Position numbers and translations under genes: made by a program. From positions 124,001 through 188,000 of the forward strand of contig NZ_JNWK01000005.1 of NCBI RefSeq assembly GCF_000716445.1: a DNA stretch of 64,000 nt, given 5' to 3'. The notes beneath the pieces were generated by a model that saw only the letters and a program-made list of their open reading frames with translations, was not told where the DNA came from and ran no database searches. The first letter of the stretch is position 1, and the number at the start of each line of letters is the position of its first letter. Of the stretch, positions 1 through 64,000 are shown one piece after another. Source of the DNA: Streptomyces wedmorensis. Lineage in GTDB: Bacteria; Actinomycetota; Actinomycetes; Streptomycetales; Streptomycetaceae.

Positions 1-553
1 CCGGGGAGCAGCCGGGGGCCAGGACCTCGACGGCGCGGTCCCACAGGTCGTCGCCGTCGCGGCCGGTGCCGGCGGCGGCGAGCGCGTCGGCGAAGGAGCG
101 GCGTGCCCGACCGGCGTCGGCGAAGGTGTCGCGGGCGTCCGCCGGGGCGTCGGCGCCGTCGTCGGCCTCCTCGTCGGGGCCGGTGCCGGGGAGGGACCAT
201 CCGGGGTCGGTCAGGGGGAGGTCGCAGCAGACGACCTCCGCCCCGTGGGCCCGGGCCCAGCGCACCGCGGCGAGCTCCGGGGAGAAGTCGGCGAAGGGGT
301 AGAAGGAGAGGCGTCCGCCGTCGCCCGCGCCGGCCAGGGCGACGGGGGTGACGGTCTCGGGGTCGGCCAGGTGCCCGAGCCAGGGTTGGAAGTCGGCCGG
401 GAGTTCCACGCACACCACTTGGGCGCGCGCTTCGTCGAGGAGTGCGGGCACGACCGCGGCGAGCGCGGGGCTGTGGTGCCGTACGCCGAGCAGGTACGGC
501 GCGCGCGACGCGGCGAGCGCCTCGACGGCCGACCGGGGGTCGAGGGTCGTCAC
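1..553 (-). CDS. DUF5682 family protein, 5' part only (runs off left edge)
   Basis: The reading frame starts at a GTG (551-553) that overlaps the stop of the MoxR gene by four bases (GTGA) and stays open to the window edge, giving about 184 N-terminal residues. The segment YLLGVRHHSPA near residue 20, with VCVELPADF soon after, is characteristic as I recall it of DUF5682 proteins, which are encoded beside MoxR ATPases and vWA proteins (similar to the E. coli yehL-yehM-yehP-yehQ set). No catalytic function is established. The overlap implies translational coupling with MoxR. A vWA gene would be expected next, outside the window. Confidence 0.75.
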   Translation of the reverse strand, partial: MTTLDPRSAVEALAASRAPYLLGVRHHSPALAAVVPALLDEARAQVVCVELPADFQPWLGHLADPETVTPVALAGAGDGGRLSFYPFADFSPELAAVRWARAHGAEVVCCDLPLTDPGWSLPGTGPDEEADDGADAPADARDTFADAGRARRSFADALAAAGTGRDGDDLWDRAVEVLAPGCSP

Positions 554-1704
554 CGCAGGCTCCCGCGCAGGTCCCAGAGCCGGCGCCACATCGCGGAGCC
601 GTTCTCGGCGCGGCGGCGGACGGGGCCGTCCCAGTAGCCGAGGAGCCGGGCGTGATCGGCCGGGTCGTCCTTGCGGACGACGCCGAGGAGGTGGCCGGGC
701 AGCAGGTCGAGGACGTCCCCGCCGGGCAGGTACGCGGCCGCGACCCCCAGCGACGCCGCCACCTGGACCGCCTCGGCCGTGGACATGACCGTGCCGGGCC
801 GCTCGACGTCCCAGCCCTCGGTGGAGCGGCCGGAGCGCAGGTCGCGGAAGACGGTGACGAGGGCGTCCAGGACGGCGTCGTCGACCCCGAAGGCCGCGCC
901 CGCCCGCTGCACGGCGGCGACGGCCTGGCGGCGGATCAGGACGGCCTCCGCGTCGGCGTCGGCGATCGGGTCCACCGTCTCGAAGTTGAACCGGCGCTTC
1001 AGCGCGGCGGACATCTCCGAGACGCCCCGGTCCCGGAGGTTGGCGGTGGCGATGACGGTGAAGCCGGGTACCGCGCCGACCACCGCGTCCTCGGTCGCGG
1101 TCAGTTCGGGCACGGTGATCCGGCGGTCGGACAGGATGGAGACCAGGGCGTCCTGCACCTCGGGCAGGCAGCGGGTGATCTCCTCCACCCGGACCACACG
1201 GCCGGTCCGCATGGCGGCCAGCACCGGCGAGTCGACCAGGGCCTGCGGGGTGGGCCCCTGGGCGAGCAGCAGGGCGTAGTTCCAGCCGTACCGGAACGCG
1301 TCCTCCGTGGTGCCCGCCGTGCCCTGCACGGTCAGCGCGCTGGTCCCGCTGACGGCTGCCGCGAGCAGCTCCGACAGCATCGACTTGGCGGTGCCGGGCT
1401 CTCCGGTGAGCAGCAGTCCGCGCTCTCCGGCCAGGGTGACCACGCACCGCTCCACCAGCGCGCGCTCTCCGACGAACTTCGGCGCGATCTCCAGCTTCGA
1501 CGGCAGACCCGCCCGCTTCCCGGGCAGGGCCAGTTCCACCCCGTCGCTGCCGCAGACGAACGTGACCACCGCGCGCGGCGTCAGCGCCCAGCCGGGCGGG
1601 CGCGGGCCCGGGTCCTGCGCGGCCAGGAAGGCGAGCTCGGCGGCGTGACGCTCCTCGGCAGGCTGGACCTGCCGGGCGGGCACGGACTGTTCGGTGACGG
1701 ACAT
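550..1704 (-). CDS. MoxR-type AAA+ ATPase
   Basis: This 384-residue protein has a Walker A motif GEPGTAKS near residue 100 and a hydrophobic strand ending in VVRVEEI as a Walker B-like motif near residue 170. It also has a sensor-1-like strand FTVIATANLRDRG and an arginine-rich segment SAALKRRFNF. This is the MoxR branch of AAA+ proteins, which act as ATP-driven remodelling chaperones, usually with a vWA partner that contacts the substrate. The N-terminal 60 residues precede the AAA core. The gene lies between the 1637-residue protein (370 bp upstream) and the overlapping DUF5682 gene. The start follows AGGAAACC about 7 bases upstream. Confidence 0.88.
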   Translation of the reverse strand: MSVTEQSVPARQVQPAEERHAAELAFLAAQDPGPRPPGWALTPRAVVTFVCGSDGVELALPGKRAGLPSKLEIAPKFVGERALVERCVVTLAGERGLLLTGEPGTAKSMLSELLAAAVSGTSALTVQGTAGTTEDAFRYGWNYALLLAQGPTPQALVDSPVLAAMRTGRVVRVEEITRCLPEVQDALVSILSDRRITVPELTATEDAVVGAVPGFTVIATANLRDRGVSEMSAALKRRFNFETVDPIADADAEAVLIRRQAVAAVQRAGAAFGVDDAVLDALVTVFRDLRSGRSTEGWDVERPGTVMSTAEAVQVAASLGVAAAYLPGGDVLDLLPGHLLGVVRKDDPADHARLLGYWDGPVRRRAENGSAMWRRLWDLRGSLR

Positions 1705-1735
1705 GCGGGGTTTCCTCCAGGATGAGGCACGGGTC

Positions 1736-1795
1736 GGGGTGTGCGGGGACGGGGTGTGCGGGGACGGGGTGTGCGGGGACGGGGTGTGCGGGGAC
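1736..1795. repeat. Four-copy 15-bp tandem repeat upstream of the MoxR gene
   Basis: The unit GTGCGGGGACGGGGT is repeated about four times without mismatch, from a partial copy at 1736 to 1795. It lies 32 bases before the MoxR start codon, in the gap between two genes of the same operon. A repeat this close to a start could vary spacing or form structured mRNA. I know of no function for it. Confidence 0.8.
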
Positions 1796-1798
1796 AGT

Positions 1799-1816
1799 GC
1801 CGGTACGCGTACCGGC
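1799..1816. repeat. Perfect 18-bp palindrome
   Basis: GCCGGTACGCGTACCGGC reads the same on both strands with no spacer. It lies next to the tandem repeat in the MoxR leader region. It could be a dimeric repressor site or simply an mRNA fold. Confidence 0.6.
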
Positions 1817-1842
1817 GTGGACGACTACGGGTGCACGGGTGA

Positions 1843-1925
1843 GGCCGCGCGAGCGCGGGGCGAGCGGCAGGCGGATGGTTCCTGGCGCTGCCCGAGCGGG
1901 GCGGCCGCGCGAGCGCGGGGCGAGC
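1843..1925. repeat. 23-bp direct repeat pair in the 370-bp intergenic gap
   Basis: An identical 23-bp block starting GGCCGCGCGAGCG occurs at 1843-1865 and again at 1903-1925, exactly 60 bp apart. With the tandem repeat and palindrome it makes up most of the 1705-2074 gap, in which I see no coding sequence. The distal half (1940-2070) is GC-rich with no clear motif. Confidence 0.7.
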
Positions 1926-2074
1926 CGGCGCCGGGGCTTTCGGGGCCGGCGCAGGGCCCGCAGGACCGGCGCGGCGCGCCCGCCTTCGGGGTTGCCGCGA
2001 CGGACCGCGCCGGGCCGCAGCGGGCTGCGAAGGCTGCCCGTCGGCGGCCCGTCGCAGCCCGCGGCGGCCGGCTG

Positions 2075-5000
2075 TCAGCGGCGGCGTCTGGTGCGCCGGA
2101 CCTTCAGCTCCTCGAAGCGCGGGACGTCTCCGTCGAGGATCCGCTGCCAGGCGCGGGCGAAGAGTTCCGTGACCGGTTCGGTGGGCAGGAGTGCGCCGAG
2201 GACCGGACGGGTGCCGGACACCGTCCCGTACATGGGCAGCTTCCACTGTTCGACCGGAAGGACCGGCGCGGACTGCTCCGCCCAGGCGCCGGGGAGGAAC
2301 AGCGAGCGTCCGGCCCGGGCCCGTACGGCCGTCACCACGAGCTCGCCGGCGGCGAGTTCGGCGCGGGCCGCCTTGAGGCGGGCCGGCTTCCATCCGGTCC
2401 AGCGCGCGGTGTTGCGGTCGGTGGGGTCGGGCAGGGCGAGGAGCATCAGGTAGAGCGCGGCCGCGTCGGCTCCCAGGCCGTGGGACCGGGAGACCTCCTG
2501 CACGAGCTCGGGGACCGAGCGCGAGGGGTCCTGCGGCCACCAGGTGCCGTCCTGGCCGGGCTCGCCGGCCGCGGGCGCGCCGGGGTCGGCGAGGAGCCGT
2601 GCGAACGCCGGGTCGTGGGCGCGCCGCAGGGCCGACTCGACGGCGCCGGGCAGCTGGTCCGGGCCGCGCAGGGCCGCCAGGTAGGGGTCCGAACCGGTGG
2701 AGTCGAGGAGGGCGGGCCGCAGCGCCGGCTGGGGCTGCTCGTCGTGTGTGGCCATGAGCACCGCGCCGTACCGCTCGTGGTCCGGTGCGGTCTCCGTCGG
2801 GGTTCCGGCGACCTTGCGGAAGTCCGGGAGGGAGACGAAGTGGCCCACGGTGAGCAGCAGTTCGGGCGAGGCGAGGCGTTGACGCACGGCGTCGAGCGCC
2901 CCGGGAAGCCTCGCTCGCAGGGGGTCGCCGGCGGGCAGCCGGTAGGCCAGCCAGGCCGTCAGGCTCATCGCGCCCGTGAGCACGGACGCGTTGAAGGGGT
3001 CCTCGGCGGGGGCGACGGTCGTCGGCCGGTCGCGCTCGATGTGCCAGGCCACGTCGGCGCCGAGTTCCGGTGACGACTCCGGGTCGAGGAGCGCGGGCAG
3101 GGCCTTGTGGACGGGCCAGCCGCTGCGGGCGGCTCGGGCGGCCTCCGCGGCGAGCCAGTCGGGCACCGGGACGCGTCGTCCGACGCGTGCGTTCCACTCG
3201 GCCGCGGCCGACGTCACGTCGGGTCCTTCGGTCCAGAGCCGGGCCGGGTCGCCGGGCAGGAGTGCGGCCACGACGGCCCGGCGCGTCTCGACGGGGAGTG
3301 CGCGCAGTTGGTCGCGGGCCTGCGCCGCCTCGGCCACCTTCAGGCCGAGGGTCTTGCGGAGCTCGGCGGGCAGGAAGTTGTTCTCCCACCTGTCGGTGCC
3401 GGGCATGCCCACGAGGACGAGGCGGGCCAGCGCGCCGGAGGAGCCGGTGAGCCGGCTGAACTCGTCGGCCGCCGCCGGCAGGAAGGGTGCCTCCGCACGG
3501 GTGGTCGCCTCCCGCAGGAAGGCCGTCAGCCAGTCGGTGCCGCGGGTGCGGTCGCCGACCGGCGCGGCGCCGCGCACGGTGTAGGGGCCGGGCACGTCGA
3601 AGCGTCCGCTGGGGTCGTGGAGCAGCGCCCCGAACTCGCGCCCGCCGTCGACGTCCGCGTGGTGTTCGGTCATCCCGAGCGCCGCCCCGCCGCCCAGCGG
3701 AAGGACGCAGCGGTGCCAGGAGCCGCGCGGGAGGCCGTCGGGGGTGTGCAGGTGCGGGGTGCCGAGGTGGACCAGGACGCGGCGCCAGTGGCCGGCCGAG
3801 CCCGTCGCCGAGGCCAGTCCCAGGGCGTCGACCTGTCCGAGGAGGCCGAGCAGCGCGGTCCGGTGCTCGTCACCGCTGCCGGGTGCGACGGCCCGGTAGG
3901 CGAGGGCGGCCGGTTCGTCGAGGAGGGCGGCGAAGGGCAGGGCGGAGTACGGCAGCGACGGCAGGTCGAAGTGCAGGCGGCCCGGCTTCGCCGTGGCGGC
4001 GGTGTCGGCGCGTGCCGCCGCGAGCTCGGCGAGGAAGCGGTGGGCCACGTCCTCGTCGGCGCCCGCCCGGTAGTAGCCGGTGCCCGCGAGGCCGTTCAGC
4101 GCCTCGGCGAGGAGCCGGTCGGCCGGACCCTGGACGCGGGTCTCGGCGGGTTCGGCGGTCGGGTCGAGGCGCGCGGCGACGGCGTCCAGCGCCTTCTGCT
4201 GGCGCAGCGCGAAGCGGAGCACCCGCACCACGCCCGCGACGAGTTCGGGCGCGGTGACCGCCGGCAGCGCGGCGCCGACCAGGGCCGGCAGGTCCGCCTC
4301 GCGCTCCGCGAGGGCGGCCGCCTTCAGCAGGGTGCCGGCCGTCTCGGCGTCGGCGGCGCGGAGCGCGGCGGAGCCTTCCGCGTCGCGGGCGCGGAGCGCG
4401 TACAGGTGGGAGAGCGGGGGCAGGGTCGTGCTCGCGGTGCCGTACAGCTCGTTCCGGTCGCCGTCGCTCGTCGTCGTGACGACGCCGTCCGGGTCGATGA
4501 GGGACAGCTTCCGCCACTGCTGGGTGAGGGCCCTCGGCCTGTCGTCGCCGGGGAACGTCAGGGCGGCGAGCGGCATGTCGGAGCCCTCGGGCAGGGTGAC
4601 GGCGCGCCCGGTGGTGTCCTCGCCGTGCCAGCCGTTGCCGGGGAGGCGTACGACGCGCCAGCCGAGCAGTCCGTCCGCGGGGGCTCCCAGGGCCGAGCCC
4701 TGGACCGCCGGTGCGGGCCTGAGCCACGAGGAACGCGCGTTCAGCTCGGCGCCGGTGGCGTGCTGGCGGAGCGCGTCGGCGAGGAAGCCGGGCTGGGAGC
4801 GCCGGCCGTGGGCGCCCTCGGCGGGGTCGTACTCGGTCCAGCCGCCCTCGTCGTGCCGCTCGCCCGCCTCCCACACCCAGTACGAGGTGCCGTCGGACAG
4901 CAGGGGGCGTTCCTTCGGCAGCCTGGTGTCGCCGCGGTGCAGGACGCCGCCGCCGGTGGCGCGGCCGCCGCCGGGCAGTGGCAGGGTCGGGCCCGGCGTG

Positions 5001-6988
5001 CGCAGGGACCAGTAGTCGACGTCGCCGGTCAGGGTGAACACCGTGTCGGGCGCGGTGTGCCAGTAGGCCTGGAGTTCGGCGCCGCGGCCGTAGTCGCTCC
5101 AGAAGACGAGCAGGGCGCCGTCCACGTAGTGGAAGCCGTACCGGTGGGAGCGCCCGGTGGGCACGCGCAGGTCGTGGGTGAGCACGGTGGTGTCGGCGTC
5201 GATGACCCGCACCTGGGTCGTACTGGCCACGATCAGGTGGGGCCAGGCCTCGACGACGGTGAGGCCTTCGCGGTGGTCGCGGGTCGGGGTGAGTTCCCTG
5301 AGTGCCTCTTCCCAGGCCGGCCAGCGGAGTTCCTCCCAGAGGCCGCCGCGCAGGGTGCGTGCCAGGGTCTCGCCGAGGTCGGCGGCGGCCGCGGCCGCGA
5401 CCTCCTCGGGCGCGAGCGCGAGGGCTTCGGCGGGGAGCCACGACAGGCGCTCGATCGCCTGCGGCAGTCCGGGCAGCCCCGCGGCCACCGAGCCGCGGGC
5501 GACCTCGCGCATCCATTCGGCGAGCATGGGGCGACCGCCGGTGGCGCCGGCGAGCCGGAGCATCACGTCCGAGCCGGTGGACGCGCCGTTGTAGGCGTAC
5601 GCGGCGCGCTTGAAGGCGGGGTGGAAGCGCGGGTCGGCGGCGAGGGCGGCGAGGTCCCGGGGCTGTTCGCCGCGTGCCCAGTCCGACAGGTTCAGGGAGT
5701 CGCCGCGCCGGTTCGGGGTGTCCTGGCGCGGGTCGGCGACCGGAAGGTCGAGGGACAGGAGCAGGTCGAGGAGGTTCGCGTCCTCGACGCCGATCCGCAG
5801 GGACGTCTCGCCGTCGGGCCGGGCCGTCAGGTCGGCGCGCAGCCGCTCGGCGGCCCGGTTCACCAGGTCGAGGAGGGCGGGCGGCGTGGGGCGGGGGCCC
5901 CAGCCCTTGTGCCGGGCGGCGTGGAAGCGCTCCAGCCAGCCCGCCGTGCCGTCGGGGCAGCGCTCCGCGGGCGGTGCGTCCGCGTCGGTGAGGCCCGCGT
6001 CCGCTCCGGATTCCGCCAGGATGCCGAGCCACAGGTCGCTCAGTTCGCCGTCGTCGCCGGGCGGCGTCATCGACAGGAGCGTGCCGCGCACCTCGGGGAC
6101 GCGGCGGGCCAGTGCGACCAGTGCGGCGCGGTGCGCCTTCCACCAGCCGCTCGCCGCACGCAGGGTGGCGGGCAGCGGCAGGAGTTCGGCGAGGTACTCC
6201 TGTTCCGCCTCGTTGCCGGAGAGGCCGGCGGCGCGGGCCAGGCGCCTCAGTTCGACGGCGGCCTGGGCGGACGGGGCGAGGCCGCCGGCGGTCCGCCGCA
6301 CGCACAGGCGCCGGAAGCGCTCGTACGCCTCGGCGGGGGTGAGCCGGGCCGCGAGCTCCTTGCCGTAGCCGGCGAGGACCTTCACCGGGAGTGCCCCGGC
6401 GAGGGCGAACTCGAGGAAGACGGCGTCGAGCCGGTCCTCGTCGACCGGGAGGCCGTGCTGGGCCTCGCTGGTGCGGGCGCGGCCGAACAGCTGGCCGGCG
6501 TAGGTGGGGTTCTCGACGCCGAGGAAGACCCGCGCGGACTGCTCGTAGAAGACGGGCAGGAAGTGCGGCACGGCCGAGGCGAGCCGCCCGGCCAGTTCGT
6601 GGCAGGCGTCGAGGGCGGCCTTGGGCTTGGTCTTCGCCTGCCGGGCCAGCCGGTCCAGTTCGGGCACGACCGCCAGCGCGTGGTGCCCGTCCTCCGGATG
6701 GTGCACGAGCACCCATTCCGGGAAGCCCAGCTCCTTGCGCCGGCCGAGGCCCACCACGGCCGGTTCCCCCTGGGGTTCGAGTCCGAGGAAGCCGGCGGCG
6801 AGGTCCTCGGCGGGGCCGAGCTCGTCGGCGGTCAGCCGGACGACGACCCGGTCCTCCCCGAGCACCGGGTGGCGGTAGGTCCGCGCGGTCATGGCGACGG
6901 CCGAGGCGCCGGCGCCTTCGGCGTCGGCCGGGAGCACCGCTCCGGCCTTGAGCAGCTCCGTGTTGTCGGCAGCGGTCGTGCTGGTCAC
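2075..6988 (-). CDS. 1637-residue conserved protein of the MoxR/DUF4132 operon
   Basis: The GTG start at 6986-6988 overlaps the stop of the DUF4132 gene (GTGA). The protein has no signal peptide or membrane segment, so it should be cytosolic. Residues 1-500 look mostly helical. Around residues 560-900 there is a strand-rich stretch with many Trp, Gly and Asp residues (for example GFHYVDGALLVFWSDYGRG), compatible with a beta-propeller. The C-terminal third is helical again and ends in a basic RRTRRRR tail. I cannot assign a domain with certainty. By context it is probably the substrate-recognition or scaffold component working with MoxR. Length and position are preserved in Streptomyces operons of this type as I recall them. 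Confidence 0.7.
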   Translation of the reverse strand: MTSTTAADNTELLKAGAVLPADAEGAGASAVAMTARTYRHPVLGEDRVVVRLTADELGPAEDLAAGFLGLEPQGEPAVVGLGRRKELGFPEWVLVHHPEDGHHALAVVPELDRLARQAKTKPKAALDACHELAGRLASAVPHFLPVFYEQSARVFLGVENPTYAGQLFGRARTSEAQHGLPVDEDRLDAVFLEFALAGALPVKVLAGYGKELAARLTPAEAYERFRRLCVRRTAGGLAPSAQAAVELRRLARAAGLSGNEAEQEYLAELLPLPATLRAASGWWKAHRAALVALARRVPEVRGTLLSMTPPGDDGELSDLWLGILAESGADAGLTDADAPPAERCPDGTAGWLERFHAARHKGWGPRPTPPALLDLVNRAAERLRADLTARPDGETSLRIGVEDANLLDLLLSLDLPVADPRQDTPNRRGDSLNLSDWARGEQPRDLAALAADPRFHPAFKRAAYAYNGASTGSDVMLRLAGATGGRPMLAEWMREVARGSVAAGLPGLPQAIERLSWLPAEALALAPEEVAAAAAADLGETLARTLRGGLWEELRWPAWEEALRELTPTRDHREGLTVVEAWPHLIVASTTQVRVIDADTTVLTHDLRVPTGRSHRYGFHYVDGALLVFWSDYGRGAELQAYWHTAPDTVFTLTGDVDYWSLRTPGPTLPLPGGGRATGGGVLHRGDTRLPKERPLLSDGTSYWVWEAGERHDEGGWTEYDPAEGAHGRRSQPGFLADALRQHATGAELNARSSWLRPAPAVQGSALGAPADGLLGWRVVRLPGNGWHGEDTTGRAVTLPEGSDMPLAALTFPGDDRPRALTQQWRKLSLIDPDGVVTTTSDGDRNELYGTASTTLPPLSHLYALRARDAEGSAALRAADAETAGTLLKAAALAEREADLPALVGAALPAVTAPELVAGVVRVLRFALRQQKALDAVAARLDPTAEPAETRVQGPADRLLAEALNGLAGTGYYRAGADEDVAHRFLAELAAARADTAATAKPGRLHFDLPSLPYSALPFAALLDEPAALAYRAVAPGSGDEHRTALLGLLGQVDALGLASATGSAGHWRRVLVHLGTPHLHTPDGLPRGSWHRCVLPLGGGAALGMTEHHADVDGGREFGALLHDPSGRFDVPGPYTVRGAAPVGDRTRGTDWLTAFLREATTRAEAPFLPAAADEFSRLTGSSGALARLVLVGMPGTDRWENNFLPAELRKTLGLKVAEAAQARDQLRALPVETRRAVVAALLPGDPARLWTEGPDVTSAAAEWNARVGRRVPVPDWLAAEAARAARSGWPVHKALPALLDPESSPELGADVAWHIERDRPTTVAPAEDPFNASVLTGAMSLTAWLAYRLPAGDPLRARLPGALDAVRQRLASPELLLTVGHFVSLPDFRKVAGTPTETAPDHERYGAVLMATHDEQPQPALRPALLDSTGSDPYLAALRGPDQLPGAVESALRRAHDPAFARLLADPGAPAAGEPGQDGTWWPQDPSRSVPELVQEVSRSHGLGADAAALYLMLLALPDPTDRNTARWTGWKPARLKAARAELAAGELVVTAVRARAGRSLFLPGAWAEQSAPVLPVEQWKLPMYGTVSGTRPVLGALLPTEPVTELFARAWQRILDGDVPRFEELKVRRTRRRR

Positions 6989-7842
6989 GCGTTCCCACCC
7001 TCTTCGATCGTGCGGCCGGCGTACAGCGCCGCGGCCATGCGCATCCCCTCGGACCAGGCCACCGGCCCGACCTCGGTCAGCCGCACCGCGCGGCCGTTCT
7101 CGTCGTGCCAGGTCAGCCCGCCGGTCTCCGACTCGCCGTCCCAGTACGGTTCACCGATCCACACCGACGCCTCCGTGCTCCGGCCGCCGTCGCGCACCTT
7201 GCACGTGGCGTAGCCGCCGGAGACCCGGTAGCCGAGGCTTGTGGCGCGGGCCGCGAGGCCGAAGCGGGAGGCGAACTTGCCGCCCGCGTAGTCCCGTACC
7301 TCCGTCGCGCTCTCCTTGCGCCCGGTGCCGGGCCGCTCCCAGGTGGCGCGGTGGATCTGCTCCACGCGCTGGGTGATGCCGAGCTCGGCGGCGAAGTCCC
7401 GTACGTCGTCGAGGTCGGGCAGGAGCACCGGGTGCGGGAGGGTGACGGTGCGCGGGGAGAGCCGTACGGTCTCGCCGTCGAGGTCGACGACCTTGAGCTC
7501 GCCGTCGGCGGTGACGTCCCGCAGGAAGCCGACCTCGTCCGGGTCGTCGCCGACCACGGCCATGTCGCGCAGCGCGGACTGCCACGCCTCGTCCGGCCAC
7601 ACCCGGGCGATCAGCTCGGTGGGCACCGGGAGCGAGGACACCATCCAGGTGTCCACCTGGGCCACGCACGCGGCCGCGTGCCGGTCCAGCCACTCGGCGA
7701 GCCGGCGCAGCCGGTCGACCTCGGGCTCGTCCCGCAGCGCCTTCGGCAGGGTCTTCAGCTGCCGTCCTCCGGCGCGCCGTGCCACCACGCGCCCGTCCTC
7801 AAGGGTGATCTCGTACCCCTCACCCGCTGTCAGCCACGCCAT
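6985..7842 (-). CDS. DUF4132 domain protein, first gene of the operon
   Basis: A 285-residue protein starting MAWLTAGEGYEITLEDGR. The start ATG at 7840-7842 has GGAGGGG eight bases upstream, which decides it over the longer open frame that continues to about 8640. Residues 60-120 carry the WMVSSLPVPTELIARVWPDE block and the C-terminal part has WERPGTGRKESATEVRDYAGG and SLGYRVSGGYATCK, typical of the DUF4132 C-terminal domain (found in E. coli YehI/MolR). No enzymatic role is known. It is followed by three same-strand genes, two of them overlapping it or each other, so the four probably form one transcription unit. Confidence 0.8.
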   Translation of the reverse strand: MAWLTAGEGYEITLEDGRVVARRAGGRQLKTLPKALRDEPEVDRLRRLAEWLDRHAAACVAQVDTWMVSSLPVPTELIARVWPDEAWQSALRDMAVVGDDPDEVGFLRDVTADGELKVVDLDGETVRLSPRTVTLPHPVLLPDLDDVRDFAAELGITQRVEQIHRATWERPGTGRKESATEVRDYAGGKFASRFGLAARATSLGYRVSGGYATCKVRDGGRSTEASVWIGEPYWDGESETGGLTWHDENGRAVRLTEVGPVAWSEGMRMAAALYAGRTIEEGGNA

Positions 7843-7925
7843 CGGCCGTGCCCCTCCGCCTGTCCCGTCGGTTTCCGCGCAGCTCGAACCACGGGGTCCA
7901 GGCCCCGGAGCTGCGGTATGCGGGG

Positions 7926-7948
7926 AGACTATCCAGGGCCACTGACAA
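7926..7948 (-). promoter_or_regulatory. PafBC-type (RecA-independent) DNA-damage promoter
   Basis: Read on the minus strand the site is TTGTCAGTG, eight bases, then TAGTCT. This matches every fixed position of the mycobacterial RecA-NDp consensus (TTGTCRGTG-N8-TAnnnT) bound by PafBC. It lies 84 bases upstream of the DUF4132 start and is orientated to transcribe that operon. DNA-damage control of the operon is inference from the motif. Confidence 0.75.
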
Positions 7949-7953
7949 CGCCC

Positions 7954-7988
7954 GCGGGGCCGTCGCCGTGGTGCGGCGACGGCCCCGC
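7954..7988 (-). terminator. Strong hairpin terminator after the FAD reductase gene
   Basis: Arms 7954-7968 and 7974-7988 are perfectly complementary over 15 bp around a TGGTG loop. The hairpin lies about 55 bases beyond the stop of the minus-strand gene ending at 8043 and just upstream of the PafBC-like promoter, so it insulates that operon from read-through. Confidence 0.8.
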
Positions 7989-8042
7989 GTTCGGGCGGTG
8001 AGCGGGCGTCAGGAGGTGCGTCGCAGGGCGGCGGACGGAAGG

Positions 8043-9317
8043 TCAGGCCGCCGGGACCGCCCGCTGGATGGCGGTGATGACGCGGTCGAGGGCGTCCTTG
8101 CTGTGCGGGTCGGTGAGGTTGGCCCAGAGTTTGAACATGAAGCGTTGCAGTACGGGCCGGCTGAGGCTCCTGGTGGCGACGAGCTTCATGATCCGCGGCT
8201 GGTTGAGGGCGTGGACGACGAGGCGTCCCACGGTGAAGTAGCGGCCGTAGGCGGCGCGGACGGCTTCGGGATAGCCCTGCAGTGCCTCCTCGCGGGCGGC
8301 GGCGGTGGGTCGTCCGAGGGCGCGGGAGACGGTGTCGGCGGCGAGGCGGCCGGACTCCATCGCGTAGTCGATGCCCTCGCCGCTGAGCGGGTTGATCATT
8401 CCTCCGGCGTCCCCGGTCAGGAGCAGGCCTCGGGTGTACTGGGGCCGCCGGTTGAAGCCGGCGGGCAGGGGGGCGCCGCGCAGCGGGCCGGTGGCGTGGT
8501 CGTCGTCGAACAAGCGGGCCGGGGACAGGCGCGCGGTCCACTCCCTGAAGAGCTGCCGGTGGTCGACGTCGGGCTTGCGTCCGACGTGGAAGGTGCCGAG
8601 GCCGACGTTGAAGGTGCCGCCGCCGACGGGGAAGACCCATCCGTAGCCGAAGGGCATGTAGGTGCGGCCGCGCGCGTCGCGGGTCTCGAGGTCGAGCCAG
8701 GCCTCCAGGTGGTCCTGGTCGCGGCTCGGCACGGTGTAGTAGCGGCGCACTGCCACGCCCATCGGCCGGTCAGCGCGCTGGTGCAGGCCGAGGGCGACGG
8801 CCAGCCGGCTCGACGCTCCGTCGGCGGCGACCACCAGCGGCGCGCGGTGGGTCCGGGTCTCCCCGTCGCGCACCGCGGTCACCCCGCAGACGTGCCCGGT
8901 GGCCGGGTCGATGACCGGACCGGTGACCTTGGTCCCCTCCAGGAGCCGTGCGCCGGCCGCCACGGCCTTGCGGGCGAGCAGTTCGTCGAGGTCCATCCGG
9001 CTGCGTACGAGACCGAAGTCGGGGAAGGACGCCACGCTGGGCCAGGGCATCTCCACGGTGGTGCCGGAGGCGTGGGCCCGCAGGCCCCGCGTCCTGACCC
9101 AGCCGTCCCCTCCGATGTCCACGCCCATGCCGACGAGTTCCTTCACGGCGCGCGGGGTGAGGCCGTCGCCGCAGATCTTGTCCCGTGGGAAGGTCGCCTT
9201 CTCGATCAGCAGGACGTCGTGCCCCGCCAACGCCAGGCGGTACGCGGCGGCGCAGCCGGCGGGTCCTGCGCCGACGACGATGACGTCCGCCGAGTCGCGG
9301 TGGGGAGACAGGTCCAT
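8043..9317 (-). CDS. FAD-dependent geranylgeranyl-reductase family oxidoreductase
   Basis: 424 residues from the ATG at 9315-9317, chosen because AGAGGAAG lies eight bases upstream. The N-terminus has a Rossmann FAD motif, VIVVGAGPAGCAAAYRLA, and about 30 residues later FPRDKICGDGLTPRA, the conserved segment of this flavoprotein family. A second FAD-contact motif GLLLTGDAGGMINPLSGEGID occurs near residue 300. Such proteins reduce isoprenoid double bonds or act as electron-transfer flavoproteins. In Streptomyces a member sits near the nuo operon, but no nuo gene is visible here. The substrate is unknown. Confidence 0.85.
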   Translation of the reverse strand: MDLSPHRDSADVIVVGAGPAGCAAAYRLALAGHDVLLIEKATFPRDKICGDGLTPRAVKELVGMGVDIGGDGWVRTRGLRAHASGTTVEMPWPSVASFPDFGLVRSRMDLDELLARKAVAAGARLLEGTKVTGPVIDPATGHVCGVTAVRDGETRTHRAPLVVAADGASSRLAVALGLHQRADRPMGVAVRRYYTVPSRDQDHLEAWLDLETRDARGRTYMPFGYGWVFPVGGGTFNVGLGTFHVGRKPDVDHRQLFREWTARLSPARLFDDDHATGPLRGAPLPAGFNRRPQYTRGLLLTGDAGGMINPLSGEGIDYAMESGRLAADTVSRALGRPTAAAREEALQGYPEAVRAAYGRYFTVGRLVVHALNQPRIMKLVATRSLSRPVLQRFMFKLWANLTDPHSKDALDRVITAIQRAVPAA

Positions 9318-9434
9318 GGGATCTTCCTCTGCTGCGGCCTGTGTGGGCTGTGGGGAACGGCTCCCCATCCGTACCCGCGTACGACGGCTTTGATCACGCG
9401 TCACGGGAGGCATCTCCGTGGCGGCCGGGACACG

Positions 9435-9684
9435 TCAGCCTTCGACGCCGGTGGCGTCGTGCGGGGCGCCGACGGGCTCGGACTCCGGTGAACCGCGCCG
9501 GCGCAGGTAGGCGGAGAGGACGGCCATCGTCGCCGGATACGCTGCTCGCGTTCGCTCTCCGCCCCCGCCTTGTGCGGTTCCTTGGCCTGCGAGGAACCGC
9601 GCTGGAGCAGGTGGACGGTGCATCAGTCCGATCGCCGAGGCCTCCCACCACGGTCACCACGCACGCCACGAACAGGGCTCTCAC
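9435..9684 (-). pseudogene. Small membrane protein downstream of lipoprotein, frameshifted
   Basis: A GTG at 9682-9684, one base after the lipoprotein stop, begins MRALFVACVVTVVGGL, half of a membrane helix. In that frame the sequence then becomes non-hydrophobic. One base over, the frame continues AIGLMHRPPAP and runs to a stop at 9435, restoring a helix plus a soluble tail of about 60 residues ending DATGVEG. A frameshift near 9636 is therefore likely. The intact product would be about 83 residues with one N-terminal membrane anchor. The function is unknown; it probably partners the adjacent lipoprotein. Confidence 0.5.
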
Positions 9685-9685
9685 C

Positions 9686-10090
9686 TCATGCCCCCTTCAG
9701 GACGCGGCGGTACGGCTCGTCGCCCGGTTCGGGCACGCATCCGGCGGCGGTGACCCGCCACCCGTCGTCGAACTGCGACAGGAACAGGGTCTCGTCGCGG
9801 AACCTGAGCAGTGCCTGTCTGCCGTACACGTCCACGCTCCGCACGGCGCCGCCCCTCGGCGGCTCCTGTGACGGCGGCGTCTCCTCGCACGGCTTCTTCT
9901 CGTCCTCTTCGAGCCGCTCTCGGCTCCCGGGAGCGAGGAGTCCGCACGCCGCGCGGAAGTCGCCGGCCGCGAGAGCCGCCTCGAACGTCCGGCCCGCGGT
10001 GCCCGCCCCGTCCTGGCGGGCCTGCGGCGCGCCGCACGCGGACAGGACGATCGCGGCCGTCGCCGCTCCGAGCGGCAGGGGGACTCTCAC
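9686..10090 (-). CDS. Small lipoprotein, function unknown
   Basis: 134 residues from the GTG at 10088-10090. A short basic start and hydrophobic core lead to the lipobox LSAC near residue 19, so it should be exported and lipid-anchored. The mature part (RTFEAALAAGDFRAACGLLAPGSRE, then VYGRQALLRF and ETLFLSQFDDGWRVTAAGC) resembles the NTF2/SnoaL-like fold found in many Streptomyces surface lipoproteins. The open frame extends further upstream, but that extension lacks signal-peptide character. It is followed one base later by the frameshifted membrane protein gene. Confidence 0.7.
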   Translation of the reverse strand: MRVPLPLGAATAAIVLSACGAPQARQDGAGTAGRTFEAALAAGDFRAACGLLAPGSRERLEEDEKKPCEETPPSQEPPRGGAVRSVDVYGRQALLRFRDETLFLSQFDDGWRVTAAGCVPEPGDEPYRRVLKGA

Positions 10091-10230
10091 GCGTCCAGCG
10101 TGCCCCTCCGCGCGGCCGCGGCACGGGCCGCGAGGCCGAATCGCCCCGCTCCCCACCCGTTCGGGTCACGCGGCGACGTGCGCGCGCCGGTGGCCCACGG
10201 GACCATGGAGGCAGAGAAAGAGGTGTCGCC

Positions 10231-10584
10231 ATGAGTGAGTCCGAGCTCTGGGACCACCGTCCGGGCAGCGGCTACCCGCAGGGTCTCGACCTCATCGGCT
10301 ACGAGGTCGAGGCCGTCGACGGCTCCATCGGCAAGATCGACAAGCACTCCGCGGACGTCGGCTCCTCCTACCTCGTCGTCGACACCGGCCCCTGGATCTT
10401 CGGCCGGCGCGTCCTCCTCCCGGCCGGGACCATCACCCGCGTCGACACCTCCGAGGAGAAGGTCTACGTCGACCGCACCAAGGACCGGATCAAGGACGCC
10501 CCCGCCTTCGACGAGGCCAAGTACGCCGCGGAGCCCACCTACCTCGAACAGTTCGCCCGCTATTACGGCCAGCCCCACATGTGA
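10231..10584 (+). CDS. PRC-barrel domain protein
   Basis: 117 residues starting MSESELWDHRPGSGYPQGLDLIGYEVEAVDGSIGK (quoted in part). An AGAGG Shine-Dalgarno precedes the ATG at 10231. Residues 20-85 form a PRC-barrel: strands DLIGYEVEAVDG, SSYLVVDTG and RRVLLPAGTITRVD with the G-x-I-x-K-I-D turn. The C-terminal 30 residues, ending FARYYGQPHM, are polar and helical. Such stand-alone PRC-barrel proteins are common and often stress-induced in Streptomyces, but their ligand is not known. It is a single gene, convergent with the XRE regulator. Confidence 0.85.
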   Translation: MSESELWDHRPGSGYPQGLDLIGYEVEAVDGSIGKIDKHSADVGSSYLVVDTGPWIFGRRVLLPAGTITRVDTSEEKVYVDRTKDRIKDAPAFDEAKYAAEPTYLEQFARYYGQPHM

Positions 10585-10662
10585 CCACGCGCCGCCCGGT
10601 CCATGGGGCGCCCGTCGGGTGGCCCCGTCGTCGGGGCGGCGGGGAGGTCCGTCCGGCCGCGC

Positions 10663-11241
10663 TCAGCGGCCGTCGTCCGGGCCCGTGCGGACGACGGCCT
10701 GGTCGCCGTGGGGGCCGAAGAGGTGGAGGATCTCGACGGGGTCGGGGCCAGCGGGCCCGAACCAGTGGGGTTCGGTGGTGTCGAACTCGGCCACTTCGCC
10801 CGGCCGGAGGGTGACCTCGCGTTCGCCGAGGATGAGGCGGAGCTCGCCGGCGAGCACGTAGAGCCATTCGTAGCCGGAGTGGGTGACGAGGCGGGGTTCG
10901 CGGTACGCGAGGACCTGTTTGAAGACCTGTACCCGGCCGGGGTACTGCGTCAGGGGCACGAGGACGCTGCCGCGCGCGCGGCTGCGCGGTGTGAGGTGGA
11001 CGCGCGGGTCGCCGGTGGCCGGGGCCGCCACGAGCTGGTCGAGGGCGACGCGGTGCGCCCTGGCGAGCGGGATCAGCAGGTCGAGCGTCGGCCGCCGGAG
11101 GCCGGACTCCAGGCGTGACAGGGTGCTCACGGAGATCCCGGTGTCGGCCGCGAGGGTTTCGAGGGTGAGGCCGCGGTCGCGGCGCAGGGCGCGCAGGCGG
11201 GGCCCGATGCCGTCGATGAGCGCGGCGAGTTCGCTGTCCAT
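10663..11241 (-). CDS. XRE-family regulator with C-terminal cupin domain
   Basis: 192 residues. Residues about 15-65 are a helix-turn-helix, RALRRDRGLTLETLAADTGIS followed by STLSRLESGLRRPTLDLL. Residues about 105-180 form a cupin barrel with the metal-binding-like pattern THSGYEWLYVLAGELRL and LRPGEVAEFDTTEPHWF. The family (SutR/PuuR-like) senses small ligands through the cupin. The ATG at 11239-11241 has no Shine-Dalgarno and lies immediately after an inverted repeat, suggesting a near-leaderless, autoregulated transcript. It is divergent from the MFS gene, its likely target. Confidence 0.88.
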   Translation of the reverse strand: MDSELAALIDGIGPRLRALRRDRGLTLETLAADTGISVSTLSRLESGLRRPTLDLLIPLARAHRVALDQLVAAPATGDPRVHLTPRSRARGSVLVPLTQYPGRVQVFKQVLAYREPRLVTHSGYEWLYVLAGELRLILGEREVTLRPGEVAEFDTTEPHWFGPAGPDPVEILHLFGPHGDQAVVRTGPDDGR

Positions 11242-11249
11242 GCGGCCAT

Positions 11250-11266
11250 TTTGCGGTCTTCGCAAA
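11250..11266. promoter_or_regulatory. Inverted repeat between XRE regulator and MFS gene (candidate operator)
   Basis: TTTGCGGTCTTCGCAAA has perfect 6-bp arms around a 5-bp spacer. It lies eight bases upstream of the regulator start and 84 bases before the MFS start. The position is that expected for an autoregulatory site of the divergent XRE-cupin protein. Confidence 0.6.
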
Positions 11267-11350
11267 GTTCCTGGTCCCGGGGTCTCCCCCGGCCCGAGCC
11301 TGGACGGCGTCCGATCCCCGCCCAGGGGATCCGTCGAAGGGGGAACGCCC

Positions 11351-12757
11351 GTGCTCACGACGTCCTTGCCCACTCCACCCGCCCCGCTGAGCGTGCGCGG
11401 GCGCTGGACGGTCCTGGCGGTCTGCGCGCTCAGCATGTTCCTGGTGGGGGTGGACACCACCATCGTCAACGTGGGGCTGCCCGAGATCGGGCGGGGCCTC
11501 GGCGCCGGCACCCGCGGTCTCGAGTGGGTCGTGGACGCCTACACCGTGGTGATGGCCAGCCTGCTCATCGTCTCCGGCGCCCTCGCGGACCGCTTCGGGC
11601 GCCGCCGGGTCTTCCGGTGCGGGCTGGTCGTCTTCGGCCTGGCCTCCCTCGCGTGCGCCCTGGCGCCGTCCCTGGGCGTGCTCGTCGCCGCCCGGGCCGT
11701 CCAGGGCGTCGGGGCCTCGATGCTGAGCCCCGTCGCGCTGGCGATCGTGGTGAACGCGTTGCCCGATCCACGGGAGCGGGCCCGGGCGATCGGCGTGTGG
11801 GCCTCGGTCTTCGGGCTCAGCATGGCGGCGGGTCCGGTCACCGGCGGGGCGCTGATCGCCGCGTTCGGCTGGCGTTCGGTGTTCTGGATCAACGCGCCGG
11901 TGGTCGTCGCCGCCCTCGTCCTGGTCGCCGTGTTCGTGCCGGAGTCGCGCGGAGGGCGCGCCCGCCGCCTCGACCTTCCCGGCCAGGTGCTCCTGACCGC
12001 GGTTCTCTGCCTCTCCGTCGGGCTCCTCATCGAGGGCCCCCGCGTCGGCTGGACGTCGCCCGCGGCGCTCGTCGGCTACGCGCTGACCGCGGCGGGCACG
12101 GCCGGCTTCGTCCTGGTCGAACTGCGCCGCGACGAACCCCTGATGGACCTCGGCCTGTTCCGGCGGCCGTCGTTCGCCACGGCGGTGCTCGGCGCGACGG
12201 CGGTGTTCGTCGCGCTGAACACGACCCTGCTGCTCAACACCCTCTACCTCCAGCACACCCGCGGCTGGACACCGCTCGCGACCGGCGCCGCGACCCTGCC
12301 GATGGCGCTCGGCGCCACGCTGTGCGCGCCCTGGTCCGGCAGCCTCGTGGGCCGCCTGGGTCCCCGGCGGCCGCTCGTCCTGGCCGGCGGGTTCATCGCG
12401 GCGGGCGGCCTGTGCCTGGTGGGCCTCGACCGGGACACGAGCGTGCCGCTGATCCTGTTCGCCCTCCTGGCGATCGGCATCGGATTCGGATTCGCCAACG
12501 CTCCTCTGACCAACACCGCGGTCAGCGGTCTCCCGCCGTCGCGGTCCGGGGTGGCGGGCGCGATCACCTCCACCGCCCGCCAGGTCGGCGCCGCGGTCGG
12601 CATCGCCGTCGCCGGCGGCCTCCTCGCGGACACCCTCCCCGCCGGCCTCGCCGCCGCGACCCGTCCGGGGTGGCTGCTCGTGGCGGCCTGCGGCCTCTTC
12701 CTGCTCGTCGTGGCGCGCGCCGCGGGCCCCGGCCCGGTGGCGAAGACCGGCGGGTGA
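11351..12757 (+). CDS. MFS drug exporter, DHA2 (EmrB/QacA) type, 14 TM
   Basis: 468 residues from the GTG at 11351 (GAAGGGGGAACG upstream). It starts with a short polar leader, then WTVLAVCALSMFLVGVDTTIVNVGLPEIGR, the helix 1 motif of the family (quoted in part). The loop 2-3 motif DRFGRRRVF and the antiporter motif C-like GASMLSPVALAIVV follow, and about 14 hydrophobic segments are visible. DHA2 exporters use the proton gradient to export drugs or natural products. Divergent from the XRE-cupin regulator, which probably controls it. Confidence 0.88.
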   Translation: MLTTSLPTPPAPLSVRGRWTVLAVCALSMFLVGVDTTIVNVGLPEIGRGLGAGTRGLEWVVDAYTVVMASLLIVSGALADRFGRRRVFRCGLVVFGLASLACALAPSLGVLVAARAVQGVGASMLSPVALAIVVNALPDPRERARAIGVWASVFGLSMAAGPVTGGALIAAFGWRSVFWINAPVVVAALVLVAVFVPESRGGRARRLDLPGQVLLTAVLCLSVGLLIEGPRVGWTSPAALVGYALTAAGTAGFVLVELRRDEPLMDLGLFRRPSFATAVLGATAVFVALNTTLLLNTLYLQHTRGWTPLATGAATLPMALGATLCAPWSGSLVGRLGPRRPLVLAGGFIAAGGLCLVGLDRDTSVPLILFALLAIGIGFGFANAPLTNTAVSGLPPSRSGVAGAITSTARQVGAAVGIAVAGGLLADTLPAGLAAATRPGWLLVAACGLFLLVVARAAGPGPVAKTGG

Positions 12758-12772
12758 CGACCCGGGCCCGGG

Positions 12773-13165
12773 TCAGGGCGTGGCGGTGCGGCGCGCGTAC
12801 ACCTCGATCTCGATCTTCATCCGGGGGTCGGCGAGTCCGCACACGAGCATGGTGGCGGCCGGCCGGACCTCGCCGAAGGCACGGCGCAGGACCGGCCAGC
12901 AGGGCTCGAAGTCGTCCCGGTCGGGCAGCAGGTAGCGCACGCGCACGACGTCGGCGAAGGTGCACCCGGCCTCGGCCAGGGCTGCTTCGATGTTGCGCAG
13001 GACCTGCTCGGCCTGCTCGACCACGTCGTCGGAGATCGTCATGGCGGCGTAGTCGAACCCGGTGGTGCCGGACACGTGCACCCGGTCGCCGTCCACCACG
13101 GCGCGGGCGTACCCGATCTGCTCCTCGAACGTCGAGCCGCTGAGGATGGAGCGTCGCTCTGTCAT
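12773..13165 (-). CDS. RidA/YjgF family protein
   Basis: 130 residues with the RidA fold signature: SGSTFEEQIGYARAV at the N-terminus, VHVSGTTG near residue 30, QAEQVLRNIEAALAEAG in the central helix, and ATMLVCGLADPRMKIEIEV at the end. RidA proteins hydrolyse reactive enamine/imine intermediates. The usual catalytic Arg lies in the segment RPAATML in the family; an Arg is present there. It is divergent from the LysR regulator with a 72-bp gap, so LysR probably controls it. Confidence 0.88.
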   Translation of the reverse strand: MTERRSILSGSTFEEQIGYARAVVDGDRVHVSGTTGFDYAAMTISDDVVEQAEQVLRNIEAALAEAGCTFADVVRVRYLLPDRDDFEPCWPVLRRAFGEVRPAATMLVCGLADPRMKIEIEVYARRTATP

Positions 13166-13237
13166 GCGCCGAACGCTAGGTGCCCGTCAGGCATACGTCT
13201 AATACTTCCGTGGGCGCCGTGTGATATCTCTGGGCGT

Positions 13238-14146
13238 ATGGAGCGCCCCGAACTTCCCCTCGCGCAGCTGCACGCGTTCGTCGTCCTCGCCGAGGAGCTC
13301 CACTTCGGCCACGCCGCCGCCCGCCTGGGGATCGCCCAGCCGCCGCTGAGCCAGCAGATCCGGCGCCTGGAGGACAAGGTCGGCCATCCGCTGTTCAGCC
13401 GCGATCCGGGGCGGGTCGCCCTCACCCCGGCGGGACGGGAACTGCTCCCGGCCGCCCGGCACGCCCTCACCGGGCTCGCGGACGGTCTGGCGGCGGCCCG
13501 CGAGGCCGGCAGCGGCAGGGCCGGCCGACTGCGGATCGGTTTCGCCGCGTCGCTCGCCCTGACCGTACTGCCCGGCCTGCTGCGGGACTTCCGGGAGCGG
13601 TTTCCCGCCGTGCGGCTGGACATCCACGAGATGACCACCACTCCGCAGCTGGCGGCGCTGCGCGACCGGACCGTCGACGTCGGCCTGCTGCGCGAGCCGC
13701 CCACCGACGACGCGGAGCTCGCCTTCGAGACCGTGCTGACCGAGCCGTTCGTGGCGGTCCTGCCGTCCGGACACCCGCTCGCGGCCCGACGGACTGTCGG
13801 GGTGGGGCAGTTGGCGGATTCCCCGTTCATCCTGCTGCCCCGCGCCGTCGGTCCCCGGTTGTACGACCGGATCACCGGGCTGTGCACCACGGCGGGCTTC
13901 ACCCCCCGGGTGGTGCAGCACGCCGTCGAATGGCAGACGGTCTGCGCCCTGGTGGAGGCCGGCCTCGGCGTGTCGCTCGCCCCGGAGAGCATCCGCCGCA
14001 TCCGGCTCGAAGGCGTCGCGTTCCGCGGGATCGGGCCGGGTTCCCCTCGCACGAGCGTCGCCGCCGCCTGGCGCGCGAACGACCCGAATCCGCTGGTCGC
14101 CCGCCTTCTGGCGACGCTCGGTCAACGGCCGTCGGGGACGCCGTAG
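13238..14146 (+). CDS. LysR-family transcriptional regulator
   Basis: 302 residues. The N-terminal winged helix covers residues 5-65 (LAQLHAFVVLAEELHFGHAA, then RLGIAQPPLSQQIRRLEDKVG and LFSRDPGRVALTPAGRELL). The effector-binding domain begins near residue 95 (RLRIGFAASLALTVLPGLL). Divergent from the RidA gene; the short intergenic stretch 13180-13225 is A/T-richer (CATACGTCTAATACTT), a plausible LysR box and promoter overlap. Target and co-inducer are unknown, presumably linked to an amino or keto acid route. Confidence 0.88.
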   Translation: MERPELPLAQLHAFVVLAEELHFGHAAARLGIAQPPLSQQIRRLEDKVGHPLFSRDPGRVALTPAGRELLPAARHALTGLADGLAAAREAGSGRAGRLRIGFAASLALTVLPGLLRDFRERFPAVRLDIHEMTTTPQLAALRDRTVDVGLLREPPTDDAELAFETVLTEPFVAVLPSGHPLAARRTVGVGQLADSPFILLPRAVGPRLYDRITGLCTTAGFTPRVVQHAVEWQTVCALVEAGLGVSLAPESIRRIRLEGVAFRGIGPGSPRTSVAAAWRANDPNPLVARLLATLGQRPSGTP

Positions 14147-14235
14147 TCGACGCCTCGGGGGTCGGAAGGTCGCCCGGCCGGGCGGGCTCGCCCTGGCTCG
14201 TGCGCTGTGGTCGACGCCGCGGGACGGCAGGCCGC

Positions 14236-14817
14236 TCAGCCGGCGGGGGCCCGCCACGGCTCGAACCAGGGGTTCGGCCACTGTTCGGCGGCCGCGAGGA
14301 GGGGGAACAGGGTGGCGCCGTCGATGGACTCGCGGATGATGTCGGCGTGACCGCCGTGCCGGGCGGTCTCCTCGATGAGGTGGAGCAGTACCCAGCGGAC
14401 CGACCAGGCCGGCACGTCGGCGGGGAACCAGGGCAGCCCCTGCGGGACGGGCACGGCCTGACCGAGGTCGGCTATGCCGGCGATGACCGCGTCCGTCTCG
14501 CGGGCCGCGGCCTCGTACTGGTCCAGTACGTCCGCCAGGGTCTCCTCCGGGGTGAGACGGAACTCCGCCGAGTCGCTCTCGTCCGCCGTCCGCTGCGGGC
14601 CGCGCTGCCGCTGGAGGATCAGGTCGGTCCAGCCCGCCTCGCAGCGGGCGGCGTGCTTGATGAGGCCCCCGATGCTCAGTTCGCCGGCCGTGGGCGTCCG
14701 CCTGGCCTGATCGTCCGTCAGGCCGTGGGCGGTGACGCGCAGGGCCTGACGCTGCTGGGCGAGGTAGGCGAGGAGGCCGTCGCGCTCGTCGGCGACCGGC
14801 GGTACGTGTGCGGGCAT
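14236..14817 (-). CDS. DinB/DUF664 family protein (mycothiol-transferase-like)
   Basis: 193 residues from the ATG at 14815-14817, with GAGAGGG upstream; an in-frame start at 14853 is also possible. It has the DinB four-helix pattern: LLAYLAQQRQALRVTAHGL, GLIKHAARCEAGWTDLIL near residue 60 with the first metal-ligand His, and VRWVLLHLIEETARHGGHADIIRE near residue 150 with the His-x3-His cluster. DUF664 proteins are metal enzymes, often mycothiol- or bacillithiol-dependent S-transferases. Substrate unknown. It faces the mobile island across about 120 bp of A/T-richer sequence, probably its promoter. Confidence 0.82.
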   Translation of the reverse strand: MPAHVPPVADERDGLLAYLAQQRQALRVTAHGLTDDQARRTPTAGELSIGGLIKHAARCEAGWTDLILQRQRGPQRTADESDSAEFRLTPEETLADVLDQYEAAARETDAVIAGIADLGQAVPVPQGLPWFPADVPAWSVRWVLLHLIEETARHGGHADIIRESIDGATLFPLLAAAEQWPNPWFEPWRAPAG

Positions 14818-14936
14818 GGGACGACCCTCTCGCCCGGGCGGAGCGACGGTCAACCCTTTCCTGCAATTTCTTTCAGCATCTTTCGCAAGTCAGGTCGGGG
14901 GCCGTCGCGCTCCGCGGTGCGGCGGACCCGTGGAAC

Positions 14937-15011
14937 TCAGACGTCGAGTTCGACGTCGGTGAGCGGGTAGGCGACACACGCGTGGGTGTAGCCGAACCTC
15001 ACCTGCCTGCT
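14937..15011 (-). pseudogene. C-terminal fragment of an unidentified gene at the island border
   Basis: A minus-strand frame ending at the TGA 14937-14939 encodes FGYTHACVAYPLTDVELDV preceded by a few residues. The composition looks like the end of a real protein. Going upstream it merges into the Tn3-derived sequence around 15010-15025, where no compatible coding signal continues. I read it as the tail of a gene cut by the island, of unknown identity. It could also be a chance frame. Confidence 0.35.
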
Positions 15012-15021
15012 GGCCTGCTCG

Positions 15022-16690
15022 TGGCGGCGCCTGGTGCTCTCGGCGCCCCACCTGGAGCCGGGCACAGTGGACTGGAAGGCGTACACGTTCTGCGTGCTGG
15101 ATCAGCTGCACCGGATGCTGCGCAGCAAGCAGGTGTTCGCGAAGACCTCCTCGAAGTGGGGCGACCCGCGGGCGAAGCTGCTGGACGGCGAGGCGTGGGA
15201 GCAGGCCCGACCGACCGTGCCGGCCTCGCTCGGACTGCCCGGGGAGGCGGGCGAGCACCTGGCGGCGCGGGCCGCGCTGCTGGACGGCACATACCGGAAG
15301 GTCGCCGGGCGGCTGCCGGACAACACGCAGATCGCCTTCGACGACGGCCGACTGCACTTCGCCGCGCTGGAGCCGGAGCCCGAACCGGCCTCCCTACTGG
15401 ACCTACGGGCGGCGGTGAACGCGACGCCGCCCCGGGTGGATCTGTCCGAGGTGCCGCTGGAGGTGTTCCCCTGGACCGGCGCCGACCAGGCGTTCACCTC
15501 GGTCACCGGCGCCGGACCCCGCCTGAGGGACCCGCACGTCACGATCGCCGCGCTCCTGGTCGCGCACGGCCGCAACGTCGGCTACACCCCCGTGATCGGC
15601 GGGGTGGACGCGCTGAAGTACGGGCGGCTGTCCCACGTCGACCAGACCTATCCGCGACTCGCGACCTACCGGGCCGCGAACGCCACGTTGATCGAGCACC
15701 AGGAGTCCATCGACCTCGCGAGCGCGTGCGGCGGCGGCCTCGTCGCCTCGGTCGACGGGATGCGGTTCGTCGTTCCGGTCCCCTCGGTGTACGCGCGACC
15801 GAACCCGAAGTACTTCGGGCGCCGAGGCGGGGCAACTTGGCTCAACATGATCAACGACCAAGCTGCCGGGCTGGGCAGGAAGGTCGTGGCCGGCACCCCG
15901 CGCGACTCCCTGTACGTGCCGGACGTCCTCCACGACCGCGACGGCGGCCGCCGCCCGGAGATGATCGTCACTGACACCGCGAGCTACTCCGGCATCGTGT
16001 TCGGTCTGCTCACGCTCGCCGGGTTCGCGTACGCCCCGCAGCTCGCCGACCTGCCGGACCAGAAGATGTGGCGCATCGACCGCGCCGCCGACTACGGCGC
16101 CTCCAGAACGCGGCACGCGGCCGGGTCGACCTCGCCAGGATCGAGCGGCACTGGGAGGACATCCTGAGGATCATCGGCTCCATCCACACCGGAGCCGTCC
16201 GCGCGTACGACGTGATCCGGATGCTCTCCCGCGACGGGCGCCCGACCCCGCTCGGCGACGCGATCGCCCACTGCGGGCGGATCGCGAAGACCCTGCACAT
16301 CCTGCGCCTGGCCGACGAGCCCGGCTACCGAAGGCAGATCAAGGTGCAGGCCGACCTCCAGGAAGACCGCCACGCGCTCGCCCGGAAGATCTTCCACGGC
16401 CGCGCCGGTCAGCTCCACCAGCGCTACCAGGACGGGATGGAAGACCAGATCGGCGCCCTCGGACTCGTCCTCAACGCCCTGGTCCTCTTCAACACCCGGT
16501 ACATGGACGCCGCCGTCACCCAGCTTCCCTCCGATGGTCACGACGTCCGCGACGAGGATGTCGTCCGCCTCTCCCGTTCGTCCGGCACCACGTCAACATG
16601 CTCGGCCGGTACTCCTTCCAGCTCCCAGACCTGCCCGGCGGCCTGCGGCCCCTGCGGGACAAACAACCGCCGACGACGAGTAGGGCGGGC
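15022..16690 (+). pseudogene. tnpA: Tn3-family transposase (TnpA), N-terminally truncated, two frameshifts
   Basis: The C-terminal half of a Tn3 DDE transposase is spread over three frames. The first part runs from LSAPHLEPGTVDWKAYTFCV to KMWRIDRAADYG, including IVTDTASYSGIVFGL near the expected DDE region. A one-base loss near 16099 moves the next part (RLQNAARGRVDLARIERHWE to NALVLFNTRYMDAAV, then DVRDEDVVRLS) one frame over. A second loss near 16577 moves the end (HVNMLGRYSFQLPDLPGGL, RPLRD) again. About 500 N-terminal residues of the usual ~1000 are missing. It cannot encode an active transposase. Confidence 0.85.
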
Positions 16691-16713
16691 AGCCGTCGGG
16701 CCACGGTACAGCT

Positions 16714-16744
16714 GGGAATCCCACCTGCACCCGGGAATCCCACC
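16714..16744. repeat. 12-bp direct repeat near the Tn3 remnant's right end
   Basis: GGGAATCCCACC occurs at 16714-16725 and 16733-16744, just after the transposase remnant and before the sequence TTACGCTCAAGGGG. The latter resembles the outer end of a Tn3 terminal inverted repeat, but I could not find its partner at the left border. Confidence 0.4.
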
Positions 16745-16804
16745 CGAAGACCTTACGCTCAAGGGGTTGAAGGTATCCGGGCGGTTCCGACAGGACGCCG
16801 ATAG

Positions 16805-17368
16805 ATGGCAGGGCAAGGCACCCTGGGTATCCACCTATTGGGGGCAGGTTTGATTCACATCGCTCTCAGCAAGATTCAGTATGTCGACCCGGAGGTAGAC
16901 CAGCTGGGCCGTGATCACGTCGGCTGGGACGAGAAAATGGGCGACGAAGCGCTCTTCCGCGCCAACCGGGGCTGCTGGGTCCTCGGTGAGCGGGCGGAGA
17001 AGGAACAGTACGCGCTGCTCTCCTACGACCGGGAAGTGCGCATGGCCATCGAGATCGACAGGCTGGTTCCAGTAGCCGGAGGCCGCAAGGCGATCGAGGG
17101 CAGGTTCCTCAAGGCCGGCGACGCGGTCTACGACGCCTACGTGAACAAGAAGACCCCCGCAGAGCCGGCCCGGAACCCGGTCACCTACTTCGACTCGCTG
17201 CACGACACCCGCCTGTGCGGGTGCGGCTGCGGCGAACCGGTCGCCGGCGGCTGGTTCCTGGCCGGCCACGACCAGAAGGCACTGCACGCCCGGGTCGCCA
17301 AGATCGGAACCGTCCGCGAGTTCCTTCACTGGTTCGACAACACCTACGTCGAGCCGACGGCCGAGTAA
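16805..17368 (+). CDS. Hypothetical protein with C-terminal Cys-rich knuckle
   Basis: Up to 187 residues; the start is uncertain. The ATG at 16805 has no ribosome site, and TTG 16850 preceded by GGGGGCAGG would give 172 residues beginning IHIALSKIQYVDPEVDQ. The C-terminus has RLCGCGCGEPVAGGWFLAGHDQ (CxCxC plus two His in part), a small metal-binding or zinc-knuckle-like motif seen in several mobile-element proteins, followed by VREFLHWFDNTYV. No membrane or signal segment. I do not recognise the full protein. It sits between the Tn3 remnant and a terminator, so it is probably island cargo. Confidence 0.55.
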   Translation: MAGQGTLGIHLLGAGLIHIALSKIQYVDPEVDQLGRDHVGWDEKMGDEALFRANRGCWVLGERAEKEQYALLSYDREVRMAIEIDRLVPVAGGRKAIEGRFLKAGDAVYDAYVNKKTPAEPARNPVTYFDSLHDTRLCGCGCGEPVAGGWFLAGHDQKALHARVAKIGTVREFLHWFDNTYVEPTAE

Positions 17369-17400
17369 CAGCTGAGCACACTCACCGCGTACCCCGGAAT

Positions 17401-17431
17401 CGCCTGAGGCCCGTGTGACGGGCCTCAGGCG
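17401..17431 (+). terminator. Hairpin terminator
   Basis: Perfect 13-bp stem CGCCTGAGGCCCG with loop TGTGA, followed by ATTCCTCT. It starts 32 bases after the stop of the gene ending at 17368. Confidence 0.8.
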
Positions 17432-17640
17432 ATTCCTCTGCACCAGCACAACAAGCACAAGGACCGCCATCGGCCGGCTCGGCCCCACTCTCGTATAGCT
17501 CCGGCGAGCAGACACGCAGCATCGAGTGACGGTCGAGGCTGGATTCAGCGCGAGGGCCAACGGTGCAGTGACTGACGGTAGCGATCGCGCCCGCCTGTAT
17601 GCTCCGCCTGCCGCAGAGCAGAACCCAAGAAGGGCCTTCC

Positions 17641-18099
17641 ATGAACAGACCGGCAGGAGCAACACTCTTCGGTCTCACCGCTGTTCTGATATCGACGTCC
17701 GCTTGCACCAGCAGCAGCGTCGAGAGGAACGGCTCGTCCACATCCCACGCACCTCGCCAGGTCCGGGGCGAGATCGAGACATCCCTCCACAAGGGGTTGT
17801 ACGGCGATACCCAGGGGGCATCGTGTGGCGATTCCCCGGGGTACTCCTGGGTTGCCGTCGGTCAGCCGGTCAAGGTGAGCGACGAACAGGGCAAGACCCT
17901 TGGTGTCGGGCGGATCGAGAATGGCTACATCAGGGGCGGATACTGCATCCTCAAGTTTCAGGTGCGGGTTCCCGCAGGGCCCCAGTTCTACAACTTGACC
18001 ATCGCGAGCTTTCCCACGATGCCCTACCAGGCCGACGAGCTCGACACCGCGCTCAACTTCTCTGACTACGGTGGTTCATTGACCCCTGTCCAGGGCTAG
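17641..18099 (+). CDS. Secreted lipoprotein, function unknown
   Basis: 152 residues from the ATG at 17641, with GAAGGGCC upstream. The signal peptide MNRPAGATLFGLTAVLISTS ends in a lipobox-like TSAC near residue 22, followed by a Ser/Asn-rich linker typical of lipoproteins. The mature domain has two further Cys residues about 45 apart (GASCGDSPGY and GGYCILKFQ), which could form a disulfide, and strand-rich sequence (SWVAVGQPVKVSD, YNLTIASF). I do not recognise the family. It lies inside the mobile island between a terminator and the integrase remnant. Confidence 0.65.
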   Translation: MNRPAGATLFGLTAVLISTSACTSSSVERNGSSTSHAPRQVRGEIETSLHKGLYGDTQGASCGDSPGYSWVAVGQPVKVSDEQGKTLGVGRIENGYIRGGYCILKFQVRVPAGPQFYNLTIASFPTMPYQADELDTALNFSDYGGSLTPVQG

Positions 18100-18135
18100 C
18101 AGCGGTCAGCGTGGGCTGAGCCGCCCCGGGCCAGC

Positions 18136-19109
18136 TCAGCGCGCAGTGCCTGCCGGGGCGAGCAGACTGGTGAGCTCGGCGATCGCTTCCGGGGACGGCT
18201 TGAAGCAGCGGCGGACGTTCTCCGGCTTCTTGTGCCTCGACTTCGCCATCAGCATCAGCAAGGAGGCGCCCTGCTCACCGAGGTGGGTCAGGGAGGAGTG
18301 GCGGTACTCGTGCAGATCCCAGCCTGTCCCGGGTCCGCGTACGGCCGTGTGCTCGTCGAGCAGGGCCCGGGCCTGCCCGTACGACAGCCGGGCGAAACCG
18401 GTGTCCGGGCAGACGTCGCGTGGGCTGACGACCTTGCCGGGCCCCGGGCGGCGGTGGGTGACGAACACCGGTCCGCGGGTGCGGCCCCTCAGCAGGCGGG
18501 GCAGGAGCCGGGCGGTGCCGGCGTCCCGGTACACGATCTCCAGCACGTAGTCCTCGCGGGCCTGGCCCCGGCGGCGGGTCTTGGTCCGGGCGCCCTTCGC
18601 CTAGACCGGGCAGAGGCGCCCGGCGAAGTCCAGATCCTCGATGTTCACGCCCAGGATCTCCTCCGCCCGACCCGAGGTCTCGAAGAACATCCGCCACAGC
18701 GTCTTCTCCCTCAGGTGGACCTCGCGGCGGGCGATCAGCCGGTCGACGGCCATCTTCGAGCGGGCCGGGGTCTCGGAGTCCGGTACCGCCAGCCGCTTCG
18801 CCCAGGCCGGGACGTCGGACCCTCGTACCCGCGCTCGGAGCACCAGCCCGTCCAGGACAGCACGGCGCCGCGTCGGGCGTTCCAGGTGTTCACCGCCGAG
18901 CGGCCCCACAGCAGCTTCAGCGCCTCGCCGATCTCGGCGTCCTCCACCGAGGCCAGCGGCCGGCCCTCACCGAGTCGCTCGGCGGTCTTCCCCACGGCGA
19001 TGCCGTAGTTCCGGACGGTGTTCGGGTTGCCGAGCGAGTCGAGGAACAGGTCGGCCGCAGTCCGGACGGTCACTGCCTTTCCGATCGGCAGCTGAAGGAG
19101 TGTGGGCAC
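18136..19109 (-). pseudogene. Tyrosine recombinase/integrase, broken by a frameshift and a stop
   Basis: The N-terminal part (MPTLLQLPIGKAVTVRTAAD, core-binding domain) runs in one frame to [10 protein letters not shown] lost base near 18819 shifts the next part ([12 protein letters not shown], then [16 protein letters not shown] with the catalytic Arg). A TAG at 18601-18603 interrupts, and the frame resumes to [15 protein letters not shown] and the C-terminus. The catalytic box R...HxxR (HEYRHSS) is still legible, and the final nucleophilic Tyr is not obvious. It is the C-terminal-most gene of its own frame and likely the relic integrase of the island. Confidence 0.8.
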
Positions 19110-19220
19110 TGAATCCTCGGCGAGCAGGCCATGGCCACCTTGAAGGGCTGGCGCCTCCTACGAAAGCTCCGTTGCGGCACCAACCGCATCACCGCGATCG
19201 TCCAGGCTGTCCTCGTCCTT

Positions 19221-19240
19221 CATCACGCCTCGGCGTGATG
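19221..19240. promoter_or_regulatory. Perfect 20-bp inverted repeat in a gene-free stretch
   Basis: CATCACGCCTCGGCGTGATG has 9-bp arms around two bases. It lies in the 335-bp gap 19110-19444 between the integrase remnant and the MFS gene. I see no gene in that gap, only short unconvincing frames. It could be a short terminator for the minus-strand MFS gene or an operator. Confidence 0.45.
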
Positions 19241-19444
19241 TTGGAAAAGGCGCACTGATCCTCGCCCCGGGCACCGGTCGAACGCAGCATCGCGCGGCTC
19301 GAGTCCTGGCGAATCCTCCGCAGAGCCCGCTGCAGCCCCACCGCATGACCACCATCGCCGCAGCCATCCTCACCCTGGAACGCCAACGCTGAGAATGCCC
19401 ACTGGTCCACGCCACACGGGAGGCTCCTGGCACCTACTCCCTGG

Positions 19445-20695
19445 TCAGCTCGTCGCTTCCGCAGCAACGCCCGGCTGCGGCCGGGTCCGCATGCCCCAGC
19501 GGGCAAGAGATGGGCCAGCAGCACCCAGCATCGCGAAGAACAACGCCAGCAGCAGCCAGCCCGCCGTGCCGAGGCCGAGCACCACCGTGGTGAGGATCGC
19601 GGGGGCAAGAGCCTGGCCCGCGTTGAAGCCGAGGCCGAGGACACCTTGGTACTGGCCCTGGGCATGGTCAGGGGCAAGACCGAAACCCAGGGCGAAACAC
19701 GCCGAGGACTCCCAGACCTCTGCCAGGCTATGGACGAAGATCGCGGCCAGGACCAGTCCTGCTGCCGCCCAGACCGGGGTGTACGCCGCCAGCGCCATCA
19801 TCGGGCAGCTGACGAGGAAGAGCAGTCCCGCAGTGCGAAACGCCCTGCCGCCGTCGTACGGGGTCTCGATACGGGAGCCGATCCTGGTCTGCATCAGTAC
19901 GCAGAAGGCGGAATTGACTGCGAACAGCGCGGCCACCGTCCAGCGCGGCGTTTCGGTGTGCTCGGAGATCCAGATCGGCAGGAGCAGGGAGACCACCGGG
20001 TACTGCAGTCCCATGGCCCCGTAGAGGGCGGTGAACGTCAGGAACGGACGGTCCGCGAAGACGAGCCAGCGCCTCTGCCGCGGCGGCGCTGGCAGCGCCG
20101 GATAGCGGGGCAGCAGAAGCAGAAGCACCGCGCACAGGGCGAAGCTCGCCGCGTTGCCGAGAATCAGCGTGACATAGGCGCCACGGGTGTCCGCGGCCAG
20201 CGCCAGCCCGGCACCCACCGTTCCCAGGATGACGCCCAGGTTGACGAAGGTGCGCAGCTTCGCCCGGAACATGGCCGGTCGCTCACCCCCGACCCGGGCC
20301 ACCAGAGCCCCCCACGCCGCCCCTCCGACCGCCGCGGCGATCTGGTCGACCGTCGCGATGATCGTGAGCGCGGCCCAGCTCTCGACGAGGACGAGTGCCG
20401 CCATTGATACCGCCTGGACCGTGAGGGCCAGCATCATGATCACGCGTGCGCCGCGCCGGTCAGCGAGATGACCCCCAGGTATCCCCGCGCACAAGCCGAT
20501 CACTCCGGCGATGGTGAGCGCGGCGCCGACCTGCACCGCAGGCAGGCCCACGACCAAGGTGAAATAGAGCGCCGACGCCGCGTTGAACAGACCATTGCCG
20601 ACCCGGTTGACGAAACTGGCGGCGACCAGCACGCGCTCCGGCCCACTGTCCCCCGCCATCCGGCCTATTCGGCCTGCTAAACCGCCCTTGATCAT
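19445..20695 (-). CDS. MFS transporter, 12 TM
   Basis: 416 residues from the ATG at 20693-20695 (MAGDSGPERV at residue 13 is an alternative start). About 12 hydrophobic segments, with the loop 2-3 motif GGHLADRRGARVIMM. It resembles single-component drug or metabolite exporters of the MFS. It is intact although flanked by broken mobile-element genes. Divergent from the serine recombinase with 62 bp between starts. Substrate unknown. Confidence 0.8.
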   Translation of the reverse strand: MIKGGLAGRIGRMAGDSGPERVLVAASFVNRVGNGLFNAASALYFTLVVGLPAVQVGAALTIAGVIGLCAGIPGGHLADRRGARVIMMLALTVQAVSMAALVLVESWAALTIIATVDQIAAAVGGAAWGALVARVGGERPAMFRAKLRTFVNLGVILGTVGAGLALAADTRGAYVTLILGNAASFALCAVLLLLLPRYPALPAPPRQRRWLVFADRPFLTFTALYGAMGLQYPVVSLLLPIWISEHTETPRWTVAALFAVNSAFCVLMQTRIGSRIETPYDGGRAFRTAGLLFLVSCPMMALAAYTPVWAAAGLVLAAIFVHSLAEVWESSACFALGFGLAPDHAQGQYQGVLGLGFNAGQALAPAILTTVVLGLGTAGWLLLALFFAMLGAAGPSLARWGMRTRPQPGVAAEATS

Positions 20696-20757
20696 GGACC
20701 GTAGGCTAACAGCGCCGCAGAACCCGCCGCAGTCGTACGACGTGCCTCCACGATCAC

Positions 20758-21687
20758 ATGATCATCCGTGGGTGGTGCGTTGACCACTTGAGGGTGCCGG
20801 TGTCGACCGACCGGCAAAACCTCGTCCTGGCCGAGGCCGGGATCGAAGGCCCGGTCGTCTTCGAGGAACAGGCCGGCACCTCCAGCCGCCTCCATCCCCT
20901 TGAGCGGCCGAAGTTCGGCGAACTGCTCGCCTACGCCCGGCCGGGCGACACCGTGCACATCTCCGAGATGCTCCGCCTCGTACGCGGCACCGGGCACATC
21001 CTCGACGTGCTCGACGTCCTCCACCGCGACCAGGTCGCGCTGCGCATCCACGACGGCGCGTTCTCCGCCCTGGACCTCACCGCCCGCCACCCCCGCACCG
21101 GCGAACTGCTGTCCACCGTGAAGTTCATGGTGCAGACCCTCGCCGCCGCCGGCGAACTCCAGCGCGGCCTCCAGCGCGAGCTGACCTACGACGGACTGCG
21201 GGCCGCCGAGGCCAAGGGCAGCAAAGGCGGACGCCGCCCGGCCGTCCCGGCCGACAGGACCGACGCCGTGCGCACCGCGTACCTGGAGGGCCTCTCCATC
21301 GCCGCCCTCGCCCGCGACCACGGCGTCAGCCGCGGCGCCATCCGCACCGCCGTCGCCGATCTCCTGCCCGACCACACCGCCACCGAGGAGGACGCCCCGG
21401 TCCCGGAGCTGTCGGTCGTCCTCGACATGCCCGGCAAGGTCGCCGACTTCCTCCGGGCCGCCGACTTGGAACCTGCCGAGCGTGTCGCGCTCGACCAAGG
21501 GGTGGCCGTACGACGCGGCCAGGGCTACACCCTGCGCGTCAGCGCCGTCCCGGCCGTGCACCGACAGCTCCTCGCCCGCTGCCAGCCGCTCGACGGCAGC
21601 CAGGGTCTCCCCGCAGTCCCGGCCCAGCGCAAGGCCCGCCGCGAGTACGAGAACCGCGTCAGCACCCTCGCGCCGACCGGACCATAA
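20758..21687 (+). CDS. Serine recombinase/resolvase-like protein with altered N-terminus
   Basis: About 300 residues. The segment LRVPVSTDRQNLVLAEAGIEG matches the resolvase start (usually LRVSTDRQ-x4-RQ-x6-AGI) but lacks several residues after the nucleophilic Ser motif and has a Pro-Val insertion. Downstream, RPKFGELLAYARPGDTVHISEMLRLVR and HDGAFSALDL fit the catalytic domain, and GGRRPAVPAD, then IAALARDHGVSRGAIRTAV, is the C-terminal helix-turn-helix. A further 100 residues of unknown function follow. The start is uncertain: no ribosome site precedes ATG 20758. The catalytic domain may be inactive. Confidence 0.7.
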   Translation: MIIRGWCVDHLRVPVSTDRQNLVLAEAGIEGPVVFEEQAGTSSRLHPLERPKFGELLAYARPGDTVHISEMLRLVRGTGHILDVLDVLHRDQVALRIHDGAFSALDLTARHPRTGELLSTVKFMVQTLAAAGELQRGLQRELTYDGLRAAEAKGSKGGRRPAVPADRTDAVRTAYLEGLSIAALARDHGVSRGAIRTAVADLLPDHTATEEDAPVPELSVVLDMPGKVADFLRAADLEPAERVALDQGVAVRRGQGYTLRVSAVPAVHRQLLARCQPLDGSQGLPAVPAQRKARREYENRVSTLAPTGP

Positions 21688-21763
21688 TCGTTCTCGCCGG
21701 GATTTCCTGTACCCCGACTACTCACACCCGAAGGCCCAGCACTAGATACCAATCCCACCAAGC

Positions 21764-21800
21764 CCGAGCGGGGGCAGGTCGTTGACCTGCCCCCGCTCGG
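21764..21800 (+). terminator. Strong hairpin terminator after the recombinase
   Basis: Perfect 17-bp arms (CCGAGCGGGGGCAGGTC and its complement) around the loop GTT. It starts 77 bases after the recombinase stop. Confidence 0.85.
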
Positions 21801-21848
21801 CTGCGGTACGACGCCTACCGCCGAGGACTGTCAGATGCGCCTGGCACG

Positions 21849-22391
21849 ATGCCCGGCATGAGCCCGACACCAGAGTTGACACAGAGGACCCTGACCGCAC
21901 GTGGCTTCCGCGGCTTCGTACCGTTCCGTGAACTGCCCGGCAGCAACGTCCCCACCGGGCACGGAATCTACGTGGTGATGCGCACGGACACCTCGCCCCC
22001 GTCGTTCCTTCCCACCAGCCCTGCCGGGCACCTCAAGGGCCGCGACCCGTCCGTGACCGCCGACAAGCTCGGCGATGCCTGGGTGGACGGAGCAACGGTC
22101 GTGTACATCGGCAAGGCCGCGGGTCAGGACGGACTGAACCAGAGGCTTGCCGACTACCGCCGCCACGGCACCGGTCTGCTGGCCGGCCACTGGGGCGGAC
22201 GCTACATCTGGCAGCTGGCCGACTCGGACGCACTGCTCGTCGCCTGGCGGCCGATGACCGAGGAAGACCCGGGTGAGGCCGAGCAGGACCTGATCGACGA
22301 GTTCAAAGAACTCCACGGAGGAGCTCTGCCCTTCGCCAACCTCAGGAACAACGCCCGAAAGACTCCGGAGACAGGCGCCGGCATCGACTAA
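21849..22391 (+). CDS. GIY-YIG nuclease-like protein
   Basis: 180 residues (an in-frame ATG at 21858 would give 177; no clear ribosome site decides). HGIYVVMRT near residue 40 and [19 protein letters not shown] near residue 83 supply the two halves of the GIY-YIG core, with YIGKA close to the YVGKT-like form. The Arg two turns later and [16 protein letters not shown] agree with the family. A Glu-rich C-terminal region ([20 protein letters not shown]) holds a candidate metal-binding Glu, then [12 protein letters not shown]. Stand-alone members are often linked to mobile elements or phage. Last gene of the island. Confidence 0.7.
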
Positions 22392-22552
22392 TCCCGGTCT
22401 CCCTGTACCGCTCAGGGGCCGCGCGCCACCGGCCGCGACCCATGGGTGGCACAGGGAGATGATCATGGCCCCGCCGAGCAGCACTCTGATTCACCAAGAT
22501 CATCCCGTGCGGACTCGCCTCGTCGGCACCCCTGCTACACGTGCACCAGGCG

Positions 22553-23378
22553 TTACGAAGCGGGAGGCGTGCGCAGCGGTGTGCGGCCAACCTGCCCGTC
22601 GGCGAGTCGGACCCCGCGCACCCGGCCGCGTCCGGTCAGGATCCCGGTGACCGCCGTGTGGAAGCGGACCTCGCCGCCGGCGGCGAGGAACGAGTCGGGG
22701 AGCGCGCTGGACATGGCCTGCGAACCGCCCCTGACGTGCCAGGGCTTGAACTCCAGGTAGGCGAAGAGCGTGATGGCCAGGTCCTGGAAGGCGAGCCGGG
22801 ACGGCGGTTGTCCGAGGTACGTCCAGTAGGTGGCGAGGACCGACTTGAGGCCCGGGTCGTCGAAGTGCTCGTCGAGGACGTCCCCGAGCGGGCGCAGGCC
22901 CTGCCGGAAGAGGACCGGGGCGATGTCGTCGCCCGGCATCCCGCGCATCGCCGCGATCTGCCAGAAGGCGACGTCCCGCAGCAGCCGGAAGAAGCGCTCG
23001 ACGCGGTCCCGGTTGCTGGGAACGCCTCCTCCAGCGCGTCGGCGGCCCCGGCCCAGTCCGCCGGGACGGTCACGTCGTGGCGGCCGGGGACGACGGCCCG
23101 GTAGAGGTCCTCCTCCTGGACGAAGTCGATCCGGTCGGAGACGCCCGGCTTGTCGGAGAGCCCCCGCAGGGTGAACCCTGGCCTTCCAGGCCGACCCCGG
23201 ACAGCTGGTGCAGGGCGACCTCGAACTCGTACCGGCCGCGCCGGAAGGAGGTGGCGCAGCCGCCCGGCACGTTGTGCCGCTCGACGAGCAGGGTGCGGAT
23301 CCCGGCCCGCTGGAGCGTGGCGGCGGCGGTGAGTCCGGCGTTGCCGGCGCCGATCACGACGACATCGACGTCGGTCAC
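22553..23378 (-). pseudogene. FAD-dependent phytoene-desaturase-like oxidoreductase, frameshifted and truncated
   Basis: The GTG at 23376-23378 overlaps the SnoaL-like gene's stop (GTGA). The start MTDVDVVVIGAGNAGLTAAA is a clear FAD Rossmann fold, then VERHNVPGGCATSF. A base lost near 23177 shifts the frame to FTLRGLSDKPGVSDRIDF, and another near 23019 shifts it to MRGMPGDDIAPVLFRQGLRP and WHVRGGSQAMSSALPDSFLA. The frame ends in DGQVGRTPLRTPP just after the expected FAD-domain return, so about half of the usual ~500 residues are missing at the C-terminus next to the mobile island. Probably non-functional, unless the indels are sequencing errors. Confidence 0.75.
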
Positions 23379-23830
23379 GCGCCGGCGGCCTCCGCGGTGT
23401 CGGTCGCCTCCGTGGCGGCGGGGGTGTCGGCCGCCTGCGCGGCACCCGCGGCCTCGCGGGCGATCCGGTCGAACTGGGCCCCCATGGCCGCGGCGAGCGC
23501 CTGGGCGGCGGAGAGCGGCCGGACCATGACGGTGAAGTCGTCGATCCTGCCGTCCTCGTCGAAGTGGAGGAAGTCGCAGCCCTGGATCCGCTTGCCGTCC
23601 ACGGTGGCCGTGAAGACGAAGGCGTGGTCGCGGCCGTCCGGGTTCGCGATCTCCCGCTCGTAGGCGAAGTCCTCGAAGACGCGCATCACGCCTCGGAGGA
23701 TCGCCGCGGTGATCGCCTTGCCGGGGTACGGCTTGAAGGCGACGGGGCTGGTGAAGACGACGTCGTCGGCGAGGAGGGCCTCGATCGCGGCCTCGTCGCG
23801 GTTCTCCACGGCCTTGCGGAAGGGATGCAC
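23375..23830 (-). CDS. SnoaL/NTF2-like protein
   Basis: 151 residues from the GTG at 23828-23830, with AGAGG nine bases upstream. HPFRKAVENRDEAAIEALLADDVVFTSPVAFKPY (quoted in part) and IQGCDFLHFDEDGRIDDFTV show the cone-shaped SnoaL-like/NTF2 fold. The C-terminal 30 residues are Ala/Thr-rich and probably disordered. Such proteins are polyketide cyclases, isomerases or stress proteins; without catalytic-residue comparison I cannot say which. It is first of a two-gene operon with the FAD oxidoreductase and sits under a promoter with a MarR-like operator. Confidence 0.75.
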   Translation of the reverse strand: MHPFRKAVENRDEAAIEALLADDVVFTSPVAFKPYPGKAITAAILRGVMRVFEDFAYEREIANPDGRDHAFVFTATVDGKRIQGCDFLHFDEDGRIDDFTVMVRPLSAAQALAAAMGAQFDRIAREAAGAAQAADTPAATEATDTAEAAGA

Positions 23831-23844
23831 GGGAACACCTCTAG

Positions 23845-23882
23845 TCAATTAATTGAATAGACGCATCGGAGGGTACGAGCAA
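23845..23882 (-). promoter_or_regulatory. Promoter with overlapping MarR-type operator
   Basis: On the minus strand TTGCTC (23877-23882) and TATTCA (23854-23859) are separated by exactly 17 bases. The perfect palindrome TCAATTAATTGA (23845-23856) overlaps the -10 and the expected transcription start, 15 bases before the GTG. This layout suits a small dimeric repressor such as a MarR protein. No MarR gene is in the window. Confidence 0.7.
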
Positions 23883-23978
23883 TCCGGCCAGGTGTCTATA
23901 CTCGCTTCCGCGACTAATCAAGAATGCGACCCTCAAGGGACGGGAAGCCCGCACGGCTCCAGGAAAGAGGCCCTGCCC

Positions 23979-24752
23979 ATGACCGCCACACCCGTTCGCT
24001 TCGCGCGCTTCGTGGCCCTCGGCGACAGCCAGACGGAGGGCGTCGGCGACGGCGACGACACCACGGGCCTGCGCGGCTGGGCCGACCGCCTCGCCGAGCA
24101 CCTGGCACGGCACGAGCCCGGTCTGCACTACGCCAACCTGGCCGTCCGGGGTCGCGTCGCACGCCAGGTCCACGCCGAACAGCTCGCGCCGGCGCTCGCG
24201 CTGCGACCCGACCTGGCGACCGTGGTGGCCGGGGTCAACGACCTGCTGCGGCCCCGCTTCGACGCCGACGAGGTCGCCGGCCACCTGGAGGCGATGTTCG
24301 CGGCGCTCACCGCCGGCGGAGCGCGCGTCGCCACCCTCACCTTCCCCGACGTCACCCGCCTCATGCCCCTGGCCAGGCCCGTACGCCACCGCGTCACCGC
24401 CCTCAACGACCGCATCCGCGCGGCCGCGCGACGGCACGGCGTGATCGTCGTGGAGACCGGTCACCACGAGGTCGTGACCGACCCCCGGCTGTGGAGCCGG
24501 GACCGGCTGCACGCCAGTCCGATCGGCCACGAGCGCATCGCCGCCGCCGTCGCCCACACCCTCGCCCTGCCCGACAGCGACGACTCCTGGGCGCACCCCC
24601 TGCCCACCCCGCCCGGCCCCGGCGACGTCACCGGCGAACTGCGCTGGGCCGCCGAGTTCCTGGGCCCCTGGCTCGGACGCCGACTGCGCGGCCACTCCTC
24701 CGGCGACGACCGCACCGCCAAGCGCCCCGACCTCACCCCGCTCCGCGCCTAG
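23979..24752 (+). CDS. SGNH-family esterase/lipase
   Basis: 257 residues after AGGAAAGAGG. The four SGNH blocks are visible: block I ALGDSQTEGVG near residue 14 (nucleophile Ser), block III VVAGVNDLLRP near residue 83 (Asn), and block V DRLHASPIGHERIA near residue 175 (Asp and His); block II Gly is in NLAVRGR. No signal peptide, so it should act in the cytosol. Proteins of this size deacylate small esters or carbohydrate acyl groups. The substrate is unknown. It is a single gene divergent from the SnoaL-like operon. Confidence 0.85.
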   Translation: MTATPVRFARFVALGDSQTEGVGDGDDTTGLRGWADRLAEHLARHEPGLHYANLAVRGRVARQVHAEQLAPALALRPDLATVVAGVNDLLRPRFDADEVAGHLEAMFAALTAGGARVATLTFPDVTRLMPLARPVRHRVTALNDRIRAAARRHGVIVVETGHHEVVTDPRLWSRDRLHASPIGHERIAAAVAHTLALPDSDDSWAHPLPTPPGPGDVTGELRWAAEFLGPWLGRRLRGHSSGDDRTAKRPDLTPLRA

Positions 24753-24947
24753 GGCCTGTCCGGCGGATCAGGGCCGGCCCGATCGGCCCTCAGGGCATCG
24801 GACGGCTGTGCCGCGTCCACCGGCGTACGGGGACACCCGGGGAGACAAGCAGGCTACCGGTGCGTAACCTCTTGGCCTCGCCCGTGCCGGACGGGCGGGG
24901 CACGCCCCGCCCGAGCCGCCCGAGCCGCTCGAGACGGAGTCACAGCG

Positions 24948-26136
24948 ATGGTGTCACCCCACGAGTCGTTCGCCCGTGAGCCGTGGTACGAACTCCCCGC
25001 GGAGCCGGCCGCCTTGATCCGGCCGCGGATCGACGGGATCGCCACCGACATGGTCGACGCCATCCGCGCGGAGGTCGCCGTGTACCGCCGCCCCGTCGAC
25101 TCCGCCGTCGACCGGGACCTGCCGAGTCGATCCGGCGGGCGATGCACCAGTTCGCCGAGCTCACCGAGCGCCCCGACAGCCCGCAGGACCACCACAGCCG
25201 CCACTTCCGGCGCACCTGGGCCGCGTCGAGTTCCTCAACGGCCGTACGACCGGCGGACTCCAGGCCGCGTTCCGGGTGGGCGCCCGCGTGGGCGGCCGCC
25301 GGTACGCCGAACTCGTACACGCCGCGGCCCTGCCTCCCGACCTCGTCCTGCCCCTCCACGAGGCCGTGCTGGTCCACATCAACGCGCTGTCCAACGAGTC
25401 CGTCAAAGGGTTCCTCGCGGCGCAGCTGCGCTCCGAGGGCGAGCGGAAACGGGCTCGCCGCGCGCTCGTCGAGCGACTGCTCGAAACGCCGTGGAGCGGC
25501 CGGCGTCCCCCGCTCGCCGCGCTCACCTCCCTCGCGGGGCCGGCGGGTTGGGCGCTGCCGCGGACCGTCGCGGTCGCCCTCGTCCGGCCGGGCGGGCGGG
25601 CGTCCCCGGAACGGACGACGACCTCCTCGTGTCGCACCGGGGGAACGACGCCGTGGTGATCGTCCCGGAGCCGGACACCAGCGGCCTCGTGGAGCGGCTG
25701 CGGCTCGCCGTCCACGCCCGGGCCGCCGCGCTCGGCCCAGCCGTCGGCCTCCGGGAGGCGTGGCTCTCGCTGCAGTGCGCCAGGCTCGCCCTCGACCGCC
25801 GGGCGAAGGACGAGCACGGCCTCTTCGTACGCGCCGAGGACGAACTGGCGGAGCTCCACCTGCTCCGGGGCGCGCCGATCGGACGCCTCCTCGACCGGCG
25901 TGTGCTCGCCGCCTTCGCCGGACTGCCCCGGGGGCGGGCGACCCGCCTCGCCGAGACGCTGGAGGCCCTGCCGGCGTCCTGGGTCCGGACGGCGCCGGAG
26001 GTGGCACAGGCCCTGGGCATCCACCCCCAGACCGCACGGCAGCGGCTCCGCCGTCTCGACGCGCTGTTCGGCGACCGCCTCAGCGACTCCGACTTCCGCT
26101 TCGAGGCCTTGTTGGCCCTCCGCACAAGGGCCTTGA
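24948..26136 (+). pseudogene. PucR/CdaR-type regulator with three frameshifts and no clear stop
   Basis: Pieces of one protein lie in three frames: MVSPHESFAREPWYELPAE to SAVDRDL; ESIRRAMHQFAELTERPD to HSRHFR; GARVGGRRYAELVHAAALPP to VRPGGRA; and DDDLLVSHRGNDAVVIVPEP through the PucR helix-turn-helix TAPEVAQALGIHPQTARQRL. The joints, near 25112, 25213 and 25610, each look like a single missing base. After the helix-turn-helix (ends about residue 400) the frame has no stop and runs on into the lipase region, so the true end is also shifted, probably at the TGA near 26134. The family senses small ligands through its N-terminal domain. Confidence 0.7.
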
Positions 26137-26410
26137 GCCCGGAACCGAACCGAGCCGAGCCGAGGGTGGCACCCCCAGGGGTCTCACCCCGCCCACGGAG
26201 TTGTGTCAGGCACGTGAGGCGTCGTCGCCGGAACCTGTCACCGCCGTGCGCGGTCCCCGCGCGGGCGGCGGCGGCTCCTGGTGCGCGTCGGGTTCAGGAC
26301 GCCAGTCCGGCCGGGACGTCACGCGCCGGTAGCGTCCGCGTCTTCGCCTCGACGGAAAGGGGTGGACGCGCCGCCGCGCCCCCACGAGAGCACAGCGGAG
26401 AACCCACCTC

Positions 26411-27355
26411 ATGCGCAGCCTCAGTACCCGCTTCACCTCGGCCGTCGCGGGCCTGGCGGTCGCCGCCGGTCTCGCCCTCGCCGGCACCGGCACGGCGGCG
26501 GCCGCCGCGCCGGTCGCCACGGCTCCGGCGCTGTTCGGCTCCGGGGACCACGCAGGCCCGCCCCAGCGCGCCTTCGCGTCGGCATACGGCTACTCGGTCC
26601 TCGCCCCCCACGGCCGTCCCGAGCGGGGCCGACGACCGGTTCTGTCGTCCGACCGCCGCCCACCCCCGCCCCGTCGTCCTCGTGCACGGCACGTTCGAGA
26701 ACCGGTACGCCGACTGGGCCGGCCTCGCGCCCGAGCTCAAGAGACAGGGCCACTGCGTCTACGCGCTCGACTACGGCGGGGTCGTCGGCCCGGTCACCGG
26801 CCTCGGCGACATCCGCGACTCGGCACGCGAACCGGCGGCGTTCGTCGAGCGCGTCCGCGCCGCGACGGGCGCGGCGAAGGTCGACCTCGTCGGCCACTCC
26901 CAGGGCGGCATGACGCCCCGCCACCACCTGAAGAACCTGGGCGGCACCACGAAGGTCGACAAGCTCGTCGCGCTCTCCCCGACCAACCACGGCACCGGCC
27001 TCCTCGGCCTGGGAACGATGACCCGCGTGGTCCCGCTCGGCGACGAGTTCCTGGGCCTCCTCTGCACGGCGTGCAGCCGGCAGATCACCGGCTCCGGCTT
27101 CGTCACCGCCCTCAACTCCCCTGGCGAGCCCCACCCCGCGTCACGTACACGCTGATCGCCACCCGCTACGACGAGGTCGTCACCCCGTACACCTCGTCCT
27201 TCCTGGCCGCCGCCCCGAACGTCACCGACCAGCGCATCCAGGACTTCTGCCCCGACGACTCCACCGAGCACCTGGGCATCAGCTACGACCCGGTCGCCAC
27301 CCGCCTCGTCCTCGACGCCCTCGACCCCGCGCACGCCCGGCGCCCCGCCTGCTGA
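26411..27355 (+). pseudogene. Secreted triacylglycerol lipase-like protein, two frameshifts
   Basis: Starts MRSLSTRFTSAVAGLAVAAG with a clear signal peptide (cleavage after TAAAAA). After YGYSVLAP an extra base in a six-C run near 26600 shifts the frame to GADDRFCRPTAAHPRPVVLVHGTFENRY, the lipase oxyanion segment HGTF, then DLVGHSQGGMTPRHHL with nucleophile Ser in GHSQG. A lost C near 27135 returns the frame to RVTYTLIATRYDEVVTPY (catalytic Asp region) and TEHLGISYDPVATRLV (catalytic His in H-L). The catalytic set is intact when the frames are joined, so correction of two indels would restore a 310-residue lipase. Confidence 0.75.
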
Positions 27356-27368
27356 ACCCCGCCCCACC

Positions 27369-27386
27369 GCAGGCCCCGTGGCCTGC
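27369..27386 (+). terminator. Short hairpin after the lipase gene
   Basis: GCAGGCC and its complement are separated by the loop CCGT, 14 bases after the lipase stop. It probably ends the lipase transcript before the caspase/HSP90 gene. Confidence 0.6.
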
Positions 27387-27527
27387 CGGGCCGCGGGGCG
27401 CGCCGCACGCGCCGGAGACCGTCGGACGGCTCTCGGATGCCCCCGGACGGCGTCCGCCATCCGCCACGCGGCACCCCGGCCGGATGCCATCATGTGCTCT
27501 TCGGAGGGGATACCGAGGGGGTCGGGT

Positions 27528-30500
27528 GTGGCTGGTGCACGTCGTGTGGCGCTCTTGATCGGTGTGCGGGACAACCCCGGTGTCGCGCGGCACCTCCCCC
27601 CGCTGGGGGCCACCGTCGACGCCGACCTCGCGGCGATGGAAGCGGCGCTGCGGGGCAGCGACTACGCCGTCGAGACGCTGCGCGATCCCACGCGCAACGA
27701 GATCACCGAACGGATCACCGCGCTGGCGCTCGGCGCGGCCCCCGGCGGCACGCTGCTGCTCCACTTCACCGGGCACGGCGTGCGCGTCGGGGACACCGAC
27801 TACCTGGTGCCCGCCGACGCCCAGGCGCCCGCGGGGAGCGCCGGGACGGCGGACGGGCGGTCCCGGCACGGTGACGCGGGGGGCGGCCCGGACCGGCACG
27901 GCGGTGCGGGTGAGGGCCGGGGCCGCGGCGGGTGGGACCAGCCGCACGTGCGCGAGTCCCTGCTCGAAGCCGACATCAGCAGGTACCTGACCGGCTGCGC
28001 CGCCGACACGGTCCTGTGGATCGTCGACGCCTGCCGCTCGGCCGAGGACGCGGGAGCCGCCGCGTTCGGGAGCCGCATCGTCGCGGGGCCGCCCCGCTCC
28101 GGCTTCGCCGTGCTGACCGGCTGCGGGCCCAACGAACTGAGCGGCGCCACGGACGCGGGCAGCTTCTTCTCGCTCGCGCTCGCGAGGGCCCTCGGCCCGC
28201 TCACCGAGGCCACCACGGTGGAGCAGGTGTACGAGGCGGCCCGCCGTGAGACGCGGAACCTGGCCCGGCGCGCGGGGGCCCCACCGCAACGGGCCCTGAT
28301 CCACTACGGCACCGACCGGGAGGCCGAGACCCGGTCGTGGGAGGTCGCCAGGGGCAGGCGCCTGCTGGAGGAGTGGCAGGACGCGGTGCGCGTACCGGCG
28401 CTCTGGGACCACGTGCCGGCCGCCGACGACGCGGTGGTCGCCGGCTTCCAGGACTGTCTGGCCGGCCTCGCCGCGGACGTGGCCCGGCACGTGCACCACG
28501 CGCAGGAGCGGCTCGGCGACCCGTGGGCCGACGACGAGTTCCCCGTACGGGTGCTGCGCGACGTGCTCCCGACGCTGCTGCCCAAGGGCGCCGAGCTGTC
28601 CGCCCTCGAGGTCACGGCGCTGATCGCCGGCGTCCTGCTGCACGAGGCGGCCTGGGCCGACCGGCTGGGCCAGGCCGCCGGGATCCGTCCGCGTTCGGTG
28701 CGCCGCCGCCCCGACGCCGACGACCCGCGGCGGCACTACGAGCAGATCACCGAGCAGCATCCCCAGATCACCGAGAAGCTGACGGACTGGTACTGGTGGG
28801 ACTCCGCCCCGTCGGACGACCGCCATGCCGTCGTGCTGTGGCTGGTCCACCGGTGGATCGCCGAACGGTTCGCCACCGACGAGGAGGCCGTGTCCGAGGT
28901 GTGGTCCGCCGGGTTCGTGACCCGGCTCCTCGAAGGGACGGATCAGCCGGCGCGCGGTCAGGGCACGGCGCCGAGCAGCCGAGCGGCCCGGCTCTCGGCC
29001 GCGCTGCGGACGGTCGCCACGGGCCTCGCCCTCGGCGAGCCGCCGGAGGGCCGGCGGAACCCGCTCCCCGACCGTCATGTCGTACGCAAGACCCCGCAGC
29101 GGCTGCGGACCGGCCCGCTGGCGGCGCTGCTCCGGCTGGCGGGGCTCCTCGCCTTCGACGCCCGGCGGATGCCGGAGGTGGTCGCCGAGCACTTGGCGGT
29201 CTCCGATCCGGTGGTGCCGGACGAGCTGATCACGGTGCTCCGCGATGCCGTGTGGGACCTCGACCGGACCGGCGAGGCCCCCGCGTACCTGCATCTCGAC
29301 GCCGTCTGCCCGCACCCCGCGATCCATGCGGCGCTCACCGCGACCGTCGAGGACGCCGACGAACTCGTCCACGCGCTGGCCGAGACGGCCAAGGGGCTCC
29401 CCACCGACGAGGGCGCGCTGCTGAGCGGCCTGCCCACCCGCCTCACGGTCCACCGGCTGCGTCCCGCCGAGCAGGGCGGCCTCGACGCGTACGACGTGCC
29501 CCTCACCCGCTTCACCCTGGCCCAGACGGAGATCCGCCGGCTGCTCATGGGCGAGGAGCTGTACGACGGGAAGCCCACGCTCGCCCTGCGGGAGCTGTAC
29601 CAGAACGCCCTGGACGCCTGCCGCTACCGGGACATGCGCGTCCGCTACCTGCGGAGCTGCGGGAAGGAGCCCCGCCCCTGGGCGGGCGGGATCCGCATCC
29701 GGACCGGCCGGGACGAGCGCGGCCCCTACGTCGAATGCCTCGACAACGGCGTCGGCATGACCGAGAAGCAGCTCAGGAGCACCTTCACGCAGGCCGGCCG
29801 GCGTTTCGACCAGTCCCAGGCGTTCCGACGCGAGCAGGCGGCCTGGCTCCGCCAGGACACGGCGCTGCGCCTCTACCCCAACAGCCGCTTCGGCATCGGC
29901 GTCTTCAGCTACTTCATGCTGGCCGACGAGATGGTCATCGTCACCCGCCCGGTCGGCCCCGACGGCAGGCCCGCCGAGAAGGCTCTGCGCGTGGAGATCC
30001 CCGTCAGCGGCAGTCTGTTCCGGGTCCGCGAGGTGGACGAGCGGGGCACCGCGGTCCTCCCGGACGGCGGCACCCGCGTACGGCTCTACCTGCGCGACGA
30101 CCGCCGTCTGACGGGCGATTCCTGCCTGTCGGCCCTGCGTTCCCAGGTCCTGGTGAGCGAGTTCACCCTGGACGTACGGGACGAGGACGGCCGGGGGGCC
30201 ACCTGGGAGGCCGGCGTCCTCCAGTCGGGCGAGGGGAAGTTCACGGTCGCCGCGGAGTCGGCCGTGGAGGCGGTGCCCGGCATCCTGTGGTGGGTCAAGG
30301 GCAGGGGTGCGATCGTCTGCGACGGCATCGTCACCGACAAGGGCACGGTCGGTCACGTCCTCAACCTGTCGGGCGAGTACCGGGGCAGACTCAGCGTCAA
30401 CCGCAACAAGCTGGAGGACTTCGACATCCGGTGGGCCCACGAGCAGATCCGCCTGGGGGCTCGCGCGCTGCCCGGGTGGCCAGGACTGACCCTCGCATGG

Positions 30501-32723
30501 CTCTGGTCCATGGAGACCCGCAACCACGCCATCGCCCGGATCCTGTGGCAGGAGTGGCGGGGCAAGGGCGTGCGGGTGGCGGCCGAGTACGGCCGTACGG
30601 TCGACCTCGACGAGGTCGGCTGGTTCAGGCTGGACACGCACGTGGAGGGACGGTCCACGCCCACGGGCAAGGACGGCCGGCTCCACGACGCCATCCGCCC
30701 CTGGCGGACCGCCGCCCTCGGGCACAGACTCGGCAGGCAGCGCGAAGCGGCTCCGTCCTCCCTCGAAGGGCATCCGGTGCCGGAGCCGGGCTGGTCGCAC
30801 ATCGCCGACGACGTCGAAGGGGACTGGCGCAACGCCGTCAAGGTCGCCTACAGCCAGGGGATCGAGGTCTCGGAGGTGCTCCGCACGGCCCGCTCCCTGC
30901 GCGTCGCCCATCCGCGTCTGGCCGCCCCACCGGTCTTCGGCGCCGGCGACCTCGACTGGAAGCCCGACCACACCGACCTGCACGTCGTCTCCGGGCTCCT
31001 GGGACCCGAGAGGGACCCTTACGCCAACTTCGCGATCAGCTTCGGGGGCGGCGGCACGTACGCCGGGAAGGACCGCCAGAGGAACGAGTTCGTCCATCGG
31101 CACCCGCCGCGGGACCTGAGCGGGGTCGTCCGCGCGTCCGCCGAATACCGCACGCCGCTCGGCGAGTTGCTCGGCACGTGCGCCAAGTACGCGCCCTTCC
31201 TGGACGCCCCGGTCCCCTCCGTGCCCGATCACCACCGCGACCACGTGTGCACCCGGGACGAGCTGTCGCTGCTGTACGTCCGGGAGAACGAGGACAGTTG
31301 GCGGCCGACGACCACTCCCTGGGACCTCCGGGCGGCGGCGCTCGACGCGGGCTGCGCCACTCGCGAAGCCCTGTGGAGGGTCGCCCTCTTCGGCTGGCTC
31401 CGCCCGGTTCCCGATCCGGCGTCCGTGGAACGCTGGGCCTCGGTTCCGTCCGACCTCTTCCACCTCCTGCGGCGCTACGTCGTGGACGAGGGCGACGGAA
31501 GCGCGGTGCTGCCGTGGGCCGCCACCCTCGACCTCGCCGCCGAGTGGGAGATCCCGCTGCACAAGGCGGAGCGCGTCCTCGCCCTCCACGCGCGGGAACT
31601 CGGTCTGGTCCACCGCCGCCGGTACACGAAGGGGTCGGCGGGACGGGCGGTCGTTCCGTCACTCGGGACCGGGCAGCTCGTCGGCTGGCTGCACGACGTG
31701 GACGTCCGGCTCGAACAAGGGGTGTCCCTCCGGGACCTCGCCTACGTCCGGCCGCACACGACCAGTTGGGAGGAGCTCTCCTGGACCCTCGACGAACTGC
31801 GCTCCGTCGGGGTGTCCCTGCCGGATGCCGCGCCGCTGCTGCGGGCCTGGGACGAACTGCCGATCCCCAGCCGGTTCGCGTTCTCCGGTCCGGATCCCTC
31901 CTGGGACTCGGCGAACTACCCGGTCCCCGCCACTTCGGCCGTCCTGTTCACCGCGAGCCAGGAGCTCCGCGAGAAGCTGTCGTACCTGTGGAAGACGGCG
32001 GGCCGCGAGGCGGAGCGCCTGAAGCTCGGGCCGGACCTCGTGGCGGCGGAACTCCCCAAGGAACTGCGGAAGTTCCGCCCGTCGGCGGACGAGACGATGG
32101 CACTGCTCACCTACGGGGTCGACGACGACGATGACAACGGCGAGTGGTGCGAGACCCCCCGGTGGGACCCGCTCACCCCGAAGAAGCTCGTCGTCTACGC
32201 GAGCAAGCACCGCCAGGGCGTCCGGGAGGCCTACGCCGCACTCGTACCGCTGCGCGCGATCGGGGCCCTCGTCCCGCCGCTCGACGCCGAGGCCGTGGCC
32301 GGCCTCCCCGCCGGCGTGCCCGACGCGTACACCGCCGCGACCGTCGACCCGGCCCATCGGGTCTCCCCCGCCGGATCGCCGCTGGTGCCGCTCGACCTCG
32401 TCAGTGTCGCGGGCCGCCTCGGCGAGCCGGTCGGTCGCACCTGGGAGCGGATCAGGCCCTACCTGGCCCTGGAAGGAGGAGCTCCACCGATCGCCGACGT
32501 GCCCGAGGTCGTACCCCGCTGGCAGGATCTGGTGATCCTCTCCGAACGACTCGACGGGATGCTGCCCGCGCTGGGCGGGACGGTGAGCCGGGCTCGGGTC
32601 GCCGTCCGCGCCGAGGCGGTCGGGGAGTCGCCCGCTTGGGTGCGGGAGCGGCTGGAGGTCTACGCGGGGATGTTCGGGCTGGAAGTGGAGCCCGGGGACA
32701 CGGCCGAGCCCGACGGCGCATGA
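27528..32723 (+). CDS. Caspase-like protease fused to HSP90-like ATPase and winged helices (1731 aa)
   Basis: The GTG start at 27528 follows GAGGGGG four bases upstream; an ATG at 27492 is the alternative. Residues 8-265 form a caspase (C14) domain with the dyad His83 (HFTGHG) and Cys169 (IVDACRSAED). A Gly/Arg-rich linker of about 40 residues sits between them. Residues 275-545 are helical, of the HD-like type found in conflict proteins. Residues 660-900 are a GHKL ATPase: N box ELYQNALDA (Glu689, Asn693), G1 DNGVGM (739-744) and RFGIGVFSYFM near 787. The rest carries repeated winged-helix-like segments. It stands alone. Aravind and colleagues described caspase and HSP90-like conflict proteins; the same kind of role here is inference. 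All key residues look intact. Confidence 0.85.
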   Translation: MAGARRVALLIGVRDNPGVARHLPPLGATVDADLAAMEAALRGSDYAVETLRDPTRNEITERITALALGAAPGGTLLLHFTGHGVRVGDTDYLVPADAQAPAGSAGTADGRSRHGDAGGGPDRHGGAGEGRGRGGWDQPHVRESLLEADISRYLTGCAADTVLWIVDACRSAEDAGAAAFGSRIVAGPPRSGFAVLTGCGPNELSGATDAGSFFSLALARALGPLTEATTVEQVYEAARRETRNLARRAGAPPQRALIHYGTDREAETRSWEVARGRRLLEEWQDAVRVPALWDHVPAADDAVVAGFQDCLAGLAADVARHVHHAQERLGDPWADDEFPVRVLRDVLPTLLPKGAELSALEVTALIAGVLLHEAAWADRLGQAAGIRPRSVRRRPDADDPRRHYEQITEQHPQITEKLTDWYWWDSAPSDDRHAVVLWLVHRWIAERFATDEEAVSEVWSAGFVTRLLEGTDQPARGQGTAPSSRAARLSAALRTVATGLALGEPPEGRRNPLPDRHVVRKTPQRLRTGPLAALLRLAGLLAFDARRMPEVVAEHLAVSDPVVPDELITVLRDAVWDLDRTGEAPAYLHLDAVCPHPAIHAALTATVEDADELVHALAETAKGLPTDEGALLSGLPTRLTVHRLRPAEQGGLDAYDVPLTRFTLAQTEIRRLLMGEELYDGKPTLALRELYQNALDACRYRDMRVRYLRSCGKEPRPWAGGIRIRTGRDERGPYVECLDNGVGMTEKQLRSTFTQAGRRFDQSQAFRREQAAWLRQDTALRLYPNSRFGIGVFSYFMLADEMVIVTRPVGPDGRPAEKALRVEIPVSGSLFRVREVDERGTAVLPDGGTRVRLYLRDDRRLTGDSCLSALRSQVLVSEFTLDVRDEDGRGATWEAGVLQSGEGKFTVAAESAVEAVPGILWWVKGRGAIVCDGIVTDKGTVGHVLNLSGEYRGRLSVNRNKLEDFDIRWAHEQIRLGARALPGWPGLTLAWLWSMETRNHAIARILWQEWRGKGVRVAAEYGRTVDLDEVGWFRLDTHVEGRSTPTGKDGRLHDAIRPWRTAALGHRLGRQREAAPSSLEGHPVPEPGWSHIADDVEGDWRNAVKVAYSQGIEVSEVLRTARSLRVAHPRLAAPPVFGAGDLDWKPDHTDLHVVSGLLGPERDPYANFAISFGGGGTYAGKDRQRNEFVHRHPPRDLSGVVRASAEYRTPLGELLGTCAKYAPFLDAPVPSVPDHHRDHVCTRDELSLLYVRENEDSWRPTTTPWDLRAAALDAGCATREALWRVALFGWLRPVPDPASVERWASVPSDLFHLLRRYVVDEGDGSAVLPWAATLDLAAEWEIPLHKAERVLALHARELGLVHRRRYTKGSAGRAVVPSLGTGQLVGWLHDVDVRLEQGVSLRDLAYVRPHTTSWEELSWTLDELRSVGVSLPDAAPLLRAWDELPIPSRFAFSGPDPSWDSANYPVPATSAVLFTASQELREKLSYLWKTAGREAERLKLGPDLVAAELPKELRKFRPSADETMALLTYGVDDDDDNGEWCETPRWDPLTPKKLVVYASKHRQGVREAYAALVPLRAIGALVPPLDAEAVAGLPAGVPDAYTAATVDPAHRVSPAGSPLVPLDLVSVAGRLGEPVGRTWERIRPYLALEGGAPPIADVPEVVPRWQDLVILSERLDGMLPALGGTVSRARVAVRAEAVGESPAWVRERLEVYAGMFGLEVEPGDTAEPDGA

Positions 32724-32732
32724 CGACCGCGG

Positions 32733-34184
32733 TCAGCGGACGCCCTCCCAGAGGAGTCGTTCCCGGGCGCGTGGGTCGCCGACCACGGTCGGTGTGGTGG
32801 TGAAGGTCATCGTCGCGCGGGTGTCCTCGTCGTACGCGGGCCAACCCGGGTCGCCGGTCGTCGCGAAGGAGACCCAGGCGCCGTGCATCGCGTCCGCGAG
32901 TGCCTGGGGCGGGTGGGCGCCGAGCAGCGGTGCGTACGCCGGGTCGTGGAGGCGGTCGAAGACGAAGGGCAGCTCCAGGGCGTGGCAGGCGCCGAGGGCG
33001 CCGTCGAATCGGGGGGAGCGCCAGGCGAATTCGTAGAGGTACGAGCCCGGGACGGATTCGGCCAGGCGGACGGCGGGGATCCGGTAGAACCAGTCGGTGG
33101 CCACCGCGTCGAGGAGTTCGCCCGGCGTGGCGCCGGGGCGGGCGGCCCGGTAGACGGGCAGGGCTTCGGCCGGGTCGAGGCCGTATCCCGCGGTCATGGC
33201 GTGGAGCGAGGATTCGGGAAAGACGTCGAGTCGCCCCGTCGGGACCAGGAACAGGCGGTACTCCTCGCGGTTGCTGCCGACGAGGAGGTCGACGTCGCAG
33301 TCCGGGCCGGGGAGGGTAGGACCCGGCTGGACCGGTTCGAAGGGCATCATGTTGAGGACGGCCTCGCCCCATCTCTCCGGGTCCGGATCAGCAGCCACCT
33401 CGGCCCGCAGCTCGGCCTGGGCCGGAAGGAGTTCCTTCAAGGGGACGGCTTCGAAGGCATTCGGGGTCGGTTCGACGCCCAGTTTCTCCGCGAGGCGCGC
33501 CGCGATCAGTCGCGCCGACGACGGGCGCAGGTGGTGGTGGCAGGCTCCGCTCTGCAGGATCGCGCGCCGGAACAGTCCGCGGGCCGCTTCGGTGGTCAGC
33601 AGCGCGCCGATGCTCATCGCGCCCGCCGACTCGCCGAAGACCGTCACCTGGTCCGGGTCGCCGCCGAAGGAGGCGATGTTGTCCCGGACCCAGCGGAGTG
33701 CCGCGATCTGGTCGAGGAGGCCGCGGTTGTCGGGCCGGTCGGGCAGGTGCAGGAAGCCGTCGGCTCCCAGGCGGTAGTTGGGCGTGACGCAGACGACGCC
33801 GTCCCGGGCGAAGGCGCTTCCGTCGTACCCGGACGCCGAGCCCGAACCGTTGGTGAACGCCCCTCCGTGCAGCCAGACCATCACGGGGAGGCCCGCGCCC
33901 GGCTCCGGGGCGGGGGTCCGGACGTCGAGGTTCAGGCAGTCCTCGCCGGGGATGTCGTTCTCCGGGATGAGCGCGTCGAAGGGCGGGGCGTAGGGGGCGT
34001 GCGGCGCCGTAGGTCCGTGGGCGGTGGCGTCGCGCACGCCCGTCCAGGGCTCGGGCGGGGCGGGCTCACGGAACCGCAGGGCGCCGAAGGGCGGAGCGGC
34101 GTAGGGGATGCCGAGGAAGGACGTCACCCCGTCGGGGGAGGTCCGGCCGCGGACCTCCCCCTGCCGGGTGCGGCACACCGTCAT
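32733..34184 (-). CDS. Type B carboxylesterase
   Basis: 483 residues from the ATG at 34182-34184, which overlaps the upstream hydrolase's stop (ATGA). It shows the type B pattern: SFLGIPYAAPPFGALRFREP near residue 20, GEDCLNLDVRTP, the oxyanion hole VMVWLHGGAF, and the nucleophile motif VTVFGESAGAMS near residue 190. The His motif is expected near the C-terminus in GACHALELPFVF. No signal peptide. It likely hydrolyses ester or carbamate bonds of small molecules. It is last of a three-hydrolase run and convergent with the caspase/HSP90 gene, with only nine bases between stops. Confidence 0.88.
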   Translation of the reverse strand: MTVCRTRQGEVRGRTSPDGVTSFLGIPYAAPPFGALRFREPAPPEPWTGVRDATAHGPTAPHAPYAPPFDALIPENDIPGEDCLNLDVRTPAPEPGAGLPVMVWLHGGAFTNGSGSASGYDGSAFARDGVVCVTPNYRLGADGFLHLPDRPDNRGLLDQIAALRWVRDNIASFGGDPDQVTVFGESAGAMSIGALLTTEAARGLFRRAILQSGACHHHLRPSSARLIAARLAEKLGVEPTPNAFEAVPLKELLPAQAELRAEVAADPDPERWGEAVLNMMPFEPVQPGPTLPGPDCDVDLLVGSNREEYRLFLVPTGRLDVFPESSLHAMTAGYGLDPAEALPVYRAARPGATPGELLDAVATDWFYRIPAVRLAESVPGSYLYEFAWRSPRFDGALGACHALELPFVFDRLHDPAYAPLLGAHPPQALADAMHGAWVSFATTGDPGWPAYDEDTRATMTFTTTPTVVGDPRARERLLWEGVR

Positions 34185-35206
34185 GCCGACAGCACCTCCA
34201 GGAGTGCCTTGCCGAACTCCTCGGGGCGTTCGAGGTGGACGGCGTGCCCGGCGTCGGCCACGGCGACCTCCCGTACGGTGCCGCCGGCCTCCGCGTAGCG
34301 GTCCAGGACGTGCCGCGTCTGCGCCAGCATCGGCTGCGCCGGCGTGCCGTCCCAGCCCGGCACCGCGCCGAGCGCGCCCAGGTGTGCCAGGTCGAACATG
34401 GAGGTGTCCGAGACGATGACGTCGTCCTCGCCCCGGATCCACAGGACGGGCGGCTTCGGGTCGATCAGATGCAGGTCGTCGACACGGAAGTGGACCGGGG
34501 CGAGGCAGTTGAGCACGCCGCGGGTGCCCGGCGCGATCCCGGGCCAGGCGGTGGACGGCGTGCTGTCGCCCGGATAGTGGTCGTCGCCGAGGCGTGTGGT
34601 GAGCATGGAGTCGACGTACGCGTCCTCGTGCTCGGGGCGCAGGGGCGGTTTGACGTAGCAGGCCGCCAGGACGGAGCGCGGCGAGAGCGGGGAGTCCTCG
34701 CCGCGGTCGCCCTCGGCGAGCAACCGGACGAAGTCCGCGTTGGCGGTGCCGCCGCCGGATCCGGCGCCGTCCTCGGAGTTGAGGGTGCCGTCCGCCCCGT
34801 GGGTGCCGCCGAAGCCGTACGGGGAGACCGGGTTGACCAGGGTCAGGGAGCGCACCGCGGCCGGGTGGTCGCGCAGGAACTGCAGGGCGATGCCGCCCCC
34901 CATGGACCAGCCGACCAGGTGTGCCCGGTCGATGTCGAGCGCCGCGAGGAGGTCGGCGAGGTCGTCGGCGTAGTCGCGCAGGCCGCGGGTGGCGTCGACG
35001 GGGAGCGGGTCGGTGCCGCCGAAGCCGCGCAGGTCGACGGCGAGGGCGCGGTAGGGGTCCGGCAGCGTGGTCAGGGTGGTGTGCCAGAACGCGGAGGAGG
35101 AGACGTTGCCGTGGAGGAAGACGACCGGTTCGCCCTCGGTCCTGGCTTCGGTGATCTGCTGGGTCAGCCGGCCGGTGGCGACGCGGCGGGTGTGGAGCGT
35201 GGTCAT
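34181..35206 (-). CDS. Alpha/beta hydrolase
   Basis: 341 residues from the ATG at 35204-35206. The fold is clear: oxyanion strand VVFLHGNVSSSAFW, DLRGFGGTD, the nucleophile elbow HLVGWSMGGGIALQ near residue 110, a lid region rich in Gly, Asp and Ser (TLNSEDGAGSGGGTANAD), LWIRGEDDVIVSDTSMF for the acid, and VADAGHAVHLERPEEF for the His. It resembles soluble esterases and haloalkane-dehalogenase-like enzymes. It overlaps the esterase gene and follows the secreted hydrolase by 11 bases, so the three are likely co-transcribed. Confidence 0.85.
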   Translation of the reverse strand: MTTLHTRRVATGRLTQQITEARTEGEPVVFLHGNVSSSAFWHTTLTTLPDPYRALAVDLRGFGGTDPLPVDATRGLRDYADDLADLLAALDIDRAHLVGWSMGGGIALQFLRDHPAAVRSLTLVNPVSPYGFGGTHGADGTLNSEDGAGSGGGTANADFVRLLAEGDRGEDSPLSPRSVLAACYVKPPLRPEHEDAYVDSMLTTRLGDDHYPGDSTPSTAWPGIAPGTRGVLNCLAPVHFRVDDLHLIDPKPPVLWIRGEDDVIVSDTSMFDLAHLGALGAVPGWDGTPAQPMLAQTRHVLDRYAEAGGTVREVAVADAGHAVHLERPEEFGKALLEVLSA

Positions 35207-35217
35207 CTGCGGGTCCT

Positions 35218-36528
35218 TCAGGAGAGCCAGGTGGCGACCTGGGCGGCGGCGGAGCCGTGCCAGCCCAGTTCGAGGTGGTTGGCGGCGGCGATGGTGGCCT
35301 TGCCGCCGACGGTGGGGATGCCCGTGGTGTCGAGCGCGCTGGAGATGAAGACGACTCCGTCGCTGGGTCCGCGGTTCTCGTTGAAGATGCCGACGATGTC
35401 GGCGGAGCCGCCGGCGAGGAGGTAGGTGGTGACGGAGGCCGGCACCCCGGCGGCGTGCAGGGGGGCGATCAGCGATCCGGCGTCGATGGCGGCCTGGATG
35501 CCGCCGCCGGCGGTGTAGAAGCCCTGGCCGCCGTAGTACGTCGTGTACCAGTCCTGGGCGGCGCCGTCGACGCCGTACACCCCGTCCCAGCGGGCCAGCA
35601 TCTGGCGCTGTCCGGGGTAGTTGTCGTAGCCGCCGGAGGGGGTCATGGAGAACTCGGGGCGTGCGGTGTACGTGCCGTAGCACGTCATGTGGGAGTGCGG
35701 GGAGGGGGCGTTGACCTGGCCGCCGCACGCGGGCCAGATGGAGAAGTCGTGGGCCCAGCCGTGGGCGTACGGGTAGTCGTAGCCGCCGTTCGGGCCGCCG
35801 ACGGTGATCAGCCGGCGCACGTCGCCGGCGTACGCCCGTCCCCAGCTCGGCTTCAGCGACGACACGTACGCGCGGGTCGACATCTCGCCCTTGCTCCAGC
35901 CGACCAGGTCCACCTTGTCGACGCCGAGCTTCGCCTTGACGGCGGCGATGGCGTCGCCGACGATCTGCGCCTGCATCAGGTTGTCGCCCTGCTTGTGGGC
36001 GAAGCCGACGGCGAACACGCGGTGGCCGCGCTGGGAGAGGTACTGCATGAGCCCGGTGGACGGGCAGGAGGCCGCGCCGCAGCCGTAGCCGCCGGATTCG
36101 CCGGGGTTGGCCCAGGCGCGGTCCGCGGTGTCGTTGGCGCCGTGGACGAGGAGGACGGGGGTGGTGCGGCTTCCGGTGTTCCACCCGGGGGCCGAGTAGA
36201 GCAGGAACCGGCCCGAGGAAGGCCGGGAGACACCGCCGAAGTACGTGACCCGCTTGCCGTCCTGGTCACCCCTGCCGTCCGGCGCAAAGCCCTCGGTACG
36301 GAAGCCGGTGGTCGTGTCGAGATAGCGCTCGACACGCTCCCAGCCGTTGGTGACGGTCCCGGCCCCGTAACTCGCCTCCAGGGTGAGGTACGGGGGCGGG
36401 GCGGCGGCCGTCGCGCCGCTCGCGGCGGCCGGTGGCGTCACCAACGCGGCCGCGACGACCCCCGCCACCGCGATCACACGGGCGGCGCGCAGTCGCCACC
36501 GGCCCCCAGGACTCCGTCTGTCGGCCAT
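35218..36528 (-). CDS. Secreted alpha/beta hydrolase (lipase-like)
   Basis: 436 residues from the ATG at 36526-36528, preceded by AGGGGCCGGAAC. A twin-arginine-like or Sec signal peptide (RRSPGGRWRLRAARVIAVAG, then AAALVTPPAAAS) precedes the mature protein. VLLVHGAND and DLVGWSKGEMSTRAY give the oxyanion and nucleophile (GWSKG) segments, and AAANHLELGWHG the terminal His. Aromatic and Gly-rich stretches (YGTYTARPEFSM, YYGGQGFYTAGGG) are typical of extracellular lipases. Probably degrades lipids or polyesters outside the cell. Confidence 0.82.
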   Translation of the reverse strand: MADRRSPGGRWRLRAARVIAVAGVVAAALVTPPAAASGATAAAPPPYLTLEASYGAGTVTNGWERVERYLDTTTGFRTEGFAPDGRGDQDGKRVTYFGGVSRPSSGRFLLYSAPGWNTGSRTTPVLLVHGANDTADRAWANPGESGGYGCGAASCPSTGLMQYLSQRGHRVFAVGFAHKQGDNLMQAQIVGDAIAAVKAKLGVDKVDLVGWSKGEMSTRAYVSSLKPSWGRAYAGDVRRLITVGGPNGGYDYPYAHGWAHDFSIWPACGGQVNAPSPHSHMTCYGTYTARPEFSMTPSGGYDNYPGQRQMLARWDGVYGVDGAAQDWYTTYYGGQGFYTAGGGIQAAIDAGSLIAPLHAAGVPASVTTYLLAGGSADIVGIFNENRGPSDGVVFISSALDTTGIPTVGGKATIAAANHLELGWHGSAAAQVATWLS

Positions 36529-36673
36529 GTTCCGGCCCCTCCCGCTCGTGCGCTCGTGGCGCGTCCACCCGATGGCCGCCCCGGCACCGGGTCCGCACAC
36601 GGTAGGCGGACGCGCACGCACGGGGCATGTGACCGAACCACACAATGGAAGCCGTGCAAGTGGTGCCGAAGAC

Positions 36674-36910
36674 TCAGCAGTCCGGGATCACGGTGCCGTT
36701 GTCGTCCCTGGCCTGGTCGTTGCCCCAGGAGTACGGGGTGCCGATCTGCCGGCACGCGGAGTCGACCGCCGCGACCGCCTGGGACGCGGCGCCGCCGGAG
36801 AGCACCCCGCGGGGGGCGGCCTGGGCCGGCGCGGCGGCTCCCGGCGCGAACAGGACGAGCGAGGCCACCGCGCCCATCAGTGCGGCCACCCGCAGGACCG
36901 CAAGGGCCAC
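36674..36910 (-). CDS. Truncated NlpC/P60-like secreted protein ending at the catalytic Cys
   Basis: 78 residues from the GTG at 36908-36910. A signal peptide (VLRVAALMGAVASLVLFAPG, cleaved near AQA-AP) precedes AVDSACRQIGTPYSWGNDQ and ends IPDC. The NlpC/P60 family normally continues DCSGL and about 100 more residues with the His. Here a stop follows the Cys directly, and no continuation in any frame is apparent downstream. Either a decayed remnant or a very short export peptide reusing the domain start. It is divergent from the 66-residue peptide gene. Confidence 0.5.
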   Translation of the reverse strand: MALAVLRVAALMGAVASLVLFAPGAAAPAQAAPRGVLSGGAASQAVAAVDSACRQIGTPYSWGNDQARDDNGTVIPDC

Positions 36911-37106
36911 CTGAGGACTCCAAGGCGCTTTGTCCACGAGCCCGGCCCGTCGGCGGTGGCAGGATCGTGCACGGTGCGGAGGCAGGAGCATGCCAACGGG
37001 GAGTCCTGTGGAGGAGGGGGTTCGCTGCGATGCTTCTGATGTGGTCGGGGATCTCGTCCCGGGCACCTCTGAGGAAACGGCGCCGGGCGCCGGGAGGGGA
37101 AGAACC

Positions 37107-37307
37107 ATGATGCGTACCGCCACCAGCAAGGCTGCCCGAGGGATCGCGGCGGCGATGCTGACCGCACTGGCGACGACGGGGGCGTTCACCGCCCTCGCGG
37201 GGAGTGTCGCACCGGCGGGCGGTGACGCCGTCGTCGTGGCGGGCGGCTGTCTCGACCCCCTGAACGCGTGTTGGGTCAACGGCTGGCAGGAGAAGCCGGG
37301 CACCTGA
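37107..37307 (+). CDS. Small secreted peptide, unknown
   Basis: 66 residues from ATG 37107 (ATG 37110 also possible) after GGGAGGGGAAGAACC, a strong ribosome site. MMRTATSKAARGIAAAML and the following hydrophobic stretch TALATTGAFTALAG form a signal peptide. The remaining 25-30 residues (VVVAGGCLDPLNACWVNGWQ, then EKPGT) have two Cys six residues apart and two Trp. I do not recognise it. It stands next to the truncated NlpC gene and the regulator pair at the edge of the lanthipeptide region, so a signalling or bacteriocin-like role is possible but unproven. Confidence 0.5.
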   Translation: MMRTATSKAARGIAAAMLTALATTGAFTALAGSVAPAGGDAVVVAGGCLDPLNACWVNGWQEKPGT

Positions 37308-37422
37308 TCCTGTGCGGCAAGCCCGCCACGGGGGGTGGGTCCAGCGGTCCGGGTGCCGAGCACGACGCGCGGCCCGCCGCCTTTCCAGTACCTCGTCACC
37401 GACCGACCGTGGAGCACCGCCG

Positions 37423-38220
37423 ATGCACCGCATGCAGATCCTGGGAATCACCCCGGCCGAGGAGCAGACGTACCGCCACCTGCTGAGGCATCCCGGCAGC
37501 GCCGTCGCCGAGATCGTCGCCGCGCCTTGGCACCCGCCCGGGGCCGGCGCGGCTGCCGTGGGGCGACTGAAGGCCCTGGGCGCCGTGGTCGAGAGCGACG
37601 GCGCGCTGTGGCCGGAGGAGCCGCAGGCGGTGGTGGGCCTGCTGGCCGAGCGGCTGCTCGCCGAGCTGCACACCATCACCCGCGGCCTTGCCCAGGTCTA
37701 CACGGTGGTGCGCTCCCTGGAGGACGAGGCGGCCGCCGCCGGCCGGCCCGAGGAGGGTGACACGCCTCCGCAGGACAGCCGGCTGGTGGAGCGGATCACC
37801 GGTCCCTCCGCGTTGCGGGCGAGGGTGGAGGCCCTCGCCCTGAGCACCCGCTCCGAGGTGCTGGCGGGCGGGCTCTGCGAGGAGGTCGACCCCCGCGTCC
37901 TACGGATGACCCTGCCGCTGGGCCTGCGGATGCTGGCGCGCGGCGTCACCGTGCGGCTCCTGGTGTGGCAGTCCATGCTCGCCGACCCGATGGCCGTCGC
38001 CCACCTGCGCCGGCTGGCCGAAGCGGGCGCCCGGGTGCGGGTGCTGTCCTCATCGGACAGCCCGATGGCCGTGTGCGACGGCGGGACCGCGCTGGTGCCG
38101 GTCGAGCCCTCGGACATCACCAAGGGCGCGTTCGTCACGGCTGAACCCGGCATGGTGAGCACGGTCGTCAACCACTTCGAGCGGCTTTGGGCGGACGCCC
38201 GGGAATTCGGGGATGGCTGA
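37423..38220 (+). CDS. TrmB-like regulator without C-terminal helix-turn-helix
   Basis: 265 residues. The N-terminus MHRMQILGITPAEEQTYRHL, then VGRLKALGAVV, is a TrmB-like winged helix. The body (RSEVLAGGLCEEVDP, RMLARGVTVRLLVWQS, AGARVRVL, ALVPVEPSD, VVNHFERLWADAREF) aligns by eye with the paralogue at 38259-39245. The paralogue continues with a LuxR-type helix-turn-helix, but this protein stops after EFGDG. It could be a partner or antagonist of the paralogue or a truncated copy. The two genes converge. Confidence 0.7.
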   Translation: MHRMQILGITPAEEQTYRHLLRHPGSAVAEIVAAPWHPPGAGAAAVGRLKALGAVVESDGALWPEEPQAVVGLLAERLLAELHTITRGLAQVYTVVRSLEDEAAAAGRPEEGDTPPQDSRLVERITGPSALRARVEALALSTRSEVLAGGLCEEVDPRVLRMTLPLGLRMLARGVTVRLLVWQSMLADPMAVAHLRRLAEAGARVRVLSSSDSPMAVCDGGTALVPVEPSDITKGAFVTAEPGMVSTVVNHFERLWADAREFGDG

Positions 38221-38222
38221 CG

Positions 38223-38240
38223 GCCGGGTCACACCCCGGC
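38223..38240. terminator. Hairpin between convergent regulator genes
   Basis: GCCGGG and CCCGGC arms around TCACAC, in the 38-bp gap between the two convergent paralogous regulators. A short direct repeat CTGTCAG follows on both sides of the next few bases. Confidence 0.5.
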
Positions 38241-38258
38241 TGTCAGATCCACCGACTG

Positions 38259-39245
38259 TCAGACCCACCCTCGTTCTCGGGCCAGCAACGCCGCATGGGC
38301 GCGGTTCTCCGCGCCGAGGAGCCGCATCAGCTCCGATATGTGGCGGCGGTACGTACGCAGTGCGGTGCCCACCTGACGGGCGCCGGTCTCGTCCTTGCCG
38401 ACCGTGCACATCGCCCGCAGCACCTGTACCTGCAGATCGGTCAGTTCGGGATCGCTCGACGAGTCGTCCCCCTGCCCGACCAGGTCGGTGAACTCCTCGG
38501 CCCCCGCCCACAGACGCTCGAAATTGTTGACGACGGTGGTGACGATCCCCTCCTCGCTCGAGCAGAGGGCGCCCTTGGAGGTGTTCTTCGGGTCCACCGG
38601 CACCAGCGCGGTGTGGTGGTCGTACACGATCATCAGCTCGCTCAGGTCCTCGACCACCCGGATCCGGGCCCCCGCGGCGGTCAGTTCCTGGAGGTAGGCC
38701 CGTGTGGTGTCGTCCGCCACCGCGGAGGCGCGGACCAGGTTGCGCAGGACGACGCCACGGCGCAGACAGCGCAGGTCGAGCGGGCGGGAGTGCTTGATGT
38801 TCTCCAGGGTGAGCGCGTCGTAGGGCTCGGAGGCCAGAACCTCCGCACGGGCGAAGAACGCCAGTTCGTCCAGACGTTCACGGATGGCCGATAACCCCAT
38901 CAGCCGTTCCACCGGGGCGTGTTCGGAGTTCGGACCCTGGTCGCGCGCGTCACGCGCCAGGGAGTCCACGATGGGTTTCAGGTCGGACAGCGTGCGGATG
39001 GTGCTGTAGAACTCCTCCAGGCGCTGCTGGGCCAGCCGGTTGACCACCAGGTCCGGCTTGTGCGGCCACGCCTTGCCGTCGTCCTCGCGGATGACGTGCA
39101 GTTCCCGCAGCCGACGCACCGCCGCTTCCAGGCAGAGGGGTTCCTGCCTCAACAGGACGTGCACTTCGTCGAGTTCGACTCCGGGGTTGCGCAGCAGGTG
39201 CCGGTAGAGCTCCTCTTCCGCCGCAGTGAGACCAAGGACCGCCAT
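38259..39245 (-). CDS. LuxR-type regulator with TrmB-like N-terminus; contains a TTA codon
   Basis: 328 residues from the ATG at 39243-39245 (an in-frame ATG about 30 bases upstream is possible). The N-terminal winged helix is MAVLGLTAAEEELYRHLLRN. The middle part shares the PLDLRCLRRGVVLRNLVRAS and GIVTTVVNNFERLWAGAEEF blocks with its convergent paralogue. Residues about 255-320 (LTDLQVQVLRAMCTVGKDET, then RTYRRHISELMRLLGAENRA) are a LuxR helix-turn-helix. Codon 118 (38892-38894 on the minus strand) is TTA, read by the bldA tRNA in Streptomyces, so translation should be delayed to late growth. It likely controls the adjacent lanthipeptide genes. Confidence 0.82.
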   Translation of the reverse strand: MAVLGLTAAEEELYRHLLRNPGVELDEVHVLLRQEPLCLEAAVRRLRELHVIREDDGKAWPHKPDLVVNRLAQQRLEEFYSTIRTLSDLKPIVDSLARDARDQGPNSEHAPVERLMGLSAIRERLDELAFFARAEVLASEPYDALTLENIKHSRPLDLRCLRRGVVLRNLVRASAVADDTTRAYLQELTAAGARIRVVEDLSELMIVYDHHTALVPVDPKNTSKGALCSSEEGIVTTVVNNFERLWAGAEEFTDLVGQGDDSSSDPELTDLQVQVLRAMCTVGKDETGARQVGTALRTYRRHISELMRLLGAENRAHAALLARERGWV

Positions 39246-39423
39246 GTGGTGCACGAGCAAGAGGCACTCCCGTGGGAGAGGACGTCGGGAAGGATCCGGC
39301 CGGCGTGTGCTGCAGGAATTGTAGAAGGGAGGTGCCCGAAGGGTAAAGGTTTCCCCAGGAGCCCCTGGTGACTCAGCAGTAGGATCTCCGGCCCAGAAGC
39401 GATCAGGCCGGATCCTGCATCGG

Positions 39424-39443
39424 GTTGGCCGTATCTGGCCAAC
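39424..39443. promoter_or_regulatory. 20-bp inverted repeat in the LuxR-SARP intergenic region
   Basis: GTTGGCC and GGCCAAC are separated by GTATCT. A second repeat GTGTGGT-GCTG-ACCACAC lies at 39495-39512. Both are in the 360-bp gap 39246-39605 between the divergent LuxR-type and SARP genes, in which I see no gene. They are candidate operators for one or both regulators. Confidence 0.5.
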
Positions 39444-39605
39444 AGGCCTTGTTCCTCGCCGCCTTGGGCGCTGCCATATTCGGTCGTGAGGGAGGTGTGG
39501 TGCTGACCACACGACGCGAGGGGGACACGATGCCGCCGCCGGCGGCCCCTGCGGCCCGGGGCCGGTACCTGCCTCAGCACTTCACACGAGAGGTGGCAGA
39601 GCCAG

Positions 39606-40391
39606 ATGCTTTTCCGACTGCTGGGACCTGTGAGGATCGCGGGCGGTGCCGAGACGCAGTCGGCAGCCCGCCGCGCGCTGCTCACCGCGCTGCTCCTGCG
39701 CCGGGGACAGTTCGTCGGCATGGGCGAGCTGACCGAGCTGTTGTGGGACGACCCGCCGAGCTCGGCGGTGGCCAACATCAGGAGCCACCTCACCGGGCTC
39801 CGCCGCGGCCTGGACTCCGCGCTGCCGGGACTGAGCAAGCGGCTGACCACCAGCCGCGGCGCGGAGACCGGGTACGCCCTCAGCGTCGACGCGGACGAAC
39901 TCGATCTGTCCTGCTTCCTGAAGCTCGCCCGGAAGGGCAAGGAACTGCTCGCCGCGGGCGACCACCGGGCCGCGGTCAGCCACCTGGACGAGGCCCTCGC
40001 CCTCTGGCGCGGCCCGTTCGGCCAACGGCTCCCGGCCACCCGGTGGTTCCACGCGCATACCGTGGGCCTCAGCAACACCCGCTTCGAGGCCTGTCAGGAC
40101 TTCTTCACCGCCTGCCTGCTGACCCATCGGACCGAGATGCTCTCGTACCGCATCGAGACCGTGCTGGCCGAGGCCCCCTACCGGCAGCGGCTGTGGCAGT
40201 TGCTCGCCGCCACCTACTGCGCGCAGGGCGACGTGGCCGGCGCGCTGGGCGTGATCGAGCGATGTCGGACCGTCTTCGCCGACGAGCTGGGCCTGGACGT
40301 CCCTCCCGGCGTCGAGGCCATCCGGGCCGCCGCGCTGACCTGGGACACGGAGCGGGCGCACCGCCTGGTGGCCGAGATGGCGCGCCAGTGA
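39606..40391 (+). CDS. SARP-type pathway activator
   Basis: 261 residues. Residues 1-95 are an OmpR-like winged helix (MLFRLLGPVRIAGG, LLLRRGQFVGMGELTELLWD, SSAVANIRSHLTGLRRGL). Residues 105-250 are a BTAD helical domain (LSCFLKLARKGKELLAAGDH, EALALWRGPF, EAPYRQRLWQLLAATYCAQG, FADELGLDVPPGVEAI). Streptomyces antibiotic regulatory proteins of this compact form bind heptameric direct repeats upstream of biosynthetic promoters and recruit RNA polymerase. It overlaps the membrane protein gene (GTGA). By position it should activate the lanthipeptide operons. Confidence 0.9.
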   Translation: MLFRLLGPVRIAGGAETQSAARRALLTALLLRRGQFVGMGELTELLWDDPPSSAVANIRSHLTGLRRGLDSALPGLSKRLTTSRGAETGYALSVDADELDLSCFLKLARKGKELLAAGDHRAAVSHLDEALALWRGPFGQRLPATRWFHAHTVGLSNTRFEACQDFFTACLLTHRTEMLSYRIETVLAEAPYRQRLWQLLAATYCAQGDVAGALGVIERCRTVFADELGLDVPPGVEAIRAAALTWDTERAHRLVAEMARQ

Positions 40392-40933
40392 CGGCGGGCA
40401 TCCGGTCGGCCGGGTCCCGGGTCCGACGGCGACTTCGGTCGCTCGCGGTAGGGGAACTGGTCAACGTCCCGTTGCAGACGGCCATCTGGTTCGGCGTGGT
40501 CGGCGTGCCGGCGACGGCCGCCAACCTCTTCGGGTTCGCACTGGTCACGCTGCTCCTGCTGGAGGGCGCCGCGTACTGGACGGTCAAGCTCCGTGCCCTG
40601 TCCGCCGGCAGCGGCGCGCCGCTGCCCGGGGCTGCGGTGTTCGCCGCCGCTCGGGTGGTCAACCTCGTGCTGCTCGGGCTCGGCGTGCCGCTCACCGTTC
40701 TCGCGGTGGCCGACTCCCCCGGGACCGGGAGCATCCCGGGCCTGCTCTTCGCGCTCTTCGCCGTCCTGGAGCACGTCAACTATTTCCACACCCAGCTGAT
40801 GTACGACACTGCCGAGGACCGGCGCAGCCGCCGCAGGAACGGGCGGCGCCGGGCACATCTGGCCCGTGACCTGGAGCGGGCTCGGAAGCTCGGGAGCGGG
40901 CAACCGTCCGCCGACGAGGTCGGTCGCTCCTGA
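40388..40933 (+). CDS. Membrane protein, four TM, unknown
   Basis: 181 residues from the GTG that overlaps the SARP stop. Four hydrophobic segments are visible (QTAIWFGVVGVPATAANLFGF, then VTLLLLEGAAYW, VFAAARVVNLVLLGLGVPLT and IPGLLFALFAVLEHVNYF). The C-terminal 40 residues are strongly basic (RRSRRRNGRRRAHLARDLER). The coupling to SARP suggests a cluster-linked role such as immunity or transport. I do not recognise the family. Confidence 0.65.
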   Translation: MTAGIRSAGSRVRRRLRSLAVGELVNVPLQTAIWFGVVGVPATAANLFGFALVTLLLLEGAAYWTVKLRALSAGSGAPLPGAAVFAAARVVNLVLLGLGVPLTVLAVADSPGTGSIPGLLFALFAVLEHVNYFHTQLMYDTAEDRRSRRRNGRRRAHLARDLERARKLGSGQPSADEVGRS

Positions 40934-40961
40934 CGTCCCGGGCGGACAGTGACCGGCCCGG

Positions 40962-41918
40962 TCACGGTGCGGCCTTCAGGATCTCGTAGAGGTCGGACGC
41001 GGCGGCGCGGGGTCCGTGCACCGCGCCGACCCCGGTGACGTTGAGGACCACCTCGTCCACGCCGAGCGCCCGGTAGGCGTCCAGCCGCTGGTGGATCTCC
41101 TCGGCCGTCCCGTAGAGGAAGATCCCGCCGTCCACCAGGGCGCGGACGTCGTCGGGCCCGCCGTCGCCGGTGATCCTGATCCCGGCCCGCCGCAGGACGG
41201 CCTGGTAGTGGGGGAACTGGATGTGCCCCCCGCAGGTCGCCCGCAGCAGTTTCGCCATGTCCCGGTCGGGGCCGGCCAGTGCCACCGGAACGTAGGCGGT
41301 GACCTTGACCGGCTCCTCCGGACGCCGCTCCTTCGCGCTCCGCAGAGCCGGGATCAGGAACTTCTCCAGGTACGCCGCCGAGGCCATCCAGGTGATGGCC
41401 ACATCCGCGAGTTCTCCCGCGAGTTCGGCCATCCGCTCCCGCAGGACGCCGAGGCCCAGCGACACCTCCGGCTTGTGGAACGGCATGAGCTGCGCCTTGG
41501 CGGAGAAGATCTCCCCCTCGCGGTCGCTGATCCCGCCGTCCAGCAGGTCCCGGACGATGGTGACGTACTCCCGGCAGGCGGTGAGCTGACTTGGGTAGGG
41601 CCGTCCCATGGCGCAGGTCTGCGCGGCGAGCGAGCCCGGACCGTAGCCGGCCACCACCTCGTGCCCGGTGGCCAGCGCCACGGACCGGGCCTCGATCGCC
41701 GCGTTGTACGGCGAGCGGTAGGGCATCAGCGACACCCCGAACCCGGCGGGCACCCTGATTCCGGAGCCGGCCAACCAGCTCACGATGTGATGGCTGTCCA
41801 GAACGAGACCCTGGCCCTGCCACAGTCGGGCCGCGCCACCCCATTTGACGAGATTGGCGAAGGGGATCACCTGCTCGGGGCGGGTGGCGTTGACGGGGAG
41901 GAGGATCGAGTGCCGCAT
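40962..41918 (-). CDS. Luciferase-like (LLM) F420-type oxidoreductase, candidate lanthipeptide reductase
   Basis: 318 residues from the ATG at 41916-41918. The fold is a TIM barrel with LLM motifs: IPFANLVKWGGAARLWQGQG, GSGIRVPAGFGVSLMPYRSP, EARSVALATGHEVVAGYGPG and RALGVDEVVLNVTG near the C-terminus. F420-dependent LLM enzymes in lanthipeptide clusters (LanJC type, for example in lexapeptide biosynthesis) reduce dehydroalanine to D-alanine. This gene is the last of the lanA2-lanT2-lanM2 run, 47 bases after lanM2, which supports that role. F420 rather than FMN use is inferred. Many bacteria use LLM enzymes otherwise. Confidence 0.75.
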   Translation of the reverse strand: MRHSILLPVNATRPEQVIPFANLVKWGGAARLWQGQGLVLDSHHIVSWLAGSGIRVPAGFGVSLMPYRSPYNAAIEARSVALATGHEVVAGYGPGSLAAQTCAMGRPYPSQLTACREYVTIVRDLLDGGISDREGEIFSAKAQLMPFHKPEVSLGLGVLRERMAELAGELADVAITWMASAAYLEKFLIPALRSAKERRPEEPVKVTAYVPVALAGPDRDMAKLLRATCGGHIQFPHYQAVLRRAGIRITGDGGPDDVRALVDGGIFLYGTAEEIHQRLDAYRALGVDEVVLNVTGVGAVHGPRAAASDLYEILKAAP

Positions 41919-41965
41919 CCCGGCAGCCCTTTCGACGAGTGGTGGAGCGGATGACAGGCGGGCGG

Positions 41966-44785
41966 TCAGCTCCGGGAAGGCGCGGACAGTTCCAGCGGGA
42001 GGCGCAGACCGGCCGGGTCCGCGCCGCTGAGCAGGGCGTCGACCATCAGGTCGGTGTCGCCCACGCCGGCCCAGCCGAGCATGTAGCCGATCAGTGAGGT
42101 CCGGCCGGCCGCGCCGGTGAAGTAGCCGTCCTCGCGGATCCGGCCGAGGACCTCGGTCTGATGGGCGGCGGCCCGCTCGAACAGGTCCGCGCGTCCCAGG
42201 GTGCGGCCCGCGCCGATCAGGCACTGGACGACGCCGCTGCTGCCGTGGCAGACGGAGAGGTCCACCGCGCGGCCGGGCGCCAGGGCGGTCGCCCGGCCGA
42301 CCAGATCGGCCAGCCGGGACTCGGTCAGCCAGTCCTCCCGGCCCGCCGCGACGAGGATCTCCGAGCCGGCGAGCAGGAGGCCGGCAGCGCCCTTGCACCA
42401 GCCGTGCTCCGCCGGGACGCCGTCCCGCTCCCAGCGGCCGATCAGCCAGTCCGCCGCCTCCTTGGCGGTGCGCTCCAGTCCCAGAACGGATCCGGTCCGG
42501 GCGGCCGCCCAGCGCAGTCCCAGTTCGCCGTGGGCCAGGTCCGACCAGTGGGTGTCCCGCTCCCTGCCCAGGTGGGACAGGGTCAGGTCGGTGAGCCGCT
42601 CGACCGTCGCGGCGTCGGCGGGGAAGGAGGAGCCGTCGCGGCGGAGACGGTCGAGCAGGACCATCAGCAGCCCGGCCGGGCCGTTGGAGAGGTCGGTCTC
42701 CAGCTCGCCTTCCGCCGCGCGGTCCTGGAGGGCCTGGAGCAGGCCGGCCATCCGGGCGGACGCGGTCTCCGGGTCCTCGGGTCGGACCAGCAGGAGCGAG
42801 GCGGCCCCGGTGAACACCGACTCGGGGCGCTGGAGCAGCGCCTCGCCGTACTCGGCGAGCAGGGTGGTGAGCCCCCGGTCGGCGCTGCCGGCCGGGCCGG
42901 CCAGGCTCCCGTCGCGGGCGGCGGCGCGGTTGAGGAAGGAGACCACGCCGGCCGAGTCGTGGAAGGAGACGAAGTTGCCCGGGGTGATGGTGGAGGCGTC
43001 GCGGTCCGGGCCGATGCCGCCGACCCAGCCGCACTCCTCCTGTCCGCCGGGACCGGTGACCGGCACCCGCACCTCGGCGATCCGGCCGGCGATCGCCCGC
43101 CACCAGGCGCCGGGACGGGCCCCGGCCAGCAGGTGCCCCCCGAAGACCCCGGAGGCCGAGAGCCCGCCGGGCGTGTCCTCGCCGCACAGCTCGCCGAAGC
43201 ACTCCTCGAGCAGGAAGTGGTGGTAGGCGTCGGTGCGGGCCGCGTTGTGGGCGACGCCGCGCCGGGCGAAGTCCAGCGCGGTCGCCGAATACACCCCGGG
43301 TGTCGACCCGTTGACCGTGCCGAGCGCGTCGGAGTCGCCCCGGGTGACGAAGTACGGCACGTTGCCGCCGTGCAGCGAGGCGCGCTCCGCTTCCGCCGCG
43401 AAGCGCTCCGCCTCCGGGGACAGGTAGTCCTGGTGCATCTTCAGGAGTCCGAACAGCCGCTCGGCCTCCTTGGGGTCCACCAGGTACTTCGGGTGGGTGG
43501 AGGCGTCGATGAAGCGACCGTAGATCATGGTGGAGCGCAGCAGCAGCCGCACCGGCACCCCGGGGTGGGCCTCCAGGACGCGGGTGACGACGCCGTCCCG
43601 CAGAGCCGTCAGGGCCGCACGGCAGCCGGCCAGGATGGCGTCGAACCAGTCGGTGGCGATCAGGTGCGTCTCGCCCAGCCGGGGCACGTTGTCGCCCTGC
43701 CGGTAGTTGAAGGGCTCCCGTGACACCGAGATGGCGTCCGTTCCCGGGTCGCGGATCACGGCGCTGGTCATGGACGACGGCTGGTCGCCCGCCACTCCGA
43801 CGCCCGCCATGATGAAGTCGACCGGCGAGGTCGGGTTCACCATCGGCACCAGCATCGTGGAGGCGACGGACAGCTTGGTGTGGTTCATCAGCGCGTCGGG
43901 GAGCGACTCGTCGCCCACCCCGGCGTCCGGCCGGAGCATGGTCTCGGTGTCGATGACGCACGGGTGTTCGCCGCAGGCCAGCAGGTTCTCGTCGTGCAGG
44001 TCGGTGGCGCCGATGGAGCCGAACAGCACCGCCAGCGCGCCGATCCGGTAGAAGTAGCGGGCGGGCTGGTCCGCCTGCTCCATGGCGGCCGGCACGGTGA
44101 ACTCCTGCCAGCCGTGCGTGCCCACGGTGAACGACCGGGGGACGCAGCGGGACAGCGGGTGCTCCAGGTACGGGCCGACCGCCCGGTACAGGTCGCGGAC
44201 GAAGTCGTCCGCGGTGAGCGGCCGCGGCTTGAACACCAGTCCGGTCCCGTTGGCCAGGTGGAGAATGTGTACCTGACGGCTGTCGTTGTGCAGGTCGGAG
44301 CCGCTGGGCGAGATCGCGGACAGCAGCCGGCCCTCGTCGCCCGGCTCGCCGAGCAGTCCGGCCTCCGCCAGCAGCGGGTGGTCGTCGGCGAAGGCGGTGA
44401 GGAACTCGCAGTAGGCGTCCAGGGAGTGGGACAGCATCGCGGTCAGTCGCAGCCGCAGCACCGGGTACTTCTCCAGCAGGGCGTCCGGGGTGCCGGGCTC
44501 CTCCAGACGGGCCGTGAAGCGGCGCAGGGCGGTGTCGCCGCCGGACTCCATCGGTAGGCCCAGCTGCTCGCGGAAGGCGTGGAACTCGCCGATGAGCATC
44601 CGGTAGGACTGCGTCTCCACCGTTTTCAGCAGGGCCTCGTGGGCCTGGTCCAGCACGCTGTCGCGGCGGTCCGGGACGGCAGCCCGCAGCAACGGCTCGC
44701 GCAGCTCCTTCTCGACCGCGGACCGGGGGACCACATGGGAGTAGAAGGGGAGGAAGGCCTCGATGGCCACCATGTTCTCGCTCAT
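41966..44785 (-). CDS. lanM2: Class II lanthipeptide synthetase LanM (second copy)
   Basis: 939 residues. The N-terminal dehydratase half has the kinase-like catalytic segments ATDLHDENLLACGEHP and VIDTETMLRPDAG, which phosphorylate and eliminate Ser/Thr. The C-terminal cyclase half is LanC-like with Zn ligands in GWCKGAAGLL and SVCHGSSG (Cys, Cys-His). Its ATG overlaps the lanT2 stop (ATGA). It is expected to act on the beta-like precursor encoded three genes upstream, dehydrating its Ser/Thr and forming thioether rings with its four Cys. Sequence similarity to LanM1 is only moderate by eye, so the two are probably substrate-specific. Confidence 0.92.
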   Translation of the reverse strand: MSENMVAIEAFLPFYSHVVPRSAVEKELREPLLRAAVPDRRDSVLDQAHEALLKTVETQSYRMLIGEFHAFREQLGLPMESGGDTALRRFTARLEEPGTPDALLEKYPVLRLRLTAMLSHSLDAYCEFLTAFADDHPLLAEAGLLGEPGDEGRLLSAISPSGSDLHNDSRQVHILHLANGTGLVFKPRPLTADDFVRDLYRAVGPYLEHPLSRCVPRSFTVGTHGWQEFTVPAAMEQADQPARYFYRIGALAVLFGSIGATDLHDENLLACGEHPCVIDTETMLRPDAGVGDESLPDALMNHTKLSVASTMLVPMVNPTSPVDFIMAGVGVAGDQPSSMTSAVIRDPGTDAISVSREPFNYRQGDNVPRLGETHLIATDWFDAILAGCRAALTALRDGVVTRVLEAHPGVPVRLLLRSTMIYGRFIDASTHPKYLVDPKEAERLFGLLKMHQDYLSPEAERFAAEAERASLHGGNVPYFVTRGDSDALGTVNGSTPGVYSATALDFARRGVAHNAARTDAYHHFLLEECFGELCGEDTPGGLSASGVFGGHLLAGARPGAWWRAIAGRIAEVRVPVTGPGGQEECGWVGGIGPDRDASTITPGNFVSFHDSAGVVSFLNRAAARDGSLAGPAGSADRGLTTLLAEYGEALLQRPESVFTGAASLLLVRPEDPETASARMAGLLQALQDRAAEGELETDLSNGPAGLLMVLLDRLRRDGSSFPADAATVERLTDLTLSHLGRERDTHWSDLAHGELGLRWAAARTGSVLGLERTAKEAADWLIGRWERDGVPAEHGWCKGAAGLLLAGSEILVAAGREDWLTESRLADLVGRATALAPGRAVDLSVCHGSSGVVQCLIGAGRTLGRADLFERAAAHQTEVLGRIREDGYFTGAAGRTSLIGYMLGWAGVGDTDLMVDALLSGADPAGLRLPLELSAPSRS

Positions 44786-46986
44786 GCCCCGGCACCTTCC
44801 ACCAGCAGTTCGGCCGTCCGGCCGGCCCCATCGGCTGTCGCCGCGTACAGGTCCCGGTACACGCTGCCTCCGTCCATGAGTTCTGAATGTGTTCCCTGCT
44901 CGACGATCCGGCCCTGGTCGAACACGTAGATGAGGTCGGCGGACTCGATCGTCGACAGGCGGTGCGCGATGACGATCTGGGTGGCGCCGATTCCCTCGAT
45001 CAGCCGGGTCACCCGGCGTTCGTTGACCGTGTCCAGGGAGGCGGTGGCCTCGTCCATGACGAGGATGGACGGCCGTTGCAGGAGGGTGCGCACGATCGCC
45101 AGCCGCTGCCGCTGCCCCCCGGAGAAGTTGGAGCCCATCTCGGCGACCAAGGTCTGCAGACCCATCGGCAGGTCGTCGAGGAAGTCCAGGATGCCGGCCT
45201 CGCGGCAGAACTCCCGGACGGTCTCCTCGGGGATGTCCTGGCCCAGGGTGAGGTTCTCCAGGATCGACCGGTTGTGCAGGTGGACCTCCTGCGGGATGTA
45301 GCCGATCACTCGGCGCAGGGAGTCCCGGTCGTACTCGCCGGCGTCCCGGCCGCCGAAGCGGACCGAGCCGGAGGTGGGTTCGTGCAGGCCGCAGACGATC
45401 CGGGCCAGGGTGCTCTTGCCCGACCCGGAGGCGCCGACCAGGGCGACCCGGGCGCCGGCCGGGATGTCCATGGTGACGTCGCGGACCACCGGTTCGCTGT
45501 GCCGGGTGTAGCGGAAGGACACCTGGTCCAGTTGGACGGAGGCGGACTCCAGCTCCTTGCGGTCGCCGCCATGGCCCTCGGGCTCGGTGCGGGTGATGTC
45601 GCTCAGGCGGGACATGTAGCGGCTGGTCTCGGTGAACTCCGCGTACGCCTGGAACACCGAGGTGGAGATCGCGAAGTAGGTGGCGGCGACGGTCTGCACC
45701 GCGATCGCCCCGCCGATGCTGATGGTTCCCCGGCCGACGAAGTAGAGGCTGGCGAGCAGCAGCAACAGCGGCCCGAACATCTGGATGGTGGCCGCCACAC
45801 CGGTCACCTGGCCCTGCTGCAGCCGCATCCGCGCTTTCATCGCGTCGAGGGAGGCGGCGTAGGTCTCGCGCCAGGTGTCCAGGTACTGGTCGGCGTAGCC
45901 GCCCATCTTGATGGTCGGGATGGAGACGATGGCGTCCAGCTGCAGCGACTGGCTCCTGCCCAGGTGGGTGATCTCCATGTCGACCGCCTCGAGCACCCGC
46001 AGTCGGGTGGCGGCCAGATAGCCGGCGTTGCCCAGCACCAGGGCGAGCGCCATCAGCCCGAGCCGCCACTCCACGTGCAGCAGGTAGCCGCTGACGCAGA
46101 CCATGGTGCCGACGTCCAGCACGCCCTGGGCGACCCGGGAGGAGAGCATGTCGCGGACGGCGTTGACGCTGCCGAGCCGGAAGAGCAGCTCGCCTGGCTG
46201 ACGGGTGGTGAAGAACCGGTACGGCAGCAACAGCAGCCGGGTGAAGGCGTGGTCCATCAGATGCCGCCCGAGCACCGACACCAGCGAGGACAGCAGCAGG
46301 ATCCTCAGGAGATGCAGCAGGTAGTAGCCGACGGCGGCGCCGACCACCATGCCGATGACCCACAGGTGGTCGCCGAGCTCCGTCCAGCCGGAGAACCGGT
46401 CCACGGACCATTCGGTGAGCAGCGGGATCCCCAGCACCGCGGCGTAGGCGGCCAGCGACAGCGCGCCCACACCGGCCATCCGGCGCCCCGCGCCCTCGGG
46501 CAGCAGGGGCATCGTCCGCCAGTCGGCGAAGGGCCGGCGGCGCAGCCGGCGGAACGCGGGCCCGGGCTCGGCGGTGAGGACCACGCCGCTGAAGTGCCGG
46601 GCGAGTTCGTCCGAGGTCATCCGGCGACGGCCGACGGCCGGGTCCATGACGACGGCCTGATCGCCGTCGAAGCTCTCCAGGACCACGAAGTGGTGATCGT
46701 CCCAGAAGAGGATCACGGGCGAGTCGAACCGGGTGAGCGCTGCGACGCTCCGGGCGCTCAGCAGCCGGCTGCGCATGCCGCGGGACTCCAGGAACCGCGC
46801 GAGCTGCCGGGCGCTCAGGCCGTCCCGTCCCGCGTCCATGTCCTCGCGGACCTCGGAGATGCCTTCGTCCCGCCCGTAGTAACGGAGCAGGGACACGCAG
46901 CAGCACAGACCGCACTCGGTCTGGGCGACCTGGGTGACGGCCGGCACGCGTCGCGCGGTCCGACGTGATTCCGGGCGAGCGCCCAT
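44782..46986 (-). CDS. lanT2: Lanthipeptide ABC exporter with C39 peptidase (second copy)
   Basis: 734 residues from the ATG at 46984-46986, preceded by GGAGG; a longer in-frame start at 47020 has no ribosome site. The C39 peptidase has Cys25 in QTECGLCC, the His region HHFVVLESF and Asp in VMDPAVG. Six membrane segments lie between residues about 165 and 430. The ATPase has Walker A GASGSGKST, signature FSGGQRQRL and Walker B LVMDEATASLD. It cleaves the double-Gly-type leader and exports the modified peptide. The lanA2 gene is the likely substrate source. Confidence 0.92.
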   Translation of the reverse strand: MGARPESRRTARRVPAVTQVAQTECGLCCCVSLLRYYGRDEGISEVREDMDAGRDGLSARQLARFLESRGMRSRLLSARSVAALTRFDSPVILFWDDHHFVVLESFDGDQAVVMDPAVGRRRMTSDELARHFSGVVLTAEPGPAFRRLRRRPFADWRTMPLLPEGAGRRMAGVGALSLAAYAAVLGIPLLTEWSVDRFSGWTELGDHLWVIGMVVGAAVGYYLLHLLRILLLSSLVSVLGRHLMDHAFTRLLLLPYRFFTTRQPGELLFRLGSVNAVRDMLSSRVAQGVLDVGTMVCVSGYLLHVEWRLGLMALALVLGNAGYLAATRLRVLEAVDMEITHLGRSQSLQLDAIVSIPTIKMGGYADQYLDTWRETYAASLDAMKARMRLQQGQVTGVAATIQMFGPLLLLLASLYFVGRGTISIGGAIAVQTVAATYFAISTSVFQAYAEFTETSRYMSRLSDITRTEPEGHGGDRKELESASVQLDQVSFRYTRHSEPVVRDVTMDIPAGARVALVGASGSGKSTLARIVCGLHEPTSGSVRFGGRDAGEYDRDSLRRVIGYIPQEVHLHNRSILENLTLGQDIPEETVREFCREAGILDFLDDLPMGLQTLVAEMGSNFSGGQRQRLAIVRTLLQRPSILVMDEATASLDTVNERRVTRLIEGIGATQIVIAHRLSTIESADLIYVFDQGRIVEQGTHSELMDGGSVYRDLYAATADGAGRTAELLVEGAGA

Positions 46987-47181
46987 GGCTACCGCACCTC
47001 CGGGTTGTTGGACATCGGGCAAGGAGAGGGGCTTGCGTTGACGGGGCGTCGGACGGGGCGGGAGACCGGGAATCCCGGCGCGGGCAGTCGGACCTCGGTC
47101 CGGCCCGTCCCCACCCCGTCCGTCGCGACCGACGCGGCGGTCCGGTTCAGCGGGCCGCGCGTATCAGAGCCGTCAAGGGCT

Positions 47182-47355
47182 TCAGCACTGGCTGGTGCAC
47201 TTGGTGGTCGGGCAGGCGGAGGCGGACACCAGGGTCGCCACGGCGGTGACGATGGCGCAGCTCCAGGTGGTACCGCCGTACACGTCCGCCTCGCCCATCT
47301 CGACGAGCTCGAACTCGTCGTAGCCGCCGAGGACGTCGGCCTGAATCTTCTCCAT
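47182..47355 (-). CDS. lanA2: Lanthipeptide precursor, beta-like
   Basis: 57 residues. AAGGAG lies before the ATG at 47353-47355. The leader MEKIQADVLGGYDEFELVEM plus GEADVYGG (28 residues) ends in double Gly. The 29-residue core begins TTWSC and ends CPTTKCTSQC, with Cys at core positions 5, 20, 25 and 29 and 11 Ser/Thr. Haloduracin beta begins TTWPC and ends CPTTKCTSQC; lichenicidin beta ends CPTTKCTSRC. The middle of the core (AIVTAVATLVSASA) differs and is longer than in haloduracin. It should be the membrane-inserting half of a two-component lantibiotic, modified by LanM2. Confidence 0.9.
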   Translation of the reverse strand: MEKIQADVLGGYDEFELVEMGEADVYGGTTWSCAIVTAVATLVSASACPTTKCTSQC

Positions 47356-47530
47356 GGTCTTCTCCTTTTCGAATTTCTTCCGACATGCGCCCGCAACTCG
47401 TCTTGCGAAATGCGGAACGCATGCCCTCCGTCTTCGGAGGACGCCTCCAAGTCTGTCCGCCCCCAATTCGCCGAACGCATAGACCTGGCACCCTTGTACG
47501 CACACGCTGAAATGCACCGGAAAACGCGCC

Positions 47531-47558
47531 GGGCCCCCACGCATTCGCGTGGGGGCCC
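47531..47558 (-). terminator. Terminator after the ABC immunity genes
   Basis: GGGCCCCCACGC and its complement form a perfect 12-bp stem around ATTC. It lies about 30 bases beyond the permease stop and about 175 bases before the lanA2 start. It separates the lanA1 operon from the lanA2 unit, so lanA2 needs its own promoter. Confidence 0.8.
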
Positions 47559-47587
47559 ATTCACGGGGTGCGAGGTTCGTCGACCCC

Positions 47588-48325
47588 TCAGACATCCCGC
47601 CGGACGGTCGTCCAATGCCCGAGCGCCACCGCCCCCACCGTCCACACGGTGAGCACGCCAAGACCGGACCACGCTCCCAGCACCTCGTCGCCCCCTGAGC
47701 CGCGCAGCACCATCCCCCCCGCCACATCCGGCAGGAACCGTGCCACCTCCCCGACCCCCGGTATGTTGCTCAGGATCGTGGAGAGCATGAAGAACAGCGG
47801 AAGCAGAATGGACAGCGCCGCCGCCCCCGACCGCAGCAGCGTCGCCACTCCCATGGAGAACGCCACCAGCAGCGCCGTGTAGAGCACCGCCCCCGCCACA
47901 TGCCCCGCCGTGGCGAGTCCCGCCGGCGCCCGGTGCTCCCCGATGCCGCTCTGCACGATCAGGAAGGCCGGCACCACGCCCACCACCGCCAGCACCCCGC
48001 TGACCAGGCTGACAAGACCCACCTTGGCGTAGTAGAACCGGGCCCGGTCGGGGACGGCCAGCAGACTGCTCCTGATCGACCCCGACGCGTACTCGCCCGT
48101 CACCGCGAGAATCCCCATGATCACCAGAACGATCATCCCGAGCGGTACGGCCGACAGGCCGAGCCCGACCGGGTCGAACCCCGGCGCCGTCAACTGCTTC
48201 TCGCCGGGAACCATCCCGTAGACGAAGGCCAGTCCGATCATCAGGACGAGATAAACCGCCGGGGACCATTTCGGAGAGCGCAGCGTCGTCAACTTGACCC
48301 ATTCCGCGGCCAGGGCATGCCTCAT
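47588..48325 (-). CDS. lanE: ABC transporter permease (lantibiotic immunity)
   Basis: 245 residues. It is an ABC-2-type permease with six membrane segments, starting MRHALAAEWVKLTTLRSP and containing YASGSIRSSLLAVPDRARFY, the cytoplasmic loop typical of LanE/LanG-type permeases. Its ATG overlaps the ATPase stop. With the ATPase it would expel mature peptide from the membrane and protect the producer. Gene naming follows position; LanE versus LanG cannot be told apart here. Confidence 0.85.
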   Translation of the reverse strand: MRHALAAEWVKLTTLRSPKWSPAVYLVLMIGLAFVYGMVPGEKQLTAPGFDPVGLGLSAVPLGMIVLVIMGILAVTGEYASGSIRSSLLAVPDRARFYYAKVGLVSLVSGVLAVVGVVPAFLIVQSGIGEHRAPAGLATAGHVAGAVLYTALLVAFSMGVATLLRSGAAALSILLPLFFMLSTILSNIPGVGEVARFLPDVAGGMVLRGSGGDEVLGAWSGLGVLTVWTVGAVALGHWTTVRRDV

Positions 48326-49239
48326 CAGAACCCTCCCGTCGAAGCCCGGTATTCAGCGTGTTCCTGGGTCAGCTTCATAAACGCCTCCTCCAGCGAACCG
48401 GATGAAGCGGTCAGCTCGAAGACGGCGATACTCTCCGCGCTCGCGACGAGCCCCACCTTCTCCACGGACACCCCGCTCACCGCCAGCGTCGCGTCGTCCT
48501 GCCGCACGGACTCGATGCCCTGCTCCCGCAGTGCCCGCCGCATCCCCTCCGGATCGGCCACCCGGGCCAGCACGGTCCTGTCCGAGTTCGCGGCGATGAA
48601 CGCGTCCACGGGGGTGTCCGCGAGCAGCCGGCCCCGGGCGACGACCACCAGATGGTCTGCGGTCACCGCCATCTCGTTCATCAGGTGGGAGGAGACCAGC
48701 ACCGTCCGCCCCTCCGCGGCCAGCCCCCGCATCAGCTCCCGGATCCACCGGACACCCTCGGGGTCGAGCCCGTTGACCGGCTCGTCGAACAGCAGCACCT
48801 CAGGGTCGCCGAGCAGCGCCGCCGCGACGCCGAGCCGCTGCCCCATGCCGAGGGAGAACCCGCGCACCCTCTGCCGGGCCACCGCGAGCAGGCCGACCCG
48901 GTCCAGTACCTCGTCCGCCCGGGTGGCGGGCAGGCCGTGGGAGGCTGCCAGCACCCGCAGGTGGTTCCGGGCACTGCGGCCCGGGTGCACGGCCCTGGTG
49001 TCGAGCAGCGCTCCCACCCGGGTCAGCGGGCGCGCCAGGCTCCGGTAGGGGACGCCGAGGACGGTGGCCCGGCCCGCGGTGGGCTCGTCCAGACCGAGGA
49101 TCATGCGCAGGGTGGTGGACTTGCCGGCGCCGTTGGGGCCGAGGAATCCGGTGACCTTCCCCGGCGTCACGGAGAACGACAGACCGTCCACGGCGACCTT
49201 CGCGCCGTACCGTTTGGTGAGGTTCTCGACCTCGATCAT
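48325..49239 (-). CDS. lanF: ABC transporter ATPase (lantibiotic immunity)
   Basis: 304 residues from the ATG at 49237-49239 (AGAGG upstream; GTG 49242 is an alternative). Walker A LGPNGAGKSTT, signature FSLGMGQRLGVAAAL, Walker B EVLLFDEPVNGLDPEG and switch His in SSHLMNEM. Residues 220-304 form a C-terminal regulatory domain common to LanF and BcrA. It pairs with the overlapping permease. It sits between the lanT1 and permease genes in the lanA1 operon. Confidence 0.88.
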   Translation of the reverse strand: MIEVENLTKRYGAKVAVDGLSFSVTPGKVTGFLGPNGAGKSTTLRMILGLDEPTAGRATVLGVPYRSLARPLTRVGALLDTRAVHPGRSARNHLRVLAASHGLPATRADEVLDRVGLLAVARQRVRGFSLGMGQRLGVAAALLGDPEVLLFDEPVNGLDPEGVRWIRELMRGLAAEGRTVLVSSHLMNEMAVTADHLVVVARGRLLADTPVDAFIAANSDRTVLARVADPEGMRRALREQGIESVRQDDATLAVSGVSVEKVGLVASAESIAVFELTASSGSLEEAFMKLTQEHAEYRASTGGF

Positions 49240-49294
49240 CACAGCACCTCTCGTCCATGAACAGTCGTGACCGTCATGCCATGCCCACCGGCCC

Positions 49295-51436
49295 TCATAC
49301 GGCCCCGGCCACCGGCTCCGCGTACAGCCCCGCGTACACCCCGCCCAGGGCCAGCAACTCCTCGTGCGTCCCCCGCTCCACGATCCGGCCGCGGTCCAGT
49401 ACGTGGATCAGGTCCGCGTCCTGGATCGTCGCCAGCCGGTGCGCGATGACGATCTGCGTGGCGCCGGTCTCCGCGATGATCCGGGAGACCCGCCGCTCGT
49501 TGGCGGTGTCCAGCGAGGCGGTCGCCTCGTCCAGGACGATGACCCGCGGCCGCTGCAGCAGTGTCCGCACGATGGCCAGCCGCTGCCGTTGCCCGCCGGA
49601 GAAGTTGGAGCCCATCTCGGACACCAGGGTCCGCAGCCCCATCGGCAGTTCCTCGACGAAGTCGAGGATCCCCACGGCCGCGCAGTACTCCCGGACGGTG
49701 GCCTCGTCGATGTCCTGGCCCAGGGTCAGGTTCTCGAGGATGGTGCGGTTGTGCAGGTGCACCTCCTGCGGGACGTACCCGATCTGCCCGCGCAGGAAGT
49801 CGGTCCGGTAGGCGCTCATGGGGTGGCCGCAGAACTCCACCGCCCCTCCGGTCGGCTGGTGGAGCCCGCAGACGACGCGCCCGACGGTGGACTTGCCCGA
49901 ACCCGACGCGCCGACGAACGCCACCTTCGCACCGGCCGGGATCTCCAGCGACACGTCCTCCAGCACCGGCCTGCTGTGCCGGGTGTAGCGGAACGACACC
50001 TCCCTCAGCCGTATCGAGGTGTCGTGGAGTTCCGTGAGGGGCCCGCCCTCCGGCTCGCTCTCGTGCGCCGTGATGTCGCTCAGCCGGCTCACGTAGCGGG
50101 AGGTCTCCGTGATCTCCGTCAGCATCTGGAAGACGGACGTGCTCAGGGCGAAGAAGGTGCCCGCCACGGCCTGCACGGCGATGGCCGAGCCGATGGTCAC
50201 CGTCCCCCGCGACACGAAGTGCAGGCCGGCGAGCAGCAGCGCCAGCGGGCCGAACATCTGCGTGGTGGCGGCGATTCCGGAGATCCAGCCCTGCTGGATC
50301 CGCATCCGGGTGCGCATCGCGTCCAGCGAGGCGCCGTAGGTCGCCTCCCATTCGTCGGCGAACCGGCCGGCGTAGCCGCCCATCTTGATGGTGGGGACGG
50401 ACACGATGGCGTCGAGCTGCGTGGACTGGGAGCGGGAGAGCAGCGCGAGCTCGGTGTCCGTCACCTCTTTCACCCGGTGCCGGCTCAGCCACAGGAAGCC
50501 GGCGTTCAGCAGGAACAGCGCGAGCGCCAGTAGGCCGATGCGCCACTCGGTGACGAACAGGTAGACGCCGATGCAGGCCAGGGTCCCCACGTCCAGGACG
50601 CCCTGGGCGATCCGCGAGGAGAGCAGGTCCCGGACGCTGTTGACGGTGTTCAGGCGGAACAGCAGCTCGCCGGGCTGCCGGGTGGCGAAGAACTTGTACG
50701 GCAGGGAGAGCAGTCTCCTGAAGACATGGCTCATCAGGTGATGGCCCGTCACGGCGATCAGCCCCGCCAGCGCGGCGGTGCGCAGCATCCACAGCAGCAG
50801 GTAGCCGATCGCGGCCGCCGCCACCGCCCCCGCTATCAGCCCCGTCTGGGACAGGTCGCTCCAGGCGTCGTCCCGGTCGACGGCCCATTTGGTCAGCGCC
50901 GGTATGCCCAGCACCGCCGCGTAGGAGCCCAGCGACAGCAGGGCGACCAGCGCGATCCGGCGGCCCGCCCGGGCCGGGACCAGCGGCAGCGACCGCCAGT
51001 GCCGGAAAGCGGGGAGGGACTGCCGGGTGAAGTCCGGGCCGGGGGAGGCCGCGATGACCACCTGGGAGAAGCCGGCCTCCAGCTCGTCGCGGGTGAGGCG
51101 CTTGCGGCCCACGGCCGGGTCCATCACCCAGGCCGTCGTGCCGTCGAAGCGCTCCAGGACCAGGAAGTGGTAGTCCTCCCAGAAGAGGATCACCGGCTCG
51201 GTGAAGCCCCGCAGTGCCTCCACGCTCCGGGCCCGGAACGCCTTGACCTCCATGCCCCTCGAGCGCAGGAAGTCCACGAGCTGCTTGGCACCGAGTCCGT
51301 CCCGGCCGGCCTCCAGGTCCTCCCGCACGGTCCGGAAGTCCTCGGTGCGGCCGTGGTACCCGAGCACCGCGACGCAGCAGCACAGCCCGCACTCCGTCTG
51401 GGTGACCTGGGTGACGGAGGGAACCCGGTGGCCCAT
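49295..51436 (-). CDS. lanT1: Lanthipeptide ABC exporter with C39 peptidase (first copy)
   Basis: 713 residues; the ATG overlaps the lanM1 stop (ATGA). C39 peptidase residues are Cys16 (QTECGLCC), His (YHFLVLERF) and Asp (VMDPAVGRK). The membrane domain has six segments, and the ATPase carries Walker A GASGSGKST and signature FSGGQRQRL with Walker B IVLDEATASLD. It is a close relative of LanT2. The adjacent precursor's leader ends YGA, so this peptidase must accept GA rather than GG at the cleavage site. Confidence 0.92.
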   Translation of the reverse strand: MGHRVPSVTQVTQTECGLCCCVAVLGYHGRTEDFRTVREDLEAGRDGLGAKQLVDFLRSRGMEVKAFRARSVEALRGFTEPVILFWEDYHFLVLERFDGTTAWVMDPAVGRKRLTRDELEAGFSQVVIAASPGPDFTRQSLPAFRHWRSLPLVPARAGRRIALVALLSLGSYAAVLGIPALTKWAVDRDDAWSDLSQTGLIAGAVAAAAIGYLLLWMLRTAALAGLIAVTGHHLMSHVFRRLLSLPYKFFATRQPGELLFRLNTVNSVRDLLSSRIAQGVLDVGTLACIGVYLFVTEWRIGLLALALFLLNAGFLWLSRHRVKEVTDTELALLSRSQSTQLDAIVSVPTIKMGGYAGRFADEWEATYGASLDAMRTRMRIQQGWISGIAATTQMFGPLALLLAGLHFVSRGTVTIGSAIAVQAVAGTFFALSTSVFQMLTEITETSRYVSRLSDITAHESEPEGGPLTELHDTSIRLREVSFRYTRHSRPVLEDVSLEIPAGAKVAFVGASGSGKSTVGRVVCGLHQPTGGAVEFCGHPMSAYRTDFLRGQIGYVPQEVHLHNRTILENLTLGQDIDEATVREYCAAVGILDFVEELPMGLRTLVSEMGSNFSGGQRQRLAIVRTLLQRPRVIVLDEATASLDTANERRVSRIIAETGATQIVIAHRLATIQDADLIHVLDRGRIVERGTHEELLALGGVYAGLYAEPVAGAV

Positions 51437-54375
51437 CAGAGGGCTCCGTGCCAGATCGGCGACACCCGGGGCCGCGCGTCGTCGAGGCGGCCGAGCAGGT
51501 GCAGCAGCACACCCGAGGAGCCCACCATGGCGCTGTCGGTGTGCGCGTAGCGGGAGCCGGTGTCGGCGAGCTTCTCCGCGACCACGTCAGGTCCCAGCCG
51601 GCGCGCCTCGACGGCGGCGGCCCGCTCCGACAGCTCCTGGTCGTCGCCGGCGATCCGGCGGACCACGTCGATGTTGCCGAGGTCGCCGTGGCACCAGGTG
51701 AGGTTGCGTCCGAAGCCCTGCCGGAAGGTGTTGTCGAGGGCCGCCTCCAGGCGCTCGGCGGCCCGTTCGTCCGCTGTCCGGGCGGTCACGGCGGACAGCG
51801 CCATGGCGATGCCGGCGGCGCCGTGACACCAGCCGGTCGAGAACCGGCCCGGGAAGGCGGAGTTGGTGGACCAGTTCCGCTCCCGGGGCACGTAGAAGGA
51901 CTCCAGACGGTCCGTCAGGACGCCGATGGCGGCGTCGACGCGGTGTCCGGGGTGGTCGGGCAGCGTGGCGAGGGCGTGCAGGACTCCCGCGACGCCGTGC
52001 GCGAAGCCCGACTGCTCCCACCAGGAGCCCGACGGTTCCTCCACATGGGCCAGCAGCCGGCCGGTGAGCCCGTCCAGGGCGTCGAGGCTGTGGTCGCCGC
52101 CGATCGAGGCGATCATCGTGGCGATGCCGGAGATCCCGGAGATCACCTCCGGGGTGTTCTCGGGGCCGATCTGTTCCACGACCAGCGGCACGGCGTCCTG
52201 TGCCGCCTTGACCCAGCCCGGCTCCCGCAGGATTCGCCCGGCCTCGCACAGGGCGAACAGCAGGCCGGTGGTTCCGGTGTAGGCGCCGGCGCCGCTCTGC
52301 CGGATGCTGCGCAGCTCGTAGACGCCGTCGGTGAGGATGCCGGCGCTGCGCTCGAAGACCTGGCGTGCCACCCGCTCGTAGCGTTCGTCGCCGAAGTGGG
52401 CCGCGGCCGCGGCCAGGGCCAGCGCGGGGCCGGTGCGTCCGGTGTACAGGTCGTACCCCAGGACGCCGGAGGGCCAGGGCCGGGCGGCCTGCGCGGAGGC
52501 CAGCGGGCCGATCCAGGTGGCGGGGAGATGACCGTACTGGTCGGGGAGGCTGCCCGCGGTCAGGGCGTCGGCCAGCGACCGGGCGAGCCGCTCCAGGCCG
52601 GTGCGGTCTCCGGTGGAGGTCCGGCCGTTCCAGGCGGTCCCGCCGGAGAGGTGGTTGTCGGGGAAGCGGGAGCAGAAGGCCGAGTGGAGCAGCCGTAGCT
52701 GCCGCCTGACCGCCTGCTCGTCGAGCGCCGCGGCCTTGGCCAGCGCCCGGGAGAGCGGGGTGCGGTCGAGCCGGACGCCGGTGTCCTCGCCGTCGCAGTC
52801 GTGGACGGTGGTGCCGGTGGCGGGCACGGTGAAGTAGGGGACGTCGCGTTCGGCCATCTGCCGCAGTTCCGAGCCGACCAGCCTGCGGTCGGAGAACCGG
52901 GAGGGGATGGCGATCCTGTGGAGCAGGGCCTGGGCGAGGGCCGGGTCGGCCATCGCGGCGGCGGAGGCCGCCATCCGCAGGATCTGCGCGTACTGCGACG
53001 TCGGGTTGTGGATGTAGCGGAGGCGCATGGCCGGAGCGAGCTCCTCCAGCAGGGTGGTCCACCAGGAGGGCCGGCGCATCACCGCCTCGCAGACCTGCCG
53101 GAACCCGTCGGCCATCTGTCCGGCGAGCCCGTGGATCTCCTGTTCGGTGCTCTCCCGGACCACGGTGGAGCGCTGCTCGGACGGGCGGGCCTGGAGGTGC
53201 ACCCGGATCCGGTCGGTGAAGGGGTGCTCGAAGACCATGGTCTTGAAGGGGGAGACGCCCTGGTTGTCGCCGCCGAGGAAACCGAGGTCGACGTAGCCGG
53301 AGTCCTCGTTCTTGCCGGCCAGGACCAACGGGAGGATCCCGATGCCGTAGACGCTGCGGCCGATCTCGTCGTACGCGTTGCCCTCGGCCTCCGGGGTGGG
53401 GCCGGTGTGCACCCGGGAGGGGTGCAGCAGCGTCTCGAGGTCGATGGCCACCGGGCCCCGGCGGGTGGGCAGGATGTTCTCGAAGTGCATGTCCCGCGCG
53501 TCCAGCAGGTAGAACACGGCGGCCAACTGGCCGCAGGCCCGCATGAACGGCACGCTGAATCCGCCGATGTCCTCCTGTTCGACGTACTCGACGTACCCGT
53601 ACCCGTCGCGCACCAGGGTGCGGGCGGCGGGCAGTGCGCAGTCGGCCTCCGCGTTGACGCGCTCGACGACGGTCTCGAAGGCCGCCTCGCAGGAGACGTC
53701 CCGGGGCTTGTGGACCAGGCGGGCCCCCGAGGCGAACGTCAGGATGCTCACCGCCCTGCCGTGGGCGTGCGAGTCGCCGTCGGCCCCGCCGATGGACAGC
53801 AGCGGGTCGCCGGGGGCGATGCCGGAGAACCGGAACACCTCGTCCCGGTCGGCGTGGAGGCGCCGGACCAGTTCGCGCGCGGCCTCGCGGGCGTTGCGCA
53901 CCACATGGCCGGCCGCGGAGCGGAGCACCGGGAAGGGCTCCAGGGCGTCTCTCCACACCCGGGTGACGAAGTCCTGGTAGCGCTCCTGCGGGGTCGCTCC
54001 CCGCAGCAGCCCGTCGGTGGAGGCCTTGTTGACCGCCGCGACCAAGGTACGGGTCGCCACGTCGCGGAGCCGGGCCTCGGCCCGGCCGAGCACCTGGAGC
54101 GTGAAGGCGTCCAGGTCGGCGACGGCCTCCGTGAGGTCCTCGGGGAGGAGCCCGCCGGCGGTCGGCAGTGCCAGCTGCCGGATCACGCGCTGGAACGGAT
54201 ACTCCTCCGGCTCCAGCGACCAGGCGAGCGCGGCCGGCGAGGGGACCTCTGGAGCGACGTCGGACGGAGCCGAGAGCTTGACGTGGACGGCGGGCGCGAA
54301 AACTCCGAGGGGCTCGATGGTTTCGCGGATTTCGACGCTGTCGAGTTCTGGGTAAAGATTCGCGGGCGAGATCAA
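51436..54375 (-). CDS. lanM1: Class II lanthipeptide synthetase LanM (first copy)
   Basis: 979 residues. The start is probably TTG at 54373-54375 with CGGAG just upstream; no ATG is well placed. The dehydratase has LLDARDMHFENILPTRRG and AIDLETLLHPSR. The cyclase has Zn ligands in STGWCHGAAGIAMAL and TWCHGDLGN. It is 120 bases downstream of lanA1 with a hairpin between them. It should modify the alpha-like precursor. A TTG start is a possible translational brake on the enzyme relative to the precursor. Confidence 0.9.
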   Translation of the reverse strand: MISPANLYPELDSVEIRETIEPLGVFAPAVHVKLSAPSDVAPEVPSPAALAWSLEPEEYPFQRVIRQLALPTAGGLLPEDLTEAVADLDAFTLQVLGRAEARLRDVATRTLVAAVNKASTDGLLRGATPQERYQDFVTRVWRDALEPFPVLRSAAGHVVRNAREAARELVRRLHADRDEVFRFSGIAPGDPLLSIGGADGDSHAHGRAVSILTFASGARLVHKPRDVSCEAAFETVVERVNAEADCALPAARTLVRDGYGYVEYVEQEDIGGFSVPFMRACGQLAAVFYLLDARDMHFENILPTRRGPVAIDLETLLHPSRVHTGPTPEAEGNAYDEIGRSVYGIGILPLVLAGKNEDSGYVDLGFLGGDNQGVSPFKTMVFEHPFTDRIRVHLQARPSEQRSTVVRESTEQEIHGLAGQMADGFRQVCEAVMRRPSWWTTLLEELAPAMRLRYIHNPTSQYAQILRMAASAAAMADPALAQALLHRIAIPSRFSDRRLVGSELRQMAERDVPYFTVPATGTTVHDCDGEDTGVRLDRTPLSRALAKAAALDEQAVRRQLRLLHSAFCSRFPDNHLSGGTAWNGRTSTGDRTGLERLARSLADALTAGSLPDQYGHLPATWIGPLASAQAARPWPSGVLGYDLYTGRTGPALALAAAAAHFGDERYERVARQVFERSAGILTDGVYELRSIRQSGAGAYTGTTGLLFALCEAGRILREPGWVKAAQDAVPLVVEQIGPENTPEVISGISGIATMIASIGGDHSLDALDGLTGRLLAHVEEPSGSWWEQSGFAHGVAGVLHALATLPDHPGHRVDAAIGVLTDRLESFYVPRERNWSTNSAFPGRFSTGWCHGAAGIAMALSAVTARTADERAAERLEAALDNTFRQGFGRNLTWCHGDLGNIDVVRRIAGDDQELSERAAAVEARRLGPDVVAEKLADTGSRYAHTDSAMVGSSGVLLHLLGRLDDARPRVSPIWHGAL

Positions 54376-54419
54376 TGCTCCGGCTCCCTGCGCGGAAGGT
54401 GATAGATTGCCACGTTGCG

Positions 54420-54456
54420 CCGGGGGCGGGGAGCATGAGCCGCTCCCCGCCCCCGG
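54420..54456 (-). terminator. Attenuating hairpin between lanA1 and lanM1
   Basis: CCGGGGGCGGGGAGC and its complement form a perfect 15-bp stem around a 7-base loop, 22 bases after the lanA1 stop and 45 bases before lanM1. Such hairpins limit read-through from precursor into enzyme genes and stabilise the precursor mRNA. Confidence 0.8.
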
Positions 54457-54477
54457 TCACTGCCAAGCCCTTCGGGC

Positions 54478-54648
54478 TCAGTTGCAGTTGGGCTGGCACT
54501 CCTTGGTCAGCGTGCACCAGCCGCCCTGGTTGCCGAGGAAGTCGGACAGCGAGAACGTGTTGGTCGAGCACGCGCCGTAGGCGACGCCGTCGAAGTCCTG
54601 CTCCGCGATCTCCTCGATGAGCGAGATGTCACCGTCGAAGTTGTTCAT
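54478..54648 (-). CDS. lanA1: Lanthipeptide precursor, alpha-like (mersacidin-type)
   Basis: 56 residues from the ATG at 54646-54648. The acidic leader MNNFDGDISLIEEIAEQDFD plus GVAYGA (26 residues) ends in a GA double-Gly-type site. The 30-residue core begins CSTNTFSLSDFLG and ends CTLTKECQPNCN, with Cys at core positions 1, 19, 25 and 29. CTLTKEC is the lipid II-binding motif (CTLTxEC) of mersacidin and haloduracin alpha, whose C-terminus is CTLTVECMPSCN. It is therefore the lipid II-binding half of a two-component lantibiotic. First gene of the operon lanA1-M1-T1-F-E. Confidence 0.9.
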   Translation of the reverse strand: MNNFDGDISLIEEIAEQDFDGVAYGACSTNTFSLSDFLGNQGGWCTLTKECQPNCN

Positions 54649-54660
54649 GTGAATTCACAT
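54647..54660. promoter_or_regulatory. Perfect 14-bp palindrome at the lanA1 start codon
   Basis: ATGTGAATTCACAT overlaps the first bases of the lanA1 start and its weak ribosome site (GGATG). A regulator bound here could block translation initiation or early transcription. It may also be coincidental. Confidence 0.45.
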
Positions 54661-55205
54661 CCAATCCGACCGCATATAACCAATGGGCCATTCTGCGGAA
54701 AAATTTGACCCACGGCCCGTCGCCCGGCTGAGCGACGAGGGAAAGCTATGCGCGTCGATAGCCAGTCCACAACCCGTCGATTGCCCGGCGGGTCACCGGA
54801 ATACGTTTCCGGTGATGCTGCGCGAGCCATCGGTGACGCCGTTGACCTGCGGCTTCGATGCCATGTGGCCGAATCCTGCCAGGGTGCTGGCAACTTGGTG
54901 CAGTTCATTTCCCCACGGATTCGTGCACGGCCGTATGCGCGACCGGATGCACTGGATATGCGCGGCGAATAGGGGGCCGAATGCGATCGGCCAATTTCCG
55001 CTCGCGACACTTCCGCGGCCGTAGATCATCCCCGTGACACGGCCGGCCGGTCCGCGCCCGGCAGGAAGCGATCCGGCAGCCATGGCTGCCGGCCGCACTC
55101 GACGGCCCCGAACTATGGGGTCCCACCACATACGCCGGTGACCAGCGCGTTCCTACGGTGTGGCGACACCCAAACGTCCCCGCAACCCGCCCGGAAGTGG
55201 TGCTC
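54661..55205. other. 545-bp intergenic region upstream of lanA1
   Basis: I see no convincing gene here: the frames that are open lack codon bias, ribosome sites and family resemblance. The sequence is A/T-richer near 54661-54720 (minus-strand TTATAT near 54675 with AATTTTTCC upstream), a plausible lanA1 promoter and SARP-binding region. The MHS transporter start is at 55206 on the other strand. Confidence 0.5.
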
Positions 55206-56573
55206 ATGGCCGCCGCAACAACCGCTCCCACGCCGCCCGGTTCCCTCAAGCGCATCGTCGCCGCGAGCCTGATCGGGACCACCATCGAGTGGTACGACTT
55301 CTTCCTGTACGGGTCGGCCGCCGCGCTGGTGTTCAACAAGCTGTTCTTCCCCGAGTCCGATCCGCTGGTCGGAACGCTGCTGTCCTTCCTGACGTACGCC
55401 GTCGGCTTCGCCGCCCGCCCGCTCGGAGCGCTCGTCTTCGGCCACTACGGCGACCGGCTCGGCCGCAAGAAGCTCCTGGTGCTCAGCCTGCTCCTGATGG
55501 GCGGGGCGACCTTCGCCATCGGCCTGCTGCCGACGCACGCCACGGTCGGCTCCGCGGCTCCGGTCCTCCTCACGGTGCTGCGCCTCGTCCAGGGGTTCGC
55601 GCTCGGCGGCGAGTGGGGCGGCGCCGTCCTCCTGGTGTCCGAGCACGGGGACGCGAAGCGGCGCGGGTTCTGGGCCTCCTGGCCGCAGACCGGGGCGCCG
55701 GCGGGGCAGTTGCTCGCGACCGGCGTGCTGTCCGCGCTGACCGCGCTCCTGTCGGACGCCGCGTTCACCTCGTGGGGCTGGCGCGTGCCGTTCCTCCTCT
55801 CCGGCGTCCTGGTGATCGTCGGCCTGTGGATCCGCCTCTCGGTCGACGAGTCGCCGGTGTTCAAGGCGGCGCTCGCCGCCGCCGAGGAGCGCAAGGCGAC
55901 CGCCGGGCAGGTCGAGAAGATGCCGCTGGTCGCCGTCCTGAAGCACCACTGGCGGGACGTGCTGATCGCGATGGGCGCGCGGATGGCGGAGAACATCTCG
56001 TACTACGTGATCACCGCGTTCATCCTCGTGTACGCGACCACCGAGGTCGGCCTGACCAAGCAGACCGCCCTGAACGCCGTCCTCGTCGCCTCGGCCGTCC
56101 ACTTCGCCGTGATCCCCGCCTGGGGCGCGCTGTCGGACCGGATCGGCCGCCGGCCCGTGTACCTGATCGGCGCGGTCGGCGTCGGTGCCTGGATGTTCCC
56201 GTTCTTCGCCCTGATCGACCGGGGCGGCTTCGGCTCGCTGCTGCTCGCCGTCACGGTCGGCCTGGTCCTGCACGGGGCGATGTACGCGCCGCAGGCGGCC
56301 TTCTTCTCGGAGATGTTCGCGACCCGGATGCGCTACTCCGGCGCCTCCATCGGAGCCCAGTTCTCCTCCGTGGCCGCCGGCGCCCCCGCCCCGCTCATCG
56401 CGACCGCGCTCCTCGCCGACTACGGCGGTTCGACGCCGATCGCCCTGTACGTGATCGCCGCCGCGCTGCTCACCGTCGTCGCCGTCGCCTGCGCCCGCGA
56501 GACCCGGGACCGGGACCTCGGCGAGATCGCCGAGGACGCCGTGCCGCACTCCCGCGTCCGCGCCGACGCCTGA
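55206..56573 (+). CDS. MHS-family metabolite:H+ symporter (MFS)
   Basis: 455 residues. It has the MHS signature at the N-terminus: VAASLIGTTIEWYDFFLYGS, then LFGxxGDRxGRKK-like FGHYGDRLGRKKLLVLSL in loop 2-3 and LRLVQGFALGGEWGGAVLLV. Twelve membrane segments are apparent. MHS transporters take up proline, betaine, shikimate or alpha-ketoglutarate. It is immediately followed by a terminator and faces the PucR/GAF regulator and 3-hydroxybutyrate dehydrogenase, suggesting uptake of a short hydroxy or keto acid. Confidence 0.85.
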   Translation: MAAATTAPTPPGSLKRIVAASLIGTTIEWYDFFLYGSAAALVFNKLFFPESDPLVGTLLSFLTYAVGFAARPLGALVFGHYGDRLGRKKLLVLSLLLMGGATFAIGLLPTHATVGSAAPVLLTVLRLVQGFALGGEWGGAVLLVSEHGDAKRRGFWASWPQTGAPAGQLLATGVLSALTALLSDAAFTSWGWRVPFLLSGVLVIVGLWIRLSVDESPVFKAALAAAEERKATAGQVEKMPLVAVLKHHWRDVLIAMGARMAENISYYVITAFILVYATTEVGLTKQTALNAVLVASAVHFAVIPAWGALSDRIGRRPVYLIGAVGVGAWMFPFFALIDRGGFGSLLLAVTVGLVLHGAMYAPQAAFFSEMFATRMRYSGASIGAQFSSVAAGAPAPLIATALLADYGGSTPIALYVIAAALLTVVAVACARETRDRDLGEIAEDAVPHSRVRADA

Positions 56574-56582
56574 CGTCCACCG

Positions 56583-56623
56583 CGTCCCCGTGCCCCGCTC
56601 ACGAGGAGCGGGGCACGGGGACG
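56583..56623. terminator. Bidirectional hairpin terminator
   Basis: Perfect 18-bp arms (CGTCCCCGTGCCCCGCTC and complement) around ACGAG. It lies between the convergent MHS transporter and PucR-like genes and can serve both. Confidence 0.9.
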
Positions 56624-56629
56624 TCCTCG

Positions 56630-58522
56630 TCACCTTCCGGCGACCGCGGCCGACATCGCGTGCAGGCGCAGCGCAAGCTGGATCTCCAGGGCGCGGGCCG
56701 GGGACTGCCAGTCCGGGCCGAGGAGCCGGCCCACCCGCTCCAGGCGCTGGGCCACCGTGTTGACGTGCACGTGCAGCTCGTCCTTGGTGCGGGCGGGGCT
56801 CATGCCGCTGGCGAAGTACGCCTCGAGGGTGCGGACCAGGTCGGTCCCGCGGCGCAGGTCGTACGCGACGACCTGGCCGACGGTCCGGTCGACGAAGCCG
56901 TCGATGTCACGGCTGTCGGCGAGCAGGAGGCCCAGGAAGCCGAGGTCCTCGGCGGCCGCGCCCTGGCCCGAGCGGTGGAGCAGGACCAGCGCGTCGAGGC
57001 AGCGCCGGGCCTCCTGGTACGCCACGGCCACCCGGTCGGGTCGGTCGAGGAACGCGCGCACCGGGGCGGAGGCGCCGACGGTGACCGGCTCGCGCAGGGT
57101 GCCGCCGAGGTTCCTCGCGGTCTGCCGGGCCAGGTCGGCGGCGCTCTCGCCGGGACCGAGCGGCAGCAGCAGGACCGTACCGCCGTCGCGTGCGGAGGCG
57201 AGTCCGTGGCGGGTGGCGGCCAGGTGCGAGGCGGCCGACCACAGGCGCTGGCGGTCGGCGCTCTCGCGACGGCCTCCGTCGCCGTCGGGGTCGCCTCCGG
57301 CCCGGTCGATGCGCGCGGCGAGCACGACGTGCGGCGCCTCGCCGTCGGTACGGAGCCGGGCGGCGCGCTCGCGCAGGAGGCGGCGGTCGCGGTCGGGGGC
57401 GTCGAGGAGGTCGTCGAGGAGTTCGCCGCGTACCCGCTGCTCGGCCTCGCCGGCCGAGCGGCGGGCGAGCAGCAGCAGGGAGGTGACCAGGGCGGCGCGC
57501 TCCAGGGTGCGCTGGTCGACCGGGTCGAGCTCGGGCTGCCCGTGGAGGACGAGGGCGCCCAGGGTCTCGCCTCCGGCGGAGACGGCGGCCACCCAGTCGT
57601 CGCCGTCGCGGACGGCGTGGCCGTCGGCGCGGCGGGCCGAGCCGGCGTGCGTCTCGGTGAACTCCACGGTGCCGCCGAGGACCTCGGAGACGGCGTCGGC
57701 CACGTCGTGGACGCCGCCGCCGTGGAGGACCAGTTCGGAGAGGCGGTCGTGCACCTCGGAGGCCCGTTCTATGACGGCGCTGTGCTCCCGGATGATGTCG
57801 TTGGCCCGTTCCAGCTCCGCGAGCGCGGTGCGGGTCTCGGCGAGGAGGTTGGCCGTGTCGATGGCGACGGCGGCGTGCGCGGCGAACGAGGCGAGCAGCG
57901 CGACCTGTTCGCGTTCGAAGACCCTGGCCCTGCGGTCGGCGGCGAACAGGACGCCGATGACCTGGCTGCCGAGGCTGAGCGGGACGCCGAGGATGGCGAC
58001 GAGGCCCTCGTCGCGCACCGCCGCGTCGATGGTGCGGGTGTGCTGGAAGCGCGGGTCCCGGAAGTAGTCGTCGGTGACGTACGGGCGGGCGGTCTGGGCG
58101 ACGAGGCCGCCGAGCCCCTCGCCCATGCCGAGCCGGACCTGCTGGAACCGGGCGGAGACCGAGCCCTCGGTGACCCTCATGTACGTGTCGCCGGCGGCCG
58201 GGTCGTTGAGGCTCAGGTAGGCGACCTCGGTGCCGAGGAGCGAGCGGGCGCGCTGCACGATGGCGCGCAGCACCGCGTCGAGGTCGCGGAGTCCCGCGAG
58301 GTCGTGGGCGGTGGCGAAGAGCGCGGACAGTTCCGCCTCGCGCCGCCGCCGCCCCTCCAGCTCGGCCCGGACGCGCAGGGCGAGCTGTTTGGCCTCTTCG
58401 AGTCCGGCCAGCGCCTCGGGGCCCGCGCCGCTCGCGCGGGCGAGCAGCACCGGCCGGTCGTAGGCCTCCGTCGCGGCTCCTCGGGCGAGGAGTTCCAGGT
58501 AGGAGACGTGTTCGTGGGACAT
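56630..58522 (-). CDS. GAF-domain PucR/CdaR-type transcriptional regulator
   Basis: 630 residues. Residues about 70-230 are a GAF ligand-sensing domain (LFATAHDLAGLRDLDAVLRA, YLSLNDPAAGDTYMRVTEGS, ILGVPLSLGSQVIGVLFAAD, LASFAAHAAVAIDTANLLAE). A GGDEF-like, CdaR-type middle region follows. The C-terminus RTKDELHVHVNTVAQRLERV is the PucR helix-turn-helix. It sits between the MHS transporter and the 3-hydroxybutyrate dehydrogenase, 67 bp from the latter, so it likely controls both in response to a carbon source or its metabolite. Confidence 0.85.
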   Translation of the reverse strand: MSHEHVSYLELLARGAATEAYDRPVLLARASGAGPEALAGLEEAKQLALRVRAELEGRRRREAELSALFATAHDLAGLRDLDAVLRAIVQRARSLLGTEVAYLSLNDPAAGDTYMRVTEGSVSARFQQVRLGMGEGLGGLVAQTARPYVTDDYFRDPRFQHTRTIDAAVRDEGLVAILGVPLSLGSQVIGVLFAADRRARVFEREQVALLASFAAHAAVAIDTANLLAETRTALAELERANDIIREHSAVIERASEVHDRLSELVLHGGGVHDVADAVSEVLGGTVEFTETHAGSARRADGHAVRDGDDWVAAVSAGGETLGALVLHGQPELDPVDQRTLERAALVTSLLLLARRSAGEAEQRVRGELLDDLLDAPDRDRRLLRERAARLRTDGEAPHVVLAARIDRAGGDPDGDGGRRESADRQRLWSAASHLAATRHGLASARDGGTVLLLPLGPGESAADLARQTARNLGGTLREPVTVGASAPVRAFLDRPDRVAVAYQEARRCLDALVLLHRSGQGAAAEDLGFLGLLLADSRDIDGFVDRTVGQVVAYDLRRGTDLVRTLEAYFASGMSPARTKDELHVHVNTVAQRLERVGRLLGPDWQSPARALEIQLALRLHAMSAAVAGR

Positions 58523-58589
58523 GGACACAGGGATACCTGCCGTACCTGTGGTCGCACCACCCCTGTGGACGACCTTCACGGGGCCGCGC

Positions 58590-59417
58590 TCAGTGGGCGG
58601 TCCATCCGCCGTCGAGGGTGAGGGAGGTGCCGGTGATGAACGAGGCCTGCGGGGTGCAGAGGTAGAGGACGGCCTCGGCGACCTCGTCCGGTTCGATGAG
58701 GCGCTTGAGGGCGGCGTCCTTGAGCAGGACCTCGGAGAGCACCCGCTCGGGCGGGATGCCGTGGGCGGCGGCCTGGTCGGCGATCTGCCGTTCGACGAGC
58801 GGGGTGCGGACGTAGCCGGGGCTGACGCAGTTGGAGGTGACCCCGTGCGGCGCGCCTTCGAGCGCGGCGGTCTTGGAGAGGCCCTCCAGGCCGTGCTTGG
58901 CGGCCACGTAGGCGGACTTGAAGGCGGAGGCGCGCAGCCCGTGGACCGAGGAGATGTTGACGACGCGGCCCCAGCCCTGGCCGTACATGTGCGGCAGCGC
59001 GCCCCTGATGAGCCGGAACGGCGCTTCGAGCATCACCGTGAGCACCGTGTGGAAGACGTCCGGCGGGAACTCCTCGATGGGGCGGACGAACTGCAGTCCC
59101 GCGTTGTTCACGAGGATGTCGGCGCCGGCGGCGGACGCCTCGGCGGCGTCCAGGTCGGTGAGGTCGAGCAGCCGGGGTTCGAGGTCTCCCCGGAGCGCGG
59201 CGGCCTCGCCTGCCAGGGTCTCCAGGCCTTCGGCGGCCCGGTCGACGGCCCTGACCCGGGCGCCGGCGGCGGCGAGTCGCAGGGCGCAGGCGCGCCCGAT
59301 GCCGCCGGCCGCGCCGGTGACGAGCGCGGTGCGGCCGGTGAGGTCGAGGGCGAGCCCGGCCGCGCGGGGCAGCGGCTCGGCGGAGTCGGGACCGAGGGCA
59401 GTGAGGGGTGCGCTCAT
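58590..59417 (-). CDS. 3-Hydroxybutyrate dehydrogenase-like SDR
   Basis: 275 residues. SDR features: cofactor motif VTGAAGGIGRACALRLA, structural motif LVNNAGLQFVRP, catalytic Ser in VVNISSVHGLRAS and Tyr-x3-Lys in AYVAAKHGLEG. The C-terminal SPGYVRTPLVERQIADQAAA and KDAALKRLIEPDEVAEAVLY match bacterial D-3-hydroxybutyrate dehydrogenases. The extra ~25 N-terminal residues before the Rossmann fold are unusual. It would oxidise 3-hydroxybutyrate to acetoacetate with NAD+. Probably regulated by the adjacent GAF/PucR protein. Confidence 0.8.
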   Translation of the reverse strand: MSAPLTALGPDSAEPLPRAAGLALDLTGRTALVTGAAGGIGRACALRLAAAGARVRAVDRAAEGLETLAGEAAALRGDLEPRLLDLTDLDAAEASAAGADILVNNAGLQFVRPIEEFPPDVFHTVLTVMLEAPFRLIRGALPHMYGQGWGRVVNISSVHGLRASAFKSAYVAAKHGLEGLSKTAALEGAPHGVTSNCVSPGYVRTPLVERQIADQAAAHGIPPERVLSEVLLKDAALKRLIEPDEVAEAVLYLCTPQASFITGTSLTLDGGWTAH

Positions 59418-59472
59418 GCTCCGCACCCTACGAAGGGCCCACTCCCCCACCGATGTGCGTCGAGCCCATAGT

Positions 59473-59955
59473 TCAGCCGGACGCTGTGGTGCGGAACCAT
59501 GTGGGCTCGTCGGCGAGCGCCTTCTCGATCCGGAGGTAGGAGAAGCGCTTCATCTCCGGCAGGTCGTCCACCTCGAACCAGCCGACCTCGGTGGACTCGT
59601 CGTCGTTGACCCGTGCCTCGCCGCCGACGGCCCGGCAGCGGAAGGAGACGTCCATGAACTGACACACGTCGCCGTTCGGGTACACGACCGGCTTGCGGAG
59701 GGTCTCGACCAGCACGATCCGCTCGACCTCGCAGCGCACCGCCGTCTCCTCGTACACCTCGCGGACCGCGCAGTCGGCGGGCTGCTCACCCGGGTCGACG
59801 ATGCCTCCGATGATCGCCCAGAGGCCGCTGTCGGCCCGCCGGCCGAGCAGCACCCGGCCCCGGTCGTCGAACACGACGGCGCTCACCCCGGGCAGGAAGA
59901 GGAGCTGGTGACCGGCGGTCTCGCGCAGGGCACGGATGAAGTCAGGGGTAGCCAT
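59473..59955 (-). CDS. NUDIX hydrolase
   Basis: 160 residues. The NUDIX box GGIVDPGEQPADCAVREVYE, then ETA, has all catalytic Glu residues (G-x5-E-x7-R-E-x2-E-E), with Ala in place of the usual Gly after EET. FLPGVSAVVFDDRGRVLLGR precedes it. It hydrolyses a nucleoside diphosphate linked to another group, often a nucleotide sugar or oxidised nucleotide. A single gene between the dehydrogenase and Lnt. Substrate cannot be predicted. Confidence 0.88.
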   Translation of the reverse strand: MATPDFIRALRETAGHQLLFLPGVSAVVFDDRGRVLLGRRADSGLWAIIGGIVDPGEQPADCAVREVYEETAVRCEVERIVLVETLRKPVVYPNGDVCQFMDVSFRCRAVGGEARVNDDESTEVGWFEVDDLPEMKRFSYLRIEKALADEPTWFRTTASG

Positions 59956-60012
59956 GGACCGACCCTAGATCATCTACGGCCGGGGGCCGGCGGACCCGGC
60001 CCCCGCCCCGGG

Positions 60013-61611
60013 TCACTCCGCCGGGGTGCGCCGGGCCCGCACCGAGCGGAACGCCGACCAGCCGAGACCGGCGGCCGCCAGGGCCGCGAGCAGGGCCTCG
60101 GGCAGGGTGCCCATCCGGGTCGCCGGGGTGAGCGAGGAGCGCAGCGGCACCTTCTCGACCAGGACGTCCGGGGTGAACATCTTCGTCTGCGCGACGATCT
60201 CGCCGTCGGGGCGGATGACCGCGCTGACCCCGCTGGTGACGGGCACGACCACCGACCGGCTGTGCTCGACGGCCCGCACCCTGGACATCGCGAGCTGCTG
60301 GTAGGTCATCTCGCTGCGGCCGAAGGTGGCGTTGTTGCTGGGCACGGAGATGAGCTGTGCGCCGTGGGTGACGGTGTCGCGCACCGCCCAGTCGAAGGCG
60401 GCCTCGTAGCAGGTGGCGAGGCCGACCCTGGTGCCGGCGAGGTCGAAGACGCCGACCTTCGTGCCGGGGCCGAAGTCGCGGCTCACCCGGTCGACGTTGC
60501 TGTTGAAGATCCGGACGATCGACCGCATCGGGATGTACTCGCCGAACGGCTGGACGTGCCGCTTGTCGTACGTCGCGACCGGTCCGCGGTCGGGGTCCCA
60601 CTCGATGAGGGTGTTGCGGAGCTTTCCGGTCTCGGGCGCGACGACGGCGCCGATCACGGTGGGCACGCCGATGGCCCGGACGGCGCCGTCGATGACGTCG
60701 GCCGCGTCGGCGTTCGCGTACGGGTCGATGTCGGAGGAGTTCTCCGGCCACAGCACGAAGTCGGGCTGGGGCTCGCGGCCCGCCTTCACGTCCTCGGCGA
60801 GCTCGCGGGTGCGGGCGACGTGGTTGTCGAGGACGGCGCGGCGCTGCGCGTTGAAGTCGAGGCCGAGCCGGGGCACGTTGCCCTGGACCGCGGCGACGGT
60901 GGCGGTGCCGTCCTCGGCGGAGTCGTCGACGAGCGGCAGGGCGGCGAGCGCGCCGGTGACCGGCAGGAGCACGGAGAGCGCGGCGGCGGCGAGCGGGCCC
61001 CGCGGGACGGTTCCGGTGGCACGGTAGGCGCGGACCCGGCGGAACGCCTCGTACAGGCCGAAGCCGCAGAGGGCGACGGCGAAGCCGAGCACCGGTGTGC
61101 CGCCGACGGCGGCGAGCGGCAGGAAGACGCCGTCCGCCTGCCCGAAGGCGATCTTCCCCCAGGGGAAGCCGCCGAACGGCACGCGCGCGCGTGCCCCCTC
61201 CGCGAGGATCCACACCCCGGCGGCGAAGAACGGCCACCAGGGAAGCCGGGAGACGACCGCGATGCCGAGCCCCGCGGCGGCCACGAAGAGCGCCTCGACG
61301 GCGGCGAGCGCGAGCCACGGGCCGGGGCCCACCTCCTCGCCGGTCCAGACGAGGAGCGGAAGCAGGAAGCCGAGGCCCGCGAGGTACCCGAGGCCGAAGC
61401 CGGCGCGCGGCCTGCGGCCGCGCAGGGCCCAGCCGAGCAGGGCGAAGGCGGGCAGCGCGAGCCACCACAGGGGGCGCGGCGGGAAGCTCAGGAAGAGCAG
61501 CAGCCCGGACAGCAGGGCCGCTCCGGGTCGCGCGAACCGCCGCAGCCGGGATCCCGGCGTGGGTGCGGTGTCGGCTCCGGACGCGTCGACGGGGGTGATG
61601 GTGGTGCTCAC
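60013..61611 (-). CDS. lnt: Apolipoprotein N-acyltransferase
   Basis: 532 residues. An N-terminal membrane domain of about six to seven helices (residues 25-215) precedes a nitrilase-like domain with the catalytic triad Glu (VLWPENSSD), Lys (YDKRHVQPFGEYIP) and Cys (LATCYEAAFDW). Lnt transfers an acyl chain to the N-terminal Cys of lipoproteins in the outer leaflet of the membrane. A final hydrophobic helix (ALLAALAAAGLGWSAF) anchors the C-terminus. Streptomyces carries Lnt homologues. Length agrees with the family. Confidence 0.92.
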   Translation of the reverse strand: MSTTITPVDASGADTAPTPGSRLRRFARPGAALLSGLLLFLSFPPRPLWWLALPAFALLGWALRGRRPRAGFGLGYLAGLGFLLPLLVWTGEEVGPGPWLALAAVEALFVAAAGLGIAVVSRLPWWPFFAAGVWILAEGARARVPFGGFPWGKIAFGQADGVFLPLAAVGGTPVLGFAVALCGFGLYEAFRRVRAYRATGTVPRGPLAAAALSVLLPVTGALAALPLVDDSAEDGTATVAAVQGNVPRLGLDFNAQRRAVLDNHVARTRELAEDVKAGREPQPDFVLWPENSSDIDPYANADAADVIDGAVRAIGVPTVIGAVVAPETGKLRNTLIEWDPDRGPVATYDKRHVQPFGEYIPMRSIVRIFNSNVDRVSRDFGPGTKVGVFDLAGTRVGLATCYEAAFDWAVRDTVTHGAQLISVPSNNATFGRSEMTYQQLAMSRVRAVEHSRSVVVPVTSGVSAVIRPDGEIVAQTKMFTPDVLVEKVPLRSSLTPATRMGTLPEALLAALAAAGLGWSAFRSVRARRTPAE

Positions 61612-61696
61612 CTTGCGGAGTCTACGGGTCGTCCCTGTCCGTCAGGCGCCTGGTCCGACCTGCGGCGGAGTCGGTCGCCCGGTCCCGCGCGGGGCC

Positions 61697-62263
61697 TCAG
61701 ACGCCGGTGGGGGCGGGCGGGGTCGGCGGGGTCGGCTGGTGGAGGTGGCCGCGGATGACACGGACCGCGGATTCGGCGTCGTCGACGGTGACGGTGAAGG
61801 TGCGTCCGTCGCCGAGGCGCACGACCAGGCCCTCGCCGCGTCGGACGACGACGGCCGTGCCCTTCTCGGGGCGCCAGCGGTAGCCCCAGCCGCCCCACTG
61901 GCGCGGGGTGACGCTCGGGGCGAAGTCGGCGCCGACGATGTGGGACAGGGGGATGCGCCGGCGCGGCAGGCCGATGTGCCCGCAGCGGACCTCCATGGCG
62001 AGGTCGTCGACCTTCACGGCCACGTGGACGAAGGCGAGGGTGCCGAAGAGGACGAGCAGCCCGGCCGCGACGCAGCCGATCACCGCCATGAGGAGCGGCG
62101 CGACGCCGGAGGTCCAGGGCGATTCGACGGCCAGGGTGATGCCGAGGGCCATGCAGGCGGCGCCGCCCGCGGCCGCGAGCCACTGGAGTCGGTTGGTGGC
62201 GCGGCCGGTCCAGACGACGGGCGACCCGTCGTCGGCCTGCCGGGGCCGGTGGTGCTCCCTCAT
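61697..62263 (-). CDS. Two-TM membrane protein with PH-like domain
   Basis: 188 residues from the ATG at 62261-62263. Two membrane helices at residues about 32-85 (GGAACMALGITLAVES and VIGCVAAGLLVLFGTLAFVH) precede a strand-rich domain (VKVDDLAMEVRCGHIGLPRR, IVGADFAP, GTAVVVRRGEGLVV, TFTVTVDDAESAVRVI) like a bacterial PH domain or DUF3093. Function unknown. It lies between the Lnt and racemase genes on the same strand but with gaps over 60 bp. Confidence 0.6.
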   Translation of the reverse strand: MREHHRPRQADDGSPVVWTGRATNRLQWLAAAGGAACMALGITLAVESPWTSGVAPLLMAVIGCVAAGLLVLFGTLAFVHVAVKVDDLAMEVRCGHIGLPRRRIPLSHIVGADFAPSVTPRQWGGWGYRWRPEKGTAVVVRRGEGLVVRLGDGRTFTVTVDDAESAVRVIRGHLHQPTPPTPPAPTGV

Positions 62264-62324
62264 ACAGGGAGAGTACCCAGCTTCGCCGGACACAGCGCGT
62301 CGGAGCGGGGTCGTCCGCTCACGC

Positions 62325-63119
62325 TCAGTGAGCGGGGGCGGTCGCGGCGAGGAGTCGGCCCTCGGCGTAGGTGAGGGCGGTGGCGGGGAGCTGTCCGGGC
62401 CGGCCGCTGAGCAGGACGGAGAGGGTGCCGGTGGGGTCCGCGTCGGGTGCGGGCTCGGCGCCGATGCGGCGCAGCGCCTGGGCGGCGACGGCGTCGGCGG
62501 AGCCGTGGAAGACGAGCGGCGGCAGTCCGGGCAGGCGGCGGGCCGCCAGGGCGGCGAGGACGTGCTCCTCGACCAGTTCGTAGTGGGTGCAGCCGAGGAC
62601 GACGGCGCGGACGTCGGTGGGGGTGAGGTCGGCGGCGGCGGCGACGGCGCGGTCCACGGCGTCCTGGTCGGCGTGCTCCACGGCGTCGGCGAGGCCGGGG
62701 CAGGGCACCTCGGTGACGTCGGCGCCGTCGGCGAAGTCTCGGATCAGTCCGCGCTGGTAGGCGCTGCCGGTGGTGGCCGGGGTGGCCCAGATGGCGACCT
62801 TGCCGCCGCCGGTGGCCGCGGGCTTGATCGCGGGGACGGTGCCGATGACCGGGATGTGGGGTTCGAGGGCGGCACGCAGGGCGGGCAGGGCGTGCACGGT
62901 GGCGGTGTTGCAGGCCACGATCAGCGCCTGCGGCCGGTGCTCGGCGGCGGCGAGGGCGACGGCGAGCGCGCGCTCCGTGAGGTCCTCGGGCGTACGCGGG
63001 CCCCACGGCATGCCGTCGGGGTCGTTGGAGAGGAGCAGATCCGCGTCCGGCCGGAGTCTGCGTACCGCGGTCGCCGCCGGGAGCAGGCCGATTCCGGAGT
63101 CCATGAGCGCGATCTTCAC
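62325..63119 (-). CDS. Glutamate/aspartate racemase family protein
   Basis: 264 residues. The N-terminus KIALMDSGIGLLPAATAV carries the catalytic-Asp motif (DSGxG); ALIVACNTATVHALP has the first catalytic Cys and AVVLGCTHYELVEEHV the second. This is the MurI-like racemase pattern, but DSGIGLLP and the truncated loop after it differ from canonical MurI (DSGVGGL). It may make D-Glu for the cell wall or be a paralogue with another substrate. Confidence 0.82.
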   Translation of the reverse strand: MKIALMDSGIGLLPAATAVRRLRPDADLLLSNDPDGMPWGPRTPEDLTERALAVALAAAEHRPQALIVACNTATVHALPALRAALEPHIPVIGTVPAIKPAATGGGKVAIWATPATTGSAYQRGLIRDFADGADVTEVPCPGLADAVEHADQDAVDRAVAAAADLTPTDVRAVVLGCTHYELVEEHVLAALAARRLPGLPPLVFHGSADAVAAQALRRIGAEPAPDADPTGTLSVLLSGRPGQLPATALTYAEGRLLAATAPAH

Positions 63120-63177
63120 CCGGTCACCCTAGCCGATGAGCACCTTCCACCCCTCGATCTGGGGCAGACTGCCGCGA

Positions 63178-64000
63178 ATGAGCACCCTCGCCTGGTTCGC
63201 GATCGGCTCCCTCGCCGTCTGGGTCTGGCTGCTGCTGGGCCAGGGCTTCTTCTGGCGCACGGACCAACGGCTTCCCCCCGCGGCCGCGCGGCTTGCGGCG
63301 ACGGGCGGGCGGCTTCCCCCGACGGCTCCGCCGCTTCCGGCGGCGGGCGGACGGGAGCCTGCGTCCGCCCGGCGCCGGGACGCGGACGACTCCCCCGGCG
63401 CCGGGCCGCCGGAGCGGTGGCCGCGGGTGGCGGTCGTGGTCCCGGCGCGGGACGAGGCGGCGGTGCTGCCGCTGAGCCTGCCGTCGCTGCTCGCGCAGGA
63501 CTATCCGGGCCGGGCCGAGGTCTTCCTCGTCGACGACGGGAGTACGGACGGCACGGGGCGTCTCGCGGGCGAGCTGGCCGGCCGGCTCGGCGGGCTTCCC
63601 CTCACGGTCGTCTCCCCCGGGGAGCCGGAGCCCGGGTGGACCGGGAAGCTGTGGGCGCTGCGGCACGGCATGGCCCTGGCACGCGCGCGTGAGCCCGCGC
63701 CGGAGTTCCTGCTCCTGACGGACGCGGACATCGCCCATGATCCGCGGAGTCTGCGGCTGCTCGTGTCCGCGGCGGTGGAGCACGATCTGGACCTGGTGTC
63801 GCAGATGGCCCGGCTCCAGGTCGTGAGCGTGTGGGAGCGCCTCGTCGTGCCGGCGTTCGTGTACTTCTTCGCCCAGCTCTACCCCTTCCGCTGGATCAAC
63901 CGCGCCCGGCCGCTGGCGACGGCGGCCGCGGGCGGCTGCGTGCTGCTGCGGACGGAGACCGCGGTCGCGGCGGCCGTTCCGGATTCGATCCGGCGGGCGG
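63178..64000 (+). CDS. HpnB-like glycosyltransferase, 5' part (runs off right edge)
   Basis: The first 274 codons are present. A membrane anchor (LAWFAIGSLAVWVWLLLGQG) precedes a Pro/Arg-rich linker, then a GT2 domain: VAVVVPARDEAAVLPLSLPS, VFLVDDGSTDGTGR (UDP binding) and LLLTDADIAHDP (DxD motif). Later membrane segments (VVPAFVYFFAQLYPF) agree with hopanoid-biosynthesis-associated glycosyltransferase HpnB. Divergent from the racemase with 58 bp between starts. The C-terminus and neighbours lie outside the window. Confidence 0.8.
   Translation, partial: MSTLAWFAIGSLAVWVWLLLGQGFFWRTDQRLPPAAARLAATGGRLPPTAPPLPAAGGREPASARRRDADDSPGAGPPERWPRVAVVVPARDEAAVLPLSLPSLLAQDYPGRAEVFLVDDGSTDGTGRLAGELAGRLGGLPLTVVSPGEPEPGWTGKLWALRHGMALARAREPAPEFLLLTDADIAHDPRSLRLLVSAAVEHDLDLVSQMARLQVVSVWERLVVPAFVYFFAQLYPFRWINRARPLATAAAGGCVLLRTETAVAAAVPDSIRRA

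Follow-up and report, generated by a model that had tools for sequence, protein, structure and literature searches.

A two-component lantibiotic cluster with two LanM/LanT pairs, apparently assembled from halves of two ancestral clusters

A nine-gene locus at positions 40962-54648 of the window (the whole 64,000-nt stretch analyzed here, from a genome of 9.38 Mb) is probably a two-component lantibiotic cluster of the lacticin 3147/birimositide type, in which two parent clusters were joined with complementary gene loss and two production lines were left. All nine genes lie on the minus strand, in the order alpha precursor, LanM_a, LanT_a, ABC ATPase, and ABC permease (together unit 1), followed, beyond a hairpin, by beta precursor, LanT_b, LanM_b, and a luciferase-like oxidoreductase (unit 2). 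The natural reading of this stretch is a two-component class II lantibiotic in which each peptide has a LanM/LanT pair to itself, and the gene lineages support that pairing; the match of enzymes to substrates, the formation of D-Ala, the synergy of the peptides, and the specificity of the exporters are what we infer. A chance arrangement of the genes is excluded, since this set of nine genes recurs, in unchanged order, in nine genomes. The second LanT stands out as the unusual part of the cluster, the two halves of which appear, from gene relationships, to descend from two different ancestral clusters.

Gene content and transcription units

Both precursors named in the original prediction are present, as are its two LanMs and two C39 LanTs. 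The alpha precursor (54478..54648; 56 aa) scores 39.6 bits against Pfam Lantibiotic_a (cut-off 27) and 51.8 bits against NF000539, has a leader that ends in ..VAYGA, and is 96-100% identical across the eight other genomes with the two-LanT arrangement; CTLTKEC in its core fits the lipid II motif CTxTxD/EC given in PMC10027976. The beta precursor (47182..47355; 57 aa), whose leader ends in ..DVYGG and whose core ends in CPTTKCTSQC, reaches 71.8 bits against the NCBIfam model NF038161, LchA2/BrtA2 (cut-off 26), and GCC motifs are absent from both cores. LanM_a (51436..54375; TTG start), a class II lanthipeptide synthetase that probably acts on alpha, matches DUF4135 at 262 bits and LANC_like at 147 bits, and LanM_b (41966..44785), probably the synthetase for beta, matches them at 253.7 and 58.6 bits; against TIGR03897 (cut-off 304) the two score 489.9 and 313.2 bits, the latter narrowly above the threshold. 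The two synthetases share 25% identity over 823 columns, the cyclase Cys and Cys-His-Gly motifs can be read in both sequences, and LicM2 is the best match for either among solved structures. Each exporter combines a C39 peptidase with an ABC transporter: LanT_a (49295..51436), of the NRRL F-5630 lineage, at 88.5 bits for Peptidase_C39 and 108.7 for ABC_tran, and LanT_b (44782..46986), on the Streptomyces regalis side, at 100.8 and 112.5 bits.

The remaining functions named in the original prediction fared less evenly. Its immunity genes correspond to a probable self-protection ABC pair, of which the ATP-binding protein (48325..49242) matches ABC_tran at 90.2 bits and the TIGR03740 lantibiotic protection model at 185 bits, under its cut-off of 309.75, and the partner permease (47588..48325) matches PF12679 at 26.3 bits, slightly under the cut-off of 27.2, and has the same neighbor in those relatives that carry the ABC pair. 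The proposed F420-type reductase is a luciferase-like protein (40962..41918; PF00296, 83.2 bits) and a LanJC candidate for conversion of dehydroalanine (Dha) to D-Ala; F420-type models are its best NCBIfam matches, with scores under their cut-offs. The SARP regulator is real (BTAD, 95.8 bits; 90-99% identity in the other eight two-LanT genomes) and lies beyond the range given for the predicted cluster, at 39606..40391 on the plus strand, and the supposed LuxR regulator has as its candidate a probable, weakly LuxR-like regulator at 38259..39512 (minus strand; GerE 13.4 bits, cut-off 23.5). This protein shares 42% identity over 264 residues with another probable regulator at 37312..38220 (plus strand; TrmB 17.7 bits, under the cut-off of 25.6), and both are kept in all nine genomes.

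The two halves are divided by a hairpin in the gap between the ABC permease and beta genes (47531..47558, minus strand), a probable terminator judging from folding and pair conservation. It forms 11 to 13 pairs with a fold z-score of -3.62 for 86 nt, and its pairing is kept in 88 of 88 cells of eight aligned sequences, in which 2 of 11 pairs are altered on both sides. On five measures of covariation, three were reached by 2 of 500 shuffles, the count of covarying pairs by 132, and the count of pair types by 382. The stretch preceding beta is alignable in 9/9 genomes and, together with the hairpin, suggests that beta has a promoter of its own. A promoter consensus scan found none, with 0.5 expected by chance, and a terminator consensus scan found one terminator-like site against 2.9 expected; the hairpin itself was found by reading and folding.

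Ancestry of the two halves

The genes of the two units have different closest relatives. When similarity scores were ranked among named actinobacterial loci (9 to 22 sequences per gene; G064, G124, G682, and Firmicutes not among the candidates), all five unit-1 genes placed Streptomyces sp. NRRL F-5630 first and all four unit-2 genes placed S. regalis first, for each of the four genomes, out of the nine, that served as queries; the margins of alpha and the ABC permease are small. Maximum-likelihood trees give F-5630 as the sister of LanM_a (support 100/100) and its LanT as the sister of LanT_a (95.8/97), and S. regalis copies as the sisters of LanM_b and of the oxidoreductase (100/100 each). 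One tree unites LanT_b and S. regalis with 100/100 support; in two further trees LanT_b falls just outside S. regalis plus others, and in one of these the sister placement costs only 0.58 log units. In a midpoint-rooted tree the window ABC permease joins F-5630; in the ABC ATPase tree F-5630 joins other relatives (86.1/91), apart from the window's group. The S. regalis contig ends after the oxidoreductase and offers no ABC pair for comparison, and F-5630 and S. regalis are the single complete representatives of their lineages. A truncated cluster of the F-5630 type occurs on contig C1 of G064 (L105, L106), with a partial LanM_a, a whole LanT, and a partial LanM_b; precursor genes were not detected there. 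AU tests reject LanT_b with F-5630/G064, LanT_a with S. regalis, LanM_a with S. regalis, and LanM_b with F-5630 (p 5.8e-7 for the last), marginally disfavor the oxidoreductase with F-5630 without rejecting it (p-AU 0.0545), and do not reject the broad group {LanT_a, LanT_b, F-5630, G064} (p-AU 0.138).

Several histories could in principle yield such a locus. Had a single conventional two-component cluster undergone local duplication of lanT and relocation of beta, its additional LanT would be an in-situ copy, the simplest way to two copies, and LanT_a and LanT_b are indeed members of one family with 64% identity; their monophyly, however, was rejected both with fast searches (AU test, p 0.0017) and in a fuller search of 17 of 30 sequences (p-AU 0.0002), so that the LanTs are not in-place duplicates, and LanM_a and LanM_b also trace to different lineages, which leaves this account highly improbable. 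Two independent single-peptide clusters lying side by side, with products that do not act jointly, would fit the two apparent transcription units, which are separated by the hairpin and comprise one LanA, LanM, and LanT apiece. Yet 23 of the 24 one-LanT loci hold alpha and beta with two LanMs and one LanT, a single ABC pair and a single oxidoreductase stand for both halves, and the halves occur together in all nine genomes; independence of the two is accordingly improbable.

The gene orders of the relatives bear on how the halves came together. In F-5630 the order is alpha, beta, LanM_a, LanT, LanM_b, oxidoreductase, ABC, ABC, which, minus beta and the LanM_b-oxidoreductase stretch, gives unit 1; in S. 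regalis it is alpha, beta, LanM_a, LanT, LanM_b, oxidoreductase, and then the contig end, which, minus alpha and LanM_a, gives unit 2. Unit 1 would come from an F-5630-type parent (probably so for its ABC pair), and unit 2 from an S. regalis-type parent. The pieces that would have been lost are complementary, so that each function is kept once and LanT alone is kept twice. A resident S. regalis-type cluster that gained an F-5630-type half by recombination, with two whole clusters never present, would yield an identical lineage pattern and agrees with the absence of lost-gene remnants; such an exchange alone nevertheless leaves the presence of a LanT from both lineages unexplained, for which an imprecise exchange could account, and we consider it unlikely, if the most serious competitor. 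It is the complementary pattern of the losses that makes us favor joining with complementary loss above a half-cluster exchange. As no convincing remnants of the lost genes were found in seven comparisons over four intergenic stretches (best z 2.4), this route is one that we infer.

Distribution, mobility, and known relatives

A LanM_b scan of the named genome collection returned 35 loci, 31 of which hold both LanMs and a LanT (left out were L059, with no LanM_a within reach, L071, L072, and L073). The cluster has one LanT in 24 of the 31 (19 actinobacterial and five Firmicutes loci), of which several lie on contigs so short that a second LanT could escape notice, and two LanTs in the window's order are present in seven (Streptomyces sp. 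NBC_00572, S. sp. Root431, S. griseoluteus, S. flavochromogenes, S. exfoliatus, S. sp. R302, and S. termitum). A LanM_a search of the genus, matched by 18 of 392 genomes, adds G692 with the window's gene order, for nine genomes in total with the two-LanT arrangement, the window's included. The only one-LanT locus without both precursors detected is L070, where beta was not found. Counted over the scored part of the first-look candidates only, the beta model is present in at least 11 genomes among the 295 sampled from the genus, a count that includes the window genome, and in at least 2 of the 396 sampled across the phylum, namely the window genome and one congener. Among these loci, L053, L054, and L058 carry tandem near-identical beta genes alongside a single alpha. 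In L056 (Actinoplanes sp. M2I2), one of the 24 loci with a single LanT in the cluster, a different LanT and LanM pair (16985-21681) adjoins the two-component genes and is encoded on the opposite strand, and it is possible that two adjacent unlike lanthipeptide clusters of this kind represent a stage before fusion.

The cluster and its regulators lie in an 18.2-kb block (36908..55072) that, in blastn comparisons with four genomes, is common to the genomes as a unit with differing flanks; its edges fall at 36908-36910 on the left and 55034-55072 on the right in 4/4 genomes, and a long flank in common with the window was seen in G692 only. The composite seems, by alignment, to travel as one 18.2-kb piece. 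No exact direct or inverted repeats of at least 12 bases were found at the block edges in five genomes, and 11-base repeats occur in two. In G004 (L027, L028), sequence resembling the beginning of the MFS gene of the window (55080-55302) was found over 223 bases on the other side of the block, to its left in window orientation.

Presence of the oxidoreductase follows the alpha motif among 27 actinobacterial loci with LanM_a, where detection means similarity to the window protein within the fetched flank: it occurs in 22/22 loci whose alpha has TFSLS (window included) and in 0/5 without it, or in 15/15 and 0/5 when two-LanT genomes are counted once. Few independent co-occurrence events underlie these counts, because the five TFSLS-less loci are relatives of one another. 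Those five (L048, L049, L050, L052, L061), in which alpha lacks the TNTFSLSD core and the oxidoreductase went undetected, form a divergent actinobacterial subgroup. In five Firmicutes loci TFSLS is present and a luciferase-like oxidoreductase was not detected. A luciferase-like protein in a lanthipeptide cluster and a target Ser in the precursor are both found in the window, and the oxidoreductase fits a LanJC that would reduce Dha formed from the TFSLS Ser; as it comes from the beta half, its activity, if directed at alpha, would cross the lineage boundary.

Much of what the cluster contains is already known: two-LanM Streptomyces clusters, both precursor families, and LanJC have all been described (PMC3951391; PMC7268733). 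Three two-LanM two-component clusters were predicted in Streptomyces by Singh and Sareen in 2014 (PMC3951391), and birimositide of S. rimosus was reported by Walker et al. in 2020 as synergistic and with a LanJC (PMC7268733), and roseocin, the Streptomyces example in the original prediction, does not stand alone. That prediction also named two LanTs without noting their rarity or the different lineages of the halves. In the openly licensed literature, covered mostly as titles and abstract starts, no account was found of a two-component cluster whose two LanTs differ in ancestry, and the one paper found on clusters with two LanTs concerns a LanT elsewhere in a Ktedonobacter genome.

The cluster combines a lipid II motif, an LchA2/BrtA2 beta, and two dissimilar LanMs, as expected of the group, with two C39 LanTs in place of the single shared one that is usual, not defining. 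It resembles birimositide (cluster sequence MT037000), by its published description likewise a class II two-component lanthipeptide of an actinobacterium with a LanJC of the luciferase-like kind (PMC7268733), and the family model of the window beta, NF038161, is named LchA2/BrtA2. Birimositide alpha is itself described as similar to lacticin 3147 alpha, and in lacticin 3147 LanJA takes part in the Dha-to-D-Ala step (PMC7268733). LanMs of low identity are a further likeness to the lacticin 3147/staphylococcin C55 group, at 25% in the window and a quoted 24-29% (PMC10027976). The N-terminal core of the window alpha, TNTFSLSD, occurs also in five Firmicutes relatives (L066-L070), all five of which differ from the window in having one LanT and no luciferase-like enzyme detected. 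This core is like that of lacticin 3147 alpha itself. The likening of the precursors to those of haloduracin or lichenicidin holds for the LchA2-family beta (match to lichenicidin beta, 2kto, weak at 14.8 bits) and for the alpha C-terminus, which matches lichenicidin A1 in the PDB at 21.4 bits, but not for the N-terminal half of alpha, which is of the lacticin 3147/birimositide type; the oxidoreductase is a further difference. Among the clusters predicted by Singh and Sareen, that of S. viridochromogenes DSM 40736 likewise has two precursors, two LanMs, and a flavin-type monooxygenase, but a single LanT between the two LanMs (PMC3951391); a locus of that strain recovered here, L051, agrees in order. 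By description, the window's peptides may also be akin to the II 4 and II 49 precursor families, in which lichenicidin-alpha-like precursors are paired with beta peptides in Actinobacteria (PMC7268733). The roseocin family comprises actinobacterial two-component lantibiotics, including a two-LanM subtype in Micromonosporaceae, yet roseocin alpha lacks CTxTxD/EC and roseocin precursors contain the GCC motifs of the family, which the window's do not (PMC10027976).

Proposed function and implications

With two production lines, LanM_a would dehydrate and cyclize alpha, LanM_b would do likewise for beta, and each peptide would be cut after the GA or GG end of its leader and exported through its own C39 LanT. 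The luciferase-like enzyme would reduce the dehydroalanine of alpha (from the Ser of TNTFSLSD), and perhaps that of beta too, to D-Ala; outside the cell, alpha would bind lipid II and beta would complete the pore, with the ABC pair shielding the producer. As one LanT serves both peptides in relatives, the second LanT of the window may be redundant. Both LanTs nonetheless seem to be kept working, given that the nine genes are without stops within the matched stretches in 9/9 genomes and that pairwise dN/dS is low: at most 0.42 wherever defined (five pairs per gene), with values of 0.06-0.16 for LanT_a, 0.19-0.28 for LanT_b, 0.23-0.32 for LanM_a, and 0.32-0.42 for LanM_b, and with too few changes in the precursors to judge and some ratios undefined. 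The LanT membrane domains show, in both copies, 2.3-2.6 times as much change as the nearest relatives; specialization of the LanTs is not claimed from these rates, because the ratio is similarly raised for LanM_b (2.5) and the oxidoreductase (2.0) and the sister of LanT_b is not fixed in that tree.

A bolder reading, which we hold tentatively and at somewhat less than an even chance, is that the cluster is a cross-lineage hybrid: alpha and beta of two different lantibiotics would form a new pair, each served by a LanM and a LanT selective for its leader; the one oxidoreductase, inherited along with beta, would act on an alpha derived from the other parent; and the whole would move between chromosomal sites as an 18.2-kb unit. 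If right, nature would have performed the mix-and-match sought by RiPP engineers, with alpha and beta of different parents in one producer and two complete processing and export lines in one cluster, and the fusion of two clusters followed by complementary gene loss would be a way for RiPP clusters to evolve. The cluster would also offer a direct test of the leader selectivity of C39 LanTs and of the exchange of alpha/beta partners across lineages.

Elsewhere in the window, a Tn3-type transposase is divided over two overlapping frames (15034-16853, plus strand), a resolvase-like protein found along with it lies at 20758-21687, and the GC minimum falls at 16-18 kb. Three further LANC-like matches occur in the same genome, on contigs C10, C33, and C35. 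Lastly, a 1781-aa protein (27378-32723, plus strand) carries a caspase-like domain, iHD-CE, and an HSP90-associated winged helix, a domain make-up that recalls bacterial conflict systems.
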